64,000 bases of DNA from Hyphomicrobiales bacterium (GTDB lineage: Bacteria; Pseudomonadota; Alphaproteobacteria; Rhizobiales; Beijerinckiaceae). Below are positions 1 through 64,000 of this stretch, in pieces. Below the pieces are notes generated by a model. The model searched no databases, had not been told where the DNA came from, and worked only from the letters and a program-made list of their open reading frames with translations. Both the position numbers and the translations under genes were made by a program. The stretch spans positions 1 through 64,000 of the forward strand of contig JAGXAM010000005.1 in the NCBI GenBank assembly GCA_019075905.1, read 5' to 3'. Numbering within the stretch: the stretch's first letter is position 1; every line of letters starts with the position of its first letter.

Positions 1-63
1 TTCCAGAAGCCGGGCGATGAAGCGCAACCGTTCGTCCATGACCGAACTCACTTTCCACGGCAT
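1..63 (-). CDS. IS481-family transposase, N-terminal fragment (runs off left edge)
   Basis: The first 21 codons read MPWK, then VSSV, then MDERLRFIARLLE. This opening matches the usual N-terminus of IS481-family transposases of alphaproteobacteria, which continues into a helix-turn-helix and an rve integrase core, both outside this window. The ATG at 63 is preceded by GGGAGGT at 6-bp spacing, so the start is well supported. Whether the gene is intact cannot be judged. The family call rests on a short but distinctive segment and on the IS-like end just upstream. Confidence 0.7.
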   Translation of the reverse strand, partial: MPWKVSSVMDERLRFIARLLE

Positions 64-147
64 CCACACCTCCCGCCACCAAAAAAATGGCAAAAAGTGT
101 AACCCATGTGTCCGGTACAAAATGTCACCTGTCTCTCAGGCCGTACA
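1..147 (-). mobile_element. IS481-family insertion sequence, left-truncated by the window edge
   Basis: Read on the minus strand, the element begins TGTACGGCCTGAGAGACAGG at 147 and leads into the transposase start at 63. IS481 elements end in 5'-TGT...ACA-3' and carry related repeats near their tips. Here two similar motifs lie in tandem near the end (GAGACAGGTGACA, then GACACATGGGTTACA), which fits transposase-binding sites. Only the transposase-proximal end is inside the window. The end lies 9 bp from the CCA end of tRNA-Thr. The exact boundary and any target duplication cannot be confirmed without the other end. Confidence 0.65.
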
Positions 148-155
148 GATTGTGC

Positions 156-231
156 TGGTGCCGCAAGAGGGATTCGAACCCCCGACCCCCTCATTACGAA
201 TGAGGTGCTCTACCAGCTGAGCTATTGCGGC
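156..231 (-). tRNA. tRNA-Thr (anticodon CGU)
   Basis: A 76-nt cloverleaf on the minus strand with encoded CCA (156-158). The acceptor arm GCCGCAA pairs with TTGCGGC, the D-arm has AGCTCAGCTGGTAGAGC, and the T-arm has GGGGGTTCGAATCCCTC. The anticodon stem CCTCA/TGAGG encloses the loop TTCGTAA, giving anticodon CGT (plus-strand 196-198), which reads ACG threonine codons. An IS481-type element ends 9 bp from its 3' end. Confidence 0.97.
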
Positions 232-294
232 GACGCTTTTGCGTTTCTTGTCCTTAGCCAAGAGCCTGGCTTAAGGCAAGTTCAAAGCTGCACG

Positions 295-1923
295 CTATAG
301 GGCGAGGCGGCGGGGCACTTCGGCATCGGCCTCGTCGGCGGGCGGGGTGTCGGCGCCCGGATCGTCGGGGGCGAGCTTGATAGGGAACACCACCGGCAGC
401 ACGGCCACGCCATTTTTAGCCGCAACCCTGATTTTGTCGGGCGCGGCGGCCATGGCGGGCGCCGGCGGTGCGGCGGGTTTTGGTGCCGGCGCGGCTTCGG
501 GGGCCGGGGGTGGCGGCTCCATGGCGAGCGGCGCGGCGTTGAGCATGGCCGGTGCCGGTTCGCTCACCGGCAGCGCCAGCATATGCGCCGGATCCCAGGC
601 ATTGCCACTGATCATGGCGCTGGTGCTGCGCGGCGCCTGCACCTCCTGCCATTGAAAGGCATCAAGCTTGCCGGTGAGCGGCGAGGCCGGGGCCCAATGG
701 TCCTGGGCGACGCCATCGGCGACCCATCCCGGATCGGGATTGGCGCCGGCGGCACGGGCCAGCCATTCGCGCACACCGCCGATATTGTTGCTTTCGCGGT
801 CTTCGAGTTCGGCCCGGGTCAGGCAGGTGCGGCGGTTGAGCGGCGCGCCGGCGGGGGTTTCATGATCGAGATTGTCGAGGGCGCGCCGCGCCGCGGCGAA
901 ATCCCTGGCATCTAGCGCCGCCCGGGCCACGGTGAGGTGGCTCTCGGCGTGGCGGGGCTTGAGCAGCGCCAGCGTCTGGGCGCGTGCCATACGGTCCGTG
1001 GTGGAATCGCCTGGCCGCACATCAAGGTAGGCAGCGGCGATTTCGGGATGGGGATTCTCGATCCAAGCCTTTTCGAGAATTTTCACCGCGCGGCGGATGT
1101 CACCGCGCCGGGTGAGCAGGCGTCCGGCGAGCTCGGCTGCCGGCACTAGCCCCGGGGCATTGGCCAGCGCATCCTGGGCAAGGCGCAAGGCCGATTCCGG
1201 ATCGGTCTGGTTGGCGGCCAGCGCCGCCGCGGTCTGCAACACGGCGCGATGGCGCCGGGCGGTGGCCTTGTCGATGATTTTGGCGGAAGCATTGGCGTCA
1301 ACCGTGGCGAGGGCGCCTTTCCAGTCGCCGCGGCGAATCTGGTCTTCCAGCACCGCCTCGCTCGACCAGGGCAACACTGCCAGCTGGCGTGCCTGCTGGG
1401 CATAATGCACGGCGGCGGCATCATCACCACGGCGGCGGGCCTCGACATGCAGGCCGCGCAGGCCAAGCAATTTGGTCGCCGGGTTCTGGCTCATCTTGCC
1501 AAAGGCCGCCGCTGCACCCTCGCGATCACCGGCCAGCTGCGCGGCCTGCGCCGAGAGCAGCAGTGCCATCGGCTCGTCGGGCAACAATCTCGCGGCATCG
1601 GAGGCGGCGCGGCGGGCGCGCTGGGTGTCGCCGGCACCGGCCGCAACCATGCCTTGCATGAGGGCCGCGAGGCCCTTGTTGCGCCGGCGGATGCGGTTGG
1701 CATAGGCCAGAACCGAGGGCAGGGCGAAAGCCCAGCGTACGAGCGCGAACACCAGGCTCAGGGCCAGCGCCGCCAGAACCAGCGCCGCCACGGCAACGCC
1801 GAAGGTCATCGTCACCTGATGGTGGTTCCATGTCAGCGCCAGGCCACCTTGCTGCGCCGCGAGCCAGAAAGCGCCCCAGGCCGCCAGGGCCAGCAGGAGA
1901 ATGAACATCAAAACGCGGATCAT
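295..1923 (-). CDS. hemY: HemY-family membrane protein
   Basis: This 542-residue protein has two N-terminal membrane helices (about residues 4-24 and 40-66), the basic stretch NRIRRRNKG, and then a long alanine-rich tetratricopeptide-like region. This is the layout of the HemY-N/TPR proteins of proteobacterial heme loci. Their role in late tetrapyrrole synthesis is genetic rather than enzymatic, and they are distinct from protoporphyrinogen oxidase, also called HemY in Gram-positives. The C-terminus (about 445-500) is Pro/Ala-rich and probably disordered. It follows the mitofilin-like gene by 68 bp on the same strand, a conserved pairing. No hemD or hemC lies next to the pair here, although one is common elsewhere. 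Confidence 0.85.
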   Translation of the reverse strand: MIRVLMFILLLALAAWGAFWLAAQQGGLALTWNHHQVTMTFGVAVAALVLAALALSLVFALVRWAFALPSVLAYANRIRRRNKGLAALMQGMVAAGAGDTQRARRAASDAARLLPDEPMALLLSAQAAQLAGDREGAAAAFGKMSQNPATKLLGLRGLHVEARRRGDDAAAVHYAQQARQLAVLPWSSEAVLEDQIRRGDWKGALATVDANASAKIIDKATARRHRAVLQTAAALAANQTDPESALRLAQDALANAPGLVPAAELAGRLLTRRGDIRRAVKILEKAWIENPHPEIAAAYLDVRPGDSTTDRMARAQTLALLKPRHAESHLTVARAALDARDFAAARRALDNLDHETPAGAPLNRRTCLTRAELEDRESNNIGGVREWLARAAGANPDPGWVADGVAQDHWAPASPLTGKLDAFQWQEVQAPRSTSAMISGNAWDPAHMLALPVSEPAPAMLNAAPLAMEPPPPAPEAAPAPKPAAPPAPAMAAAPDKIRVAAKNGVAVLPVVFPIKLAPDDPGADTPPADEADAEVPRRLAL

Positions 1924-1991
1924 GGACGCCTCTCGAATTTGCCAATCAATATTTCAAAACATCGATGATATTGCGGTGCCGCGGTGGGGTC

Positions 1992-3329
1992 TCATGGCGC
2001 ATGCGCCATCTGGCTGGTCATGGCCGCCAAGGCTTCCTGCGAGAGTTTTTGCACCGTCGCCTCGGCGGCAACGCGCTGCTGCAGCGGGATAACCCAGTCG
2101 GCGCCGAGCTTTCTGGCGTCGGGCGGCAGCGCCTCCCAGTCCTGCAGGGCAAGCGTGTCATGGCCCTGGCGCAGCGCATCCTCCACCTTTGCGGCACCGG
2201 CGCCGGGGGCATTGCCGACCGGCAGCCGGGTATCGCGGACCTGCACGAGGGTCGCTGCCTTGGCGCCGATCCAGCCCATCACCCCCTGCGGGGCCGGGGT
2301 GGCCGGGGTTTGCGCCCTGGTTATGGCGGCGAGAACCGGAGCGAAGCTGGTGGCGAGCGTCGCCGTCGAAACCGGCCCCTTGTCGGCGATTTGCGCCAGC
2401 GGCGCGAGCAAGGCGGCATCAACATGCATGCCTTGCAAGGCCTTGAACTCAATGGGGAAGGCCCGGCCTTGTTGCAGGGCGGCCGCAATGCTTTGGGAAA
2501 CGACGGCGAGTGCCGCGCCCTGCGGCGTCGCCATGGCGGCGGCGATTTTCGCCTTGTTTTCGGCAATAGCGCTCTGGTTGGCGGCAAGGGCGGCATTGAC
2601 CTTCGGCATGGACTGGTCAAGCGTGGCGACCTTGCCTTGCAGCGTCGCCATCGAGGCCGAAAGCGCCGCCAGCGCCGTAGCCGAGGCGGCCGATGGCGCG
2701 CTGGCCGCTGTTGGCGCAGCCTGCGGCGCTTGTGCCGCAGCCGTCGTGCCGGTCAGCGGCGCCTTGTCGGTGGTGCCCTCTGCCAAAGTGGTTGCCGATT
2801 TCGGCCCAGCGAGCTTCGCAACATCTGCCGAGATCCGGGCGATGCTGGCCTGATCGCTGGCGAGGCCGAGACGCGATTTGGCGCTCTCGTCGGCAATTTT
2901 GCCGAGCTGCGACTGCAACGCGGCGACCTTGGCCTTGAGGCTGGCGACGTCGGCTTGCGGGCCCTGCACCATATGCAGCGCCACCGATCCGGCCAAGGCG
3001 GTCAGGGCTCCGAGCAGGATCGCGTAGGCATAATGCGGGTGGGCCTTGGCGGGCTTGTCGGGGTTGTCGGGCTTGGCAGGTGCAGCCGGGGCCGTCTTCG
3101 CCATGGCGTCCTTCGCGGGCTCGGCCTTGAGGGGCTGCGCTGGCGCCGTTGCCGTGGCGGGGCGCGGAGGTATCGCGGCAGAGCGCACCGTGTTCGTCGC
3201 CGGGCCGGTGGCTTTGGTTTCAGGCGCCTGGCTGGTCGCCAGCGGCACGGCTTTCGCGTCGATCACCGGCGGTTGGCGTTTCGGGCCTCCGGCATCAACG
3301 GGCGCGGTCTTCTGGTCTTTGTCGTTCAT
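1992..3329 (-). CDS. Mitofilin/Mic60-like inner-membrane protein (COG4223)
   Basis: This 445-residue protein has a 100-residue Ala/Pro/Lys-rich N-terminus, one membrane helix (about 101-119), a coiled-coil-prone segment (about 124-210), and a conserved C-terminal region ending in LSQEALAAM. This is the architecture of alphaproteobacterial Mic60, the relative of the mitochondrial cristae-junction protein mitofilin, which shapes inner membranes. It is known to neighbour hemY, as here. The ATG at 3329 follows AGGAATAGGCAG. The low-complexity N-terminus makes homology searching hard, so the call rests on architecture and context. Confidence 0.75.
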   Translation of the reverse strand: MNDKDQKTAPVDAGGPKRQPPVIDAKAVPLATSQAPETKATGPATNTVRSAAIPPRPATATAPAQPLKAEPAKDAMAKTAPAAPAKPDNPDKPAKAHPHYAYAILLGALTALAGSVALHMVQGPQADVASLKAKVAALQSQLGKIADESAKSRLGLASDQASIARISADVAKLAGPKSATTLAEGTTDKAPLTGTTAAAQAPQAAPTAASAPSAASATALAALSASMATLQGKVATLDQSMPKVNAALAANQSAIAENKAKIAAAMATPQGAALAVVSQSIAAALQQGRAFPIEFKALQGMHVDAALLAPLAQIADKGPVSTATLATSFAPVLAAITRAQTPATPAPQGVMGWIGAKAATLVQVRDTRLPVGNAPGAGAAKVEDALRQGHDTLALQDWEALPPDARKLGADWVIPLQQRVAAEATVQKLSQEALAAMTSQMAHAP

Positions 3330-3371
3330 CTGCCTATTCCTGAAAACATGCGGCCGCAGCGGCCAGAACTC

Positions 3372-4280
3372 TCAGCCTTGGTGCGTTTCAACCTGACTTT
3401 GCGCTTTCGCCGCTATGGCGTCAACGATGGCGAGTGTCTTGCGCGCCATGTCGGCGTGCAGCAACTCGACCATGCGGCCATCGAGCCTGATCGCACCCCG
3501 GCTTTTATTTTCCGGCAAATCAAAGGCCTCGACAATTTTGCGGGCCCGGGCGATTTCTGCGGCATCGGGCGAAAAAATCTGGTTGCAGGGGGCGATCTGA
3601 TCAGGGTGGATCAGGGTCTTGCCGTCCATGCCGAAATCTCGGCCCTGCGCGCATTCCCGCTCGAAACCGGCGCGATCGGCGATATCGTTGTGCACGCCAT
3701 CAAGAATGGTCACGCCATGGGCCCGCGCAGCGGCAACGGCCAGCGACAGCCAGGCCATCATCGGGGCGCGGCCGGGCAGCAATCTCGCGCCGGTCTCCTT
3801 GGCGAGATCATTGGTGCCAAGCACGAAGGCATCGAGCCGCGCCGCCGGATCACGGTGCAGCGCGGCGATGGAGTCCAGCCGGAACAGGGCCTGCGGCGTT
3901 TCGATCATCGCCCAGAGCCGCAGGGCGGGCGGGGCCGCCACAGCGCGCAAAACCTCAGCCGCGGCCTGAACAACTTCCGGGCTGGAGACTTTCGGCAACA
4001 GGATGGCATCGGGCAGGGCCGCGGCTGCGGCTTGCAGGTCATCCCGGCCCCATGGCGTCGTCAGCGCATTGATGCGTATCACCACCTCGCGGCGGCCATA
4101 GGCGCGCTGCTGCACGGCGGCAACGACATTGGCGCGCGCCTCGGCCTTGGCTTCAGGGGCGACGGCATCTTCCAGATCGAGCAGCAGCACATCGGCATCG
4201 AGGCTGCGGGCCTTTTCGAGCGCGCGGGCGTTGGCACCGGGCATATAAAGGGCGCTGCGGCGCGGTCTGATCTGCTGCAA
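3372..4280 (-). CDS. HpcH/HpaI-CitE family lyase (malyl/citramalyl-CoA lyase-like)
   Basis: A 302-residue TIM-barrel lyase. Visible family marks are RSALYMPG near the start, LLLDLEDAVAPEAK with the acidic metal-site residues, the substrate arginine in VVIRINA, MIETPQALF, GTNDLAKE, and GMDGKTLIHPDQI. CitE-like proteins of this length cleave or condense (S)-malyl-CoA, beta-methylmalyl-CoA or citramalyl-CoA with Mg2+; the substrate here cannot be told. The start is TTG at 4280 with GAGGAA upstream, and no nearer ATG keeps the conserved N-terminus. It lies 14 bp downstream of the cyclodeaminase-like gene, so they are probably co-transcribed. Confidence 0.85.
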   Translation of the reverse strand: MQQIRPRRSALYMPGANARALEKARSLDADVLLLDLEDAVAPEAKAEARANVVAAVQQRAYGRREVVIRINALTTPWGRDDLQAAAAALPDAILLPKVSSPEVVQAAAEVLRAVAAPPALRLWAMIETPQALFRLDSIAALHRDPAARLDAFVLGTNDLAKETGARLLPGRAPMMAWLSLAVAAARAHGVTILDGVHNDIADRAGFERECAQGRDFGMDGKTLIHPDQIAPCNQIFSPDAAEIARARKIVEAFDLPENKSRGAIRLDGRMVELLHADMARKTLAIVDAIAAKAQSQVETHQG

Positions 4281-4294
4281 GGTCGACTATTCCT

Positions 4295-5281
4295 CTAGTT
4301 TTGCCGCGGCTTCCGGGCGTTCCATGCCTGCCACACAATCACGGCCGCCGCCAAATCCTCGATCGCGGTGCCAATGGATTTGAATAATGTGACCTCGTTG
4401 GCGAGCGTGCGCCCGCTCGTGTGCTTTAGGCAGAGATCGGCGAGCACGCCAGCCAGACTTTTCGTGGAGATGGCACCGGTGGCAAGCCCGTCGGCGACAT
4501 CGCCGCCCTCAACGCAAGCTGCATCAGTATCAAGGAAAATGCGTGCGGCGCGCAGCGTCTCATCATCGACTTCGCGCATGCCGGGAGCAAAGGCGCCGAC
4601 AAGATCGAGATGGACGCCGGGCCGGAGCCAGGAGGCGCGGATGAGCGGCGCGCGCGACAATGTGGCGCAGGAAATGATATCGGCTTCGGCTGCGGCCGCG
4701 GCGAGGTCATCGGCAACACAAAGCTCGCACGACGGCGCGGCATTCATGACAGGCTGCAAGGCGAGGACGAGCCGTGCCGCGGCCTCGCGGTTGCGGTTCC
4801 ACAGCCAGATGCGGCGCAGGGGAAGGATATCGCAATGGGCGCGCACGAGGAAGGGGGCGAGTTGGCCGGCGCCCGCCATCAGCATGGTTTCAGCGTCCGG
4901 CCGTGCCAGATATGTCGCTGCGAGCGCCGAGGCCGCGGCCGTGCGCCATAAAGTGAGCCGCGCTGCATCCATCATGGCCAGAGGGGTGCCGGTCTCGCCA
5001 TCCTGAAGCAGGAACAGGCCCTGCACCGAGGGCAGGCCCTTGGCGCCATTGCCGGGGTGGACGCTGACGATTTTGGCGCCGAGATAGCTGCCCCTCGCCG
5101 GAACATCGGCGCTCCAGCTTGGCATGACCAGCTGGGTTGCGTCCTTGAAACTATAATGCTGGCGCGGCGGGCTGAGCATGGCGCCGCAAAAGGCCTCGGA
5201 GAGAGCCGCGCGCAGCGCCGCGAAATTCAGGCAGGAATCTATCGCTGCCGCATCGAGAAAGACCGGTTGTGAGGGCGCCAT
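4295..5281 (-). CDS. Ornithine cyclodeaminase / mu-crystallin family protein
   Basis: A 328-residue NAD(P)-dependent enzyme. It has the family segment GAKIVSVHPGNGAKGLPSVQG, the arginine-containing LTLWRTAAASALAA, a Rossmann glycine motif in MAGAGQLAPF, and the C-terminal DLVGAFAPGMREVDD. Members include ornithine cyclodeaminase, alanine dehydrogenase and ketimine reductases; the substrate cannot be assigned. I chose the ATG at 5281. An in-frame TTG at 5305 would overlap the end of lapA and has no ribosome-binding site. It sits between lapA and the HpcH lyase on one strand. Confidence 0.82.
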   Translation of the reverse strand: MAPSQPVFLDAAAIDSCLNFAALRAALSEAFCGAMLSPPRQHYSFKDATQLVMPSWSADVPARGSYLGAKIVSVHPGNGAKGLPSVQGLFLLQDGETGTPLAMMDAARLTLWRTAAASALAATYLARPDAETMLMAGAGQLAPFLVRAHCDILPLRRIWLWNRNREAAARLVLALQPVMNAAPSCELCVADDLAAAAAEADIISCATLSRAPLIRASWLRPGVHLDLVGAFAPGMREVDDETLRAARIFLDTDAACVEGGDVADGLATGAISTKSLAGVLADLCLKHTSGRTLANEVTLFKSIGTAIEDLAAAVIVWQAWNARKPRQN

Positions 5282-5297
5282 GGCGCAGCCCCAAGGG

Positions 5298-5627
5298 TCA
5301 GGCAACTGAAAACGTGGTCGTTACGGCGCTGCCGGTCGCCTCGGGGCGTGCAACCTGCGTGCGCAGGCTTGCCGCCTCGGCTTTGGCCTGGCGAGCCGCC
5401 CGACGGTGCTTGCCCTGGCCAAACCAAGTCAAAACACCGCCAAACACCATGCCCGCCATGAACATGGCGAACATCACAAGAAACAGCGGCACGCCGATCG
5501 AAAGCGCCTTGTCGGGCGTGCCAAACGGGTTTGCCGAAACCTGCACGATTTCCTTGTTGGCGAGGGCCATGGCCACCACCAGCACGCCGATGATCACCAG
5601 CACCAGCAATTTCAGCCAGAATTTCAT
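5298..5627 (-). CDS. lapA: LapA-domain (DUF1049) small membrane protein
   Basis: A 109-residue protein with two hydrophobic helices (about residues 3-22 and 46-70) and a basic cytoplasmic tail (GKHRRAARQAKAEAASLR). This matches the LapA/DUF1049 family, named for lipopolysaccharide assembly in E. coli. The ATG at 5627 starts MKFWLKLL directly before the first helix; a longer frame upstream has no support. It follows ihfB on the same strand by 150 bp, a common alphaproteobacterial order. In many relatives trpF-trpB-trpA follows lapA; here the next gene is a cyclodeaminase-like gene. Confidence 0.8.
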   Translation of the reverse strand: MKFWLKLLVLVIIGVLVVAMALANKEIVQVSANPFGTPDKALSIGVPLFLVMFAMFMAGMVFGGVLTWFGQGKHRRAARQAKAEAASLRTQVARPEATGSAVTTTFSVA

Positions 5628-5777
5628 CGTTGCGTTCCCTAAAATACGCGTCGCCCGCCATATCGCATGCACAAGCGCACGTCGTCAAAACCAACGAAGT
5701 AAAATTGTTGTTGAAGGTCCCGTCAATCCGTGCAGCTGCGGTGCTCTGTCACCCCCCCCGGGTCCGCCCCTGCGGCT

Positions 5778-6059
5778 TCAGGCCTGATTGAGCCGGTCGC
5801 GCAATTCCTTGCCGGTCTTGAAATAGGGTGCAACCTTTTTGCTGACGTCGACGTTTTCGCCGGTCTTTGGATTGCGACCTATGCGTGCATTTCGCTGCTT
5901 GACGGAGAAAGCGCCGAACCCGCGAAGCTCGACCCGGTCACCGCGCGCGAGCGCATCGGTGATTTCGTCAAGGATGGTGTTGACGATTTTTTCGACGTCC
6001 CGCTGATAAATATGCGGGTTGCGGTTGCAGATTTGCTTTACCAATTCCGACTTAATCAT
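5778..6059 (-). CDS. ihfB: Integration host factor subunit beta
   Basis: A 93-residue HU/IHF-fold protein. The core reads [20 protein letters not shown], followed by [10 protein letters not shown], which contains the DNA-intercalating proline of the beta arm. With IHF-alpha it forms the heterodimer that bends DNA at promoters, recombination sites and origins. The N-terminus [10 protein letters not shown] fits the beta subunit better than HU. The ATG at 6059 sits 5 bp after GGGGGT. An in-frame TTG 12 bp upstream overlaps that ribosome-binding site and is unlikely. It lies 31 bp downstream of sppA. Confidence 0.95.
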
Positions 6060-6090
6060 TGTTACCCCCAAAAAACGAGCAACTCCAAAA

Positions 6091-7068
6091 TCATTTCGCG
6101 GCGGAAATCTGCCAAAATGACATCAATCCGTCAAGTGAACTTGCTGTTGTGGTTGCAGGAATTGCGGCAAGTGCCTGACCAAGTTTCGGGAAACCCGACA
6201 ATTGAGCAATTCTCGCGAGGACACCGAATACGCCCAGATGCGGAAAGCTGGCGGGCGGCTGGTGCCATACAACCGGAACCGATTCGGCTACACCCTTTTT
6301 CTGCAACCATAGGCGTGCCTGGGTCTCGCCGCCGATCTCATCTGCGAGTTTCAGCGTCACGCCCTGGCGCCCGGTGAAAATGCGGCCGTCGTCCACCACA
6401 GCCAGTTCGGCATCGGACATTTTGCGACGCGTCTGCACCAGGCCCTTGAACCAGGTGAAACTGTCAGCCACCACGGCGGCCAGCGCCGCGCGCGCCGCAT
6501 CAGAGGTCGGCTCCATGCCGTTGGGCGAGGCTTTTAGCGGCGAGGATTTGATGGTCTCGTAGGCAATGCCCACATTGTTCATCAACTTGTAGAAATTGGG
6601 ATATTCAAAAAGCACGCCGATCGAGCCGACCAGCGAATTGCCGCGCACGACAATGTGATCGGCGCCGATGGCGGCGACATAGGCGCCCGACGCGGCCATG
6701 GTCTCAACTTCCGCAACCACCGGCTTGGCCTTGGCGGCGGCACGAAGGTGCACATAAAGCCGCTCTGAACCGGCGGTTGTGCCGCCGGGGCTGTCGATGC
6801 GCAGGATAATGGCGCGCACCGCTTTGGATTTGGCAGCATCGTCAATGAGTTTGATGGTGGCATCATCGCCGGTGATCAGGCCGGTAATGGCAATGCGGGC
6901 AATTTGCGGACTGGCCAGCGGCAGTTTCAGCCCCATGCGCGCCTTGCTGCCAACCACGACCAAAGCCGCGCCCACGGCGACCAAAGTAGCGAGCCTCCAG
7001 AATGACAGGCGCCGCCGCATCCGCCGCCGCTCGACAATCTGATCGGGATTAAGTGTCGGATCGCTCAT
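6091..7068 (-). CDS. sppA: Signal peptide peptidase SppA (short form)
   Basis: A 325-residue serine protease of family S49 that degrades cleaved signal peptides in the inner membrane. It has one N-terminal anchor (about residues 23-40), the RIDSPGG segment at 90-96, the nucleophile Ser127 in [14 protein letters not shown], and the general-base Lys179 in SSPLKASP. The length is that of the single-domain 36-kDa form rather than the duplicated E. coli protein. It lies between rpsA and ihfB, all on the minus strand, a conserved alphaproteobacterial order. Confidence 0.93.
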
Positions 7069-7106
7069 CAGGTTCGGCCCCCGGAGTCACGGCAAAGCAG
7101 GCGAAC

Positions 7107-7135
7107 GGGGCAGCGGCACACCTGGCCGCCGCCCC
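7107..7135 (-). terminator. Stem-loop just after rpsA
   Basis: On the minus strand GGGGCGGCGGC, a 7-nt loop, and GCCGCTGCCCC form an 11-bp stem with one G-U pair. It starts 12 nt after the rpsA stop. No good U-run follows, so it may be a weak terminator or an RNA-stabilising 3' hairpin between rpsA and sppA. Confidence 0.45.
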
Positions 7136-7146
7136 GCTCCATCAAC

Positions 7147-8871
7147 TTACCTTTTTTTGGCGTTGTCGGAGTCGCTGCGTGCCTTCAGGGCAGCGCCCAG
7201 AATGTCACCCAGCGAGGCACCTGAATCGGCCGAACCATATTGCGCGATGGCTTCCTTCTCTTCGGCCATTTCGAGGGCCTTGATCGAGACGCCGATCTTT
7301 CGCGCGCGGCGATCATAAAGGGTGACGCGAGCGTCCACCTTCTCGCCAACCGCAAAGCGCTCGCTGCGCTGGTCGGCGCGGTCGCGGGCCAGATCGGAGC
7401 GCTTGATGAAGGCCACGAGATCGGTGCCGATGATTTTCACATCGATGCCGCCCTCTTTGACTTCAGCCACTTCGCAGGTGACGATGGCACCCTTGCGAAT
7501 GTCGCCGGCATCATCAGCCTTGGCAGCGCCCTCGCCGACGACCTGCTTGATGCCGAGCGAAATCCGCTCTTTCTCGACATCGACTTCAAGAACCTGGACC
7601 TTGACCTGGTCGCCCTTCTTGTAGTCCTCGATCGCCTGCTCGCCCGGACGGTTCCAGTCGAGGTCGGACAGATGCACCATGCCGTCGATATCGCCGTCGA
7701 TGCCGACAAACAGGCCGAACTCGGTCTTGTTCTTGACTTCGCCGTCGAGCACGGTGCCGACGGGGAAGCGCTCGGCAAAGCTCTCCCACGGATTGGCAAG
7801 GGTCTGCTTGAGGCCCAGCGAAATGCGGCGCTTGGAGGAATCGACCTCAAGAACCTGCACATCGACTTCCTGGCTGGTCGCCACGATCTTGCCGGGATGC
7901 ACGTTCTTCTTGGTCCAGGACATTTCCGAAACGTGGATCAGGCCTTCGATACCCGGCTCCAGCTCCACGAACGCACCGTAATCGGTGATGTTGGTGACGC
8001 GGCCCTGGAAGCGGGCATTGATCGGATATTTCGCCTCGATGCCGGTCCACGGATCATCCTGCAACTGCTTCATGCCGAGCGAGATGCGATGGGTTTCGTG
8101 GTTGATCTTGACGATCCGCACCTTGACGGTCTGGCCGATGGTCAGAAGCTCGCTGGGGTGGTTGACGCGGCGCCAGGCAATGTCGGTGACATGCAGCAGG
8201 CCATCAATGCCGCCAAGATCAACGAACGCGCCGTAATCGGTGATGTTCTTGACCACGCCATCAATCACCGCACCCTCTTCGAGGTTGGCGACGATCTCAT
8301 GGCGCTGCTCGGCGCGGCTCTCTTCCAGCACGGTGCGGCGCGACACGACGATATTGCCACGGCGGCGATCCATCTTGAGGATCACGAAGGGCTGCGGCAC
8401 GCCCAGCAACGGGGTAACGTCGCGGATCGGGCGGATATCGACCTGGCTGCGCGGCAGGAACGCGGTTGCGCCTTCGAGATCAACGGTGAAACCGCCCTTG
8501 ACCTGATTGAAGATGACGCCTTCAACCTTTTCCTGCGCGTTATAAGCCAGTTCGAGCTTGACCCAGCTCTCTTCACGGCGGGCCTTGTCGCGGGAAATGA
8601 CGGCTTCGCCCAGGGCGTTTTCGATGCGCTCAAGGTAGACTTCGACCTCGTCGCCCACGACCAGCGGGGCGGCACCGGGGCCGGCAAATTCACGGAGCGC
8701 CACGCGCCCTTCGGTTTTCAGGCCAAGATCAATGACGGCCATGTCTTTTTCAATGGCGACCACTTTGCCCTTGACCACCGAGCCTTCAAAGGCCTCGGTT
8801 TCGCCATAGGTTTCATTCAGCAAAGCGGCAAAATCGTCGCGGGTGGGCGACATCTGGGATGCAACGGACAT
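7147..8871 (-). CDS. rpsA: 30S ribosomal protein S1
   Basis: A 574-residue protein with six S1/OB-fold repeats. Repeats 3-6 carry the typical GAFVDLGGIDGLLHVTDI, GAFVELEPGIEGLIHVSEM and GLFVGIDGDIDGMVHLSDL signatures, and the N-terminal repeats bind the ribosome. S1 unwinds and recruits mRNA to the 30S subunit. The length matches the family. The ATG at 8871 follows AGGAGACCTT. In many relatives cmk precedes rpsA; here upstream lies a 215-bp leader region and a membrane protein of unknown function. Confidence 0.98.
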   Translation of the reverse strand: MSVASQMSPTRDDFAALLNETYGETEAFEGSVVKGKVVAIEKDMAVIDLGLKTEGRVALREFAGPGAAPLVVGDEVEVYLERIENALGEAVISRDKARREESWVKLELAYNAQEKVEGVIFNQVKGGFTVDLEGATAFLPRSQVDIRPIRDVTPLLGVPQPFVILKMDRRRGNIVVSRRTVLEESRAEQRHEIVANLEEGAVIDGVVKNITDYGAFVDLGGIDGLLHVTDIAWRRVNHPSELLTIGQTVKVRIVKINHETHRISLGMKQLQDDPWTGIEAKYPINARFQGRVTNITDYGAFVELEPGIEGLIHVSEMSWTKKNVHPGKIVATSQEVDVQVLEVDSSKRRISLGLKQTLANPWESFAERFPVGTVLDGEVKNKTEFGLFVGIDGDIDGMVHLSDLDWNRPGEQAIEDYKKGDQVKVQVLEVDVEKERISLGIKQVVGEGAAKADDAGDIRKGAIVTCEVAEVKEGGIDVKIIGTDLVAFIKRSDLARDRADQRSERFAVGEKVDARVTLYDRRARKIGVSIKALEMAEEKEAIAQYGSADSGASLGDILGAALKARSDSDNAKKR

Positions 8872-8887
8872 AAGGTCTCCTGGAATA

Positions 8888-9045
8888 GCCTCTGCTAGAG
8901 GCGACGTCGGCGGTTTGTGTTAATCGGAGGCCTCAACGACGCCAGGCACGCATGTCAGTTTCGACAAATCGTGCCAGCCGCATGGATGCGGGCCGACGTC
9001 CAGCGACGCCGTCTCGGCCAGGTTCTGGCTTCCGCTAGCAGAGGC
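8888..9045. promoter_or_regulatory. rpsA upstream region with an 11-bp inverted repeat
   Basis: GCCTCTGCTAG at 8888-8898 is repeated exactly in inverted orientation (CTAGCAGAGGC, 9035-9045). The arms are 136 bp apart and flank most of the space upstream of rpsA. In a minus-strand transcript they could close a long-range stem that ends about 17 nt before the rpsA start codon, close to its ribosome-binding site. rpsA is autoregulated in other bacteria, so a structured leader is plausible. A promoter was not identified with confidence. Confidence 0.3.
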
Positions 9046-9086
9046 GAGGCGTGCTGGCAAGGATTAACCGCGGTCTGTGTGACAAA

Positions 9087-9755
9087 TCAGGCGGTTCGGC
9101 CGGCAAATATACGATAAAGTGCTGCCGCAGCACCGCCGGTGGCCAGAGTTACCTCCATATGGGCCGGCAACATGCCGCCAAACAGGCTGCCCGACACCAC
9201 GGCCCAGAAGCCGGACATGGCGGCGCCGGCGACGGCATGGGCAGCGAGCGATTGACGGTCGATCCGGCGCAACAGGTGGTGCGCCAGCCACAGGCTGGTG
9301 CCACCGGCGAGGGCGCCATCAACCAGATGGGCCAGCAGCGACAAGGGCAGCGCGGCGCTGGTGATGGCACTGCCGAGGGCGGGCGGGGCGCCGAGGGTTT
9401 TCAGCAATGGCGCCGGGGCGCGGTGTTGCAGGACGCCGACCGATACGGCGGTGTCGAGCACCGATACGATGGTCATCGAAAGGAAGGCGGCGCGGCGCGA
9501 CCAGCCAATCGTGCCGGAAAGCATCACGGGCCCCGGCTCGGCGCTGCCACCAGCGGGCCCGAGGATCGCTGCGCGCTGCTCGGGGGTGAGATCGAGGTCG
9601 AGGCGGGCGGTGGGCGCTGGTGCGCGCGGCATCGCCTCGCTGCGCGCCGTGCCTTGTCCTCGCCGCCCGAAGGTCGCCTGCTTTTCCATGGCGGCAAATT
9701 TGCCACGCAATTCTTGCCGTCTGGTTGAAGCTTCAAGGGTTTGGCTGTTGGTCAC
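9087..9755 (-). CDS. Membrane protein of unknown function
   Basis: I do not recognise this 222-residue protein. The first 80 residues are polar and Ala/Arg/Pro-rich, and the rest contains about four hydrophobic helices (roughly residues 86-108, 122-150, 168-190 and 194-214) with many small residues. No catalytic motif is seen. The GTG at 9755 is the longest start and has only a weak ribosome-binding site; the ATG at codon 22 (MEKQATF) is also possible. The reading frame is open through GC-rich sequence with codon use like its neighbours, so I take it as real. It stands between rpsA and the helicase gene on the same strand. Confidence 0.6.
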   Translation of the reverse strand: MTNSQTLEASTRRQELRGKFAAMEKQATFGRRGQGTARSEAMPRAPAPTARLDLDLTPEQRAAILGPAGGSAEPGPVMLSGTIGWSRRAAFLSMTIVSVLDTAVSVGVLQHRAPAPLLKTLGAPPALGSAITSAALPLSLLAHLVDGALAGGTSLWLAHHLLRRIDRQSLAAHAVAGAAMSGFWAVVSGSLFGGMLPAHMEVTLATGGAAAALYRIFAGRTA

Positions 9756-9823
9756 AGCCCTGTAGAAAGGGCGCGGAGCCGTGCAACTCCGCGCCTTGCA
9801 ATCCTTCGCAAAAATGTGTGACT

Positions 9824-11110
9824 TCAGCCTTGGCGCTGCGGCCGCTGACCGCGATTATGCGGCGTGCCCTGGCGTGGTGCCGCCGGGCGCTGGCCTTGCG
9901 GCGCGCCATTGCGACCCTGCGGGCGGCGATGCTGGCGCGGGCGCTGGGCCGGCGCGCTGTCGCGAAGCATTTCCGCCTCCGGCCCGAGCGGATTGTCCAG
10001 CACCGGCACGCGCTGGCGCGTCAGGCGCTCGATATCGCGCAGGTAAGCGCGCTCTTCGTGATCGCAAAAGGAAATGGCGATGCCGGCAGCGCCGGCGCGC
10101 GCCGTGCGGCCGATGCGATGAACGTAGCTCTCCGGCACATTCGGCAGATCAAAATTGATGACGTGGCTGACGCCATCAATGTCGATGCCGCGCGCGGCAA
10201 TGTCGGTGGCCACCAGCAGGCGCGAACGACCATCCCGGAAGGCGGCGAGGGCGCGCTCGCGCTGGCCTTGTGACTTGTTGCCATGGATGGCGTCGGCGAC
10301 AATGCCTTGCGTCGCCAGATGTTTCACCACCCGGTCAGCACCATGCTTGGTGCGGGTAAACACCAGGGCGCGGCTGATCGAGGCATCTTCCAGCAATTTG
10401 TGGAGCAGCGCCTGCTTCATGCGGGTTTCGCTGAACACCACCTGCTGGGCGATGCGCTCGACGGTGGAGGCCACCGGCGTCACAGTGACCTTGGCCGGGT
10501 TGGTGAGCAGGCGGTCCGATAATTCCGCCATTTCCTTCGGCATGGTCGCCGAGAAAAACAGGCTCTGGCGTTTGGCCGGGAGCAAGGCGACGATCTTGCG
10601 GATGTCGTGGATGAAACCCATGTCGAGCATCTGGTCGGCTTCATCAAGCACGAAGACTTCAAGAGCGTTGAGGCTCAGGGCGCGCTGGTTGATGAGATCG
10701 AGCAGGCGGCCCGGGGTGGCGACGACGATGTCGAGCCCGGCCGCACAGGTGCGGATCTGGCGGCCGACCGGCACACCACCGAAAATGACGGTGGAATGCA
10801 GCCGCAGGAATTTGCCGTAGGTGCGGAAACTCAGTTCGATCTGGCTCGCGAGCTCGCGCGTCGGCGACAAGATCAGCGCCCGGCAGGAGCGCGGTTGCGG
10901 GCGTGTGCCGGATTTCGACAGCCGGTCGAGGATCGGCAGGGCAAAGGCCGCCGTCTTGCCGGTGCCGGTCTGGGCAATGCCGAGAATGTCCTTGCCGGCC
11001 AGCACATGCGGCAAAGCCTGCGCCTGAATGGGGGTGGGGGTGACGTAGCCCTCGTCGGCGAGTGCCTTGAGGATCGGCGCAGAGAGGCCGAAGTCGTTGA
11101 AACTTGTCAA
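9824..11110 (-). CDS. rhlE: DEAD-box ATP-dependent RNA helicase, RhlE-like
   Basis: A 428-residue SF2 helicase. In order it has FNDFGLSAPIL, the Q motif with GYVTPTPIQAQALP, Walker A AQTGTGKT, PTRELASQI, TPGRLLDL, VLDEADQMLDMGF, FFSATMP, VATDIAARGIDIDGV and HRIGRTARAG. A basic Gly/Gln/Pro/Arg tail (about 385-428) is typical of RhlE/CsdA-type proteins that act on rRNA or mRNA structure. The TTG at 11110 is chosen because AGCAGG lies 6 bp upstream and it gives the usual short N-terminus; a longer frame upstream encodes nothing conserved. It is separate from its neighbours by more than 60 bp. Confidence 0.93.
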   Translation of the reverse strand: MTSFNDFGLSAPILKALADEGYVTPTPIQAQALPHVLAGKDILGIAQTGTGKTAAFALPILDRLSKSGTRPQPRSCRALILSPTRELASQIELSFRTYGKFLRLHSTVIFGGVPVGRQIRTCAAGLDIVVATPGRLLDLINQRALSLNALEVFVLDEADQMLDMGFIHDIRKIVALLPAKRQSLFFSATMPKEMAELSDRLLTNPAKVTVTPVASTVERIAQQVVFSETRMKQALLHKLLEDASISRALVFTRTKHGADRVVKHLATQGIVADAIHGNKSQGQRERALAAFRDGRSRLLVATDIAARGIDIDGVSHVINFDLPNVPESYVHRIGRTARAGAAGIAISFCDHEERAYLRDIERLTRQRVPVLDNPLGPEAEMLRDSAPAQRPRQHRRPQGRNGAPQGQRPAAPRQGTPHNRGQRPQRQG

Positions 11111-11371
11111 ATTAAACCTGCTTTCAATGTCATGTCGCAAACGACACAACCCCGCAACGCTGCTGCGTGCGGGTGAAGCGTGACCCTGGCGTGAGCGGGG
11201 TCTGCTCGGGGGAAGAAGATGGGCCGCCAATGCAATCAATCTGCATCGTTCACGCGAAGCCCTCTGTCGCAGCGTTGCGCCGCGACGGGGCCTATATGCG
11301 TGCGGCGCGCAAAAATGTCAAATGATGCGGAATGCCACGCGCGCTCCGGGGCGCGGGAAAGGCCGGAAACG

Positions 11372-12376
11372 TCAAAACATCACGCTGACGCCGGTGACGA
11401 GGCTTTGTTCGGTGCAACTGCCGGTGGCGCCGCCGATGCAGGTGCCTTTGGTGTGGTCGAGGCCGAATTTGTTCTGCCAGTAGCGCCAGGCGATCCAGAG
11501 ACTGACCTTGTTGGCTGCCCGGGTGCCGCCTACCATTTTGCCGACATCCAGCGACAGCTTTTGCTCGCTGAGAAATTCGACCTTGGTCGCCGGGATTTTC
11601 GGGGCGGCGAGGCCGACGCCGGTGCCCTTCGGCCCGTAAAAATTGGCGTAGCCGCTGATCGACAAAGGTATGTTGGGCGGCAGGAACGCGAGCGGCATGG
11701 CGTAATTGAATTCGAGCGCCCAGGTTCCGGCGAAATTGGTGTCGCCCGAAGGAATGCCGGGGGTGGCAAATGCCGGGGTGACAAAGGTGTTGTGGTTCCA
11801 TTCCTTGTAATAGAGCGGCGAAGCGTTGACATGCCCGCCATAGGGCAGCCCGAAGGTGAATTCGAGCCCGGCGACGACCACGCGCTTGGCCGGCGCGGCG
11901 AAAGTGTCCTCGGCATTGGCATCGCCGCCAAATTCAAATGACACGTTTTTCAGCGGTCCGGCGCTGAAATCATGGGTGTGGAACATCTGGTTGAAGCCGA
12001 GCGCACTGCGCCAATGCAGGGTGAACTCGGTCGCCGCCGGGCAATTGCCCTTCGGCGCATGGAAATTGCCGCAGGGGCTCGCGGGGTCGTTGCGCTGTGA
12101 TTTCAGCATTTCGAGCGACAGCAGGTTCGTGCCGTAACGCCAGGCATCGAAATGGGTAAATTCGAGGATCGTCTTGGGGATGGTGCCGGCGCGGCCGGGA
12201 TGGGTGGCGGTGAACCTGTCCGACAGGCTCAGGCTGTTATGATTGACGAGAAAAGGCGACCAGGCGGCGATTTTGGCGTGGCGGTGCGGTGCAGGGCCAT
12301 CGATCTTGCGGGCCGCGGCAGCAGAACAGCTGCCTATGATGGCCGCACCGGCGGCAATAAGCACCGTGATTTTCAT
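11372..12376 (-). CDS. Outer-membrane beta-barrel protein, possibly Tsx-like
   Basis: A 334-residue protein with a signal peptide (MKITVLIAAGAAIIGSCSAAAA) and a C-terminal strand ending VSVMF, the terminal Phe expected of an outer-membrane barrel. The mature part is rich in alternating aromatic strands (ILEFTHFDAWRYGTNLLSLEM, SISGYANFYGP, VSLWIAWRYWQNKFG). The broad pattern recalls the Tsx nucleoside-channel family, but I cannot confirm that by eye. Four cysteines (around CGNFHAPKGNC and CIGGATGSC) could form two disulfides. It is divergent from the copper-chaperone gene. Confidence 0.65.
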   Translation of the reverse strand: MKITVLIAAGAAIIGSCSAAAARKIDGPAPHRHAKIAAWSPFLVNHNSLSLSDRFTATHPGRAGTIPKTILEFTHFDAWRYGTNLLSLEMLKSQRNDPASPCGNFHAPKGNCPAATEFTLHWRSALGFNQMFHTHDFSAGPLKNVSFEFGGDANAEDTFAAPAKRVVVAGLEFTFGLPYGGHVNASPLYYKEWNHNTFVTPAFATPGIPSGDTNFAGTWALEFNYAMPLAFLPPNIPLSISGYANFYGPKGTGVGLAAPKIPATKVEFLSEQKLSLDVGKMVGGTRAANKVSLWIAWRYWQNKFGLDHTKGTCIGGATGSCTEQSLVTGVSVMF

Positions 12377-12565
12377 CTGGTTGCCCCCCCGCAGCCCAGT
12401 ATTTTTATTTTTGGGACATGTGATTGTCCTTGCCGCGGAACGCTACTGCAGCCGCAGATCAAGACAATATAGCATTTCGTCTCTCAGGAAGATTACGGAG
12501 CTGGGGCGCAGGCCCGTCCGGCATGAAAACATCGCGCGGCCTGGCGCAAATTTATTTGCAACCCC

Positions 12566-12594
12566 TTGAACTTGTGAGCAGGCCATTCCTAAGT
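12566..12594 (+). promoter_or_regulatory. Putative promoter of the copper-chaperone gene
   Basis: TTGAAC (12566-12571) and CTAAGT (12589-12594) are 17 bp apart, 36 bp before the ATG at 12631. The -35 fits the alphaproteobacterial consensus and the -10 is weak. No clear CueR or CsoR palindrome was seen. Confidence 0.4.
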
Positions 12595-12630
12595 AATGGG
12601 CAGAAGTCATCTTCATGGAGAGGTATCGTC

Positions 12631-12849
12631 ATGTCTGGTTCAACAGGAACGGACGTCAAGCTCGTGGTGGGTGGCATGGCTTGCGAGGGCTGTGTTGCCA
12701 GTGTCAAGAAGGTGCTTGAACGTGTGCCGGGGGTGACCGCGGCCGAGGTTTCGCTTGAGCCAGGTGTCGCGCTGGTTTCAGGGTCGGCCAAGGCTGGCGA
12801 GCTCATCAAGGCGGTCGAGGCGGCCGGCTATGAGGCGAAAGCCGCCTGA
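12631..12849 (+). CDS. copZ: Heavy-metal-associated (HMA) domain copper chaperone
   Basis: A 72-residue single HMA domain with the metal-binding motif GMACEGCVASV, followed by the usual ferredoxin-like pattern (KKVLERVPGVTAAEVSLE ... AGELIKAVEAAGYEA). Such proteins carry Cu(I) to P1B-type ATPases; other soft metals are possible. The ATG at 12631 follows GGAGAGG at good spacing, and the longer upstream frame has no support. No metal ATPase or regulator adjoins it: purB follows on the same strand and an outer-membrane protein is divergent. The symbol reflects family only. Confidence 0.8.
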   Translation: MSGSTGTDVKLVVGGMACEGCVASVKKVLERVPGVTAAEVSLEPGVALVSGSAKAGELIKAVEAAGYEAKAA

Positions 12850-12923
12850 CTGGCTGGCTTGTGAGCTTGCAGGGCGGGTGCTAGACACCGGGCGTCTCCC
12901 AGGCCTGAAAGGTGCAGCCCGTC

Positions 12924-14231
12924 ATGATTCCGCGTTATTCCCGCCCCGAGATGGTAGCGATCTGGGAGGCGCAGACGCGGTTTCGCATCTGGTTCGAGAT
13001 CGAGGCGCATGCCTGCGATGCGCTGGCTGAAATCGGGGTCATTCCCAGGGCGGCGGCCGAGGCGATCTGGGCCAAGGCGGGTCATGTGACCTTCGATGTT
13101 GCGCGCATCGACGAGATCGAGCGTGAGACCAAACATGATGTCATTGCCTTCCTGACGCATCTGGCCGAATTTATCGGCCCGGAAGCGCGGTTCGTGCATC
13201 AGGGCATGACCTCCTCGGACGTGCTCGACACCTGTCTTGCGGTGCAGCTGAGGCGCGCCTCGATGCTGCTGCTTGCCGATATTGACCATCTGCTGGCGGC
13301 GCTGAAAAGGCGGGCGCTGGAATATAAAATGACGCCGGTGATCGGGCGCTCGCATGGCATTCATGCCGAACCGGTGACTTTCGGGCTGAAACTGGCGCAG
13401 GCCTATGCCGAATTTTCGCGGCACCGGACGCGGCTGGCGGCCGCCTGCGCCGATATTTCCACCTGCGCCCTGTCGGGAGCGGTCGGCACTTTCGCCAATA
13501 TTGATCCGCGCGTCGAGGCGCATGTCGCCGCCAAAATGGAGCTGACGGTCGAGCCGGTTTCGACGCAGGTGATCCCGCGCGACCGCCATGCCATGTTTTT
13601 TGCGACGCTCGGCGTCATTGCCTCGTCGATCGAGCGCGTTGCCACGGAGATCCGGCACATGCAGCGCACCGAAGTGCTGGAGGCGGAAGAATTTTTCTCG
13701 CCCGGGCAAAAGGGCTCCTCGGCAATGCCGCACAAGCGCAACCCGGTGCTGACCGAAAATCTCACCGGTCTGGCGCGGCTGGTGCGCGGCATGGTGGTGC
13801 CGGCGCTTGAGAATGTGGCGCTGTGGCACGAGCGCGACATTTCTCATTCCTCGGTCGAGCGGATGATCGGGCCGGATGCGACCATCACGCTGGATTTTGC
13901 GCTGGCACGGCTGACGAATGTCATCGAGAAACTGGTGGTCTATCCCGAGAATATGGCGAGAAACCTCAACCGCCTCGGCGGCTTGATCCATTCGCAGCGG
14001 GTGCTGCTGGCGCTCACGCAAAAGGGGGTGTCGCGCGAGGAGGCCTACCGGCTGGTGCAGCGCAATGCCATGCCGGTCTGGCGCGGCGAGGGCGATTTTC
14101 TCACCCTGCTCAAGGCCGATGCGCAGGTGAGCGCGGCGCTGTCGCCGGGCGAGCTTGATGAGCTGTTCGACCTTGGCTACCACCTCAAACATGTCGATAC
14201 GATTTTTGCGCGCGTGTTTGCCGGGGCCTGA
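12924..14231 (+). CDS. purB: Adenylosuccinate lyase
   Basis: A 435-residue fumarase/aspartase-superfamily enzyme that acts twice in purine synthesis, cleaving SAICAR and adenylosuccinate to release fumarate. It has [26 protein letters not shown] with the catalytic His region, and the signature [11 protein letters not shown] carrying the mobile catalytic serine loop. The N-terminus [10 protein letters not shown] is the usual one, so I start at the ATG at 12924; a GTG 12 bp upstream is possible. It lies 74 bp after the copper-chaperone gene. Confidence 0.97.
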
Positions 14232-14276
14232 GAGCGCGGCCGGTTGCGGGCGGCGAAGCCGAAAGACAGGGCCGTG

Positions 14277-15014
14277 ATGCCGCGTTATCACCTTTGCATC
14301 GAATATGATGGTACCGGCTTCTGCGGCTGGCAGCGGCAGGCCAACGGCCCCTCGGTGCAGCAGACGCTGGAAGTGGCGTTTGCGGCACTCAATGAACCGG
14401 GCGTGGAGGTGCATGGCGCCGGGCGCACCGATGCCGGCGTGCATGCCCTGGCCCAAAGCGCCCATGCCGATTGCGCGAAGCCATGGCAGCCATTTCGCCT
14501 GCAGGCCGGGCTCAATGCCCATTTGCGCCCGCATGCGGTGGCGGTGACCTCGGTGCGTGAGGTCAGCAGTGAATTTCATGCGCGCTTTTCAGCGGTCGAA
14601 CGGCATTATCTCTACCGCATCATCAACAGGCGGGCACCGCTGGCGCTGGAGGCGCGACGCGCCTGGCTGGTGATGCGCCGCCTCGATGCGCGGGCCATGC
14701 ATGAAGCCGCGCAAATCCTTGTCGGGGATCATGATTTTTCGACATTTCGCGATTCGGAATGTCAGGCCAACAGCCCGCAGCGCCATCTCAATGCTTTCAG
14801 CGTCAGGCAATCGGGCGATGTCATCGAGATGCGGGTTTCGGCGCGCTCGTTCCTGCACCGGCAGGTGCGCTCGATGGTGGGCTCGCTCGAACATGTCGGC
14901 TCGGGCAAATGGCAGGCGCAAGACCTCGCCGACGCCCTCGAAGCGCGCGATCGCGCCCGCTGCGGCGAGGTCGCGCCGGCTTGCGGGCTGTTTCTGGCGC
15001 AGGTGGATTACTGA
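14277..15014 (+). CDS. truA: tRNA pseudouridine(38-40) synthase
   Basis: A 245-residue TruA enzyme that makes pseudouridine at positions 38-40 of the tRNA anticodon arm. The catalytic aspartate is in GAGRTDAGVHALAQ. Also visible are YDGTGFCGWQRQ near the start and FRDSECQANSPQR with SFLHRQVRSMVG in the C-terminal half. The ATG at 14277 gives the standard N-terminus MPRYHLCIEYDG. It lies 45 bp after purB. Its stop overlaps the stop region of sdhE on the other strand by 7 bp. Confidence 0.96.
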   Translation: MPRYHLCIEYDGTGFCGWQRQANGPSVQQTLEVAFAALNEPGVEVHGAGRTDAGVHALAQSAHADCAKPWQPFRLQAGLNAHLRPHAVAVTSVREVSSEFHARFSAVERHYLYRIINRRAPLALEARRAWLVMRRLDARAMHEAAQILVGDHDFSTFRDSECQANSPQRHLNAFSVRQSGDVIEMRVSARSFLHRQVRSMVGSLEHVGSGKWQAQDLADALEARDRARCGEVAPACGLFLAQVDY

Positions 15015-15289
15015 GGTTTCGGGCGAAATTCCCGCAATCTTGCCATGAGCGGCGTGGCGAGGTCAGCCGGCGTGGCGCTCTCGCCGGTGAGCCAGCTGAA
15101 CACTTCCTGATCGGGCTGGTCCATGAGGGTTTCAAGCTGGTCAAGCTCGCTCACAGGCAGGGTGGCGATATGGGCGTCGGCAAAGCGGCCAAACAGCAGG
15201 TCCATCTCGCGCATGCCGCGATGCCAGGCCCGAAACCGCAATTTGCGACGGCGAATCTCGATATCATCCATGCGCATGGGCTGTCGCAT
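15008..15289 (-). CDS. sdhE: FAD assembly factor SdhE (succinate dehydrogenase flavinylation)
   Basis: A 93-residue protein of the SdhE/Sdh5 family (DUF339), which aids covalent attachment of FAD to succinate dehydrogenase SdhA. The essential RGxxE signature is present in AWHRGMREMDLLFGRFAD. The ATG at 15289 is preceded by AAGG at 7-bp spacing; a later Met (15271) would lose only a few residues. It converges on truA. In other alphaproteobacteria sdhE often adjoins recG, which is not in this window. Confidence 0.88.
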   Translation of the reverse strand: MRQPMRMDDIEIRRRKLRFRAWHRGMREMDLLFGRFADAHIATLPVSELDQLETLMDQPDQEVFSWLTGESATPADLATPLMARLREFRPKPQ

Positions 15290-15375
15290 AGCCGGCCTTG
15301 CAGCGCAAGCGCTACCGCGGGTGCAAACGCGAAATAGTGGCAAGGTGCAAAATCCGGGTGCCTGAAGTGGCATCC

Positions 15376-16743
15376 CTACATCGGCAGGCGCACGCTGGCG
15401 CGCAGGCCGCCGGACGGGCTGTCGCCGAGCGTGACATCGCCGCCATGGCTGCGGGCAATATCACGGGCGATGGCGAGGCCGAGGCCGGAATTGCCTTCGT
15501 CCTGATTGCGCGCCTCATCGAGCCGATAGAAGGGCTTGAAGACATCGCCCCGCAGGCTGGGGGCGATGCCGGGGCCGTCATCATCGACGTGGACGCTGAC
15601 GAAGCGGGCATCCTGCGCCAGGGTGATCTCGATATGCTTGCCATAGCGCAGGGCATTGCTGACGAGATTGTCGAGGCAGCGGCGCAGGGCATTGGGCCGC
15701 GCCTCCAGTTGCGCCTGGCCGCTGATGGTGATTCTGGCGCGGGTGCCGTGGCGCTCGGCATCGGCCTTGAGGTTTTCCAGCAGTTGCCGCAGGTCGACGC
15801 TAACCACCGGTTCCTGGACATCGCCGCGCGCGAAGGCGAGATAGGCTTCGAGCATGCGCTGCATTTCCTCGACATCGGCGCGCATGGCCTCGCCTTCGGC
15901 CCCGGCCTTGATAAGCGCCAGCGACAGTCGAAAGCGCGTGAGGATGGTGCGCAAATCATGGCTGACGCCGCTGAGCATGGTGGTGCGCTGTTCCATCGCG
16001 CGCTCGACCCGGCGCTTCATGCTGATGAAGGCGTAACCGGCAACGCGCACTTCCCGCGCCCCGGCCGGGGCAAATTCGTGGTCGCGGCCCTTGCCAAAGC
16101 TTTCGGCAGCATCGGCCAACCGCAAGATCGGCCGGATCTGGTTGCGCAGGAAAATCGTGGCAATGGCAATCAGCACGCTGGCCGTGCCGAGCATCCACAG
16201 CAGGAAAATATGCGAATTTGAGGCATAGGCGGCGCTGCGCCGGGCGATCACCCGCAAGGTGGCGTCGGGCAGCAGCACACGTATTTCAATATAGCTCGAT
16301 TCACCCACGGTATCGAGCCAGAACGGCCTACGGATCTGGCTGGCGATCTGCTGGGACAAGGCCTCGTCGAGCAGGCCGAAAAACGGCTTGGGCAGGCGCG
16401 GCGGCAGCGGGCCGGGCGGCAGCACTGTGACGTCCATATCCATGCGCTTGCGGGCGATGCTGCGCAGGATCGCATTGGCATCAGGCCCGTGCAATTGATC
16501 GTGCACGTCGATCAGGGCGGCGATTTCCTGGGTCAGGACGCGCGACAGCTGGAAGGTTACCAATTGCCAGTGCCGCTCCATGAAGAAAAATGTCACGAAG
16601 GATTGCAACATCACCATCGGCACGATGACGATCAGCAGCGAGCGGGCAAACAGGCCCTTGGGAGCGAGGATGTAGAGACGGCGCTGGGTCGCGCGCCACC
16701 ATCGGCCCGGCATGCCAAGATAATCGCCGAGCGTCAGGCTCAT
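15376..16743 (-). CDS. EnvZ-like sensor histidine kinase
   Basis: A 455-residue membrane kinase. It has two membrane helices (about 33-54 and 178-199) around a roughly 120-residue periplasmic domain, HAMP (about 199-250), HisKA with the phospho-accepting His262 in [13 protein letters not shown], and an HATPase with [19 protein letters not shown] and [13 protein letters not shown]. The H-box resembles EnvZ. It overlaps the response regulator gene by 4 bp (ATGA), which makes a cognate pair almost certain. The signal is unknown. Confidence 0.93.
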
Positions 16744-17498
16744 GGCCGGGCCTGATCGGTTCGCATCACCTCGCCATCCATCACCAGGCGATAGCCGGTG
16801 CCGCGCACGGTCTGCAGATAATGCGGATTGGCGGGGTCTGCCTCGATCTTGCGACGCAGGCGGTTGACCTGCACGTCGATGACCCGCTCGGTCTGGTCGG
16901 TAACGCCGCTGGCAAGCTCATCGCGGCTCAAGGTGCCGTCGGGAGCGGCGCAAAGCTGGCGCAGCATGTCGCGCTCGCGCTCGGAAAGCTTGATAAGTTC
17001 TTCGCCGCGCCGCAATTCGCCGCGCTCGATGTTGAAGGTGAGATCGCCGAACGTGACGCTTACCAGCCGCGTCGGCAGGGTCAGCGGCCGCGCCCGGCGC
17101 AAAATGGCGGCGATGCGCAAAGCCAGTTCGCGCGGATCAAAGGGTTTGGCCATATAATCATCGACGCCGGCCTCGAGCCCCTTGACCCGGTCGGCGGGCT
17201 CGCCGCGCGCAGTCAGCATCAAGACCGGCAAAGCCGATTGCGGCGGCGCCTGGCCGCGCAGCCAGCGGGCGAAAGCAAGGCCGCTTTCCCCCGGCAGCAT
17301 CACATCGAGAATGATCAGGTCAAAGGCGAAATGATCCAGCAGGCGGCGGGCCTCCTGCGTATTGGCGGCACTGGTGACGCGAAAGCCCTGCGTGGCGAGA
17401 TAGCGCGATGCCAGGTCACGGATGCGGCTGTCGTCATCCACCAGCAGGATATGATCCGCCTCATCGCCGGGCAGCGCCGGGGCATCGGTGCCGGTCAT
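16740..17498 (-). CDS. OmpR-family response regulator
   Basis: A 252-residue regulator. The receiver domain has the acidic pocket DDDSRIRD at 21-28, the phosphorylation site Asp65 in [13 protein letters not shown], and the conserved lysine in [10 protein letters not shown]. The C-terminal winged helix reads [10 protein letters not shown] ... [12 protein letters not shown] ... [18 protein letters not shown]. The arrangement MarR - regulator - kinase, divergent from ilvE, recalls the petP-petR loci of alphaproteobacteria; that identity is inferred from context. The gene starts 10 bp after the MarR gene stop. Confidence 0.93.
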
Positions 17499-17508
17499 GG
17501 TGCATCAC

Positions 17509-18009
17509 TCACATTCGGTCGCGCATGGCATCGAGGAAGCGTTTGGCCTCGCTCTCGCCCTGCGGGCCGAGTTCCGCGAGCGCGCGCTCAAACCGGGCTG
17601 TCTGTATCTCTGCGAGCCGGGTAGCAAAGTCATGGCCTGATGCTGTTGCATAAAGATGGCGCTGGCGCCGGTCGAGGGCGCCGGCCCTGACTTCGATGAA
17701 GCCTTGTTCCACGAGGTTTTTCAGGACGCGATTCAGGCTTTGCTTGGTGATTTTCAGAATTTCCAGCAGCTCGGTGATGCTGAGGCCGGGCTGGCGGTGC
17801 ACGAAATGCAGGACCCGATGATGGGCGCGCCCGAAACCGTAACCGATCAGCAGCCGGTCAGCGTCGCCGACAAAATCGCGATAGGCAAAAAACAGCGCCT
17901 CGATGAGGTCATAAAGCGGCCTTGGCGGAGCATCATGGGCGGGTGTCCGCTGCGCGGCGGCGCCTTCATGGTTCGGAGCCTCTTCGGAAAACGCTTCCAT
18001 CGCCGCCAT
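17509..18009 (-). CDS. MarR-family transcriptional regulator
   Basis: A 166-residue winged-helix regulator with the recognition region LSITELLEILKITKQSLNRVLKNLVEQGFI and the wing GALDRRQRHLYATASG. It heads an operon with the OmpR-type regulator and EnvZ-type kinase. A perfect 7+7-bp inverted repeat lies 10 bp before the start and overlaps the ilvE promoter, so it very likely represses both ilvE and itself. The start is uncertain: ATG at 18009 (chosen), ATG at 18000 or TTG at 18015 are all in frame. The predicted leader is very short. Confidence 0.9.
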   Translation of the reverse strand: MAAMEAFSEEAPNHEGAAAQRTPAHDAPPRPLYDLIEALFFAYRDFVGDADRLLIGYGFGRAHHRVLHFVHRQPGLSITELLEILKITKQSLNRVLKNLVEQGFIEVRAGALDRRQRHLYATASGHDFATRLAEIQTARFERALAELGPQGESEAKRFLDAMRDRM

Positions 18010-18018
18010 CACCAAATT

Positions 18019-18039
18019 TAAGTCAGTAGTGTTGACTTA
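18019..18039. promoter_or_regulatory. Operator palindrome for the MarR regulator
   Basis: TAAGTCA (18019-18025), a 7-bp spacer, and TGACTTA (18033-18039) form a perfect inverted repeat. The 14-bp half-site spacing suits a MarR dimer. It overlaps the -35 box of ilvE and lies just before the MarR gene, so one site can control both divergent units. Confidence 0.75.
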
Positions 18040-18060
18040 TTTCACCAATTCAGCCTATGG
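18032..18060 (+). promoter_or_regulatory. ilvE promoter
   Basis: TTGACT (18032-18037) and CTATGG (18055-18060) with a 17-bp spacer form a good sigma-70-type promoter. The predicted start of transcription is near 18067, about 45 nt before the ilvE ATG. The -35 box is inside the MarR operator. Confidence 0.65.
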
Positions 18061-18111
18061 TCAACGCTTGCGTCTGCAACCGATAAAACCACCGTCAGGG
18101 AGTGTTCTAAC

Positions 18112-18981
18112 ATGGCTTTGTCCTTCGACCAACGTGATGGCTTCATCTGGATGGATGGCAAGATGTTGCCATGGTCGGAGGCCCGGCTGCATGTGCTGTC
18201 ACATGGCCTGCATTATGGCTCCAGTGTATTTGAGGGCGAGCGCGCCTATGGCGGCAAGATTTTCAAAAGCCGCGAACATTCCGAGCGCTTCCTGAAATCA
18301 GGCGAATTGCTGGATTTCAAGATTCCCTATTCGGTCGATGAATTGATCGCGGCGAAAGATGCGGTTGTGGCGGCCAATGGCGGCGGCGATCTTTACGTGC
18401 GTCCGGTGGCGTGGCGCGGCTCGGAAATGATGGCGGTGGCGGCGCAAAATTCCACCATTCATACGGCGATTGCCGTCTGGGCCTGGCCGAGCATGTTCGA
18501 TACCGCCACCAAGATGCGCGGCATCCGCCTTGATATTGCAGAATACCGGCGCCCGGATCCGCTTACGGCGCCTTCCAATGCGAAGGCTGCAGGCCTTTAC
18601 ATGATCTGCACGCTGTCCAAGCACCGGGCCGAGCGGCGCGGCTATGCCGATGCGCTGATGCTGGACTGGCAGGGCCGTGTGGCAGAATGCACCGGGGCGA
18701 ATGTGTTTTTCACTCGTGACGGCGCGCTGCATACGCCGATTGCCGATTGTTTCCTTGATGGCATCACACGCAAGACGGTGATCGACCTCGCGCACAAGCG
18801 CGGCATGGAAGTTCATGAGCGCCGGATCATGCCGGAAGAGCTCGCGGGCTTCAATGAGTGCTTCCTTTGCGGCACCGGCGCGGAAGTTACCCCGGTCTCG
18901 GAAGCCGGCCCCTACAAGTTCACCCCCGGCAATATCTCGCGGACATTGATCGAGGATTATACGGCGCTCGTAAACGCCTGA
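18112..18981 (+). CDS. ilvE: Branched-chain amino-acid aminotransferase (class IV)
   Basis: A 289-residue PLP enzyme of fold class IV that exchanges amino groups between Leu/Ile/Val and 2-oxoglutarate. The Schiff-base lysine is Lys158 in SNAKAAGLYM. Also visible are HYGSSVFEGERAY, GDLYVRPVAWRG and ECTGANVFF. It is slightly shorter than E. coli IlvE (about 309 residues), as is usual in alphaproteobacteria. It is transcribed alone from a promoter overlapped by the MarR operator. A hairpin follows 27 bp after the stop. Confidence 0.93.
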   Translation: MALSFDQRDGFIWMDGKMLPWSEARLHVLSHGLHYGSSVFEGERAYGGKIFKSREHSERFLKSGELLDFKIPYSVDELIAAKDAVVAANGGGDLYVRPVAWRGSEMMAVAAQNSTIHTAIAVWAWPSMFDTATKMRGIRLDIAEYRRPDPLTAPSNAKAAGLYMICTLSKHRAERRGYADALMLDWQGRVAECTGANVFFTRDGALHTPIADCFLDGITRKTVIDLAHKRGMEVHERRIMPEELAGFNECFLCGTGAEVTPVSEAGPYKFTPGNISRTLIEDYTALVNA

Positions 18982-19007
18982 TACGCGGGCGCAAGCTCAC
19001 GCAACAG

Positions 19008-19049
19008 CCGTCACGTCACCCTGCGCAACCGGCGCAGGGCAAGTGACGG
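19008..19049. terminator. Bidirectional hairpin between ilvE and the DUF1150 gene
   Basis: Nested perfect arms: CCGTCAC/GTGACGG (19008-19014, 19043-19049) outside and CCCTGCGC/GCGCAGGG (19019-19026, 19032-19039) inside. It lies between two converging genes. It lacks a U-run, so it may act as a structural stop for both transcripts rather than a classical intrinsic terminator. Confidence 0.5.
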
Positions 19050-19056
19050 TTCCGCC

Positions 19057-19338
19057 TCAGTGCAGACTGACGGTGAAGAGCTCGTGCTCCCAGGCATTGG
19101 CGAGGGCGGCATCGCGCGAATCGGTCAGCAACAGCGGCGAGCCGTCGGCCGCCAGCAGTGCGAAAAGCTCAAGGCCCGGCGCAATCTGCGGCGCTTGCGG
19201 GAACAGGCGCGGCACATCTTCCGATTTCATGGGTTTCACATAGGCAATGGCGCCATCACCAAGATGGGCAAATTGCTCAGGCGTCATTGGCACGGGTGAT
19301 TGTGCGGTCGAAAAAGCACCTTTGATGTCATATACCAT
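19057..19338 (-). CDS. DUF1150 family protein
   Basis: A 93-residue protein beginning MVYDIKGAF and containing HLGDGAIAYVKPMKSEDVPRLFPQ and LLTDSRDAALANAWEHEL, the pattern of the alphaproteobacterial DUF1150 family. Its function is unknown; it is commonly encoded next to small heat-shock proteins, as here. The ATG at 19338 lies 5 bp after GGAGTGA. It starts 55 bp after the hsp20 stop, so both are probably read from the sigma-32 promoter at 19883-19910. Confidence 0.85.
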   Translation of the reverse strand: MVYDIKGAFSTAQSPVPMTPEQFAHLGDGAIAYVKPMKSEDVPRLFPQAPQIAPGLELFALLAADGSPLLLTDSRDAALANAWEHELFTVSLH

Positions 19339-19393
19339 GTTCGTCACTCCATGAGCGCGACCGGAAATCCGGCCCGCGATTGGTGCGCACTGA

Positions 19394-19822
19394 TCAGTCT
19401 CGCACCATAATGTTAATACGTTGCACTATGCGTTCGGGTTCGGGGCGCACCAGATCAATACAAAGCAACCCGTTGATCATGTCCGCGCCCAGCACCCGCA
19501 TGCCTTCCGCCAGCAGAAACGAGCGCTGGAACTGGCGGGCGGCAATGCCGCGATGCAGGTAGTGCCGCTCGCGGTCGTCAACCTGACGGCCACGGATCAC
19601 CAGCTGGTTTTCTTCGAGGGTGATGTCGAGCTGGTCACGCGAGAAACCGGCAACTGCCAGTGTAATGCGCAGCAATTCCGGGGAATCGCCCTCGCGCGCG
19701 ACGCGCTCGATGTTATAGGGCGGGTAGCCGTCATTGCCGGTGCGTGTGGCCCGGTCGAGCGCCCGCTCGATATCATCAAAGCCCAAGAGAAAGGGCGAGT
19801 GCAGCGTTGGCATGCGTGTCAT
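19394..19822 (-). CDS. Small heat-shock protein, Hsp20/IbpA type
   Basis: A 142-residue alpha-crystallin-domain holdase chaperone. It starts with MPTLHSPFLLGFDDIERALDR, then NDGYPPYNIER and a beta-sandwich core with LRITLAVAGFSRDQLDITLEENQLVIRG and IAARQFQRSFLLAEGMRVLGADMINGLLCIDL. The C-terminal extension is short and a clear IxI motif is not obvious (VQRINIMVRD has INI). The ATG at 19822 follows GGAGGG. It has a near-consensus heat-shock promoter and a leader that can hide the ribosome-binding site. Confidence 0.93.
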   Translation of the reverse strand: MTRMPTLHSPFLLGFDDIERALDRATRTGNDGYPPYNIERVAREGDSPELLRITLAVAGFSRDQLDITLEENQLVIRGRQVDDRERHYLHRGIAARQFQRSFLLAEGMRVLGADMINGLLCIDLVRPEPERIVQRINIMVRD

Positions 19823-19875
19823 GTTGAAGCCCTCCTTGAGGCACTCCGTTCATCCGGGCCCATCAGGCACCCGGC
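19823..19875 (-). promoter_or_regulatory. Putative ROSE-like RNA thermometer in the hsp20 leader
   Basis: The predicted leader of about 53 nt can fold a hairpin at its 3' end (19829-19842): GCCUC and GAGGGC enclose a 3-nt loop with one bulged G, so the AGGAGGG ribosome-binding sequence is paired. A second GC stem (CCGGG/CCCGG) lies upstream. A weak bulged stem over the Shine-Dalgarno sequence is the hallmark of ROSE elements of alphaproteobacterial small heat-shock genes. It is shorter than known ROSE elements. Confidence 0.4.
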
Positions 19876-19882
19876 GCCATGA

Positions 19883-19910
19883 ATATGGGGTGACTGAAAG
19901 CCTGTTCAAG
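19883..19910 (-). promoter_or_regulatory. Sigma-32 heat-shock promoter
   Basis: On the minus strand CTTGAAC (19904-19910), a 13-bp spacer, and CCCCATAT (19883-19890) match the RpoH consensus CTTGAAA-(13-15)-CCCCATnT closely. It lies about 60 bp upstream of the hsp20 start. Confidence 0.85.
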
Positions 19911-19977
19911 GGCTGCTTGCCCTGCGCCCGCCGATCACTTAAACGCGATCCTGATTGTCCCCGTCCAAGGAAGTGCC

Positions 19978-20682
19978 ATGCAGCCCGCCCTCTCCCCGCG
20001 TGACCGGCTGATTGTCGGTCTCGACCTTGCCGATGCCGACAGCGCGCTGGCGATGGTGGCGCGACTCGGCGACAGCGTGTCCTTCTACAAGATTGGCATG
20101 GAGCTGATTTATGGCAGCGGCTTTGATGTCGTGCGCCGGCTGGTCGATGACGGCAAACAGGTGTTCGTCGATCTGAAATTGCACGATATTCCGCATACGG
20201 TGGAGCGGGCGACGGCGCAGATTGCGAAACTGGGCGCGACATTTCTGACCGTGCACGGTTTTGTGCCGACCATGCAGGGGGCGCTGACCGGAGCGGCGGG
20301 CTCCAGCCTGCGGCTGCTGGCGGTGACAGTGCTGACCTCGTTCGATGAGGAGGATGTGCGGCTGGCCGGCTACAGGCTGGGGCTCGCCGATCTGGTGGCG
20401 CTGCGGGCCGAACAGGCGCAAAGGCTCGGGGTCAGCGGGCTGGTCATGTCGGCGCATGAGGCCGCAGCGATGCGTGCGAGACTGGGGCCGGCCATGGTGC
20501 TGGTCACTCCCGGCATCAGGCCATCGAGCGGCGTCATCGGCGACCAGAAGCGGGTGATGACGCCCGGTGCCGCGATCAAGGCCGGGGCCGATCATCTGGT
20601 AGTGGCGCGCCCGATCCTGACCGCCGCTGATCCGCGCGCCATGGCGAACAGCATCATCGACGAGATCGCTGCGGCGCTGTGA
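19978..20682 (+). CDS. pyrF: Orotidine 5'-phosphate decarboxylase
   Basis: A 234-residue TIM-barrel enzyme that makes UMP from OMP in the last step of de novo pyrimidine synthesis. The catalytic charged network is visible in FVDLKLHDIPHTV (Asp65, Lys67, Asp70). GLDLADADSA near the start and VTPGIRPSS with GADHLVVARPIL at the phosphate site complete the family pattern. It is transcribed alone; the divergent heat-shock promoter is about 70 bp upstream. Confidence 0.96.
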   Translation: MQPALSPRDRLIVGLDLADADSALAMVARLGDSVSFYKIGMELIYGSGFDVVRRLVDDGKQVFVDLKLHDIPHTVERATAQIAKLGATFLTVHGFVPTMQGALTGAAGSSLRLLAVTVLTSFDEEDVRLAGYRLGLADLVALRAEQAQRLGVSGLVMSAHEAAAMRARLGPAMVLVTPGIRPSSGVIGDQKRVMTPGAAIKAGADHLVVARPILTAADPRAMANSIIDEIAAAL

Positions 20683-20943
20683 CCGGCGCGGCCCTGCAGG
20701 CGAGGCACCAGCCCCGGCTTGCCGGAAGCGTCACCAGCCCTATCTAATGGATGTAAAGATTCGGCAGGCAGGTGTGAGCTGGCACGTCAATGGCGTGGCG
20801 GTCACGGGGTTTTGATCTGCACAACCAGCCGCCGCGCTTTAAGGATGGCGATTGAGGGCGGTGTTTGCCGGGCATGGCGCCAAAGCGGCGTGCCTCCAGC
20901 GGCTTTAGTCGCCCGTGGACAGGCAGGGTATCGAGGTGGTGGC

Positions 20944-21924
20944 ATGAACAGCATGAGCGTGCACTTGTCCGAAAACCGGCGCAATCGCGAGGCCTTTGGC
21001 TCCGAAATTGCGCAGGCACGGCACGAGCTGGTCGCCGGCCTGTCGCAAAAAAGCGCGCGCATTGCCCCGAAATATTTCTATGATGGCCTCGGCTCCAGAC
21101 TGTTCGAGGCGATCTGCCTGACCGATGAATATTATGTCACCCGCGCCGAGGCCGGGATTTTTGCCGCGCATGCGCGTGACATGGCCGCCGCCATCGGCCC
21201 GAAACCGACTCTGATCGATCTTGGTGCCGGCAATTGCGCCAAGGCAGCCGGGCTGTTTCCGGCGCTGCGACCGGCCCAATATGTTGCAGTTGATATTTCG
21301 GTGGCGTTTCTCGATGAGGCGGTTGGCAAGCTGCAGGCCGGGCACCCACATATCCCCATGTTGGCGGTCGGGGCGGATTTTTCCGAGCATTTTGCCCTGC
21401 CGGCCGAAGTCGAGGCCAGCCGCAGGGTATTTTTTTATCCCGGCTCGTCGATCGGCAATTTCACGCCGCTGGAAGCGGCGCAATGCCTGCGCCGGTTCCG
21501 GGCGGCGTGCGGCGATGACGGCGGCCTGCTGATCGGCGTTGATCTCGTAAAGGCGCGTCCGGTGCTGGAGGCGGCCTATGATGACGCGCTCGGCATTACT
21601 TCCGCGTTCAATCTCAATGTGTTGCGCCACGTCAATGCGTTGCTGGACAGCGATTTTGATGTCAGCAACTGGCGCCACCGCGCGCATTTCAACGAGGATC
21701 AAAGCCGCATCGAGATGCACCTTGAGGCCACCAGGGCCCAGTTCGTAGCCTGGCCCGGCGGCGGGCGGCAGTTTGCTGCCGGCGAGCGCATCCACACAGA
21801 AAACAGCTATAAATTTACGCCGCAGGGGTTTACCACAATGCTGGCGCAAGCAGGCTTCGGGGTCACCCATAGCTGGAGCGATGCGGCGCAACAATTTCTG
21901 GTGTGCTATGCCCGGGCGCAGTGA
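20944..21924 (+). CDS. egtD: L-histidine N(alpha)-methyltransferase (ergothioneine synthesis)
   Basis: A 326-residue SAM-dependent enzyme that trimethylates histidine to hercynine, the first step in ergothioneine synthesis. Family marks are PKYFYDGLGSRLFEAICLTDEYY, the SAM motif LIDLGAGNCAKA, FFYPGSSIGNF, and the C-terminal ENSYKFTPQGFTTML. The ATG at 20944 follows a GAGG-type site; a second ATG 9 bp on is possible. The frame stays open farther upstream but encodes nothing conserved. It overlaps egtB by 17 bp. About 260 bp upstream of it hold no gene that I can support. Confidence 0.92.
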   Translation: MNSMSVHLSENRRNREAFGSEIAQARHELVAGLSQKSARIAPKYFYDGLGSRLFEAICLTDEYYVTRAEAGIFAAHARDMAAAIGPKPTLIDLGAGNCAKAAGLFPALRPAQYVAVDISVAFLDEAVGKLQAGHPHIPMLAVGADFSEHFALPAEVEASRRVFFYPGSSIGNFTPLEAAQCLRRFRAACGDDGGLLIGVDLVKARPVLEAAYDDALGITSAFNLNVLRHVNALLDSDFDVSNWRHRAHFNEDQSRIEMHLEATRAQFVAWPGGGRQFAAGERIHTENSYKFTPQGFTTMLAQAGFGVTHSWSDAAQQFLVCYARAQ

Positions 21925-23149
21925 AACCATCACCGGAACCGCCAGACTTGCGGCGATGCTGCAAGCCTTTGTTGATGTGCGCCATACCTCGCTGCGCCTC
22001 ACCGCGCCCTTGTCGGCGGAAGATTGCGCTTGCCAGTCGATGCCCGATGCCAGCCCGGCGAAATGGCATCTCGCGCATACGACCTGGTTTTTCGAGACCT
22101 TCATTCTGGAAAAGTTCGAGCCGAATTTCGCGCCGTTCCACGAATCCTTCCGGGTGCTGTTCAATTCCTACTACAATGGCATCGGCGACAAATACCCGCG
22201 CCTGCAACGCGGCATGCTGACACGACCGGGGCTTGGCGAGGTCAAGGCCTATCGCGCCCATGTCGATGGCCGCATGGCAGCACTTTTGGCGCAAAAGCAC
22301 AGCGATGCCAGGGCCGATGAGCTTTGCAGCCTTGTTGAGCTTGGCCTGCATCATGAGCAGCAGCATCAGGAATTGATCCTCACCGATATCCTGCACCTGC
22401 TCAGCCTCAATCCGCTGTTTCCGCGCTATGACGAGGCCCCAGCTGCGACGGCGCCGCCCGGCCCGCCGCTGGACTGGGTGACATTCGGCGCCGGGGTAGT
22501 TGAAATCGGCCATGCCGGTGCAGGGTTTCATTTCGATAATGAAACACCGCGCCACCGGCAGTTCGTCGAGGCCTATGCCCTCTCCTCGCGGCTGGTCACC
22601 AATGGCGAATATGCCGCCTTCATCGCCGATGGCGGCTATCGCAATCCGGCGTTCTGGCTGTCGGAAGGGTGGGATTTTCTCAAGGCACAAGGCGTGCGGC
22701 AGCCGCTCTACTGGCAGGGCGAGGGCCCCGGCTCATGGCAGACCTTTGGCCTGCATGGCCTGCGCCCGCTCGATCTGCACGCGCCGGTCCTGCATGTATC
22801 CTATTATGAGGCCTCGGCCTATGCGCAATGGGCAGGGGCGCGGCTGCCGACCGAGGCCGAATGGGAGCATGGCGCCGGGCATGACGGGCTGGTCGCCATG
22901 TTCGGGACGGCGTGGCAATGGACCAGCTCGTCCTATGCGCCCTATCCCGGCTACAGCGCGGCTGCCGGGGCGCTCGGCGAATACAATGGCAAGTTCATGG
23001 TCAACCAATATGTGCTGCGCGGCTCCTCGCTGGCGACGCCGGACGGGCATGCGCGCGCGACCTATCGCAATTTTTTCAACGCCGCCAGCCGCTGGCAATT
23101 TTCCGGCATCAGACTGTCGCGTTCGCTAGACTCGGGAAGCCTCGCATGA
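21908..23149 (+). CDS. egtB: Ergothioneine biosynthesis sulfoxide synthase EgtB
   Basis: A 413-residue non-heme iron enzyme that joins hercynine to a thiol donor using O2. The N-terminal DinB-like domain carries the iron-binding histidines in WHLAHTTWFFETF and HHEQQHQELILTDI. The C-terminal formylglycine-generating-enzyme-like domain shows VTNGEYAAFIADGGY, LHVSYYEASAYAQWAGARLPTEAEWE, WQWTSSSYAPYPGY and RNFFNAASRWQFSGIRLSR. The thiol donor (gamma-Glu-Cys or Cys) cannot be decided; no egtA or egtC is nearby. The ATG at 21908 lies inside the egtD 3' end, so translation is coupled. Confidence 0.92.
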   Translation: MPGRSETITGTARLAAMLQAFVDVRHTSLRLTAPLSAEDCACQSMPDASPAKWHLAHTTWFFETFILEKFEPNFAPFHESFRVLFNSYYNGIGDKYPRLQRGMLTRPGLGEVKAYRAHVDGRMAALLAQKHSDARADELCSLVELGLHHEQQHQELILTDILHLLSLNPLFPRYDEAPAATAPPGPPLDWVTFGAGVVEIGHAGAGFHFDNETPRHRQFVEAYALSSRLVTNGEYAAFIADGGYRNPAFWLSEGWDFLKAQGVRQPLYWQGEGPGSWQTFGLHGLRPLDLHAPVLHVSYYEASAYAQWAGARLPTEAEWEHGAGHDGLVAMFGTAWQWTSSSYAPYPGYSAAAGALGEYNGKFMVNQYVLRGSSLATPDGHARATYRNFFNAASRWQFSGIRLSRSLDSGSLA

Positions 23150-23400
23150 GCCGGGTGATTTATGAAGTGGTTGAACATGATGGCGGTTGGGCCTATCGCG
23201 TCGCCGGTTCGTTTTCCGAGACTTTTGCCTCGCATGAGCGGGCGCTGAAAGCCGCGCGCCGCGCCGCGCAGGAACATAAAATCCCCGGCGATACCCGCGT
23301 CATCGCCTATCAGGATCAGGCCGGAATCCGGCACGAGGAAACCGACCGCGGCGACGACCGCCCCTCAACCAGCGTCAATGACCCAGGGCAGGGCAGGTAG
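23146..23400 (+). CDS. DUF2188-like small protein
   Basis: An 84-residue soluble protein reading MSRVIYEVVEHDGGWAYRV, then SFSETFASHERALKAARRAA. The pattern of a strand pair with GGWAYRV and a helix with A-rich repeats is that of DUF2188-like proteins, whose function is unknown. Its ATG overlaps the egtB stop (ATGA), so it is translated with egtB as a third operon member. The C-terminus is acidic and polar. A role in ergothioneine metabolism is only inferred from the coupling. Confidence 0.75.
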   Translation: MSRVIYEVVEHDGGWAYRVAGSFSETFASHERALKAARRAAQEHKIPGDTRVIAYQDQAGIRHEETDRGDDRPSTSVNDPGQGR

Positions 23401-23415
23401 GGGGTAAATTTCCCC

Positions 23416-24471
23416 TCACCCCACCCATTCGTGGCTTTTTGTGCCCACGGCCTGATTGATGCTGGTGTGGCCGTCGCGGGCGAGGAGTTTGATCAGGTCG
23501 CGTTTCATGGCGGCGATCAGGCCCGGGCCCTGATAGATAATGCCGGTATAAAGCTGCACCAGGTCGGCCCCAGCGCAGATTTTGGCATAGGCGGTGGCGC
23601 CGGAATCGATACCGCCGACGCCGATCAGCACCAGCTGACGCCCGGCGCGCGCAAAAGTCTCGGCCAGCATGCGCGTCGAGGGCGCCATCAGCGGCCGGCC
23701 GGAGAGGCCGCCGGTTTCGCTGGCATGCTGCAGGTGCAGCAGTTCCTGCGGGCGCTGCACCGTGGTGTTGGCGACGATCATGCCATCGAGCCGGTGTTTC
23801 AGCGCCAGCTGGACAATGGCATCGAGCGCCGCCAGCGTCAGATCGGGGGCGATCTTCAACAGCACCGGCGGGCGGCGCGGCAGGGCAGCGCGGGCGTCCT
23901 GAATGCGGGCGAGCAGGTCATCGAGCTCGGCCTCGCCCTGCAAATCGCGCAGGCCCGGCGTGTTAGGCGAGGATATATTGATGGTGAAATAGCTGGCGAT
24001 GGCAGCAAAGGCGGCAATGCCGAGGAGATAATCATGGGGGCGGTCGGTGCTGAGCTTGTTGGCACCGATATTGACGCCGACAATGCCGCGCGGCGGGGCG
24101 GCCTTGAGATGGGCGAGCGCCGCCGCATGGCCGGCGCCGTTAAAGCCCAGCCGGTTGATCACCGCGCCGGCGGCCGGCAGGCGGAACACCCGCGGGCGCG
24201 GGTTGCCGGGCTGCGAAAGCGGTGTCACCGTGCCGATTTCGGTAAAGCCGAAACCGAGCCGCAACAAGACGTTATGCACTTCGGCGTTCTTGTCGAAACC
24301 CGCCGCCATGCCGAGTGGGTTGGGGAAGGCGAGGCCGAGGACGTTGACGCCGAGGCAAGGATCGTCAGGCGCAGGCCGCTGCGGAGGCAGCAGTTTCAGC
24401 GCCTGCAGCGTCAGGCAGTGGGCTTGTTCCGGCTCCAGGGCCAGCAGCACAGCGCGGGCAAGCTGCATCAT
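23416..24471 (-). CDS. pyrD: Dihydroorotate dehydrogenase, class 2 (quinone)
   Basis: A 351-residue FMN enzyme that oxidises dihydroorotate to orotate using membrane quinone. The class-2 catalytic serine is in FTINISSPNTPGLRDLQ. Also visible are GLAFPNPLGMAAGFDKNAE, VINRLGFNG, LKIAPDLTLAALD, IVANTTVQRP and LIGVGGIDSGATAYAKICAGADLVQLYTG. The N-terminal helix (LARAVLLALEPEQAH) is the membrane-association segment. Its start overlaps the stop of the DUF952 gene by 4 bp. Confidence 0.96.
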   Translation of the reverse strand: MMQLARAVLLALEPEQAHCLTLQALKLLPPQRPAPDDPCLGVNVLGLAFPNPLGMAAGFDKNAEVHNVLLRLGFGFTEIGTVTPLSQPGNPRPRVFRLPAAGAVINRLGFNGAGHAAALAHLKAAPPRGIVGVNIGANKLSTDRPHDYLLGIAAFAAIASYFTINISSPNTPGLRDLQGEAELDDLLARIQDARAALPRRPPVLLKIAPDLTLAALDAIVQLALKHRLDGMIVANTTVQRPQELLHLQHASETGGLSGRPLMAPSTRMLAETFARAGRQLVLIGVGGIDSGATAYAKICAGADLVQLYTGIIYQGPGLIAAMKRDLIKLLARDGHTSINQAVGTKSHEWVG

Positions 24472-24812
24472 GGCAGCAAATCCCGAAAATCATGGCTGCC
24501 GTCGCTGCGGGCCGGCAGGGCAGCGACGCGCCGCACCTTTGTGACCGGCAGCGGCCCGTAAAGATGCGGGAACAGCGCGCCGCCACGCGAGACCTCGTGT
24601 TTCAGCGCCGGGCCGAGATCGGCTTCGGCGACGCTCAGCAGCAGCAGATCCTTCTGGCCGAAGAAATGCTTTTGCGCGGTCTCCGCAAGCTGGCCAGCAA
24701 AGGAAAAATGGATGAAGCCATCGGCAAGATCGACCGGCGCGCCGCGAAATTCGCCGCTGGCCTCGGCCTGTCGCCACAGATCGGCGCTGAGGATTTTGTA
24801 AATCAGGGTCAT
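24468..24812 (-). CDS. DUF952 family protein
   Basis: A 114-residue protein starting MTLIYKILSADLW and containing DGFIHFSFAGQLAETAQKHF and KHEVSRGGALFPHLYGPLP, the DUF952 pattern. The DUF952 fold is related to glutathione S-transferase / ADP-ribosyl-type barrels, and no function is known. It is the usual upstream partner of pyrD in alphaproteobacteria. The ATG at 24812 follows GGAAGG; the frame upstream has no support. Confidence 0.85.
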   Translation of the reverse strand: MTLIYKILSADLWRQAEASGEFRGAPVDLADGFIHFSFAGQLAETAQKHFFGQKDLLLLSVAEADLGPALKHEVSRGGALFPHLYGPLPVTKVRRVAALPARSDGSHDFRDLLP

Positions 24813-24873
24813 GGCGCCTTCCATAAGGCGAGCGCGGGGCGCGCGCAATATTGGCGGCGGCGGGCTGGCCGCG

Positions 24874-25503
24874 TCAGGTGTCTGGGTGGCGCGGCGGCAG
24901 GCTCCAGTTGCGGTAGAGCGCCAGCATGCGCAAGGCAAAGCCAAGGCTGGCGGCGATGGTCAGGGCTGGCAGCGGGGCGAGGCCGAGGGCTTGTGCGCCC
25001 ACGGCGACGCTGGCCGAGAGCAAGGCGGCCAAGGCGTAGATTTCGGCGCGCAGCACCATCGGCACCTCGGCCGACAGAATATCGCGCAACATGCCGCCGC
25101 CGATGCCGGTGATCATGCCAAGGGCGGCGGCCATGGGCCAGTTAATGCCGAAAGCCAGGGCCTTTTGCGCCCCCACCGCTGCGTAAATGCCGAGGCCGGC
25201 GGCGTCGAACACCCGCACCGGATAGCGCAGCCGCGCCATCAGCGGCGGGTAGATCAGGGTCAGCAGCGCGGCGCCAAGCGCGATCGCCACCGCTTGCCAT
25301 GATTTGATGGCGTCCGGCGGGATCGATCCCAGAAGGACATCGCGGATGATGCCGCCCGAGACAGCGGTGACGGCGCCGAGCACCAGCACTCCGAACAGGT
25401 CGAGCTTGCGGCGCATGGCGGCGACGGCCCCGCTGATGGCAAAGGCTGCGGTCCCGCCATCCTCGATCAGGGCAATGACGGTTTCGGCGGCAGGGTGCGT
25501 CAT
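24874..25503 (-). CDS. TRIC-family (UPF0126) cation channel
   Basis: A 209-residue membrane protein with about seven helices in two related halves. Each half has the glycine-rich pore motif: SGGIIRDVLLG in the first and GGGMLRDILS in the second. Prokaryotic TRIC proteins form trimeric channels for monovalent cations. The ATG at 25503 overlaps the stop of the TIM-barrel gene (ATGA), so it is the last gene of that operon and may be translated with it. Confidence 0.88.
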   Translation of the reverse strand: MTHPAAETVIALIEDGGTAAFAISGAVAAMRRKLDLFGVLVLGAVTAVSGGIIRDVLLGSIPPDAIKSWQAVAIALGAALLTLIYPPLMARLRYPVRVFDAAGLGIYAAVGAQKALAFGINWPMAAALGMITGIGGGMLRDILSAEVPMVLRAEIYALAALLSASVAVGAQALGLAPLPALTIAASLGFALRMLALYRNWSLPPRHPDT

Positions 25504-26327
25504 CCCCGCCGCCCGACGCGCATGGCGAGCAGGCTGCGTGTCTTGGCGAGGGCTTGGGCGGCCCAAGCCCTCGTGCCGATTTTGGCGCGCATCACATCAT
25601 GCGGAATTTCCAGACTGACCGGCACGTCGTCCGGCAGGGCATCGAGCAGATCGAGCAACGGCAGGTCGCCATCGCCCGGCAGCAGGCGCTCGGCCCGGGC
25701 GGTGTGCAGCAGGCCTTCGAGCGTCGTCGGCACCTCGCCCGGGGCATCGCACAGCTGGATATAATGGATGCGGGCGCGCGGGATGGCACGCACATCGGCC
25801 AGCGTCGTCGAGGAACGCGCCGTATGCAGGGCATCGACCAGAAGGCCGCCATTGTCGGCACCGGCGGCATCGAGGATGCGCATGGCGGTGGCGACATTGG
25901 GGATTTTGGTCCAGGGCATGGGTTCAAGATCGGCGCTGAGGCCGAAGGGCCGTGCGGCGGCACAAAAGGCGGCGAATGATTGTGTCAGCCGGGCTTCATC
26001 GGCATCGTCGCCGGCAACCAGGATCGCCCTGGCGCCGAGTTCGCCGCAGGCTTCGAGAAACGGCATGAAGGACGCCGTATCGTAGGCGGCATTGAGACGG
26101 ACGATTTCCATATCAAAGACCGGAATGCCGGTCGCCGCCAGAGCTTGCCGGGTCGCGCGCAGCAGCGCCTTGTCGGTGAGCAGGGGTGAGGCATCCTGGC
26201 CCCCGATAATGGCGGGCAGGGCGCGCAGGCCCACCGCATTATAGCCAAGCTCGGCTGCGAGGTTGAGGGCTTCGGGCGGCAGCATCGGTGCCGTGGTGAG
26301 ATAGGCAAGCGAAATGTCGCGCGGCAT
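25500..26327 (-). CDS. Sugar-phosphate isomerase/epimerase-like TIM-barrel protein
   Basis: A 275-residue AP-endonuclease-2 / xylose-isomerase-like barrel. Typical barrel-end acidic residues occur in VFDMEIVRL, ADLEPMPWTKIPN, LLVDALHTARSS, IHYIQLCDAPGE and VSLEIPHDV; E/D/H/E sets like these bind a divalent metal. The family includes sugar isomerases and 3-dehydroshikimate dehydratases. Its place in one operon with an AroE-like dehydrogenase makes a dehydroshikimate-like substrate plausible, but this is inference. It starts 21 bp after the flavoprotein stop. Confidence 0.78.
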   Translation of the reverse strand: MPRDISLAYLTTAPMLPPEALNLAAELGYNAVGLRALPAIIGGQDASPLLTDKALLRATRQALAATGIPVFDMEIVRLNAAYDTASFMPFLEACGELGARAILVAGDDADEARLTQSFAAFCAAARPFGLSADLEPMPWTKIPNVATAMRILDAAGADNGGLLVDALHTARSSTTLADVRAIPRARIHYIQLCDAPGEVPTTLEGLLHTARAERLLPGDGDLPLLDLLDALPDDVPVSLEIPHDVMRAKIGTRAWAAQALAKTRSLLAMRVGRRG

Positions 26328-26348
26328 CGTCGGGCAATCCTTGTCTGG

Positions 26349-28064
26349 TCAGGCCGTGGCGGGCGGGGCGATGATATGCTGCACCGCCCGGTAGGCAAAG
26401 GTGATGGCCGGGCCGATGGTGATGCCCGGGCCGGGATAGACGCCGCCCATGATCGATTGCGCCTCGTTGCCGCAGGCATAAAGCCCGGCAATCGGGCTGT
26501 TGTCGGCCTTGAGCACGCGGGCATCGACATCGGTGACGAGGCCGGTGGCTGCGCCTATATCGCCCGGCCACAGCCGCACGGCATAGAAGGGCGCAGTGGT
26601 GAGGGCGCCCAAAGTCGGGTTGGGGCCATGAGTGGCATCGCCATTGGCGGTTTGATAGGGGGTGGTGCCACGGGCAAAGTCGAGATCGATGCCGGTGGCG
26701 GCAAAGCCGTTGAAGCGGCTGACGGTCGCTTCGAGCGCGGCCGGCGGCATGTCGAGTTTGGTGGCCAGCGCACCCAGACTGGGCGCCTCGACGAGATAGC
26801 CATCCTTGATGAAGGGGGCAAAATCCCGGGTGCCGATCCGCGCCATGCCGAGGCCGTATTTCCGCAGGCCTGTGGCATCGGTGATGATATAGCAGGGAAT
26901 GGCCGGGCGGGTGGCATGACTCGCGAACATGGCGCGGGCGAAACGGTGATAGGACACGGATTCATTTACGAATCTCTGCCCGGTCTGGTCGACGCAGATC
27001 GTGCCGGGCTTGGCGCGGTCGAGCACGAAATGCGGGAACACCGCGGTCGTGCCATCCGGCCGCTGGCGGATCGAGACCGGGGCCCAGAAGGCATTGTCGA
27101 GCCCGCCCTCGCCGTAATGCGCGCCGAGCTGCAGCGCCATTTCCTGCAAGGCGCCGGTATGGCCGGGTGCGGCCGGGCTGAATTGCGGCAGCGGTTCGGG
27201 CAGCATCTGCGCCCGGCGCGTGGCACTGCGGTTGAAGCCGCCGGCCGCCAGCACCACGGCCCGTGCGCCAAGGCGCCGCGAAATGCCGCCCTGTTCGACG
27301 ATGACGCCGGTGACGGCGCCCTTTTCGGTGAGGAGGCCGGTGACCTCGGTATCGACCAGAATGGGGACATGGCGCGCCAGCAGCGAGGCCAGCAGGCGCC
27401 CGATCAGGGCATTGCCCATGACCAGCCTGGTGCCGCGCCGCCCGGCGACGCGATCACGGCCATAATGGCCAAGAATGCCCGCGACATGCCGCACGGAGGC
27501 CATGGAATGGCGCAGGTTCAGCAAATGCCCGATATCGGTGCGATCGACCATCATGCCGCCGAAAATCGTGAATTCGGGGATGGGCGGGCGGATATATTTC
27601 AGGGCTGGGCCGAGTTCGCGGCCATCGAAGGGCAATGGCTCTAGGGCGCGGCCGCGCAAGGTGGCGCCCTCACATTGCTGCTCGTAATCGGGATGGGTGG
27701 CATAGGCGCGAAAATGCACCGCCGATTGATCCTCCAGCACGTCAATGGCCTTGGGGCCACTGGCGAGGAAGGCACGGCGCAGATCGGCAGGGGCACGGTT
27801 GCCGACCGCCGCATCGAGAAATTGCAGCGCCTTTTGCGGGCTGTCGTCGCCGGGCACTGATGTTGCGTGGCGGGAATTGGGGATCCAGGTGGTGGCGGCC
27901 GACAGCGCCGACGTGCCGCCGATCAGGCCGGTACGCTCGATCAGCAGCGGCTTCAAGCCGGCAATGGCGGCATACAGGGCCGCCGACAAGCCCGCCGCGC
28001 CGGAGCCGATGACGATCACATCGAAGGCGGCATCGGGCTGGAGTGTCGGCAGCGGGGTGATCAT
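26349..28064 (-). CDS. FAD-dependent dehydrogenase, fumarate-reductase/KstD type
   Basis: A 571-residue flavoprotein. It has FDVIVIGSGAAGLSAALYAA (dinucleotide fold), ERTGLIGGTSALSAATTWIPN as in 3-ketosteroid delta-1-dehydrogenases, AVVLAAGGFNRS, and the C-terminal AGLYACGNEAQSIMGGVYPGPGITIGPAITFAYRA. These enzymes remove hydrogens next to a carbonyl in ring compounds, or reduce C=C bonds. The closest functional group cannot be fixed. It overlaps the AroE-like gene by 4 bp (ATGA), so the two are coupled. Confidence 0.85.
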   Translation of the reverse strand: MITPLPTLQPDAAFDVIVIGSGAAGLSAALYAAIAGLKPLLIERTGLIGGTSALSAATTWIPNSRHATSVPGDDSPQKALQFLDAAVGNRAPADLRRAFLASGPKAIDVLEDQSAVHFRAYATHPDYEQQCEGATLRGRALEPLPFDGRELGPALKYIRPPIPEFTIFGGMMVDRTDIGHLLNLRHSMASVRHVAGILGHYGRDRVAGRRGTRLVMGNALIGRLLASLLARHVPILVDTEVTGLLTEKGAVTGVIVEQGGISRRLGARAVVLAAGGFNRSATRRAQMLPEPLPQFSPAAPGHTGALQEMALQLGAHYGEGGLDNAFWAPVSIRQRPDGTTAVFPHFVLDRAKPGTICVDQTGQRFVNESVSYHRFARAMFASHATRPAIPCYIITDATGLRKYGLGMARIGTRDFAPFIKDGYLVEAPSLGALATKLDMPPAALEATVSRFNGFAATGIDLDFARGTTPYQTANGDATHGPNPTLGALTTAPFYAVRLWPGDIGAATGLVTDVDARVLKADNSPIAGLYACGNEAQSIMGGVYPGPGITIGPAITFAYRAVQHIIAPPATA

Positions 28065-28867
28065 GCCCGCACTCCCCGGTCTTTCAGAAGAAAATCAACC
28101 AGCAGTTCCTGCAGCGCGCCATACATGGCCGTGCCGGTGGAGGTGCGGCAGCCGAGGGCTCGGGCGGCGGCAATCAAGGGCGTGATTTCCGGCGCGGTGA
28201 CGACACAGGCCACGAACATGGCCGGCGTCAGGCGGGTGCGATCGAAGGAGGACGGGGCGAAGCCGGGCATGCCGGCCGGGGTCGCATTGGCGATGAAATC
28301 AAAGCCGGTCGGATCATCCGAGCCGATGGTCACGCGACCCGGGCCCTGCGCACCCAGCCGGGCGATCAGCGCATCGCGGCGTGGCGCGTCGGCATCATAG
28401 ATGGCGAGTTCGGCCACGCCGGCTTCCATGAGGGCAAAGGCAATGGCCGATCCGGCACCACCGGCCCCGGCGAGCAAGGCTCGCGCGCCTTGCGGCACAA
28501 AGCCCTGCGCCCGGGCTGCGGCCAGAAAGCCGATGCCGTCGACCATGTCTCCGGCCCAGCCTTCAGTTGTGCGCGCCATGACATTGACCGCGCCGATAAA
28601 GGCTGCGCGCGACGTGACTTCAGCACAAAGCGGCAGGCAGGCGAATTTATGCGGCACTGTGACCAGAAGGCCGTCGAGATTCTTGATGTTTTTGGCCAGA
28701 GTAACGAAAGCTGCCACATTCTCGACGCCGACCTGCACCGGGGCGACCAATGCATCATGGCCGCGGTCGATCATGCTTTGCGTGACGCCAGCCGGCGAGC
28801 GCACCTGGGCAATGGGATCGCCGATGACGGCAAAGAGCCGGGTGGCTCCGGAAAGTTTGATGTCCAT
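28061..28867 (-). CDS. Shikimate/quinate dehydrogenase-like oxidoreductase
   Basis: A 268-residue AroE-family protein. The catalytic lysine is Lys74 in LLVTVPHKFA, the NAD(P) fold is ARALLAGAGGAGSAIAFAL, and ANATPAGM is conserved. The substrate loop, normally GxPIxHSxSP in biosynthetic AroE, reads GDPIAQVRSP, so the His and the first Ser that grip shikimate are changed. This suggests a catabolic or otherwise altered substrate rather than the biosynthetic aroE. The ATG at 28867 follows GGAGGT at 9 bp. It is the first gene of the 24874-28867 operon. Confidence 0.85.
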   Translation of the reverse strand: MDIKLSGATRLFAVIGDPIAQVRSPAGVTQSMIDRGHDALVAPVQVGVENVAAFVTLAKNIKNLDGLLVTVPHKFACLPLCAEVTSRAAFIGAVNVMARTTEGWAGDMVDGIGFLAAARAQGFVPQGARALLAGAGGAGSAIAFALMEAGVAELAIYDADAPRRDALIARLGAQGPGRVTIGSDDPTGFDFIANATPAGMPGFAPSSFDRTRLTPAMFVACVVTAPEITPLIAAARALGCRTSTGTAMYGALQELLVDFLLKDRGVRA

Positions 28868-29028
28868 GCGGGCGCGACCTCCGTGCGCAGGGTCTTTATC
28901 TCGACCGTTTGTGTTTCGCAGATTGTGGCCTGGGTCAATGACCAAACCCGCAGGGGGGCGAAATGTTCGCAGCACGCTCCGCGCCGGGCCGACATTGGCG
29001 CGACAGGCCAGCCCTTCTATGATGCGGC

Positions 29029-29784
29029 ATGATCGCAGCGATTCGTCTCCGGTCAGCCGAGGCGCTGACGCTTCATCTGACGCTGACCCTTGAGGGCACC
29101 CAGCATGTGATTGCGCTGCGGCGCTCGCCGCGTGCCAAGCGCATGACCTTGCGGTTGCGCAATGCCAGCCGCGATTTCGTTCTGACCGTGCCGCAGACCG
29201 TTACATCGGCGATGGCGCGGGATTTTCTCGAACGCCAGCGCGGCTGGATGATCGAGCGGTTGCGGCGGCTGCCGGCGCGGGTGATGCTGACGCCCGATGC
29301 CATTATCCCGCTGCGCGGCGTTGCCCATCGCGTCGTGCACCGGCCTGAAGGCCTGCGCGATGTGACGATCGAGGCGGCCCGGCATGGCGAGGGACCGACC
29401 ATGAACCTGTGCGTCTCCGGGCCGCTGGCGCAGGTGCCGCGAGCCTTGCTGGCCTATTTCAAGCGCGAGGCGCAGCGTGACCTTGCGGCGGCGGTGCGCT
29501 TCCATGCCGGCAAAATTGGCAAGACGGTGAAACGTGTCACCATTCGCGACACCACCAGCCGCTGGGGGTCGTGTTCGTCAACCGGCAATCTGAATTTCTC
29601 ATGGCGTCTGGTGCTGGCACCGGCCTATGTGCTCGACTATCTCGCGGCCCATGAGGTTGCGCATCTGCTGCACATGGATCACTCGCCGCGCTTCTGGAAG
29701 CTGGCGAACCAGCTTTCCGGCGATGTGGCGCGGGCCGAGGCCTGGCTGAAGGCGCAAGGCGCAAGGCTGCACCAGATCGGCTGA
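29029..29784 (+). CDS. YgjP-like (M48-related, DUF45) metallopeptidase
   Basis: A 251-residue protein of the YgjP/SprT-like group. The zinc site HEVAHLLHMDHSPRFW is intact, preceded by DTTSRWGSCSSTGNLNFSWRLVLAP, the family hallmark. The N-terminal part (RRSPRAKRMTLRLRNASRDFVLTVP) is the usual beta-rich region. A hydrolase role is predicted and the substrate is unknown. It is divergent from the AroE-like gene, 161 bp away. Confidence 0.9.
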   Translation: MIAAIRLRSAEALTLHLTLTLEGTQHVIALRRSPRAKRMTLRLRNASRDFVLTVPQTVTSAMARDFLERQRGWMIERLRRLPARVMLTPDAIIPLRGVAHRVVHRPEGLRDVTIEAARHGEGPTMNLCVSGPLAQVPRALLAYFKREAQRDLAAAVRFHAGKIGKTVKRVTIRDTTSRWGSCSSTGNLNFSWRLVLAPAYVLDYLAAHEVAHLLHMDHSPRFWKLANQLSGDVARAEAWLKAQGARLHQIG

Positions 29785-29890
29785 TGAGCACCCCATTTTG
29801 GCGGGTTTGGCAGGAATCTTTAGCAAATATACAACTTTAACAGGCAATTTCCAGATATTGACGCAGCCCCTCGCAGGTGTGGAGGTGTGA

Positions 29891-30448
29891 ATGGCAGAGC
29901 CATCAAGACTGGGGATGGATATCATGCAGGCCATTTCTTTGCCCGAAGCGGCGGCAAGGATCGGCGCCCTGCGACAGCTCGCCAATATGCTCGACGAGGA
30001 AGCACGGCCGCTTTCGACGCCTGCGCCTGAAGGGGAGCAGGCGGAGCGCGGCGCAGAATGGCAGATGTTCGCGGCTTCCTATGGGCGCGTTGCCGACCTT
30101 GCCGTGCAGCGCCCGGTCGATGAACTCGACATCATAAATTATGTCGCCAAGGGCGAGACCGATTGCGCGATCCAGGCTTTGGCGCGGCTTGCCCGCCTGC
30201 CCTATACCACCGCGTTTCGGCTGTTCTCGTCGCAGCGCGCTGATTTTCTGGTTGTGGTGTGCCGTGCGCAGTGTTTTGCCTGGTCAACGACCGAAAGCCT
30301 GCTGGCGCAATTTCGCGGGGCGCCCTTGTCGCGCGAGGTCATGAGCGCCCTTTGCGATGATTATCACGACATGGAGGTGGCGACGGCGCAGCGCTTCGTG
30401 CGCTTCCTGAGCGCGCATTTTCCGGCGCGGTCAGCAAGGCTGTCATAG
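29891..30448 (+). CDS. DUF2336-like protein, function unknown
   Basis: A 185-residue, mostly helical protein with no signal peptide. Segments such as ARIGALRQLANMLDEE, DCAIQALARLARLPYTTAFRLFSS and LCDDYHDMEVATAQRFVRFLSAHF suggest HEAT-like helical pairs like those in the alphaproteobacterial DUF2336 family. I am not certain of the family. The ATG at 29891 directly follows GGAGGTGTGA, a strong site; a second ATG at 29915 is in frame. Its stop overlaps the 3' end of the next, convergent gene by 6 bp. Confidence 0.65.
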   Translation: MAEPSRLGMDIMQAISLPEAAARIGALRQLANMLDEEARPLSTPAPEGEQAERGAEWQMFAASYGRVADLAVQRPVDELDIINYVAKGETDCAIQALARLARLPYTTAFRLFSSQRADFLVVVCRAQCFAWSTTESLLAQFRGAPLSREVMSALCDDYHDMEVATAQRFVRFLSAHFPARSARLS

Positions 30449-31363
30449 CGGGCGCAAATCAAGCTCCGGGCCCCTCGGAACGACGCCGGTGGGGTTGATG
30501 GTCTTGTGACTGCCGTAATAATGTTGGGTTATCTGCGCGAAATCGACCGTGTCAGCGACACCCGGCAGGTTATAGATGCGTCGCACCAGCCGCCAAAGGT
30601 GCGGATATTCATAGGCATGGCGCCAGTTGCACTTGAAATGGCCATGATAGACCTTGTCAAAGCGGATGAGGGTCGTAAACAACCTGATATCGGCCTCGGT
30701 CAGCGTGTCGCCGACCAGATAATCATGATCGGCGAGCAAGGCATCGGCCCAGTCGAGCGCGGCGAACAGGGTTGCGACCGCGTGGTCATAGGGGGCTTGT
30801 GCGGTGGCAAAACCGGCCTTGTAGACGCCATTGTTGATGTCTTCGTAGACGCGGGCATTAATCTTGTCGATGTCGCCAAGAAGCTGCGGGGGCGCAAAAT
30901 CATGACGCATATCGGTAAAGCCATCAAAGGCGTGGTTGAGGATGCGGATGATTTCGGCAGATTCATTATTGACGATGCGGCCGGTTTGCTTGTCCCATAA
31001 AACCGGCACGGTGACGCGGCCCGAGGCATTTGCGTCATTTTGCAGATAGACCTCGTAGAGCCGTTTTGCACCGGTCAGGGGATCGGCGGGGGTGAAAGTC
31101 CAGCCCTCGGCCAGCATCAGCGGATCGACCACCGAGACGCTGATGACAGCTTCCAGCCGCTTGAGGGCCCGCAAGATCAGGGTGCGATGCGCCCAGGGGC
31201 AGGCGCGGCTGACAAACAGGTGATAGCGCCCGGCTTGCGGCGGAAAAGCGCCGTCGGCGCTGATCTGCTGGCGAAAGGAGGTGGGCGCGCGCACGAAAGC
31301 CCCGCCGGTGGTGGCCGTGTCATAGCCGTGATCGAACCATTGGCCGTTGATCAGCAGGCCCAT
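30443..31363 (-). CDS. Glutathionyl-hydroquinone reductase (Xi-class GST)
   Basis: A 306-residue glutathione transferase relative (YqjG/ECM4 group). The catalytic Cys55 is in SRACPWAHR, and NNESAEIIRILNHAF, ARVYEDINNGVYKAGFA and YLVGDTLTEADIRLFTTLIRFD are the group's signatures. These enzymes reduce glutathionyl-hydroquinones to hydroquinones, a detoxifying step. It follows kdsA with a 2-bp gap, probably in one operon. The ATG at 31363 has GGGAG upstream. Confidence 0.93.
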   Translation of the reverse strand: MGLLINGQWFDHGYDTATTGGAFVRAPTSFRQQISADGAFPPQAGRYHLFVSRACPWAHRTLILRALKRLEAVISVSVVDPLMLAEGWTFTPADPLTGAKRLYEVYLQNDANASGRVTVPVLWDKQTGRIVNNESAEIIRILNHAFDGFTDMRHDFAPPQLLGDIDKINARVYEDINNGVYKAGFATAQAPYDHAVATLFAALDWADALLADHDYLVGDTLTEADIRLFTTLIRFDKVYHGHFKCNWRHAYEYPHLWRLVRRIYNLPGVADTVDFAQITQHYYGSHKTINPTGVVPRGPELDLRPL

Positions 31364-31365
31364 GG

Positions 31366-32211
31366 TCAGGCTCCCTTGGCAAGGCGGTCATGGGCCTGCA
31401 GGCGGATGAGCAACGCCTCAAGCTCATCGAGCGGCACCATATTGGGCCCGTCCGAGGGCGCGCGATCAGGATCCTGATGTGTTTCGATGAAAACACCGGC
31501 GACACCCACGGCCACGGCGGCGCGGGCCAGAACCGGGACGAAGCGGCGCTCGCCGCCGGAGGTGGTGCCCTGGCCGCCGGGTTGCTGCACGGAATGGGTG
31601 GCATCAAAAATCACCGGGGCGCCGATGGTCTCAGCCATGATCGGCAGGGCGCGCATGTCGGAGACGAGGGTGTTGTAGCCGAAACTGGCGCCACGCTCGG
31701 TGACCAGTACATTGGCATTGCCGGCATCCACCAGCTTGGCGGCGACGTTTTTCATGTCCCAGGGCGCCAGGAACTGGCCTTTCTTGACATTCACGGCCTT
31801 GCCGGTGGCGGCGGCAGCGACGAGCAGATCAGTCTGGCGGCACAGGAAGGCGGGAATTTGCAGCGCATCGACCACTTCGGCGACCGGCGCGCATTGTCCG
31901 GCCTCATGAACATCGGTGATGACCGGCAGACCGGTCTTTTGCTTGACCTCGGCGAATATTGCCAAAGCGGCATCGAGACCGACGCCGCGGGCGCTCGATG
32001 CCGAGGTACGGTTGGCCTTGTCGAACGAGCTTTTGAACACCAGCGGCATGGCGAGGCGCGAGGTGATGTCGGCCAGCGCCATCGCCATGTCGAGCGCATG
32101 GGCGCGGCTTTCCAGCGCGCAGGGCCCGGCGATGAGGGCGAGCGGCAAGTGATTGCCGAATCGCGCGGCGCGCGCTCCGGTGCCGATCGTGACAATGGCG
32201 TGAGCTGGCAT
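31366..32211 (-). CDS. kdsA: 3-deoxy-8-phosphooctulonate synthase
   Basis: A 281-residue barrel enzyme that condenses PEP with arabinose 5-phosphate to Kdo-8-phosphate for lipopolysaccharide. It shows [81 protein letters not shown] and [11 protein letters not shown]. The Cys in AGPCALES marks a possible metal-dependent form. It lies between the VOC gene and the GST gene; linkage to pyrG and secG is typical of alphaproteobacteria. Confidence 0.97.
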
Positions 32212-32247
32212 GGCTGATCCTGAAGCTTGAAAAACGTTGCTGGCTGT

Positions 32248-33099
32248 TTACGCCGCCTCAAACACCAGCGCCAGCCCGAAGGCAGTGCGGGGCGCGACCA
32301 CGAGGCGGTCTTGATGCAGGGTCGCAGGAATATTTTCCGCTTTCAGGCGTTGCGCCAGCCCGGGCAGATCGGCTGTGGCCAGCCGCAGGCCGGCAAAGCC
32401 ATCGTCCGGCGGCGCGTCGGCAAGGCCGGTGGCGAACCGCCAGGCTGGCGGGCTCAGCATTTCCAGGGATGCCGTGTCGAGCCTCAGTTCGAGGCCAAAG
32501 GAGGTTGCGAGCATTTCGGGCTGGCCCGTGACGGCGCGCAGAAATTCGGCATGGTCGGCTGGATCGCGCGCCACCATCATCACGGCGCGGATCGCCAGCG
32601 CGCCATTGGCATGGTCCCGGGCTGCAGGTGACCAGAAATTTTCGGGAAAGCGATGATGGCAGGTAAAGAAGGTTGCCTGTTGCAGCAGCGATGATTGCGC
32701 GAAAGCGAGGTCAAAACCCAGCTCCTTGCGGGCCTGGTGCGGGCCTTCGCCGCTGCGGGTGAAAGAAAACACCGGCCCGGCGGCAATTCTGGCGGCGGTA
32801 AATCCGGTGACATCGGCGGCGGCGTCGCTGCTGGTCAGCGCCAGCATCGCCATGCCCTGGCGCTCGGCCAGAAAGCCAAGCAGGCGGTCGGCAAACAGGG
32901 GGCGCTGCGGCGCTTTGGCGGCATCACCGGCGCCGATCAATTCGATGAAATGACCGGCAAACTGGATGATATGGTTGCGGGTGCCCCAGGGATGCAGGTT
33001 CTGCGCGGACACATTAAATCCCAGCCGTCGCCAGAATCCGGCGAGGCTATCAATGTCATGCGCGGCAATAACAGCGTGATCGAGGGAACGAACGGCCAT
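32248..33099 (-). CDS. VOC-superfamily glyoxalase-like protein
   Basis: A 283-residue protein with an N-terminal vicinal-oxygen-chelate domain (LDHAVIAAHDIDSLAGFWRRLGFNV, NHIIQFAGHFIELIG) of the glyoxalase-like PF13468 kind, and a second, more diverged half with TFFTCHHRFPENFWSP. No specific reaction can be assigned. It starts 3 bp after pyrG ends and is followed 36 bp later by kdsA, so it sits inside the pyrG-kdsA unit. Confidence 0.78.
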   Translation of the reverse strand: MAVRSLDHAVIAAHDIDSLAGFWRRLGFNVSAQNLHPWGTRNHIIQFAGHFIELIGAGDAAKAPQRPLFADRLLGFLAERQGMAMLALTSSDAAADVTGFTAARIAAGPVFSFTRSGEGPHQARKELGFDLAFAQSSLLQQATFFTCHHRFPENFWSPAARDHANGALAIRAVMMVARDPADHAEFLRAVTGQPEMLATSFGLELRLDTASLEMLSPPAWRFATGLADAPPDDGFAGLRLATADLPGLAQRLKAENIPATLHQDRLVVAPRTAFGLALVFEAA

Positions 33100-33102
33100 T
33101 CT

Positions 33103-34743
<1,641 letters not shown>

Positions 34744-34781
34744 TTAGCGGGCTTTGGATGATTCGCACAGCCCGAAAGCGA

Positions 34782-34798
34782 GGACAGGGCACCTGTCC
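34782..34798 (-). other. Hairpin between secG and pyrG
   Basis: GGACAGG, a 3-nt loop, and CCTGTCC form a 7-bp perfect stem 51 bp before the pyrG start. It could be an RNA element or a DNA operator; no U-run follows in either direction. Confidence 0.3.
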
Positions 34799-34829
34799 AC
34801 ATTGAATTGCCACAAGGCGATGCGCTGCC

Positions 34830-35330
34830 TCAATTTTTGGCCGGGGCCGGTGTCGCCGGGGCCGGTGCGGCGGGAGCGGCAGGCGCTGCCGGTGTTGCTG
34901 GCGCTGCCGCTGGGGCGGGGGCAGGTGCCGGTGCGGCCGGGGTTGCCGGCGCGGCCTGTTGGCGCTGCTGCTCATATTGCTTGAGCGCATCCAGTGCCGT
35001 GCCCTTGGTCGAGGGCAGCGGCAGCACATTGGCGGGAAGCTTGGCGCCCGGGGCCGGTGCCGCCGGAGCGCCGGTTGCCGCCGGTGCCGCGAAGATCGAT
35101 GTCGGCGCGCGGCTGAAATTGGCCATAAGGGTCAGGGCCATGCTGGTTGCGAAGAACAAGGCTGCCAGAATGGCGGTGGTGCGGGTCAAGGCATTGGCCT
35201 GGCCGCGCCCGGTCATAAAGCCGCCGCCGCCACCTGCGCCGAGGGCGCCGCCTTCGGAGCGTTGCAGCAGCACCGAGGCGACCAGCGCAAGGACAATCAA
35301 CAGATGGACGGCAATCAGCACGGCCTGCAT
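34830..35330 (-). CDS. secG: Protein-export membrane protein SecG
   Basis: A 166-residue subunit of the SecYEG translocon. It has two helices (about residues 2-20 and 50-70) around the conserved cytoplasmic loop LLQRSEGGALGAGGGGGFMTGRGQANALTRTTAI. The conserved part ends near residue 75. The remainder is a long tail whose last 40 residues are almost only Ala and Pro, making it clearly longer than typical SecG (75-130 residues). tpiA, the common upstream neighbour, is absent; terC lies upstream. Confidence 0.94.
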   Translation of the reverse strand: MQAVLIAVHLLIVLALVASVLLQRSEGGALGAGGGGGFMTGRGQANALTRTTAILAALFFATSMALTLMANFSRAPTSIFAAPAATGAPAAPAPGAKLPANVLPLPSTKGTALDALKQYEQQRQQAAPATPAAPAPAPAPAAAPATPAAPAAPAAPAPATPAPAKN

Positions 35331-35449
35331 GGCTCATAATCCTTCGTGCCCGACCCGCGCGGCGCGGGGGGCTTTGTTCGGGCGTCTCTTAGCAGCGGCG
35401 GGGGATCATATCCAGAAAAATCTATGCCCGATGAAGCACGCGGCCGCTT

Positions 35450-36154
35450 TCAGGCCCGCCGGTCAAGAATAAAGGCGATGCCAAGGCAAAAGATCACCAC
35501 CAGGGCCTCCAGCGCCATGTCGAGCTGCACGGCCATATGCGCGGCGAGGGTGGCAAGCACGGGCGCCAGAACCGGGTCTTCCAGCATGATATCGGCGGCG
35601 GTGAAGGCGAGCAGGGCGCAACTCGCCCAGATCAGCACGGGAAAGCGCTCCAGCAGGCGCAGCAGCAGCGAGGCCCCGGCGATGATCAGCGGCACCGAAG
35701 CCAGCAGGCCAAAGGCGATCAGCCAGATATTGCCCTGCGCCAGCGCCACCACGGCCAGCACATTGTCAAAGGACATGACGGCATCGGCAAAGGCGATGGT
35801 CGCCACGGCGCGCCACAGCGAGGCGGCCTGGCGGGGTGACCCATGATCATCCTCATCGATCACCAGTTTGACGGCGATCCATGCCAGTAACAGCCCGCCC
35901 AGCAGTTTCAGCCACGGCAGGCCGAGCAATTCCACCACCACCAGCGAGAATATCAGCCGCAGCAACAGCGCGGCACCGCCGCCAAGCCAGATGCCGGCGC
36001 GCCGCTGCCTGTCACCAAGATTGCGTGTCGCGAGCGCAATGACCACGGCATTGTCGCCCGAGAGCAGCACATCGACCCAAATAATCTCGACGAGCCGGGC
36101 GAACAGCAGCGAGACTTCCGGCAAATTTGGCGCGTGCGCCCATAATTGCTGCAT
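35450..36154 (-). CDS. TerC-family integral membrane protein
   Basis: A 234-residue protein with about seven helices. The TerC signature is VDVLLSGDNAVVIALA near the start, with a second acidic motif in ADAVMSFDNVLAVVA. TerC/YkoY/YjbE proteins export or handle metal ions, notably manganese in recent studies. I chose the ATG at 36154, which overlaps the methylmalonyl-CoA mutase stop (TGATG), so the two are translationally coupled; a TTG one codon upstream is less likely. Confidence 0.88.
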   Translation of the reverse strand: MQQLWAHAPNLPEVSLLFARLVEIIWVDVLLSGDNAVVIALATRNLGDRQRRAGIWLGGGAALLLRLIFSLVVVELLGLPWLKLLGGLLLAWIAVKLVIDEDDHGSPRQAASLWRAVATIAFADAVMSFDNVLAVVALAQGNIWLIAFGLLASVPLIIAGASLLLRLLERFPVLIWASCALLAFTAADIMLEDPVLAPVLATLAAHMAVQLDMALEALVVIFCLGIAFILDRRA

Positions 36155-38319
36155 CAAGTCCGCTCGCGGGCGGCGCGCTGGCTGTAGCCGAGGCGGGCAT
36201 TCAGCGCTTCCAGCACAGTTTCGGCAGCTTCGGTCACCACGGTTCCGGGCGGGAATACCGCCGCTGCGCCCATATCGAGCAAGGTCTGGCGGTCAGCATG
36301 CGGGATTACGCCGCCGACGACGATCATGATATCGGGGCGCCCCTTGGCCGTCAGCGCCGCCTTCAATTGCGGCATCAGTGTCAGATGGCCGGCGGCCAGC
36401 GAGGAAATGCCGACGACATGGACATTGTCGCCGACCGCCTGGGCGGCGGCCTCCTCGGGCGTGGCGAAAAGCGCGCCGACATCGACCTTGAAGCCGAGAT
36501 CGTCAAAGGCCGAGGCAATGACTTTCTGGCCGCGATCATGGCCATCCTGCCCGACCTTGGCGACGAGAATGCGCGGCGGCCGGCCGTCATTTTCGGTGAA
36601 GGCCTTGACGAGGCCGCGCACCTTGTCGAGCGTCTGACTGCGGGCACCGGTCTCGTCGGCATAGACGCCGGTGCGCAGGTGCAGCGCCGCGACATGGCGG
36701 GTGAACACCGCTTCGAAGCTGGCAGAAATTTCACCGACCGTAGCTTTGGCGCGGGCGGCCATGACGCTGGCTTCCAGCAGGTTCCCGCCATTTTTCGCGG
36801 CTTGTTGCAGCGCCGCCAGCGCCGCAGCCACGGCGGCCGGGTCGCGTTCCGCCCTAAGGCGCTCCAGTTTGGCAATCTGGCGGGCGCGCACCTCGCTGTT
36901 GTCGATTTTCAGGACGTCCAGCGTCGCCTCGCTTTCGGGCTTGAACATATTGACACCGATGACCGCCTGGGCACCGGAATCGATGCGTGCCTGGGTGCGG
37001 CTCGCCGCCTCCTCGATGCGCTGCTTTGGCAAGCCACTGGCAATGGCCGCCGCCATGCCGCCCATCGCCTCGACCTCGCGGATATGGGCCATCGCCCTGG
37101 CGGCGAGATCGGCAGTGAGGCGCTCGACATAATAAGAGCCGCCCCATGGATCGATGATCCGCGTCGTGCCGCTTTCCTGCTGCAGGAACAATTGGGTATT
37201 GCGGGCGATCCGCGCCGAGAAATCGGTCGGCAGTGCGAGCGCCTCATCGAGGGCATTGGTGTGCAGCGACTGGGTGTGGCCCTGTGTCGCGGCCATGGCC
37301 TCGATTTCGGTGCGGATGACATTGTTGAACACGTCCTGCGCGGTCAGCGACCAGCCGGACGTCTGGCAATGGGTGCGCAGCGCCAGGGATTTTTCGGATT
37401 TGGGGGCAAATTCCTTGATCATATGCGCCCAGATCAGCCGGGCGGCGCGCATTTTGGCAATTTCCATGAAGAAATTCATGCCAATCGCCCAGAAAAACGA
37501 CAGGCGCGGCGCGAATTGATCAATATCGAGACCGGCCTTCAATCCGGCGCGGACATATTCGAGGCCGTCGGCCAATGTATAGGCCAGCTCAAGATCCTGG
37601 GTCGCCCCGGCTTCCTGCATATGATAGCCGGATATCGAGATCGAGTTGAATTTCGGCATATGTCTAGATGTATAAGAAAATATATCCGATATGATGCGCA
37701 TGGAAAATTCGGGCGGATAAATATAGGTGTTGCGCACCATAAATTCTTTGAGGATGTCATTCTGGATCGTGCCGGAAAGCTTTTCCGGAGGCACGCCCTG
37801 TTCCTCGGCGGCGACAATAAACAGCGCCAGAATGGGCAAGACGGCACCATTCATGGTCATTGAAACGCTCATGTCACTGAGCGGAATACCCTCAAACAGG
37901 GTGCGCATGTCGTAAATCGAATCGATGGCGACGCCGGCCATGCCGACATCGCCGGCCACGCGCGGATGGTCTGAATCATAGCCACGGTGGGTCGCCAGAT
38001 CGAAGGCGACCGACAGGCCCTTCTGCCCGGCGGCCAGATTGCGGCGGTAGAAGGCGTTGGAATCCTCGGCGGTGGAGAACCCGGCATATTGGCGGATGGT
38101 CCAGGGCTGGTTGACATACATGGTCGGGTAGGGCCCGCGCAGAAACGGCGCGGCACCGGGAATGCCATCAAGAAAGCTCAGTCCGGCAATGTCGCCGGGG
38201 GCATATTTGCCTTTGAGGGCAATGCCTTCGGGCGTCATGAAGCCCGGAGCGTCAGGGATGGCGCCGGCCGCGTGCGGGGGCGTCCACGGGAGCCGGGAGA
38301 AATCGGGAAAAGCTATCAT
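36154..38319 (-). CDS. scpA: Methylmalonyl-CoA mutase, large (catalytic) subunit
   Basis: A 721-residue adenosylcobalamin enzyme that interconverts methylmalonyl-CoA and succinyl-CoA. The barrel has [42 protein letters not shown] and [12 protein letters not shown]. The C-terminal B12 domain has [18 protein letters not shown] (base-off cobalt ligand His), GISSLAAGH and [10 protein letters not shown]. It follows the small-subunit gene by 73 bp. No meaB chaperone or epimerase gene adjoins them. Confidence 0.97.
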
Positions 38320-38392
38320 GCGACATGCTCATGCAATGGTTTGGCCGCGACCCTGAGGTCGATGATACAGCAAATTGCCGGTTCGGGGCAGG

Positions 38393-40228
38393 TCAAGCTT
38401 TCATGTCCTGCGTCATGGTGTCCAGCAAAGTGCCGAGTGTCGCGACGGCATCGCCTCCACTGAAGATGAAAATTTCTGCCCCGGCGGCGCGAAAGGTCGC
38501 TTCATGGGCGCCAGGCTGGCCGGCAAGGGCGATGCGGTAACCAAGGGCTTGCAACCGGGCCAGCGCCGCAGCGCCTTCTGCGGCATAGGCCTTGTCGGTG
38601 GCGCACAGGCACGCCCAGCGCGTCGTGTCCGTGGCGCTCTCAAGCTCGTCGCAGGGCGATGTCCGGGCGATGGCAATACCGCCGCTGGCGAAAAACTGCG
38701 CAGCAAAGGTGGCGCGGGCGGCATGGTCGGCGAGCGGCCCGAGGGTTGCCAGCACCACCTGCGCAGCGGGCAGGGCGCGGGCGCGAGCGCGCAGCTTCTC
38801 GAAGGGTTCGGACAGCCGCATTGCGGGAAAATCGCCGCCGGCCTCGGGCCGCTCCGGCGCCGGGGCGAGACAGGTGACGCGAACAGGTTGAAGGCTGGCA
38901 AAGGCGCTGGTGCCGGTGAGGGGCTGGCGACGGGTGGCGATGGCCTGCGCCCGCTTTTTTGCGGTGGCGCTGACCGCAGCGGCGAGGCTGCCGGAGGTGA
39001 GAGCCTGCACGATGCCGCCTTCCGCCTCGATGGTCTGGAACTGCGCCCAGGCGGCGCGGCAGAGCTCATCGGTCAAAGCCTCAATCGCGCCGGAACCGGC
39101 CGCAGGGTCGGCGACGATGCCGAGATGCGATTCTGCCCGCAGGATCAACTGGGTGTTGCGGGCGACGCGCCGGGCAAAGCCATCAGGCAGGCCAAGCGCC
39201 ATGGAATAGGGCAGCGCGGTGATGACATCGGCGCCGCTGACACCGGCCGCAAATACCGCCATGCCGACGCGCATGATGTTCACGTGCGGATCCTCGCGGG
39301 TCATCATCCGCCAGGCGCTTTCGGCATGCAGGCGCAGCGGCTGGGCGGAAAGGCCGCAGGCTTCCTCAAGGCGGGCCCAGAGCAGGCGCAGGGCGCGAAA
39401 CTTGGCCATGGTGAGGAACTGGTCGGCATCGGCCGCCATGATGAAAGAGATCTGGTTGCGGGCGTCTTCCAGCGACAGGCCGGATTGGTTCAGAGCCTTC
39501 AGGTAATAAAGCCCGCCCGCCAGCATGAAAGCCAGCTCCTGGGCCTCACCGGCGCCGGCGTCATGCAGAATGCGGCCATCAATGCCAAGGGCGCGCGACG
39601 GGCTGGGCGCCTCCGACAGGCTGCGGGCCAGGGCGCAAATCTCCGGCATGTCATCCAGCGCATTTGCCGTGCCGCGCATGCGGGCGCCCAGCGGGTTGCA
39701 GCAAAAATCAACACGCAGGCCGGAAATCTGGAAACCACGCAGGGCCAGACCAGCGCCAAGCCTTCTTGCGGCGGCAAGGCCGGAGCCGGGCGCATCGAGC
39801 CGCAGGGAGATGAGATCGGCCTCAACACCGGCAAGGGCGGCGGCGACATCTTCCGGCAGCTCGGCCTCCAGGCCAAAGCCATGGGCACCGGGGGCCTCGG
39901 CCATAACTAGGGTCAGTGCCTCGGCGCCGGCTTCAAGATCGCCCAGAGCCTGGATGCGGGCGGCGTCGGGTTCGGGCTGGTCGACGCGTTGTGCCAATGT
40001 CCAGCCGGGTTTGGGGGCAAGAAGCGGGGCTGTCTGCGGCGTCGCCGGGCGAGGATAGAGCGGCTTGATCGGCAGGCCCTCGGCGCTGCGGCTTTCGAGG
40101 CGCTCGAAGGCGCCGCCCTTGAACGCGGCGATGGCAAGGTCACGCCATTGCGCCAGGGTCGGCGCACCAAAGGCGCCGAAATCGGGCAAGGCTTCAGAAG
40201 TCTGCACATTGGTTGCGTCTAGCGGCAC
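38393..40228 (-). CDS. mutA: Methylmalonyl-CoA mutase, small subunit
   Basis: A 611-residue paralog of the catalytic subunit. It keeps the barrel motifs in diverged form (LSLEDARNQISFIMAADADQF, RNTQLILRAESHLGIVADPAAGSGAIE) and a degenerate C-terminal B12-like domain lacking the DxHxxG signature, as in MutA subunits that do not bind cobalamin. The heterodimer with the downstream large subunit is the active form. The GTG at 40228 has GGAT upstream. Conservation is lower than in the large subunit, as usual. Confidence 0.92.
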   Translation of the reverse strand: MPLDATNVQTSEALPDFGAFGAPTLAQWRDLAIAAFKGGAFERLESRSAEGLPIKPLYPRPATPQTAPLLAPKPGWTLAQRVDQPEPDAARIQALGDLEAGAEALTLVMAEAPGAHGFGLEAELPEDVAAALAGVEADLISLRLDAPGSGLAAARRLGAGLALRGFQISGLRVDFCCNPLGARMRGTANALDDMPEICALARSLSEAPSPSRALGIDGRILHDAGAGEAQELAFMLAGGLYYLKALNQSGLSLEDARNQISFIMAADADQFLTMAKFRALRLLWARLEEACGLSAQPLRLHAESAWRMMTREDPHVNIMRVGMAVFAAGVSGADVITALPYSMALGLPDGFARRVARNTQLILRAESHLGIVADPAAGSGAIEALTDELCRAAWAQFQTIEAEGGIVQALTSGSLAAAVSATAKKRAQAIATRRQPLTGTSAFASLQPVRVTCLAPAPERPEAGGDFPAMRLSEPFEKLRARARALPAAQVVLATLGPLADHAARATFAAQFFASGGIAIARTSPCDELESATDTTRWACLCATDKAYAAEGAAALARLQALGYRIALAGQPGAHEATFRAAGAEIFIFSGGDAVATLGTLLDTMTQDMKA

Positions 40229-40248
40229 GAAGTCGATCCATCGTTAAG

Positions 40249-40277
40249 CAGCCCGTGCGAGGCTGTCGCACGGGCTG
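40249..40277 (-). terminator. Intrinsic-type terminator hairpin after the DUF2780-like gene
   Basis: A perfect 12-bp stem, CAGCCCGTGCGA with TCGCACGGGCTG, and a 5-nt loop. It lies about 40 nt after the stop of the gene at 40318-40743 and just before the GTG of mutA. A run CTTAACG follows on the minus strand, short of a true U-tract. It separates mutA from its upstream neighbour. Confidence 0.6.
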
Positions 40278-40317
40278 AAGAAATTCGCCACTGATCAAAC
40301 GTCGTAAGGCGCAGCGC

Positions 40318-40743
40318 TTACATGAAGCGGCTGAGGCCCGGCACGGCGCTGGAGATCTGGCCGATCAGGCCCGGGCCGCCCTTTTCCTGGGCAAAGGCGA
40401 ACACGGCCTTGCCGGCGCTTTCCATCTGATCCATGCTCATGCCGGTGGAGGAGAGCTGGCTCGCCAGACCCATGACACCGCCAGCAGCATTGCCGCCACC
40501 GCCGAGCAAGCCGCCGAGCATGCCGGTGACCGCGCCCATCAGGCCGCCAGCGCCAGCTGCGGGCGCTGCCGCAGATGCTGCATCAGCGGCATCCTGCGCG
40601 CCGGGAATCATGCCCATCAATTGTCCGACCGGCCCGGCCGGGCCTTCCTTTTGCAAAAAGCCCAAAATCATGCCAACCGCGCTCTGCGCCGTCGACGAAT
40701 CAACACCTGCCGCGGAACTCACGCGAGAAATCAATTCTTCCAT
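40318..40743 (-). CDS. DUF2780/DUF2267-like glycine-rich protein
   Basis: A 141-residue protein with an N-terminal helical module (MEELISRVSSAAGVDSSTAQSAVGMILGFLQ), a Gly/Ala-rich middle (LLGGGGNAAGG) and a C-terminal segment KAVFAFAQEKGGPGLIGQI. The pattern resembles DUF2780-type (VcgC/VcgE-like) proteins of unknown function; the family call is tentative. The ATG at 40743 lies 7 bp after GGGGAG. It seems to be a single-gene unit ended by the hairpin at 40249-40277. Confidence 0.65.
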   Translation of the reverse strand: MEELISRVSSAAGVDSSTAQSAVGMILGFLQKEGPAGPVGQLMGMIPGAQDAADAASAAAPAAGAGGLMGAVTGMLGGLLGGGGNAAGGVMGLASQLSSTGMSMDQMESAGKAVFAFAQEKGGPGLIGQISSAVPGLSRFM

Positions 40744-40859
40744 AATGAAACTCCCCATATTTCAAGGCGCGCTCCGGCACCCTGAGGCCGAGCGCGCTGC
40801 ACAAAAGCAGGAGACGCAGGAAATTGCAACTCTGTATGGTGCGTGCACAGAGCGCGATC

Positions 40860-42542
40860 TTAAGATCCGGCACGCAGGGTGCTGAGGGTGGCGGTCGGGG
40901 TGATGGCCTCGACCGCGACCTTCACATGCAGGATGGCAGGCAGACCGCTGGCCTCGGCATCGCGGAAGGCCGCGGCAAAATCCGCGGTGCGCGTGACTGT
41001 GGCGCCAAAACCGCCGAAAGCGCGGGCAAGGGCGGCAAAATCCGGGTTGATGAGGTCGGTCGCGACCTCGCGACCGGGGTATTCGCGCTCCTGATGCATG
41101 CGGATCGAGCCGTAGCTGGCGTTGTCGATGATAATATTGACGATGGCCAGGCGATATTGCACCTGGGTGGCAAATTCCTGGCCATTCATCAGGAAGTCGC
41201 CGTCACCGGCGACGCAAATGACCGGCCTTTGCGGGAACAGGCGCTTCATGGCGACGGCGGCGGGCACGCCATAACCCATGGAAGCGCAGGCGGGCGCGCA
41301 ATGGGCAGCGAAGGCGCGGAAGCGGTAGTAACGGTGGATCCACGCGGCATAATTGCCGGCGCCGTTGCACAAAATGGTGTCCGGCGGCAGGTGGTCGCGC
41401 AGGAAGACCATGATCTCGCCGGTATTGACGTCGCCTGGCTGCGGCAGGGGTGTTTGCGACCATGCAAGATAGGCGGCATGGGCGGCGTCGGCTTCCGGCT
41501 GCCACCGGCCGGGGCGGCCAAGATCGAGCCTGCCCAGCGCGCGGACAAAAGCATGCGGGCTGGCCACGATGCCGGCTTGCACCGGGAAGACACGCCCGAT
41601 TTCGGCGGCATCGGGATAGACATGCACCAGCGTTCTGGCGGATGTTTCAGGCGTGAAAAGGTTGTAGCCCTGGCTTGGCACCTCGCCGAGGCGGCCGCCG
41701 AGCAGCAGCACGAAATCGCTGGCCTTGATGCGCGCGACCAGTTGCGGATTGGCGCCGAGGCCGAGGTCACCGGCATAGCAGGCATGATCGGCCGAAAATA
41801 GCGAGGCGCGCCGGTAGCTGGTGGCGACCGGCAGGCCGTAGCGCGCTGCAAAATCGGCAAATGAGGCGCTGGCTTCGGCGCTCCAGCCCGAGCCGCCGAG
41901 AATGACGAGCGGGCGTTCGGCGGCGTTCCAGCTTTTGGCAAGGCTTGCCAGCGCGGCCGGATCGGGCCCGATGGCTGCGGGCGTTTGAAAAAGGCGGGCG
42001 GGCCATGGAACCGGCAGGCTCAGGAGATCGCGCGGCAAGGCCAGCACGGCGGGGCCGGGGCGTCCGGCCGTGGTCGCAGCCAGCGCGCGGTGCAGGGTTT
42101 CCTCCCAGCGCGCCGGGTCATCAAGCTCGCCGCACCAGCGCGTCATCGCGCCGAAAGTGGCGGGAAAATCCAGTTCCTGCCAGGCCTCGCGGCCACGCCA
42201 GCGCCGATCGACCTGACCGGCCAGCATCAGCATCGGCGTCGCATCGCGATCTGCAATATAAATGCCCGGTGCGGCATTGGTGGCGCCGGGGCCACGGGTG
42301 ACGAGGCAAAGGCCCGGGCGCCCGGTGGCCCGGCCGACGGCATCGGCCATCATGGCGGCGCCGGCCTCGTTGCGGCAGACGGTGAGGGCAATGGCGCTGT
42401 CGCGCAGCGCATCCAGCAAGGCGAGATAACTCTCGCCCGGGACACAGAAGGCGTGGCGAATGCCATAGGCCTCGAGTGCGGCGACCAGCGCCTGTGCGAG
42501 GTTGGGATTGTTGTTGCCGGCTTGTTGGGGGGGAATGGTCAT
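40860..42542 (-). CDS. ThDP-dependent acetolactate-synthase-like enzyme
   Basis: A 560-residue three-domain ThDP enzyme. The N-terminal Pyr domain has the activating glutamate in VCRNEAGAAMMADAVGRATG and LVTRGPGATNAAPGIYIA. The middle domain follows at about 185-320. The PP domain has the diphosphate/Mg motif GDGDFLMNGQEFATQVQYRLAIVNIIIDN. It is not a normal IlvB: no regulatory subunit is nearby, and it is paired with an acyltransferase gene 3 bp upstream. Relatives condense pyruvate-derived two-carbon units with keto acids, aldehydes or keto-sugars. The substrate is unknown. Confidence 0.85.
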   Translation of the reverse strand: MTIPPQQAGNNNPNLAQALVAALEAYGIRHAFCVPGESYLALLDALRDSAIALTVCRNEAGAAMMADAVGRATGRPGLCLVTRGPGATNAAPGIYIADRDATPMLMLAGQVDRRWRGREAWQELDFPATFGAMTRWCGELDDPARWEETLHRALAATTAGRPGPAVLALPRDLLSLPVPWPARLFQTPAAIGPDPAALASLAKSWNAAERPLVILGGSGWSAEASASFADFAARYGLPVATSYRRASLFSADHACYAGDLGLGANPQLVARIKASDFVLLLGGRLGEVPSQGYNLFTPETSARTLVHVYPDAAEIGRVFPVQAGIVASPHAFVRALGRLDLGRPGRWQPEADAAHAAYLAWSQTPLPQPGDVNTGEIMVFLRDHLPPDTILCNGAGNYAAWIHRYYRFRAFAAHCAPACASMGYGVPAAVAMKRLFPQRPVICVAGDGDFLMNGQEFATQVQYRLAIVNIIIDNASYGSIRMHQEREYPGREVATDLINPDFAALARAFGGFGATVTRTADFAAAFRDAEASGLPAILHVKVAVEAITPTATLSTLRAGS

Positions 42543-42545
42543 CGC

Positions 42546-43520
42546 TCAGGAACCGAAATAGACGATTTCGCTATAGGCGAGATCATTGAGGCGCGGGGCT
42601 TTGAGGCCGCGATAGAACTTCTTGTCGCGCCCGGGCGAGAACCGGCCGACGAGGCCCGGCACCGGCGCCGGGGTATCGAGCCGCAAAAGGGTGATGCCGT
42701 GATGGAGGAGCAGCCAGCGGCCGAGCGGATGCGCGAACCGCGCCAGATCGCTGGCGTCGCGGCAATAGACCAGCGGCCGGATGCGCAGCAGGCGGCGCGC
42801 CAGAATGAGTGGAATGCGGCGCAGCCGCGCCCAGCCGAGGCGCGACAGGGTGCCGCCGAGATTTGCTGGCCATCGCCGCGCTTCCGGGCGGTTAAGCACG
42901 AAGGGCACCAGCCCCTGAAGATCCTCGCCGACCACCACGAGGCAGCCGAGGTCAGCATGATCACACAGCATGCGATATTCATGCGGCGGCAGGCGCGCCT
43001 GATCGCGCGCGGCGTCAAAGGCGCGGACCTTGCGATGCAGGCCGCCGCCCAGCAGCGGAGGCGTCAGCAGCGATCCGGCGCTGTAAAGCTGGTAACCCTG
43101 CGGTTTCAGCAGCGGCAGGGTGTGCGGCGCCGCGGAAATGTTGGTGTAGGTCATTTGTTTGATGTGCAGCGACTGCTTCACCAGCATATGCGCGAGGGCG
43201 CGGGCTTCGGGCTTTACATACCAGCTTGAGACATTGCAGCGCGGGCCGTCGGGCGAGGCATCGTCGGGAGCGTGAATCAACAACAGCACGCCGTCGATTT
43301 TGCCGCCCTGCTCAAGCACATAGCCCCAGCGTGGCCGGTCGGTATCGAGCCGGCGCGTGCTCAAGGTCGCAAGGCCTTGCTGCCAGCTGGCGAGATTGCG
43401 CCCTGGGAAGCCCTCGGCCAGCAGGTCGGCCACTTCGGCAAGATCGCCAGCCTCGATGGCGCGGCAGCGATGGGCATGGGCTTGGGCAGGATTATCGGGG
43501 AGCTTGGGTTGCGGGCGCAT
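42546..43520 (-). CDS. GNAT-like acyltransferase, function unknown
   Basis: A 324-residue protein. The first 150 residues follow an N-acetyltransferase pattern (CRAIEAGDLAEVADLLAEGFPGRNLASW, GYVLEQGGKIDGVLLLIHAP, VSSWYVKPEARALAHMLVKQSL). The second half is a separate region ending ARLNDLAYSEIVYFGS. I cannot name a close family. It is co-directional with the ThDP gene (3-bp gap) and divergent by 100 bp from the ACP operon, which fits use of an ACP- or CoA-bound acyl donor. Confidence 0.65.
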   Translation of the reverse strand: MRPQPKLPDNPAQAHAHRCRAIEAGDLAEVADLLAEGFPGRNLASWQQGLATLSTRRLDTDRPRWGYVLEQGGKIDGVLLLIHAPDDASPDGPRCNVSSWYVKPEARALAHMLVKQSLHIKQMTYTNISAAPHTLPLLKPQGYQLYSAGSLLTPPLLGGGLHRKVRAFDAARDQARLPPHEYRMLCDHADLGCLVVVGEDLQGLVPFVLNRPEARRWPANLGGTLSRLGWARLRRIPLILARRLLRIRPLVYCRDASDLARFAHPLGRWLLLHHGITLLRLDTPAPVPGLVGRFSPGRDKKFYRGLKAPRLNDLAYSEIVYFGS

Positions 43521-43620
43521 GGTCTGGTCGGAAACCCTTCAGGGCGGAACAGGAGAAACCCTGCCAAACCAATCTTTAAGCACTGTGCCTTAAAACACTC
43601 TGAACCCCCGGGAGGCCAGC

Positions 43621-43869
43621 GTGAACCTGCACGACATCATCATCAGCGAAATCGCCACGGTCGCGAAAGAGCAAGGCAAAACCCTGAATCCGCTCAGCGA
43701 TGATATGGCGCTGGCAGCTTGCGGGCTGGATTCGCTGGGCTTTGCCATTCTGGTGGCGAACCTTGAGGACAAGCTCGGGTTTGATCCTTTCGCCACCGCC
43801 GAGGATGTGCGCTATCCGCAGACGCTCGGTGATCTGGTGCGCTTTTACCATGATGCGGTTCCTGCGTGA
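43621..43869 (+). CDS. Stand-alone acyl carrier protein
   Basis: An 82-residue carrier protein with the phosphopantetheine site GLDSLGF at Ser38. Its sequence (MNLHDIIISEIATVAKEQGK ... FATAEDVRYPQTLGDLVRFY) differs from housekeeping AcpP, which marks a pathway-specific carrier. The GTG start at 43621 has GGAGG 6 bp upstream. Its stop overlaps the GTG start of the ligase gene, so carrier and ligase are made together. Confidence 0.9.
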   Translation: MNLHDIIISEIATVAKEQGKTLNPLSDDMALAACGLDSLGFAILVANLEDKLGFDPFATAEDVRYPQTLGDLVRFYHDAVPA

Positions 43870-45245
43870 GGCAAGCTACCGCCGCACCGGTGCCGCGCAT
43901 GAGCCTGCGCCAGCATGTAGCTGGCGCTGCCCATGGTGCGCAGCTGTTTGCGGCGGCCGGGCGGATTGATCTTGGGACAGCCGCACATTCCTCATGGCTG
44001 ACGGGCGCCGATGCCGGGCCCGATGCGACGGTGTTGCTGCGCACCCGCGACCAGCATGATTTTGCGCTGGCCCTGCTGGAACTCGACGGGCGCGCCGGGC
44101 GGCTGATCATTTGTCCGCCCGACCTGACCGCAGCGCAGGCCGCCGCGGTGATGGCGCAGCATGGCGTCACCCATGTTTTTGACGATGCAACCATGGAGGG
44201 ACTGACGCCGGTCGACGGGGTGCGGCGTCTGGCGTTGCGGGCGCTGCCGCAACAGGCCGACGTCACCGCGCCCGCCTGTGATACGCAATGGCTGATGTTT
44301 ACCTCCGGCACTTCCGGCCCGCCAAAACTGGTCGCCCATAGTTTCGCCGGTCTCACCGGGGCGATAACGCCGCTGGCCGGCGCCGATGCGGTGGTGTGGG
44401 GCACTTTCTATGATGTGCGGCGCTACGGCGGCCTGCAGATGCTCTTGCGGGCGCTGACCGGCGGCGGCTCGATGGTGCTGTCGCAGACAGGTGAGCCGGT
44501 GGCCGCCTTCATCGCCCGGCTGCGGGAGGCGGGGGTCACGCATCTGGCAGGCACGCCCAGCCATTGGCGCCAAGCGCTGATGTGCCCCGATCTCACCACG
44601 CTGAAGCCGCGCTATCTGCGGCTTTCGGGCGAGATCGTCGATCAGTCGGTGCTCGATGCGTTGAGGGGTGCCTTTCCCGGGGTGATGATCGGCCATGCCT
44701 TTGCCTCGACCGAGGCCGGGGTTGCCTTTGAGGTCAATGACGGCCTTGCCGGGTTTCCGGCGGCCTGGCTCGATATGCCGGGCAAGGTTGAAATGCGGGT
44801 GCGCCATGGCACCTTGCACTTGCGCTCGGGGAGAACGGCTTCGGCCTATGCCGGGGGCGGCGGCGCGCTGCATGACGATGACGGCTTTGTCGATACCGGC
44901 GATCTCGTGCAGCAGCGCGGTGACCGGGTGTATTTTGCCGGACGTGCCAGCGGCATCATCAATGTCGGCGGCGCGAAAGTCGCGCCCGAAGAGGTCGAGG
45001 CGGTGATCAATGGCGTGGCGCAGGTGCATCAGTCACGGGTGCATGCGCGCCGCAACCCCATGACCGGGTCGCTGGTGGCTGCCGAAATCGTCGCGCTGCC
45101 CGGCTGCGACGAGGCTGCGTTGCGGGCGGAAATCCTGCAGGCCTGCCGGGCGGCGCTGCCGGCCTACAAGGTGCCGGTGTCGCTGACCTTCGTCGCCGCG
45201 CTGCCGATGAGCGCCGGTGGCAAGCTGGAGCGCCGTCATGCGTAA
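43866..45245 (+). CDS. Adenylate-forming acyl ligase (AMP-binding), ACP-associated
   Basis: A 459-residue member of the acyl-CoA synthetase / NRPS adenylation family. It has the P-loop WLMFTSGTSGPPKLVAHS, HAFASTEAGVAFEVNDG, the ATP-ribose aspartate in DTGDLVQQRGDRVYFAGRASGIINVGGAKVAPEEVE, and the catalytic lysine in SAGGKLERR near the C-terminus. It is short but complete. By context it probably activates an acid and loads the ACP encoded just upstream (GTGA overlap). The substrate is unknown. Confidence 0.85.
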   Translation: MRQATAAPVPRMSLRQHVAGAAHGAQLFAAAGRIDLGTAAHSSWLTGADAGPDATVLLRTRDQHDFALALLELDGRAGRLIICPPDLTAAQAAAVMAQHGVTHVFDDATMEGLTPVDGVRRLALRALPQQADVTAPACDTQWLMFTSGTSGPPKLVAHSFAGLTGAITPLAGADAVVWGTFYDVRRYGGLQMLLRALTGGGSMVLSQTGEPVAAFIARLREAGVTHLAGTPSHWRQALMCPDLTTLKPRYLRLSGEIVDQSVLDALRGAFPGVMIGHAFASTEAGVAFEVNDGLAGFPAAWLDMPGKVEMRVRHGTLHLRSGRTASAYAGGGGALHDDDGFVDTGDLVQQRGDRVYFAGRASGIINVGGAKVAPEEVEAVINGVAQVHQSRVHARRNPMTGSLVAAEIVALPGCDEAALRAEILQACRAALPAYKVPVSLTFVAALPMSAGGKLERRHA

Positions 45246-45963
45246 TGTCATCATCAGCGGCGCCAGTCGCGGGCTTGGCCTTGGCATTGCCACGAGGCTC
45301 GCCGCCGATGGCTTTCGCATCATCGTGCTGGCGCGCAAGTCGAGCCCGGCGCTGGAGGCGGCGATCAGCGCGGCGGGCGACGGTCGCATGTATTTTCACC
45401 CGGCCGATCTTGCGGATGTCGACCAGATTGCCGGGCATGTGCGCCACATCAAGACGGAGTTCGGGCCGATTTATGGCCTTGTCAACAATGCTGCCGGCAG
45501 CGCCGAGGGCCTGCTCACGAGCCTGTCGCAGGCGCAAATAGAGGCGCTGGTGCGGCTCAATACCGTCTCGCCGATGCTGCTGACCAAATATGCCTTGCGC
45601 GCGATGATCCAGCAGAAGGCCGGGCGCATCGTCAACATGGCCTCGATCGTCGCCAGCACCGGTTCGGTCGGGCTCAGCGTCTATGGCGCAACCAAGGCGG
45701 CAATGATCGGGTTCACGCGCTCGCTGGCGCGCGATGTCGGCAAGCTCGGCATTACGGTCAATGCCGTGGCGCCCGGCTTTGCCGCCACCGAACTGACCGG
45801 CGCGCTGGATGAAGCGCAACGCGCGCAGATTGCACGGCGCAGCGCCATGGGCCAATTGATCGAACCGCAGGATGTCGCCGGTGTCGTCGCCTTTCTGATG
45901 AGCGATGATGCAAGCCGGATCACCGGCAGCGTCATCACGGTCGATGCCGGGGCAACAGCGTGA
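45238..45963 (+). CDS. Short-chain dehydrogenase/reductase, FabG-like
   Basis: A 241-residue classical SDR. It has the NAD(P) motif SGASRGLGLGIA, LVNNAAGSAEG, catalytic Ser in NMASIVASTGSVG, the YGATK Tyr/Lys pair, and VNAVAPGFAATELT. Likely an NADPH-dependent 3-ketoacyl-ACP reductase or similar carbonyl reductase. The ATG at 45238 lies 8 bp inside the end of the ligase gene and its stop overlaps the next start (TGATG). Confidence 0.92.
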   Translation: MRNVIISGASRGLGLGIATRLAADGFRIIVLARKSSPALEAAISAAGDGRMYFHPADLADVDQIAGHVRHIKTEFGPIYGLVNNAAGSAEGLLTSLSQAQIEALVRLNTVSPMLLTKYALRAMIQQKAGRIVNMASIVASTGSVGLSVYGATKAAMIGFTRSLARDVGKLGITVNAVAPGFAATELTGALDEAQRAQIARRSAMGQLIEPQDVAGVVAFLMSDDASRITGSVITVDAGATA

Positions 45964-47699
45964 TGCCAGCCGAGCCGGTTTCAGCCAACCGCTTGTGGCT
46001 GGCGGCATTGCAGGCCACGGCCGCCATAGCCGCGACGCCGTTGCTGACCTTGCCGCGACGCATCGAGGCCGGGGCGCTGGCACATGGCGAGGCACGGGCG
46101 ATCCTGAGCGTCGAGGCTTGCCTATCCTATGGGGAGCTGGCGGCGCATATGCGCCGCACCGCCCGTTTTGCGAAGGCGCAAGGCTGGGGCAAGGGCGACG
46201 TCATCGCCCTGCATATGCAGAATGGCCCGGATTATCTGGCAACATGGCTCGGCCTCGCAAGAGTTGGTATCGTCACCGCGCTGCTCAACCCGCAACTTGC
46301 TGCAGCGGGTCTCGATCACGGCCTGCGGGTTTCGGGGGCGCGGGCGGTGATTGCCGATGCCTCGCTGGGCACGGAGCCCGGTCTGCCGGTGATCCGCCTT
46401 GATGCGGCGTGGCGCGCGGCCCTGAACGGCCTTTCGGGCGCGGCGCTCGAGGAGGCCGAAGCTGAAACCGTCACTTTGGGTGATCCGGCCTTGCTGATCT
46501 TCACCTCAGGCACGACCGGCATGCCCAAGGCGGCGCGGCTCAGCCATCACCGAATCCTGACCTGGAGCCTGTGGTTTGCGGGATTAAGCCAGGCCGGGGC
46601 GAGTGACCGGCTCTATGATCCCCTGCCGCTCTTCCACAGCGTCGGCGGCGTGGTCGCGCCCGGGGCCATGCTGGTATCGGGCGGCGCCGTAATGTTGCGC
46701 GACAAGTTTTCGGTGAGCCAGTTCTGGGATGATATCGTGCGCTTCGAGTGCACCATTTTTCAGTATATCGGCGATCTTTGCCGCTATTTGCTGAACGCGC
46801 CGCCGCATCCGCTGGAGCGGGCGCATCGCCTGCGCCTCGCCTGTGGCAACGGGCTTTCCGGGGCGATCTGGGAGGCTTTTGTCGCGCGCTTCGCGCTGCC
46901 GCGTATTCTCGAATTCTATGCGGCGACCGAAGGCAATGTTTCGCTCTACAATGTCGAGGGCAAGCCCGGAGCGCTAGGGCGCATTCCCGGATTTCTGGCG
47001 CATGGTTTTCCGCTGGCGCTGGTGCGCCATGATGCGGCGACCGGCGCGCCATGGCGCGATGCCGATGGCTTTTGCCGGCGCTGTGCCACTGACGAGCCCG
47101 GCGAAGCGCTCGGGCTGGTGAGCGCCGGGCGCGGTGCCACCGGAGCCTTCGAGGGCTATACCGACCCTGAAGCCACAAGCCGCAAATTGCTGCGCGACGT
47201 GTTTGCCCCAGGCGATGTGTGGTTTCGCACCGGCGACCTGATGCGCGCCGACGCGCAGGGCTATCATTATTTCGTCGACCGGATCGGCGATACCTTTCGC
47301 TGGCATGGCGAGAATGTCGCGACCACGGAGGTCGCGCGGGTTATTGGCGCTGTGGCGGGGGTTAAGGATTGCGCGGTTTATGGCGTCACCGTGCCGGGGC
47401 ATGACGGGCGTGCCGGCATGGCGGCGCTGGTGGTCAGCGATGCCTTCGCGATGGCGGACCTGACCGCCGCGCTTGCGGCGCATTTGCCCGCCTATGCGCG
47501 GCCGCTGTTCGTGCGGATCATGCCGGCGCTGCCGCTGACCCAGACGTTCAAGCAGCAAAAGACGGCGCTGATGAACGAGGGCTTTGATCCGCGCCTGATT
47601 GCTGATCCCCTATGGTTCTGGAAGGCCGATGCAGGGCAGTGGCAGGCGCTCGATGCGCATCTTCATGATGCCATCAGCAAGGATCGTTTACGCCTCTAG
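45963..47699 (+). CDS. Long-chain acyl-CoA synthetase (FadD6/VLACS-like)
   Basis: A 578-residue adenylate-forming enzyme of the very-long-chain acyl-CoA synthetase group. It shows LLIFTSGTTGMPKAARLSH, YDPLPLFHSVGG, FQYIGDLCRYLLN, EFYAATEGNVSLYN, WFRTGDLMRADAQGYHYFVDRIGDTFRWHGENVATTEVA, and PLTQTFKQQKTAL near the C-terminus. The family activates long-chain fatty acids and may aid their uptake. As the last gene of the four-gene operon it may supply an acyl-CoA to the same pathway. Confidence 0.9.
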   Translation: MPAEPVSANRLWLAALQATAAIAATPLLTLPRRIEAGALAHGEARAILSVEACLSYGELAAHMRRTARFAKAQGWGKGDVIALHMQNGPDYLATWLGLARVGIVTALLNPQLAAAGLDHGLRVSGARAVIADASLGTEPGLPVIRLDAAWRAALNGLSGAALEEAEAETVTLGDPALLIFTSGTTGMPKAARLSHHRILTWSLWFAGLSQAGASDRLYDPLPLFHSVGGVVAPGAMLVSGGAVMLRDKFSVSQFWDDIVRFECTIFQYIGDLCRYLLNAPPHPLERAHRLRLACGNGLSGAIWEAFVARFALPRILEFYAATEGNVSLYNVEGKPGALGRIPGFLAHGFPLALVRHDAATGAPWRDADGFCRRCATDEPGEALGLVSAGRGATGAFEGYTDPEATSRKLLRDVFAPGDVWFRTGDLMRADAQGYHYFVDRIGDTFRWHGENVATTEVARVIGAVAGVKDCAVYGVTVPGHDGRAGMAALVVSDAFAMADLTAALAAHLPAYARPLFVRIMPALPLTQTFKQQKTALMNEGFDPRLIADPLWFWKADAGQWQALDAHLHDAISKDRLRL

Positions 47700-47789
47700 C
47701 GCAGACAGCGGCGAGGCTGCCGGGCGATTGAACCCATTGGCAATCGCCGCTATGGGGAAGCTGCAACCTTGAACAGAGATTGAATTTCG

Positions 47790-48563
47790 ATGAAAGCAGT
47801 CATCCTGGCCGGCGGCTATGGCACGCGCATTTCCGAGGAGACGCAGCTGCGCCCCAAGCCCATGGTCGAAATCGGCGGGCGCCCGATCCTCTGGCACATC
47901 ATGAAGATCTATGCGCATCACGGCATAACAGATTTCGTGATCCTGCTTGGCTACAAGGGCTATATCATCAAGGAATATTTCGCCAATTACGTGCTGCATG
48001 CTTCCGATGTCACCATTGATGCGCGCAATAACAAGATTCATTATCACCAGAGCCTTGCCGAGCCCTGGAGCATTACGCTGATTGATACCGGCGAAGGCAC
48101 ACAGACCGGCGGGCGCTTGCGGCGCGCGCGCCAGCAGATTGGCCTCGACAGTACCTTCTGTCTGACCTATGGCGACGGCCTCGCCGACATCGACATTGGC
48201 GCGCTTGTGACGTTTCACAAGGCGCAGGGCAAGGCCGCGACGCTGACAGCGGTGACGCCGCCGGGGCGCTATGGCGCGCTGGAGCTCGACGGTGCGCAGG
48301 TGCGCCGCTTTGCCGAGAAGCCGCCCGGCGACAATGCGCTGATCAATGGCGGCTATTTCGTGCTGGAACCCTCGGTGATCGACCGCATCGCCGGCGATGA
48401 AACCCCCTGGGAAGGAGCGCCGCTGGAAGGGCTGGCTGCCGATGGCGACCTCGTCGCCTTTCGCCATGGCGGATTCTGGCAGCCGATGGACACCTTGCGC
48501 GATCGCATGAAGCTCGAAGCCCTGTGGGATTCCGGCAAGGCGCCGTGGAAATTATGGTCTTGA
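47790..48563 (+). CDS. rfbF: Glucose-1-phosphate cytidylyltransferase
   Basis: A 257-residue nucleotidyltransferase that makes CDP-glucose from CTP and glucose 1-phosphate. It starts MKAVILAGGYGTRISEETQLRPKPMVEIGGRPILWHIM and has LGYKGYIIKEYFANY, LTYGDGLADID and RHGGFWQPMDTLRD, all typical of RfbF/DdhA. The gene after it, rfbG, starts within its last codons, so the two form the CDP-4-keto-6-deoxyglucose module. It lies 90 bp downstream of the acyl-CoA synthetase on the same strand and may be co-transcribed. Confidence 0.96.
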   Translation: MKAVILAGGYGTRISEETQLRPKPMVEIGGRPILWHIMKIYAHHGITDFVILLGYKGYIIKEYFANYVLHASDVTIDARNNKIHYHQSLAEPWSITLIDTGEGTQTGGRLRRARQQIGLDSTFCLTYGDGLADIDIGALVTFHKAQGKAATLTAVTPPGRYGALELDGAQVRRFAEKPPGDNALINGGYFVLEPSVIDRIAGDETPWEGAPLEGLAADGDLVAFRHGGFWQPMDTLRDRMKLEALWDSGKAPWKLWS

Positions 48564-49618
48564 GCGCGCGGCCGGATCCACGGTTCTGGGCTGGGCGCAA
48601 GGTGCTGGTCACCGGCCACACCGGCTTCAAGGGCGCGTGGTTGACGCGGATGCTGGGCCGGCTTGGTGCCGAAGTCACCGGCCTCGCGCTGGCGCCGGCC
48701 GGATCGACCAATTTATATGAACTGGCGGGCCCGCAGCCGTGGCTCTCGTCGTATATCATGGATATCAATGATGCGGCGGGCGTGCAGCTTCTGGTGAGCG
48801 CGGTGCGCCCCGAGCTTGTGCTGCATCTGGCGGCGCAGGCCCTGGTGCGGCCCTCCTATGAGGCGCCGAAGGCGACCTTCGCCACCAATGTCATGGGCAC
48901 CATCCATCTGATGGAGGCGTTGCGGGCCAGCCCCGGCCTGAAGGCGCTGCTGGTTGTCACCACCGACAAGGTTTATGCCAATCCCGAAACCGGGCAGGCG
49001 TTTCGTGAAGCCGATGCGCTTGGCGGGCACGATCCCTATTCGGCCTCGAAGGCGGCCTGCGAAATTGCTGTTGCCAGCTGGCGGCAGAGCTTTTTTGCGG
49101 CGGCTGGGGTCGCCGTGGCGACGGCGCGGGCCGGCAATGTCATTGGCGGTGGCGATTTTGCCGAAAACCGCATCATTCCCGATATTTTCCGGGCCTTTCA
49201 GCAAGGCGCCACCCTGACCCTGCGGCATCCGCAGGCAACCCGGCCGTGGCAGCATGTGCTCGACGGGCTGAACGGCTATCTGCTCTATGCCGAGGCGCTG
49301 GCGCAGCAACGGGCTGTGCCGGCCGCGCTCAATTTCGGGCCGTCCGGTGCACCGCTTGCGGTGGCGCGTGTGGTGGAGGCGATGCAGGGTGCGCTTGGCG
49401 CCACGCCGGGCTGGCAGCAGGCCAAGGGCCCGCAGGTTCATGAAGCCGGACTGCTGGCGCTCGACAGCCATGCCGCCCATGCCGCGCTCGGCTGGCGCGA
49501 CCAGTTCGACAGCGCCACTGCCATAGCCCGCACCGCTGCCTGGTATGCCGCTTTCGCCCGGGGGGGCGACATGCGCGCCTATGGCGAGGCCGAGCTCAGG
49601 GAATTTATGGGCCTGTAA
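48554..49618 (+). CDS. rfbG: CDP-glucose 4,6-dehydratase
   Basis: A 354-residue extended SDR that converts CDP-glucose to CDP-4-dehydro-6-deoxyglucose. It has VLVTGHTGFKGAWLTRML, LHLAAQALVRPSYEAP, TTDKVYAN, the catalytic DPYSASKAACE, and RAGNVIGGGDFAENRIIPDIFRAFQQG. The ATG at 48554 has GGAAA just upstream. Its last 40 bp overlap the 3' end of the RmlC-like gene on the other strand. No 3-dehydrase (rfbH/ddhC) for 3,6-dideoxyhexoses is present nearby. Confidence 0.95.
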   Translation: MVLSARPDPRFWAGRKVLVTGHTGFKGAWLTRMLGRLGAEVTGLALAPAGSTNLYELAGPQPWLSSYIMDINDAAGVQLLVSAVRPELVLHLAAQALVRPSYEAPKATFATNVMGTIHLMEALRASPGLKALLVVTTDKVYANPETGQAFREADALGGHDPYSASKAACEIAVASWRQSFFAAAGVAVATARAGNVIGGGDFAENRIIPDIFRAFQQGATLTLRHPQATRPWQHVLDGLNGYLLYAEALAQQRAVPAALNFGPSGAPLAVARVVEAMQGALGATPGWQQAKGPQVHEAGLLALDSHAAHAALGWRDQFDSATAIARTAAWYAAFARGGDMRAYGEAELREFMGL

Positions 49619-50136
49619 TCCGGCCAGGCGGCGTCGCGCGGGTTGATCGCCTCCGGTGCGAAAGGCCATGCGATGTTGAAAGCCGGATCATCAAACCTGA
49701 TGCCGCGCTCATGGCCCGGCACGAAGGCGCGGCCCATCTGGTAAAGCACATCAGAATCAGGCTGCAATGTGATGAATCCATGGGCAAAGCCTTCGGGAAC
49801 CAGCACGGCGCGGGCATTGGCGCGGCTGAGTTCAAAGCCGCGCCATTGCCGGTAGGTGGGGCTTTGCGGGCGCAGGTCGAGCGCCACGTCAAATATCGCG
49901 CCGCTGGTGCAGCGCACCAGTTTGGCCTCGGCCAGCGGCGCTTCCTGATAATGCATGCCGCGCAAGGTGCGTGCGGCAATGTTGTGGCTGAGGTTGACCT
50001 GCACGGGCGTGAAATCCAGCCCGGCTTCGGCAAATTCCTGCGGGCAGAACAGCCGTGCAAAACTGCCGCGCGAATCACGGTGCGGCTCGGCCTCGACGAC
50101 CACCAGGCCGGATAAATCAGTCATTTCAAAGCGCAT
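49579..50136 (-). CDS. rfbC: RmlC-like nucleotide-sugar 3,5-epimerase
   Basis: A 185-residue cupin. It has HRDSRGSFARLFCPQEFAEAG, the catalytic histidine in TLRGMHYQEAPLAEAKLVRC, DVALDLRPQSPTYRQW and VPEGFAHGFITLQPDSDVLY, all typical of dTDP-4-dehydrorhamnose 3,5-epimerases. Next to rfbG it may epimerise a CDP-keto sugar instead. The ATG at 50136 is chosen; ATG at 50124 and a GTG at 50205 are also in frame. Confidence 0.88.
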   Translation of the reverse strand: MRFEMTDLSGLVVVEAEPHRDSRGSFARLFCPQEFAEAGLDFTPVQVNLSHNIAARTLRGMHYQEAPLAEAKLVRCTSGAIFDVALDLRPQSPTYRQWRGFELSRANARAVLVPEGFAHGFITLQPDSDVLYQMGRAFVPGHERGIRFDDPAFNIAWPFAPEAINPRDAAWPDYRPINSLSSASP

Positions 50137-50255
50137 GGCATCGGGCTCGCGGTCAGGAAACAAGGTCGGCGGCGTATTCCAGCTTGCCGGTTGCTGGTGG
50201 TGCACTAGCTCCGCAAGGGCTGAAAAATAAGTGGCGTTGCCATGAATTGCTAGTT

Positions 50256-50287
50256 GACTAAAGTCTTATAATTAGACTAAAGACTTA
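50256..50287 (+). promoter_or_regulatory. Duplicated operator-like repeat before a small membrane protein
   Basis: GACTAAAGTCTTA (50256-50268) and GACTAAAGACTTA (50275-50287) are 12/13 identical direct repeats with a 19-bp period, about two helical turns. The first contains the palindrome GACT-AA-AGTC. A consensus TATAAT lies between them (50267-50272). The AT-rich block contrasts with the GC-rich surroundings. It looks like a promoter with paired regulator sites 30-60 bp upstream of the GTG at 50317. Confidence 0.5.
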
Positions 50288-50316
50288 AAACATAAAACCA
50301 AGGATAGGAGAGAGAC

Positions 50317-50493
50317 GTGGAGGCTTTTCATGCGCCACATGCATCCGCGTCGCAAACGCGCCCTGTCGTTGTGGCGATGCCGCATTTTTTGTCGGCTGCC
50401 TTTTCGGTTCTGATGTTCGGCCTTGTCCTGCTGGCGTTCAGCCATGCCGGCCTTGTGGTGCTTGCCGGGGTTCGCCACGGCATGGCGCCTTGA
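50317..50493 (+). CDS. Small single-helix membrane protein (58 aa), unknown
   Basis: A short frame that begins GTG at 50317, 6 bp after AGGAG. The product has a polar N-terminus (about 20 residues, HAPHASASQTRPVVVAM), one hydrophobic helix (HFLSAAFSVLMFGLVLLAF, continuing to about residue 50) and a short tail ending RHGMAP. I do not recognise it. Support comes from the strong ribosome-binding site, the promoter-like repeat block and the protein-like hydrophobic pattern. Confidence 0.5.
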   Translation: MEAFHAPHASASQTRPVVVAMPHFLSAAFSVLMFGLVLLAFSHAGLVVLAGVRHGMAP

Positions 50494-50557
50494 GTGCGCG
50501 CGTTTTGAGGGTTTCGCAGGTTGAGCCCAGCACCTGCGGAAGGCTTGGTTGGTCCTG

Positions 50558-52099
50558 CTAGCGCAGGATCAACCAGGCCAAAAGCGCCACGATCACCCAA
50601 AGGGCGCGATGGCTCCACAAGGCGATCTTGGCTTCAGCCTTGCCGATCTCGCCTTGCGACTGGTCGCTGAAGCGGGTGAGGATGACGTCGAGCTTTTCTG
50701 CCGTATCGGGCAGGCGCAAGGCCAGCGCCATGAGCGATCCGAGGCCCTCGCCGCCCTGTTTCAGGCGCCCCAGCGGCCCAAGATTGTCCTCGATCCATTG
50801 GCGCACCACCGGTTCGGAGGTCACCCACATGTTGAGATGCGGATCGAGGCGGCGCGCCACGCCTTCGACCACGACCATGGTCTTTTGCAGCATCACCAGT
50901 TCGGTACGGGTGGCCATATCGAACAAGGCTGTCACTTCAAACAGCAATGTCAATAATTTGGCCATGGAAATCTGGTCGGCAGTACGGGCATGGATCGGCT
51001 CGCCGATGGCGCGGATCGCCTGGGCAAAATCCTCGACACTATGCACGCGCGGCACATAGCCGGCGTCAAAATGCACCTGCGCGACGCGGCGGTAATCGCG
51101 GGTGATGAATCCGAACAGGATTTCGGCGAGAAACCGTCGCTCCCTGACACCGAGCCGCCCCATAATGCCAAAATCGACCGCAACGAGGCGGCTTTCGGCA
51201 TCGACGAAGAGATTGCCCTGGTGCATGTCGGCGTGAAAAAATCCGTCGCGGATCGCATGGCGCAGGAAGGTCTGGATGACGCACTGGCCGAGGCGGGGCA
51301 GATCAATGCCGCTGCGCTCAAGGGCTTCGAGATCGGAGAGCGGCGTGCCCTCGATCCATTGCAGCGTCAGCACTTCGCGGGCCGTGAGATCCCACTCGAC
51401 CCGGGGGACGATGAAATCCGTGTCATTACGGCAGTTTTCCGCCAGTTCCGAGGCTGCCGCCGCTTCCAGCCGCAGGTCGAGTTCGATGGTGACGGAGCGC
51501 GCCAGGGTGTCGACCACCTGCACCGGCTTGAGGCGGGCTGCATCCGGCACATAGCGCTCGGCAAGGCGGGCGGCAAAATACATGTCCGAGAGATCGCGGC
51601 GAAAATTGCGCTGCACGCCAGGCCGCACCACTTTGACCGCGACCTCATGGCCACCGGCTTCGGGCAGCAGCCGGGCGCGATGCACCTGGGCGATGGAGGC
51701 GGCGGCGACCGGCTCGCCAAATTCGGCAAAGAGCTGATCCAGCGGCTTTTCAAAGGCTGCTTCAATGATGGTGATGGCCGTGGCGCGCCCGAAGGGAGCC
51801 ATGCGATCCTGCAGCAGTTCCAGTTCGCGCACGATGCGCGGGCCGACGACATCAGGCCGCGTCGCAAGGAACTGGCCGAGCTTGACATAGGAAGGCCCGA
51901 GCCGTGCAAAGGCCCGCGCCAGACGATCCGGCTGGCTGGCGGCGCCGCGACGCGTCAAGGTCTGCGACAGCCGGAAGGGCAGGCGCAGGCTTGGCGGCAG
52001 GGTGGCCGGATCGAGGCCGGAAAATGCGCCCTCGCGCGTCAGCACGAAACCAGCGCGCACGAGGCGGGCAAGATGGCCGATGGTCGAGAATGGCCCCAA
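50558..52099 (-). CDS. ubiB: UbiB/ABC1-family protein (ubiquinone biosynthesis)
   Basis: A 513-residue atypical kinase-like ATPase needed for ubiquinone synthesis. The family KxGQ motif is at 73-76 in YVKLGQFLATRPD. AAASIAQVHRARL, EVAVKVVRPGV, FHADMHQGNLFVD and VDFGIMGRLG are the other core motifs. The C-terminus has a membrane helix (about 496-512). The start is TTG at 52099; no other start fits. It begins 4 bp after ubiE, giving the conserved ubiE-ubiB pair. Confidence 0.95.
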   Translation of the reverse strand: MGPFSTIGHLARLVRAGFVLTREGAFSGLDPATLPPSLRLPFRLSQTLTRRGAASQPDRLARAFARLGPSYVKLGQFLATRPDVVGPRIVRELELLQDRMAPFGRATAITIIEAAFEKPLDQLFAEFGEPVAAASIAQVHRARLLPEAGGHEVAVKVVRPGVQRNFRRDLSDMYFAARLAERYVPDAARLKPVQVVDTLARSVTIELDLRLEAAAASELAENCRNDTDFIVPRVEWDLTAREVLTLQWIEGTPLSDLEALERSGIDLPRLGQCVIQTFLRHAIRDGFFHADMHQGNLFVDAESRLVAVDFGIMGRLGVRERRFLAEILFGFITRDYRRVAQVHFDAGYVPRVHSVEDFAQAIRAIGEPIHARTADQISMAKLLTLLFEVTALFDMATRTELVMLQKTMVVVEGVARRLDPHLNMWVTSEPVVRQWIEDNLGPLGRLKQGGEGLGSLMALALRLPDTAEKLDVILTRFSDQSQGEIGKAEAKIALWSHRALWVIVALLAWLILR

Positions 52100-52103
52100 G
52101 ATC

Positions 52104-52856
52104 TCAGAGCTTCCAGCCGGAGTGCAAAGCCACCACGCCGCCGGTCATGCGGGTGTAGCGGGCGCGCTGAAAGCCGGCGCTGGTGATCATGGCGGCAAAA
52201 CTGTCGGGATCAGGAAAGCGCCGGATCGATTCCACCAGATATTGATACGGCGCGGCATCACCGGTGACCACGCGCCCGATGGCGGGGATGAGCTTGAAGG
52301 AAAAGACGTCGTAAAGGCGATCGAGCCCCGGCATATCGACCTGGCTGAATTCGAGGCACAGCAGCCGGCCGCCGCGCTTGAGCACGCGCCAGGCCTCGCG
52401 CAGGGCGAGCTCCATGCGCGGCACATTGCGGATGCCAAAGGCGATGGTATAGGCGTCAAAACTGTCATCGGGCAAAGGCAGCGCCTCGGCATTGGCCTCA
52501 ACAAAGCTCAATTGCGATGACAAGCCTCGCTCGGCGGCGCGCTCGCGGCCGACATCGAGCATGTCGCCATTGATATCGAGCACGGTGACATGGGTCTGCG
52601 GCCCGCCGGCCCTGGCGACGCGAAAGGCGATATCGCCGGTGCCGCCCGCAACATCGAGATGCCTGAAGCCGGCCCGGGCGCGCGGATTGACCTCGGCCAC
52701 CATCACGTCTTTCCAGGCGCGATGCAGGCCGGCCGACATCAGGTCGTTCATCAGATCATAGCGCGAGGCGACCTTGTGGAAGACGTCGTCAACTCGCGCC
52801 TGCTTGTCGGCCAGAGGAATTTGCTCGAATCCAAAATGGGTGTCTTGCGTGCTCAT
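52104..52856 (-). CDS. ubiE: Demethylmenaquinol/2-octaprenyl-methoxybenzoquinol C-methyltransferase
   Basis: A 250-residue SAM methyltransferase of quinone synthesis. It has [27 protein letters not shown], the SAM motif [25 protein letters not shown] and [28 protein letters not shown]. The ATG at 52856 lies 8 bp after AAGG; an ATG six codons upstream is in frame. It is divergent from mutM (103 bp apart), an order common in alphaproteobacteria. Confidence 0.96.
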
Positions 52857-52959
52857 CTCGTCCACCTTCAGCATGCGCTATAGCCGCCCTTGAGCCTTCT
52901 GGCTATGGTATGAGTCCCGCGTCGCGCGGTAAAATGCCGCAGCGCGCCCCGAGGATGTC

Positions 52960-53811
52960 ATGCCGGAATTGCCCGAAGTCGAAACCGTGCGCCGCGGCCT
53001 CGCCGGGGCCCTTGTCGGGGCGACGATCGCGCGTGTCGTGCAGCGCCGCGCCGACCTGCGCTTTGCCTTTCCGCAGAACTTCGCCGCCCGGCTTGCAGGG
53101 CGGCGGGTCGAGGCGCTGGAGCGGCGTGCCAAATATCTAGTGGCGGTGCTCGATGGTGGCGAGGCCCTGATCATGCACCTTGGCATGAGCGGCTCATTCC
53201 GGGTGGAAGATCAGCCCATCGGCGCCTTCCATCATCCGCGCGGGGCGCCGGGCCCGCATGACCATGTGCTATTCCTGCTCAGTTCCGGGGCGACCATCAC
53301 TTACAATGACCCGCGCCGGTTCGGCTTCATGGATCTGGCGGGCCGCGACAATCTCGCCGATTATCGTTTTTTTGCCAATCTTGGTCTCGAGCCCTTCGAT
53401 CCGGCGCTGGATGGCCCGGCTTTGCGGGCGATGCTGGCCGGCAAGGCGGCACCCCTAAAAGCGGCGCTGCTTGATCAGCGTCTGGTGGCCGGCCTCGGCA
53501 ATATCTATGTCTGCGAGGCGCTGCACCGGGCGCGGCTGTCGCCGCTGCGGGCGGCGGGCACACTCACGGCGCCCGAGGCCCGGCGACTGGTGGCAGAAAT
53601 TCGTGCCGTTCTGGAGGAGGCCATAGCCGCGGGCGGCTCATCGCTGCGCGATCATCGCCAGACCAATGGCGCGCTCGGCTATTTCCAGCATGGCTTTAGC
53701 GCTTATGATCGTGAAGGCGCCGGTTGTGCCAACAAGGGCTGCGGCGGCATGATCACGCGTATCGTGCAGGGCGGGCGCTCCACATTTTATTGCGCGGCTT
53801 GCCAGCGCTGA
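52960..53811 (+). CDS. mutM: Formamidopyrimidine-DNA glycosylase (Fpg)
   Basis: A 283-residue base-excision repair enzyme that removes 8-oxoguanine. The catalytic Pro2-Glu3 begins [14 protein letters not shown]. Lys in [37 protein letters not shown], and a C-terminal zinc finger (CANKGCGG ... FYCAACQR) are all present. The ATG at 52960 follows GAGGATGTC. Confidence 0.98.
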
Positions 53812-53859
53812 TCCTTGCAGACGCTTGCCGCTGGCGTCATTTCGCGGCAAAGGAAAGCC

Positions 53860-54807
53860 ATGACATCACAAGCACCGCACCGTTTCGCGCAACGCCACCT
53901 GCTTGGCATCGAGGGCCTGTCGGTCGCCGACATCGAGGTGCTGCTCGCCATGGCCGACGAGGCGGTGACGGTGTCGCGCCAGGTCGAGAAAAAGCGCACG
54001 GTGTTGCGCGGGCGCACCCAGATCAATCTGTTCTTCGAGGCCTCGACGCGCACGCAGGCCTCCTTCGAACTGGCGGGAAAGCGGCTTGGTGCCGATGTCA
54101 TGAATATGTCAGTCTCGACCTCGTCGGTGAAGAAGGGCGAGACGCTGATTGATACCGCCGCCACCCTGAATGCCATGCAGCCTGATATTATCGTCGTGCG
54201 GCATGGCCAGGCCGGGGCGGTGCATCTGCTGGCCAAGAAGGTTGATTGTGCGGTGGTCAATGCCGGGGACGGCACCCATGAGCACCCGACACAGGCGTTG
54301 CTCGATGCCCTGACCATCCGGCGCAACAAGGGCGCCATTCCCGGGCTGGTCGTCGCCATTTGCGGCGATATCCTGCATTCGCGGGTGGCGCGCTCGAACA
54401 TCCTGCTGCTGACCGCGCTCGGGGCGCGGGTGCGGGTCATAGCGCCCTCGACATTGCTGCCGGTCGGCATTGAGCGCATGGGTGTAGAGGTTTATCGCGA
54501 TATGAAAGCCGGTTTGCGCGATGCCGATATCGTCATGATGCTGCGCTTGCAGCGCGAGCGCATGACCGGCGGTTTCATTCCTTCGCCCAAGGAATATTTT
54601 CACTATTTCGGCCTTGATGAGGACAAGCTGGCGCATGCCAGACCCGATGCGCTGGTCATGCATCCCGGCCCGATGAACCGCGGCGTCGAGATTGCCTCAG
54701 CCATTGCCGATGGCGCGCAATCGCTGATCAAGGCACAGGTCGAGATGGGCGTTGCGGTGCGCATGGCGGTGCTGGAAGCGCTGGCCGGGCAGATGGGCAA
54801 GGGCTAG
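53860..54807 (+). CDS. pyrB: Aspartate carbamoyltransferase, catalytic subunit
   Basis: A 315-residue enzyme that makes carbamoyl-aspartate in pyrimidine synthesis. The carbamoyl-phosphate site is [64 protein letters not shown] and [11 protein letters not shown] follow. The ATG at 53860 has AAAGGAAAG upstream. It is usually followed by pyrC in alphaproteobacteria; here paiB starts 5 bp after the stop. Confidence 0.97.
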
Positions 54808-54811
54808 GCCG

Positions 54812-55447
54812 ATGTATATCCCGAAGCAGTTTCGCGAGACCCGCGCGGATGTGATTTTGCAGGCGCTCAATGACCTGCGCTTGGGCATTCTTGTCAGCGC
54901 CGGGGAGGAGGCGGTGGAAGCAACCCACCTGCCGCTGCTGGCCGATTATGACACGGCCGGGCGCCTTCGCCTGCGCGGCCATGTGGCGCGCGCCAATCAG
55001 CAATGGCGAAGGCTGGCGGGCGCGAGGGCGCTGGTGATCTTTCAGGGGCCGCATGCCTATATATCGCCTTCGTTTTATCCATCCAAGCATGAGCACGGCA
55101 AAGTTGTGCCAACATGGAACTACCTCGCCATTCATGTCAGCGGGCATGCGACGGCTATAGATGATGCCGACTGGCTGCGCGATGTGGTCGGGCACCTGAC
55201 AGAGGCGCAGGAGGCGGGGCGGGCCCGTCCCTGGGCGGTGGGCGATGCGCCGGAGGATTACATTGCCGGGATGGTGAAGGCGATCGTCGGGGTGGAGATT
55301 ATCGCTGAAAACATTGAAGCATCTTGGAAATTTGTGCAGCACCGCAGCGAGGCCGACCGCCTAGGCGTGATCGCCGGGCTGAGCGATGCAAATCCCGAGG
55401 TTGCCGACATGATGAGCGCGCTGGAAAAAGATCGCTCGGGGGAATGA
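54812..55447 (+). CDS. paiB: PaiB-family FMN-binding protein
   Basis: A 211-residue protein with the split-barrel pattern of PaiB: MYIPKQFRETRADVILQAL, HLPLLADYDTAGRLRLRGHVARANQQWR, VIFQGPHAYISPSFYPSKHEHGKVVPTWNYLAIHVSGHATAI and MVKAIVGVEIIAENIEASWKF. PaiB was first described in Bacillus as a negative regulator of sporulation and protease genes; its action in Gram-negatives is unclear. It starts 5 bp after pyrB. Confidence 0.88.
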   Translation: MYIPKQFRETRADVILQALNDLRLGILVSAGEEAVEATHLPLLADYDTAGRLRLRGHVARANQQWRRLAGARALVIFQGPHAYISPSFYPSKHEHGKVVPTWNYLAIHVSGHATAIDDADWLRDVVGHLTEAQEAGRARPWAVGDAPEDYIAGMVKAIVGVEIIAENIEASWKFVQHRSEADRLGVIAGLSDANPEVADMMSALEKDRSGE

Positions 55448-55547
55448 TCGCGCCGCCGCGGCGCCATGCCCGGCACAAGAATTGCTCAAGCCTTGCATCA
55501 CAGGGGTTGCAATCCCGCATCGGGATGGCACGCAAGGGGATATTGCC

Positions 55548-56057
55548 ATGAAGCTTCGCATTGCCGTGTCGGGATTTTGTCTGGCCCTGGCCGCCTCTGG
55601 GCTTGGCTATCGCGCCTATGCCGGCATAAGGGCGCAGGACCGGGAAGCCGTGCGCCAGCAGCTTGCAAGCCTGCATTTTGCGCCCTTTGCCCGCCAGAAG
55701 GTGGTTTATCATATCACCGGCAGCGGCGGCTGGTTCGCGGAGCATTACTTCCACGTCCTGGGCTCGATCAAAAACCATCTTGATGCCGTCGGCGGCCATA
55801 ATATCGATCTGCGGGTGGTGCTGCAGGCGCGCGGCATCGCCCTGCTCGAAGATGCCGAGAGCAATGCCGCCCTGGCCCACAAGATCGATGCCTTGCGCCG
55901 GCGCGGGGTTCGCTTTCTCGTATGCCGCAATTCCCTGATCGGCGGCGGTGTTGAACCTTCCAGGCTTTATGGCCTCAAAAAAAGTGACATTGTCGAAGCC
56001 GGCGTCGCTGAAGTCGCGGCCCTGGAAGCTCGGGGCTTTGTCTATCTGAAAATGTGA
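55548..56057 (+). CDS. Exported DsrE-like protein
   Basis: A 169-residue protein with an N-terminal signal or anchor (MKLRIAVSGFCLALAASGLGYRAYA) and a DsrE/DsrF-like domain: KVVYHITGSGGWFAEHYFHVLGSIKNHLDAVG, IDLRVVLQARGIALL, and RRRGVRFLVCRNSLIGGGVEPSRLYGL. The cysteine in FLVCRNSL is at the position used by sulfur-relay DsrE proteins. A periplasmic sulfur-carrier role is only inferred. The ATG at 55548 has AAGGGG upstream. Confidence 0.78.
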   Translation: MKLRIAVSGFCLALAASGLGYRAYAGIRAQDREAVRQQLASLHFAPFARQKVVYHITGSGGWFAEHYFHVLGSIKNHLDAVGGHNIDLRVVLQARGIALLEDAESNAALAHKIDALRRRGVRFLVCRNSLIGGGVEPSRLYGLKKSDIVEAGVAEVAALEARGFVYLKM

Positions 56058-56241
56058 TGGCAGTTGCAGGACCTGGCGACACGCGCGTCCATGGCGTGCG
56101 GGGCACGGGCAGGCGCCGCCCTTGCCTGGGTAATGACCGCTGCTACAAAAGTGCAGCAATTGCGACTTGTCGCCCCCAAATGCCAATGCTATGCGAATGT
56201 ATAACAAATCCGCCGTGATTTAGTTTCCCTGGAGATGACTT

Positions 56242-57291
56242 ATGGAAATGCGCCGTCTTGGCCGCAATGGCCCGCTTGTGTCGCTGATCTGCCTTGGCAC
56301 CATGACTTTCGGCCAGCAAAATACCGAGGCCGAAGGCTTCGAACAGATGGATCATGCCATCGCTTCCGGCGTCAATTTCTTCGATACGGCAGAGACTTAT
56401 TCAATCCCGCCCAAGCCCGAGACCCAAGGCTCGACCGAACGGATCATCGGGCGGTGGCTGAAGGCGCGTGGCGGCCGCGACAAGCTGGTTCTGGCCAGCA
56501 AGGTGATGGGTCGCTCGCCGATGAACTGGTTGCGCGCTGATGGCAGCACGACCGAACTCAGCCGCGCGCAGATGACAGCGGCGCTCGAAGGCTCGCTGAA
56601 GCGGCTGCAAACCGACTATATCGATCTTTATCAATTGCATGCGCCCGACCGCGCCGTGCCGCAATGGGGTTCCAACCCGACGGTCTATACTGCGCCGCAG
56701 CCGGGGCAGACCCATGCCATCGAGGAGATCGTCGAAACGCTCGATGGCTTTGTCAAAGCCGGCAAAGTGCGCCAGGTTGGGCTTTCCAACGAGACGTCAT
56801 GGGGCACCATGCGTTTTGTCTCGGCGAGCGAGCGCAACGGCCACACCCGCGTCGCCTCCATCCAGAATGCCTATAATTTGCTGAACCGCACCTTCGAGAT
56901 CGGCCTTGCCGAGGTGGCGATGCGCGAGGACGTCGGGCTCCTGGCCTATTCGCCGCTGGCGCAGGGCTATCTCACCGGCAAATATCTCAATGGCGCGCGC
57001 CCGGCTGGCGCCCGCACCACATTGTTCAATCGTGGCCAGCGCTATGAGACGCCGGGCGCCGATATTGCCATTGCCGCCTATGTGGCGCTGGCGCACGAAC
57101 TCGGGCTTGATCCGGCGCAACTGGCGCTGGCTTTCGTCAACAGCCGCAAGTTTGTCACGTCCAACATCATTGGCGCGACGACCATGGCGCAGCTGCGGGT
57201 GGCGCTGGGATCGCTGGACGTGAAGATCACGCCGGAGATCGAGGCGCGGATCAATGCCATTCATCAGCTGCACATGAACCCCTGCCCTTGA
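56242..57291 (+). CDS. Aldo/keto reductase, Tas-like
   Basis: A 349-residue NADP(H)-dependent barrel oxidoreductase. It shows LGTMTFGQQNTEAEGFEQMDHAIASGVNFFDTAETY with the catalytic Asp and Tyr, KLVLASKVMG with the catalytic Lys, YIDLYQLHAPDRAVPQWG with the catalytic His, and SNIIGATTMAQLRVAL at the cofactor site. The closest known type is E. coli Tas; the substrate is unknown. It stands alone after a 184-bp gap. Confidence 0.92.
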   Translation: MEMRRLGRNGPLVSLICLGTMTFGQQNTEAEGFEQMDHAIASGVNFFDTAETYSIPPKPETQGSTERIIGRWLKARGGRDKLVLASKVMGRSPMNWLRADGSTTELSRAQMTAALEGSLKRLQTDYIDLYQLHAPDRAVPQWGSNPTVYTAPQPGQTHAIEEIVETLDGFVKAGKVRQVGLSNETSWGTMRFVSASERNGHTRVASIQNAYNLLNRTFEIGLAEVAMREDVGLLAYSPLAQGYLTGKYLNGARPAGARTTLFNRGQRYETPGADIAIAAYVALAHELGLDPAQLALAFVNSRKFVTSNIIGATTMAQLRVALGSLDVKITPEIEARINAIHQLHMNPCP

Positions 57292-57414
57292 GCGGGGCAC
57301 CGTGCGCGGCAATTTCCTGCTTGGAATTATCGACGTTCGGGCTTATAGCAACGTGATGGCGCGTAACCCCCCGGTTCCGCGCCGCGATTTTATGTGAAAC
57401 ATGACGGGACGGCC

Positions 57415-57606
57415 ATGGCCAGTGCTTTTGAATTCATCCAGCAGGTGCGCGCCGAGGCCGCCAAGGTCGTCTGGCCGAACCGGCAGGAAGTGATTTATAC
57501 GACGATCGTGGTGATCGCGATGTCGTTCCTTGCCAGTCTGTTTTTCCTTCTCACCGATTGGGTGATCAGCAATGCGGTGCTGTTCACCCTGTCCCTCGGC
57601 CATTAA
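57415..57606 (+). CDS. secE: Preprotein translocase subunit SecE
   Basis: A 63-residue protein with the conserved amphipathic stretch FIQQVRAEAAKVVWPNRQEVIYTT and a single membrane helix (about 31-52). This is the short, one-helix SecE form found in alphaproteobacteria. It clamps SecY in the SecYEG channel. The ATG at 57415 is preferred over an upstream GTG (57394). nusG follows 14 bp later. Confidence 0.94.
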   Translation: MASAFEFIQQVRAEAAKVVWPNRQEVIYTTIVVIAMSFLASLFFLLTDWVISNAVLFTLSLGH

Positions 57607-57620
57607 TCCCGGAGGCCGTC

Positions 57621-58151
57621 ATGGCAATGCGTTGGTACATCGTCCACGCCTATTCGAATTTTGAAAAAAAAGTCGCTGAATCGATCCGCGAGCATGCGGC
57701 GCAGCGCGGCCTGACCGACAAGTTTGAGGAAATTCTGGTTCCCAGCGAAAATGTCGTCGAGGTGCGCCGCGGGCGCAAGATCAATTCCGAGCGCAAGTTC
57801 TTCCCCGGCTATGTGCTGGTGCGTTGCGATTTGACGGATGATGTCTATCATCTCATCAAGAATGCCCCAAAAGTCACCGGCTTTCTGGGCACTGACAAGA
57901 AGCCGATGCCGATCCCGGATTTCGAGGCCGACCGCATCAAGGGCCACGTCAAGGAACGTGTCGATCACCCGACGCAGGCCATCCACTTCGAGGTGGGTGA
58001 AACCGTGCGGGTGGCCGACGGGCCGTTTGCATCCTTCAACGGCGTTGTCGAGGAGGTCGACGAAAGCCGCTCGCGCGTCAAGGTCGCCGTGTCGATCTTC
58101 GGCCGCGCCACCCCGGTTGATCTCGAATACGGCCAGGTCGAGAAGGTTTAA
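57621..58151 (+). CDS. nusG: Transcription termination/antitermination protein NusG
   Basis: A 176-residue factor that binds RNA polymerase and links it to Rho or to the ribosome. The NGN domain starts RWYIVHAYSNFEKKVAESIREHA and has KINSERKFFPGYVLVRCDLTDDVYHLIKN and VTGFLGTDKKP. The KOW domain reads EVGETVRVADGPFASFNGVVEEVDESRSRVKV. The ATG at 57621 follows GGAGG. The usual rplK does not follow; a terminator ends the unit. Confidence 0.97.
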   Translation: MAMRWYIVHAYSNFEKKVAESIREHAAQRGLTDKFEEILVPSENVVEVRRGRKINSERKFFPGYVLVRCDLTDDVYHLIKNAPKVTGFLGTDKKPMPIPDFEADRIKGHVKERVDHPTQAIHFEVGETVRVADGPFASFNGVVEEVDESRSRVKVAVSIFGRATPVDLEYGQVEKV

Positions 58152-58172
58152 GGGGCGCAGCCACGCGAACTT

Positions 58173-58198
58173 GCCCTTGAGTTTGGCCCTTGAGTTTG
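58173..58198. repeat. 13-bp perfect tandem duplication
   Basis: GCCCTTGAGTTTG occurs twice in direct tandem between the nusG stop and the terminator. It lies outside genes and is probably a simple duplication. Confidence 0.8.
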
Positions 58199-58217
58199 CA
58201 GTTCGCCTGACATTAAA

Positions 58218-58243
58218 AAAGCCAGCGGCGTGCCGCTGGCTTT
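58218..58243. terminator. Bidirectional intrinsic terminator
   Basis: AAAGCCAGCGG, loop CGTG, and CCGCTGGCTTT form an 11-bp stem preceded by an A-run and followed by T-rich sequence. It can stop secE-nusG transcription (plus) and the L,D-transpeptidase transcript (minus). Confidence 0.85.
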
Positions 58244-58269
58244 GATGTTTGTGCGCTATCTCCGCGCCG

Positions 58270-59013
58270 TTATGTCACGATCACCTTGGTGCCGAGATTG
58301 ACGCGGCTGTAGAGATCAACGACGTCGAGATTATGCATGCGGATGCAGCCCGAGGACATGGCGTGGCCAATCGATTCCGGCTCATTGGTGCCGTGAATGC
58401 GATAGTAAGTGTCCTGGTTGCCTTCCCACAGATAATGGGCGCGGGCGCCGAGGGGGTTGTTGATGCCGCCGGGCATGCCGACGGGGGCAGCGTATTTCTT
58501 CAATTCCGGCTGGCGCACGATCATATCTTCCGGCGGAATCCAGCGAGGCCATTCGCGCTTGATGCGCACATCGGCAATGCCTTTCCAGGCGAAACCGGCA
58601 CGCCCGACGCCGACGCCGTAGCGGATGGCGCGGCCATCGCCCAAAGTCAGATACAAGAAGCGCTTATGGGGAATGACATAAATCGTTCCGGCTTTCTCGC
58701 TGGTCGGATAAAGCACGACGCTGCGCAGGAAGGCGAGATCGACATGCTTGAAATCCAGCGGCGGAATCGGGTGGATGTCATGCGGCATGCCAGCATAGAC
58801 CGCCCGGTCAAACGGCCCCAGCTTGGGAATGTTGCCCGCCAGCAGATTGGCCGGTCGCAGGTCGCGATGGCCGGGTTTGACATAGGCATCAGGCGAAATG
58901 AAATGCGGCTGGTTGCCGTGCGTCGCCGCGACCTTGAGTTTATTGTTTGTGCTATCGGTGGTGCAACCAGCCAGCGCTGCCGCCCCACCCATTAAAAACC
59001 AACGTCTGTCCAT
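58270..59013 (-). CDS. L,D-transpeptidase (ErfK/YbiS/YcfS/YnhG family)
   Basis: A 247-residue lipoprotein-like enzyme. The N-terminus MDRRWFLMGGAAALAGC carries a twin-arginine-flanked hydrophobic stretch and a lipobox cysteine. The YkuD catalytic domain has IYVIPHKRFLYLTLGDGRAIRYGVGVG and RIHGTNEPESIGHAMSSGCIRM with the nucleophilic Cys and His. These enzymes make 3-3 peptidoglycan cross-links or attach proteins to peptidoglycan in the periplasm. It is transcribed toward the shared terminator. Confidence 0.93.
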   Translation of the reverse strand: MDRRWFLMGGAAALAGCTTDSTNNKLKVAATHGNQPHFISPDAYVKPGHRDLRPANLLAGNIPKLGPFDRAVYAGMPHDIHPIPPLDFKHVDLAFLRSVVLYPTSEKAGTIYVIPHKRFLYLTLGDGRAIRYGVGVGRAGFAWKGIADVRIKREWPRWIPPEDMIVRQPELKKYAAPVGMPGGINNPLGARAHYLWEGNQDTYYRIHGTNEPESIGHAMSSGCIRMHNLDVVDLYSRVNLGTKVIVT

Positions 59014-59068
59014 AAAACCGCCTCGATTCTTGCCTTCCGGCGGACATTCATACCAAACATGGTTAGCA

Positions 59069-59083
59069 GCAAGTTAAGCTTGC
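59069..59083. promoter_or_regulatory. Palindrome in the ldt/lepB intergenic region
   Basis: GCAAG-TTAAG-CTTGC is a 15-bp near-palindrome next to an AT-rich tract (TTATTAATTTTTT, 59088-59100) in the 205-bp divergent region. It may be an operator or a part of the ldt or lepB promoter. Nothing else is recognised there. Confidence 0.3.
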
Positions 59084-59218
59084 CAGTTTATTAATTTTTT
59101 GTGATGAGTGTGGCATTTCGGCATCAGCGCGAACGTGCCCCCAGTCTGCCTGTTTTATCTCTGCCTTGTGTTTGCCGCATCGCTCCAGTAGAGCTTGGCG
59201 ATCAGGAAGGATGAGGTA

Positions 59219-60088
59219 ATGAGCCAGATGACCGAGCCAGCGCAGACAGGAACTGGCGTGCCGACCAACTCGACGCCCGCAGCCGAAGGCGGCATTGGTG
59301 AGCTGCTCAAGGTGATCGCACAAGCCCTCGGCATTGCCCTGGTCGTGCAGACTTTCTTGTTCCAGCCCTTTGTCATTCCATCGGGATCGATGATCCCAAC
59401 CTTGCTGGTTGGTGATTATATCTTTATATCGAAATATTCTTACGGCTATTCAGAATATTCCATTCCATTCCTGCCGCAGGTTTACAAATTCATCGCCAGC
59501 TATTCATTCGATATGCTGAACTATACAACACCGTTCGATCCGCATTTTTTCAAGGGGCGGTTTTTCGCGGCCATGCCCAAGCGCGGCGACGTGATTGTTT
59601 TCAAGTTCCCGGGCGATAATGCGACTGATTATGTCAAGCGGCTGATCGGATTGCCGCGCGACACCGTGCAAATGATCAACGGACGGCTCACCATCAATAA
59701 TGTCACGGTGCCGCGCACGCCGATCGCGAGTTTCACGACCAAGGACGCCTATGGCAACGTCAAGCCGGTGCCGACCTATATGGAAGCCTTGCCAGGCGGG
59801 GTCAATCATGTCGAAATCCAGCTTAATGGCGATACCGGCATGTATGCCAATACCCAGGCTTTCCATGTGCCTGCCAATGAATATTTCATGATGGGCGATA
59901 ACCGCGACAATTCCTCCGACTCGCGGGTGCCGCCTAGCGAGGATGGCGTCGGCTTCGTGCCCTTCGACAATCTTGAGGGCCGTGCCCAGATCATCTGGTT
60001 CTCGATGAGGCCGGAGGATTCATTCTTCCAGTTCTGGAAATGGCCGCGCAGCATCCGGTGGTCGCGGCTGTTCACGCGGATTCGCTGA
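59219..60088 (+). CDS. lepB: Signal peptidase I
   Basis: A 289-residue inner-membrane protease that cleaves secretory signal peptides. One N-terminal helix (about 33-50) leads into the catalytic Ser57 in FVIPSGSMIPTLLVGD, and the base Lys140 is in DYVKRLIGLPRD. MMGDNRDNSSDSR is box E. The ATG at 59219 follows AAGGATGAGG. It heads the conserved lepB-rnc-era-recO operon. Confidence 0.97.
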   Translation: MSQMTEPAQTGTGVPTNSTPAAEGGIGELLKVIAQALGIALVVQTFLFQPFVIPSGSMIPTLLVGDYIFISKYSYGYSEYSIPFLPQVYKFIASYSFDMLNYTTPFDPHFFKGRFFAAMPKRGDVIVFKFPGDNATDYVKRLIGLPRDTVQMINGRLTINNVTVPRTPIASFTTKDAYGNVKPVPTYMEALPGGVNHVEIQLNGDTGMYANTQAFHVPANEYFMMGDNRDNSSDSRVPPSEDGVGFVPFDNLEGRAQIIWFSMRPEDSFFQFWKWPRSIRWSRLFTRIR

Positions 60089-60089
60089 T

Positions 60090-60821
60090 TTGCCGCGCGC
60101 TGCCAGCGAGCTGCAACAGCTGCAACGACGGCTCGGGCTGGCGTTTTCGGATCAAAAATTGCTGGAGCAGGCGCTCACGCATGCGAGCTCGCTGCCTTTG
60201 GGCGCGTCGCGCGGCGCCAGCTACCAGCGGCTGGAATTTTTGGGCGACAGGGTGCTGGGCCTTGCGGTCGCGGACATGTTGCGGCGCACCTTCGTCGACA
60301 GTGACGAGGGCGAGTTGTCGCGGCGGCTGGCGGAGCTGGTGCGACGCGAGAGTTGCGCCGAGGTCGCGGCGGAGTGGCAGCTTGGTGCTTATGTGCGGCT
60401 GGGCGAGAGCGAAATGCAGGCCGGCGGGGCGCGCAAGATCGCCATTCTCGCCGATGTCTGCGAGGCGCTGATCGGCGCGGTCTTTGTCGATGCCGGTTTT
60501 GAGGCGGCCCAGAAACTGGTGGCTGCGGCATGGATGACGCGGATGCACGCGCCGCGGCGGCCGCTGCGCGATGCCAAGACCCAGTTGCAGGAATGGGCGC
60601 AGGGCGTCGGCCTGCCACCGCCAACCTATAGCGAGATCGAGCGCACCGGCCCGGCGCATGCGCCGCATTTCGTGCTGGCTGTCGAGGTTTTGGGGCATGA
60701 GCGCTTCATTGCCTCTGGTGCCAGCAAGCGTGTGGCCGAGCAGGCGGCAGCGCGCGGCTTTCTCGACCGTCTTGAACATGATGCCACGTCGCGGGCGGGC
60801 TCGAAACGGAGCGGCGGATGA
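60090..60821 (+). CDS. rnc: Ribonuclease III
   Basis: A 243-residue double-strand RNA endonuclease that processes rRNA and mRNAs. The signature LEFLGDRVLGL with metal-binding acids, and ILADVCEALIGAVFVDAGFEA, mark the RNase III domain. The dsRNA-binding domain covers about residues 155-230. It starts with TTG at 60090, 2 bp after the lepB stop, and overlaps era by 4 bp. The start has little choice because lepB ends just upstream. Confidence 0.97.
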   Translation: MPRAASELQQLQRRLGLAFSDQKLLEQALTHASSLPLGASRGASYQRLEFLGDRVLGLAVADMLRRTFVDSDEGELSRRLAELVRRESCAEVAAEWQLGAYVRLGESEMQAGGARKIAILADVCEALIGAVFVDAGFEAAQKLVAAAWMTRMHAPRRPLRDAKTQLQEWAQGVGLPPPTYSEIERTGPAHAPHFVLAVEVLGHERFIASGASKRVAEQAAARGFLDRLEHDATSRAGSKRSGG

Positions 60822-61732
60822 GCGCTGAAGCAGATACAGCCTGTGGCTTTGTGGCGCTGATCGGCGCACCCAATGCCGGCAAATCGACCTTGCTGAATGC
60901 CCTGGTCGGGGTGAAAATCTCGATCGTGTCGCACAAGGTGCAGACCACACGCATGCTGGTGCGCGGCATTGCCATGGAAGGGCCGGCGCAGATCATTTTC
61001 GTCGATACGCCGGGTATTTTTTCACCCAAGCGGCGGCTGGACCGGGCCATGGTCGCCTCGGCCTGGAGCGGGGCGGGTGATGCCGATGTGATCGCGCTGC
61101 TGGTTGACGTCAAGCGCGCCCATGATGACGACACGCTTGCCATTCTCGATGGTCTGGCCGCGCAAAAGCGCAACAAGGTTTTGATTCTCAACAAGATTGA
61201 TACGGTTGAGGCGGCCACCCTGCTGGAGATTTCCAGCGCCCTCAATGCCCGGGCAGCGTTTTCCTCGACCTTCATGGTCTCGGCCTTGCGCGGCTATGGG
61301 CTGGCCGACATGCGCGCCAAACTGGCGACGATGATGGCGCCGGGCCCCTGGCTTTACCCGGAAGACCAGGTCTCGGATGCGCCCCTGCGCCTGCTGGCCT
61401 CGGAAATCACCCGCGAGAAGATGTTTTTGCGACTGCATGATGAATTGCCCTATCGCTCGCATGTCGAGACCGACAGCTGGAAACATCTGCCGGATGGATC
61501 GGCGCGCATCGAGCAGACGATTTTTGTCGAGCGCGATGGCCACAAGAAGATCGTCATCGGCGAGGCCGGGCGGACGCTGAAGGCGATTGGCACAGCGGCG
61601 CGGCGCGACATTGCCGAGGCGGCGGAATGTCCGGTGCATCTGTTCCTGCACGTCAAGGTGCGTGCCAATTGGGCCGATGATCCGGCGCGTTACCGCGAAA
61701 TGGGGCTGGAATTTCCCAAAGGCGGCAGCTGA
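60818..61732 (+). CDS. era: GTPase Era
   Basis: A 304-residue GTPase for 16S rRNA maturation and 30S assembly. G1 is LIGAPNAGKSTLLNAL, G2 is in VSHKVQTTRMLVRGI, G3 is FVDTPGIF and G4 is LNKID. The C-terminal KH domain has QTIFVERDGHKKIVIGEAGRTLKAIGTAARRDI. It starts inside the rnc stop (ATGA). Confidence 0.98.
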   Translation: MSAEADTACGFVALIGAPNAGKSTLLNALVGVKISIVSHKVQTTRMLVRGIAMEGPAQIIFVDTPGIFSPKRRLDRAMVASAWSGAGDADVIALLVDVKRAHDDDTLAILDGLAAQKRNKVLILNKIDTVEAATLLEISSALNARAAFSSTFMVSALRGYGLADMRAKLATMMAPGPWLYPEDQVSDAPLRLLASEITREKMFLRLHDELPYRSHVETDSWKHLPDGSARIEQTIFVERDGHKKIVIGEAGRTLKAIGTAARRDIAEAAECPVHLFLHVKVRANWADDPARYREMGLEFPKGGS

Positions 61733-61737
61733 GCGCC

Positions 61738-62502
61738 ATGGACTGGCAGGACGAAGCTCTGGTGATGGGCACGCGTCGTCAGGGCGAAACCTCGGTTATT
61801 CTCGAAGTCATGACGCAGGGCCATGGCCGCCATTTCGGCATCGTGCGCGGCGGGCGCTCCCGCAAGCTGCAACCGGTGCTGCAAAGCGGCAATTCGCTGA
61901 TCGTCAGCTGGCGGGCCCGGCTTGAAGAGCAACTCGGGACGTTTGTGATCGAACCGGTGACCTTGCGGGCCGCCGACATGATGGCCACCGAAGCGGCACT
62001 GCAGGGGGTCAGCCATCTTGGCCATCTGTTGCGGCTGTTGCCGGAACGCGAGGCTTTTGACGGGTTATATGCGCTGGCGCTGCTGATCTGCCAGCGGCTG
62101 GCCGGCGAGGATCACGCTGCGCCGTTGATGGCGGTCCTGGAACTGGCGCTGCTGCGCGAACTGGGTTTCGGTCTTGATCTCAGCGCTTGCGCGCTCACCG
62201 GCTCGCGCGAGCATCTGGCCTTTGTCTCGCCGCGCACCGGGCGTGCCGTTACTGCCGAAGCTGGCCTGCCATGGGCCGGCAAACTGCTGCGCCTTCCCGA
62301 TTTCATGGCGCGCAGCCAGGCGCTGGGGGCGGCCGGTCAGGTATCCGGCACGGAACTGGCCGATGCCTTCAGGCTCACCGCGCATTTTCTCGACCAGAAT
62401 ATATATGGGCCGCGCGGGCAGGAGGTGCCGATGGCGCGGCGGCGCTATGTGGCGCTGGTGACGGGCGAGGCGATGCAAGCCGACCCGCCTGGCAAGGCGT
62501 AA
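61738..62502 (+). CDS. recO: DNA repair protein RecO
   Basis: A 254-residue RecFOR-pathway protein that helps load RecA. The OB-fold start reads MDWQDEALVMGTRRQGETSVILEVMTQGHGRHFGIVRGGRSRK, with LQSGNSLIVSWRARLEEQLGTF and LELALLRELGFGLDLSACALTG following. It starts 5 bp after era and ends the operon. Confidence 0.94.
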   Translation: MDWQDEALVMGTRRQGETSVILEVMTQGHGRHFGIVRGGRSRKLQPVLQSGNSLIVSWRARLEEQLGTFVIEPVTLRAADMMATEAALQGVSHLGHLLRLLPEREAFDGLYALALLICQRLAGEDHAAPLMAVLELALLRELGFGLDLSACALTGSREHLAFVSPRTGRAVTAEAGLPWAGKLLRLPDFMARSQALGAAGQVSGTELADAFRLTAHFLDQNIYGPRGQEVPMARRRYVALVTGEAMQADPPGKA

Positions 62503-62627
62503 ATGCTGTCACCACAGGTAAATTTCGTATTTTAACTTCGGCGTAACCCTGATTCGATAACATCCTCACCTGTGACATTTGCGTGACTCGGCTCCTTGTT
62601 GGGGCCGGGTGGTTGAGGACAGGCGTG

Positions 62628-64000
62628 ATGGTGAAGTTTGTTTTGCGTTGTGGGCATGTATCGCTCATTTGGGTTCTGGCCTTGGCGTTCGGCTTGAGTG
62701 GCGCCATGAGCGAAGTCGCCTTCGCCCGCCACCGCCGCCATCATTATCGGCATTACCGCCACCACATTCGTTATCATCACCATGTGCGGCATTATCGGCC
62801 CTATGACCCGCCATTCGCGGATATTGTCATGGATGCCAAGACCGGCCGGGTTTTGTCCGGCACCAACATCGATGCACCCCGGCACCCCGCCTCGCTGACC
62901 AAGGTCATGACGCTTTATTTGCTGTTCGAGCAGATGGCGAAGGGCAAGATCACCACCCGCACCCGGATGGAAGTGTCGCGCCATGCCGCTTCGCAGGAGC
63001 CGACCAAGCTGGGTGCACGGGCCGGCACGAAAGTTTCAGTCGAGGCGATCATCAAATCGATCGTGACGCAGTCGGCCAATGACATGGCGGTGGTGATCGC
63101 GGAAAATCTCGGCGGCACCGAAAGCCATTTCGCCGAAATGATGAATGCCAAGGCGCGTCAGCTTGGCATGATGCACACGCATTATGCCGATGCTTCCGGC
63201 CTGCCGAACCCGGCGCAGATCACCACCGCCCGCGATGTGGCGATCCTTGGGCGCGCGATCCAGGAGAGCTTCCCGCAATATTACCATTACTTCTCGACCC
63301 GACATTATGTCTGGCACGGGTTCCACATGCACAATCACAATCACATGTTGAATTATGTGAAGGGCATGGACGGGATCAAGACCGGCTTTACCACCGCCTC
63401 GGGCTTCAACCTGCTGACCTCGGTGCGGCGTCATGGTCGCCACATCATTTCGGTAGTGCTGGGCGGCAAAAGCTGGCGCGGCCGTGACAAGATCATGGCC
63501 GGGCTGATCAATGCCAATCTCGACCGGGCGAGCAAGGTGCGCACCGTCGCGCTGATCCGCGATCCCTCCCTTGGTGGCGGCCGTGTCGTCGCCGAAAATG
63601 ACCGCCCGCATCCGCTGCCCATGGCGACACGGAGCGAACCGGCACCGCAACCCGCGCCGCATCGCGATCTTGCCTCCACGCATCTGGTGGTGGCGGCCGT
63701 CGATCCGCATATCGCCCGGCTGCCGGTGCACAAAGTTCGCCCAGTGTATTTCACCGTCAAGCCGACGCCGGCCACCCGGCTGCCGGTGGATGACCGCGCG
63801 GTCGCCACGATCCCGGTCGTTTCACATAATGGCGAGACGCCGCGCCAGGATGCCAGGCAGCGCGACACGGCGGTGCCGGCCGCGCTGGGCTGGAAGGTCG
63901 GGCCGCAGGGCCATGCCGTCGATGCCCGGCAGGATGGGGCCGCCCCGCAACGCGCCGTCGCTGCCGCGCCGCAACTGGCGCATCCGCAGATTGCAGCCAA
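62628..64000 (+). CDS. D-alanyl-D-alanine carboxypeptidase (S11), partial, with His-rich segment
   Basis: At least 457 residues, running off the right edge. A signal peptide (about 1-33) is followed by an Arg/His/Tyr-rich stretch at 34-58 with ten histidines. The penicillin-binding motifs are SLTK (Ser89, Lys92), SAN (149-151) and KTG (251-253), as in DacA/PBP5 enzymes that trim peptidoglycan pentapeptides. The segment after about residue 320 is long, Pro/Ala/Arg-rich and diverged. The ATG at 62628 has a GTG just before it as a possible alternative. It may be truncated or may continue into a SPOR-type domain outside the window. Confidence 0.92.
   Translation, partial: MVKFVLRCGHVSLIWVLALAFGLSGAMSEVAFARHRRHHYRHYRHHIRYHHHVRHYRPYDPPFADIVMDAKTGRVLSGTNIDAPRHPASLTKVMTLYLLFEQMAKGKITTRTRMEVSRHAASQEPTKLGARAGTKVSVEAIIKSIVTQSANDMAVVIAENLGGTESHFAEMMNAKARQLGMMHTHYADASGLPNPAQITTARDVAILGRAIQESFPQYYHYFSTRHYVWHGFHMHNHNHMLNYVKGMDGIKTGFTTASGFNLLTSVRRHGRHIISVVLGGKSWRGRDKIMAGLINANLDRASKVRTVALIRDPSLGGGRVVAENDRPHPLPMATRSEPAPQPAPHRDLASTHLVVAAVDPHIARLPVHKVRPVYFTVKPTPATRLPVDDRAVATIPVVSHNGETPRQDARQRDTAVPAALGWKVGPQGHAVDARQDGAAPQRAVAAAPQLAHPQIAA

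Follow-up and report, generated by a model that had tools for sequence, protein, structure and literature searches.

A conserved acyl-carrier gene set in alphaproteobacteria as a possible half of an NRPS-free two-carrier pathway

Six neighbouring genes within a 64,000-nucleotide stretch of a Hyphomicrobiales genome (positions 1 to 64,000 of contig JAGXAM010000005.1, assembly GCA_019075905.1; hereafter, the window) are half of a conserved gene set, the second half of which lies on other contigs in this genome. We put at roughly 0.55 the probability that the whole set encodes an NRPS-free pathway with two carriers, in which a tandem GNAT joins an acyl group to a carrier-bound amino acid. An earlier, sequence-only reading had taken the six genes themselves as a pathway. 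They do represent a real carrier-protein pathway, yet an incomplete one, as a second carrier module, MetA/MetY-like enzymes and an aminotransferase are encoded on other contigs. That reading also knew of no named system with this set, and we likewise found no description of the gene set in the open-access literature.

As judged by ORF coordinates and Pfam, the six ORFs are intact, in the order and with the gaps and junction overlaps originally described (Table 1). The GNAT gene lies upstream of the ThDP gene, with a gap of 3 bp, and overlaps of 4 bp join ACP to the ligase (LIG) and the short-chain dehydrogenase (SDR) to the FATP/FadD6-like gene (FATP). The overlap between LIG and SDR amounts to 29 bp when SDR is read from its first GTG, or 8 bp when read from the ATG at 45238, the site of a conserved MRNV start and the probable start of the gene. 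Compared to a congener (G001), all six genes exhibited dN/dS values of 0.09-0.18. Elsewhere in the window, positions 18112-18981 encode an ordinary class IV aminotransferase, which falls below the PRK13356 cut-off and was left out of the cluster-gene counts.

Table 1. Features of the six-gene region and its immediate neighbours (window coordinates).
Feature	Position	Strand	Basis
ThDP-dependent enzyme (PRK08199 family)	40860..42542	-	Pfam TPP_enzyme N/M/C and NCBIfam
Tandem-GNAT acyltransferase	42546..43520	-	AlphaFold model and fold comparison; without family model
Divergent intergenic region between GNAT and ACP, 100 bp	43521..43620	.	Coordinates
Acyl carrier protein (ACP), GLDSL phosphopantetheine site	43621..43869	+	PF00550, 25.5 bits > 20.8
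Stand-alone adenylate-forming ligase (LIG)	43866..45245	+	Pfam AMP-binding and AMP-binding_C
FabG-like short-chain dehydrogenase (SDR)	45217..45963	+	Pfam, NCBIfam
FATP/FadD6-like acyl-CoA synthetase	45960..47699	+	PRK08279, 677 bits > 625; Pfam AMP-binding
Glucose-1-phosphate cytidylyltransferase rfbF (neighbour, not core)	47790..48563	+	TIGR02623, 439 bits > 300
CDP-glucose 4,6-dehydratase rfbG (neighbour, not core)	48524..49618	+	TIGR02622, 409.7 bits > 278

The second half of the set consists of an aaRS-like amino acid:[carrier protein] (aaCP) ligase, an ACAD-like enzyme, a second carrier, MetA/MetY-like enzymes and an aminotransferase, and these genes, or candidates for them, were found elsewhere in the window genome (G000). 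Ligases of this kind, Bll0957 and its relatives, were reportedly described by Mocibob et al. in 2010 and 2013. The copy in the window genome, a SerRS-like ligase of the PRK07080/Bll0957 type (G000:C3:21762-22682, outside the window), exceeds the PRK07080 cut-off, scores 402 bits against 3mey and has an ACAD-like gene as its neighbour; in both G000 and G001, ACAD, aaCP ligase, MetY and MetA genes lie together on another contig. The MetA-like protein scores 292.9 where the MetA cut-off is 358, and the MetY on contig C3 has a second homologue on C8 (47% identical), which weakens the reading of the C3 gene as just a methionine enzyme without thereby proving a role in the pathway. A candidate second carrier on contig C30 (L044:8494-8769) is unlinked; it matches PF00550 with 33.6 bits, and a cluster carrier weakly (44% over 59 residues). 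No condensation or ketosynthase domain was met among the cluster proteins scanned.

Conservation was examined in 88 loci picked by LIG alone, i.e., the window, seven loci of relatives and the best 80 of 349 places matching LIG (three congeners of the window genome included), which split into 60 non-Bradyrhizobium and 28 Bradyrhizobium loci. Genes in the fetched loci were called using a simple ORF picker and study-specific tblastn thresholds, and since many fetched contigs stop inside the cluster, absences there are bounds only. Across these 88 loci, LIG is immediately followed by SDR in 85 and closely preceded, in 84, by an ORF in which a study-specific pattern recognises a DS-type carrier motif. 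Among the 60 non-Bradyrhizobium loci of this best-80-of-349 set, GNAT and (ACP) LIG are arranged divergently in 38; GNAT was found in 40, FATP in 38, the MetY-like gene in 31, the aaCP ligase, ACAD-like and MetA-like genes in 28 each, the second carrier in 25 and ThDP in 23, many of these loci being limited by contig ends. FATP was present in all 28 Bradyrhizobium loci. The gene order is kept in many genera and several phyla, the set recurs in many soil and plant bacteria, and the cluster of congener G002 (locus L027) holds 12 pathway genes in one stretch. Clustering of these genes is not due to chance, and the neighbours, which the sequence-only reading had allowed might prove scattered in related genomes, keep their order across the sampled loci and the congeners.

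The co-occurrence that this reading had proposed to look for was also evident at the level of whole genomes. In a sample of 385 alphaproteobacteria (hypergeometric tests with relatedness ignored, only the top first-look candidates being scored), GNAT was found in six genomes, all of them among the nine that are LIG-positive (p 2e-11; 8e-10 without G001). The aaCP ligase exceeded its cut-off in ten genomes, four of which are LIG-positive (p 3e-5; 5e-4 without G001), and six of the ten carry this ligase without LIG. Though none was seen at a Bradyrhizobium LIG locus, GNAT was present in 27/27 Bradyrhizobium genomes searched, and adjoined the aaCP ligase and ACAD genes in 26 of the 27 best loci (all matches viewed, one locus fetched per genome, L122 left out). 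The Bradyrhizobium genome G417 has a copy that scores 714 bits against Bll0957 (PDB 3mey), and with this copy the 26 aaCP ligases share 84-94% identity. Outside Bradyrhizobium, no GNAT was found at E<=1e-15 in 12 of the 16 genomes (several of them MAGs) whose LIG locus is without GNAT.

The GNAT itself has no Pfam or NCBIfam match at E<=0.001 and no PDB sequence match. Its AlphaFold model (pLDDT 83.5) presents a two-domain GNAT fold, matching 3ddd (Z 14.6, rmsd 4.6, 249 aligned) and 7q3a, titled a tandem repeat GNAT (Z 13.6, rmsd 4.3, 254 aligned), with N-myristoyltransferases among the weaker fold matches. The pyrophosphate loop of GNATs carries the motif R/Q-x-x-G-x-G/A. At the likely loop position, assigned by eye in an alignment, R-x-x-A is invariant in 9/9 rows and the glycines are missing; a loop so degenerate could suit a carrier-bound rather than a CoA donor.

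As for LIG, the TSGT..P-K motif and the C-terminal lysine K453 are invariant in 52 sequences, as are T146-T149, P153, K154, A280-E283, D346, G359 and R360. Its model (pLDDT 89.0) matches ANL-type structures with Z 31-34 (4rlf: Z 33.6, rmsd 3.5, 441 aligned), and the enzyme probably loads an acid on the neighbouring ACP. Its PDB matches are too broad for a substrate to be named, as those listed include aryl- and acyl-CoA ligases as well as NRPS adenylation domains; an invariant stretch (D183, R185, R186, Y187) hints at a polar pocket only.

The ThDP enzyme bears the GDG...N cofactor motif and the VPGES glutamate, and scores 745.7 bits against NCBIfam PRK08199, a 'thiamine pyrophosphate protein' family (cut-off 539). 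We discarded the idea that it is the housekeeping acetolactate synthase, as it falls below the AHAS cut-offs (TIGR00118, 259.8 vs 538.35 bits; PRK08322, 289.4 vs 509) and a true acetolactate synthase is encoded on contig C2 (790.6 bits against TIGR00118, cut-off 538). Given this C2 gene and another PRK08199 member encoded on C9 (842 bits against a cut-off of 539), the earlier concern that the ThDP enzyme might be the only acetolactate synthase falls away. The presence of the family was likewise rejected as a sign of the pathway: PRK08199 is above cut-off in 162/385 alphaproteobacteria, and is thus uninformative by itself, leaving the clade result as the only informative one. In a tree, 22 cluster-linked copies, that of the window included, form one clade (100/100) separate from 27 other sampled PRK08199 copies, the C9 copy among them. 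Judging from this phylogeny, the lineage of the window enzyme is found only in these clusters within the sample. The enzyme may be optional in the pathway, since no ThDP gene was detected at 37 of the 60 non-Bradyrhizobium loci of the best-80-of-349 set (some contigs being short), nor in the G002 cluster, the sole PRK08199 match of G002 falling in the non-cluster clade.

Where it is present, the ThDP gene has GNAT as its same-strand neighbour in 21 loci, and adjoins an aminotransferase gene in 11 (window excluded; both counts within the best 80 of 349 set). A PLP amino-acid decarboxylase gene was found in 8/58 non-Bradyrhizobium loci, never together with ThDP or aminotransferase, one or other of which occurs in 27/58 (58 of the 60 loci, L074 and L075 being left out and L027 replacing L076 of the same genome). 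This exclusion (p 0.004, relatedness and contig ends ignored) fits alternative routes to decarboxylate one amino acid.

From the gene content, conservation, co-occurrence, folds, motifs and separate ThDP clade we infer the reactions of a two-carrier pathway, their order, the bridging role of the GNAT and the product. In the half encoded by the window, LIG would adenylate a carboxylic acid and load it on ACP, the FabG-like SDR would alter the oxidation level of the acyl group on ACP, and the FATP enzyme would activate a second, probably fatty, acid, while the dedicated ThDP enzyme and the aminotransferase encoded elsewhere may turn an amino acid into an aldehyde or acid for use in the pathway. 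In the other half, the Bll0957-type ligase would charge the second carrier with a small amino acid, by analogy glycine, an ACAD-like flavoenzyme would oxidise it there, and the MetA/MetY-like enzymes would provide a building block derived from homoserine. Bridging the halves would fall to the tandem GNAT, which would take an acyl group from ACP or CoA and attach it to the amine of the amino acid on its carrier. More tentatively, and with the odds against it, the set may be an undescribed line of biosynthesis without NRPS or PKS, in which the aaRS-derived ligase loads glycine or another small amino acid on one carrier, the ANL ligase loads an acid on the other, and the tandem GNAT, its CoA loop being degenerate, stands in for a condensation domain by joining the two loads from carrier to carrier; this would give the aaCP ligases their missing role. 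Its product, a signal, a cofactor-like compound or an envelope component, would be common to Bradyrhizobium, Methylobacterium, Methylocystis, Caulobacter and their relatives.

Of the other explanations, the one closest in probability, albeit unlikely, is an unusual acyl or aminoacyl decoration of a surface polysaccharide or other glycan, in which LIG, ACP and SDR prepare a hydroxyacyl group that the GNAT puts on an amino sugar. Of the four genomes of the genus that were viewed, G000, G001 and G003 have rfbF after FATP, and none was seen at the G002 locus; in the window, rfbF is accompanied by rfbG and an rmlC-like gene. Five loci (L029, L031, L081, L123 and L135) have glycosyltransferase, flippase, Wza/Wzc or GINT1_N-type genes at their flanks. 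Moreover, distant triads with the same three-gene core and order, ACP-ligase-SDR(-KAS III), lie with pseI, KAS III and flagellin genes in Azospirillum, and with glycosyltransferases and acyltransferases on Haematobacter and Qingshengfaniella plasmids. Their ligases are about 40-43% identical to LIG over 69-89% of the query, yet their surroundings are glycan genes, with no FATP, MetA/MetY or aaCP ligase in the annotated flanks shown; the A. ramasamyi record also holds an alpha/beta hydrolase and another phosphopantetheine-binding protein, and the A. brasilense flank has a short GNAT by annotation. As these triads serve surface-glycan loci, the first half may not always work with the second. Against glycan decoration as the general function, 16 glycan-type seeds matched 8/88 loci, none of them from Bradyrhizobium, and in three of the eight the match was confined to one lower-scoring ORF, a count that is a lower bound because the seeds missed rfbF and rfbG of the window; by the same search, clear glycan neighbours were found in 5/88 loci (the best 80 of 349 included). 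Nor does such decoration offer a clear role for MetA/MetY, the aminotransferase or ACAD.

Somewhat less probable still is lipid tailoring, with FATP and ACP delivering a fatty acyl group, the GNAT making an N-acyl amino acid lipid, and MetA/MetY and ThDP feeding the head group; the frequency of FATP at these loci and the weaker N-myristoyltransferase fold matches suit it, but FATP was not found in several long loci. The pathway originally proposed, in which an acid on ACP undergoes ThDP carboligation to an alpha-hydroxy ketone, followed by SDR reduction and GNAT transfer, appears improbable, and its acyloin, step order and acceptor are not supported as written. The cluster-linked ThDP lineage and its adjacency to GNAT speak for it. 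Among the sequence relatives with solved structures, acetolactate synthase, benzaldehyde lyase and glyoxylate carboligase are carboligases, but pyruvate oxidase and oxalyl-CoA decarboxylase are relatives too. Against it, ThDP was not found in many long clusters, the neighbouring aminotransferase and the lack of overlap with the PLP decarboxylase suit 2-oxo-acid decarboxylation at least equally, and the scheme leaves out the second carrier module. That independent catabolic or housekeeping genes are neighbours by accident is barely credible: the families are common, as the spread of PRK08199 illustrates, but the order conserved across genera and phyla, the separate ThDP clade and the co-occurrence of unlinked GNAT and LIG in Bradyrhizobium contradict it.

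In the Dlt system (D-alanyl carrier protein), a small acid reaches its dedicated carrier by way of a stand-alone adenylating ligase and no NRPS, a pairing that the window set would share; to our knowledge, Dlt employs a different ligase subfamily and has no SDR, ThDP, GNAT or second carrier. Compared to the known aaCP ligases, the difference here is the tie to a second activation module (ACP, LIG, SDR and FATP), a GNAT and MetA/MetY-like enzymes. A 2022 review (PMC9437257) gives the biological role of Bll0957-type ligases as unknown. These aaRS-like ligases, with their solved structures and biochemistry, here gain as partners a specific GNAT, a homoserine-type supply and another carrier that comes with a ligase and SDR of its own, which turns the open question of their role into gene-deletion and metabolite tests in easily grown bacteria such as Bradyrhizobium. 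Were the GNAT indeed to join two carrier-bound groups, it would represent a new type of condensation catalyst.

Speaking against the two-carrier reading, six acidobacterial or rokubacterial loci are without GNAT and aaCP ligase and carry a haem-oxygenase-like protein, accompanied in four of the six by the PLP decarboxylase.

The six genes for which the sequence-only reading had proposed an acyl-carrier pathway with a ThDP acyloin step exist in the order and spacing it claimed, as their re-checked coordinates show (see table), and all six give dN/dS values of 0.09-0.18 against the congener G001. Its GNAT label is borne out because the model predicted from nine homologues (pLDDT 83.5) folds as a two-domain GNAT. 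Inspection of the sequences found the core motifs of the adenylate-forming ligase (LIG) and the ThDP enzyme intact. By eye on the alignment, the pyrophosphate loop of the GNAT looks degenerate, which would suit a carrier-bound donor.

Features of the cluster, its surroundings and comparison loci (positions without a locus are those of the window)
Feature	Position	Strand	Description
ThDP enzyme	40860-42542	-	PRK08199 family
GNAT	42546-43520	-	No Pfam or NCBIfam match
ACP	43621-43869	+	PP-binding carrier
LIG	43866-45245	+	AMP-forming ligase; no NCBIfam cut-off reached among the best 25 of 87 matches
SDR	45217-45963	+	FabG-like
FATP	45960-47699	+	Acyl-CoA synthetase, PRK08279, FATP/FadD6-like
rfbF, rfbG, rmlC-like gene	47790-50205		3' of cluster
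Methylmalonyl-CoA mutase and small-subunit-like gene	36154-40228		Downstream of ThDP gene
Glycine/alanine-rich protein	40318-40758		Small; sub-threshold DUF2780 match
Haem-oxygenase-like (Haem_oxygenas_2)	L093:8860-9588, L148:9081-9764, L118:4511-5272, L097:6916-7872		Upstream of LIG, directly before ACP in three of four
GINT1_N-type protein	L031:3514-5058, L081:16335-17879, L123:15546-17108, L135:1049-2812		Near cluster; Pfam for three, L081 by similarity
Second phosphopantetheine-binding protein and alpha/beta hydrolase	L159:8406-8639 and 8643-9491		With distant ACP-ligase-SDR triad
210-220 aa family	L084:9055-9693, L151:2072-2734		Also in L096, L121
EutQ-like cupin	L031:5187-5768, L138:5508-5978		Eight more loci

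In the neighbourhood test, LIG alone served as the query and the neighbours were inspected afterwards. Strong homologues (46-86% identity) were present in ten genomes when 60 relatives were searched, and a screen of 84,980 species genomes gave 349 places with a LIG relative. Neighbourhood data come from the best 80 of these 349 places, found in Bradyrhizobium (28), Methylobacterium, Methylocystis, Caulobacter and many MAGs, plus Acidobacteria, Rokubacteria and one Binataceae MAG; with the window and 7 loci from relatives, they make up 88 loci. LIG has conserved neighbours: the SDR gene directly follows it in 85/88 loci, and in 84/88, including 28/28 from Bradyrhizobium, it is closely preceded by an ORF that carries a DS-type carrier site. 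The GNAT gene stands divergently ahead of (ACP-)LIG in 38/60 non-Bradyrhizobium loci, and it adjoins the ThDP gene on the same strand in 21 loci.

Several families missing from the window recur at the 60 non-Bradyrhizobium LIG loci: an O-acetylhomoserine sulfhydrylase-like protein (MetY, 31), a PRK07080 amino acid--[acyl-carrier-protein] ligase (28), an acyl-CoA-dehydrogenase-like (ACAD-like) flavoenzyme (28), a MetA-like homoserine acyltransferase (28) and a second carrier protein (25). An alpha/beta hydrolase occurs at 12/60, and a PRK13356-type class IV aminotransferase at 16/59, the window, whose match is an ordinary paralogue, being left out. Elsewhere in the window genome, contig C3 carries the ACAD-like, PRK07080, MetY and MetA-like genes side by side (MetY above its subfamily cut-off, the MetA-like protein below that of MetA), a block also present in G001 (locus L073), while contig C17 encodes a PRK13356 aminotransferase (469 bits, cut-off 262) and C30 a candidate second carrier. 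A second congener, G002, holds twelve genes in one stretch (locus L027): MetA, MetY, PRK07080, ACAD, carrier 2, hydrolase, aminotransferase, GNAT, ACP, LIG, SDR and FATP. We therefore regard the window set and this second group as the halves of a single system whose parts lie separately in the window genome.

Co-occurrence was also assessed independently of linkage in 385 alphaproteobacterial genomes, with tests that ignore phylogeny. The LIG profile (E<=1e-60) matched 9 genomes and the GNAT profile (E<=1e-20) 6, all within those 9 (p 2e-11; 8e-10 without G001). PRK07080 exceeded its own cut-off in 10 genomes, of which 4 were LIG-positive (p 3e-5; 5e-4 without G001) and 6 lacked LIG. The best control is Bradyrhizobium, in whose 28 LIG loci, of 13 families mapped, only FATP, ACP, LIG and SDR were detected. 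GNAT was found elsewhere in the genome in 27/27 Bradyrhizobium genomes searched, and in 26/27 best loci (one per genome) it adjoins a PRK07080 ligase and an ACAD-like gene. The 26 ligases share 84-94% identity with that of G417, a Bradyrhizobium-like genome whose LIG locus shows ~87% DNA identity over 12-15 kb to named Bradyrhizobium loci and whose PRK07080 ligase matches Bll0957 (PDB 3mey) with 714 bits. Since GNAT lies beside PRK07080/ACAD here and beside LIG elsewhere, it travels with either half. Counting against a GNAT-LIG tie, no GNAT was found in 12 of 16 other genomes searched because their LIG locus lacks one.

The ThDP enzyme belongs to a common family (162/385 genomes), with a paralogue on contig C9 of the window genome. 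A maximum-likelihood tree with 22 cluster-linked copies and 27 others from relatives places every cluster-linked one, the window's included, on one side of a branch with 100/100 support and leaves the C9 copy outside, so within the sample the lineage is cluster-specific. Not every cluster has it: it was found neither in that of G002 nor in 37/60 non-Bradyrhizobium loci. In 11 loci it adjoins the aminotransferase. A PLP-dependent decarboxylase is present instead in 8/58 non-Bradyrhizobium loci, never with the ThDP enzyme or the aminotransferase, one or other of which occurs in 27/58 (p 0.004 for the exclusion, relatedness ignored). We read this mutual exclusion as alternative routes for the decarboxylation of one amino acid, which may be what MetA and MetY produce.

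The analysis shows gene content, order and conservation, the GNAT and LIG folds, the LIG and ThDP core motifs and the carrier sites; the mechanism that follows is our proposal. Ligases of the ANL type attach acids to a carrier or to CoA. Here, the ThDP enzyme and the aminotransferase would feed the acid, the SDR would act on the ACP-bound group, FATP would supply a second acyl group, and GNAT would bridge two carrier-bound groups. According to a 2022 review (PMC9437257), enzymes of the PRK07080 type charge a carrier with small amino acids.

The main rival is that the gene set makes a surface-glycan decoration, as would fit the CDP-glucose genes after the cluster in the window genus, five loci flanked by polysaccharide-type genes, and distant ACP-LIG-SDR triads within flagellin or glycan loci. 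Glycan seeds, however, match just 8/88 loci, a lower bound because even rfbF and rfbG of the window escaped them, and the same seeds match 0 Bradyrhizobium loci and not the G002 locus. An acyloin scheme and a lipid scheme are each possible, unlike a chance assembly of neighbours, which is ruled out. For the combined set, no paper was found in searches of an open-access library; we call the carrier-protein chemistry and enzyme families familiar and the combination undescribed.

The rfbF, rfbG and rmlC-like genes (the last at 147.6 bits, just below the cut-off of 155.75) would be the start of a CDP-6-deoxyhexose route. The flagellin-glycan locus L159, on an Azospirillum ramasamyi plasmid, is another two-carrier arrangement. 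On the other side of the cluster, the methylmalonyl-CoA mutase (1235 bits against PRK09426, above the cut-off) and its small-subunit-like neighbour (367 bits, below the cut-off of 617) occupy the same place in G001, and the glycine/alanine-rich protein between the mutase and ThDP genes is also kept there.

A haem-oxygenase-like protein is encoded at six loci of acidobacterial or rokubacterial origin (two of them in the same MAG), which have neither GNAT nor the PRK07080 ligase; three of four such proteins scanned were above the Pfam cut-off, the fourth (L148) just under. These clusters are predicted to use a different oxidative step, and the pathway has possibly spread horizontally. Rhodospirillales-type MAGs carry the 210-220 aa family, which has no Pfam match over threshold. 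Most of the ten loci with an EutQ-like cupin also carry the PRK07080-type ligase or the aminotransferase.
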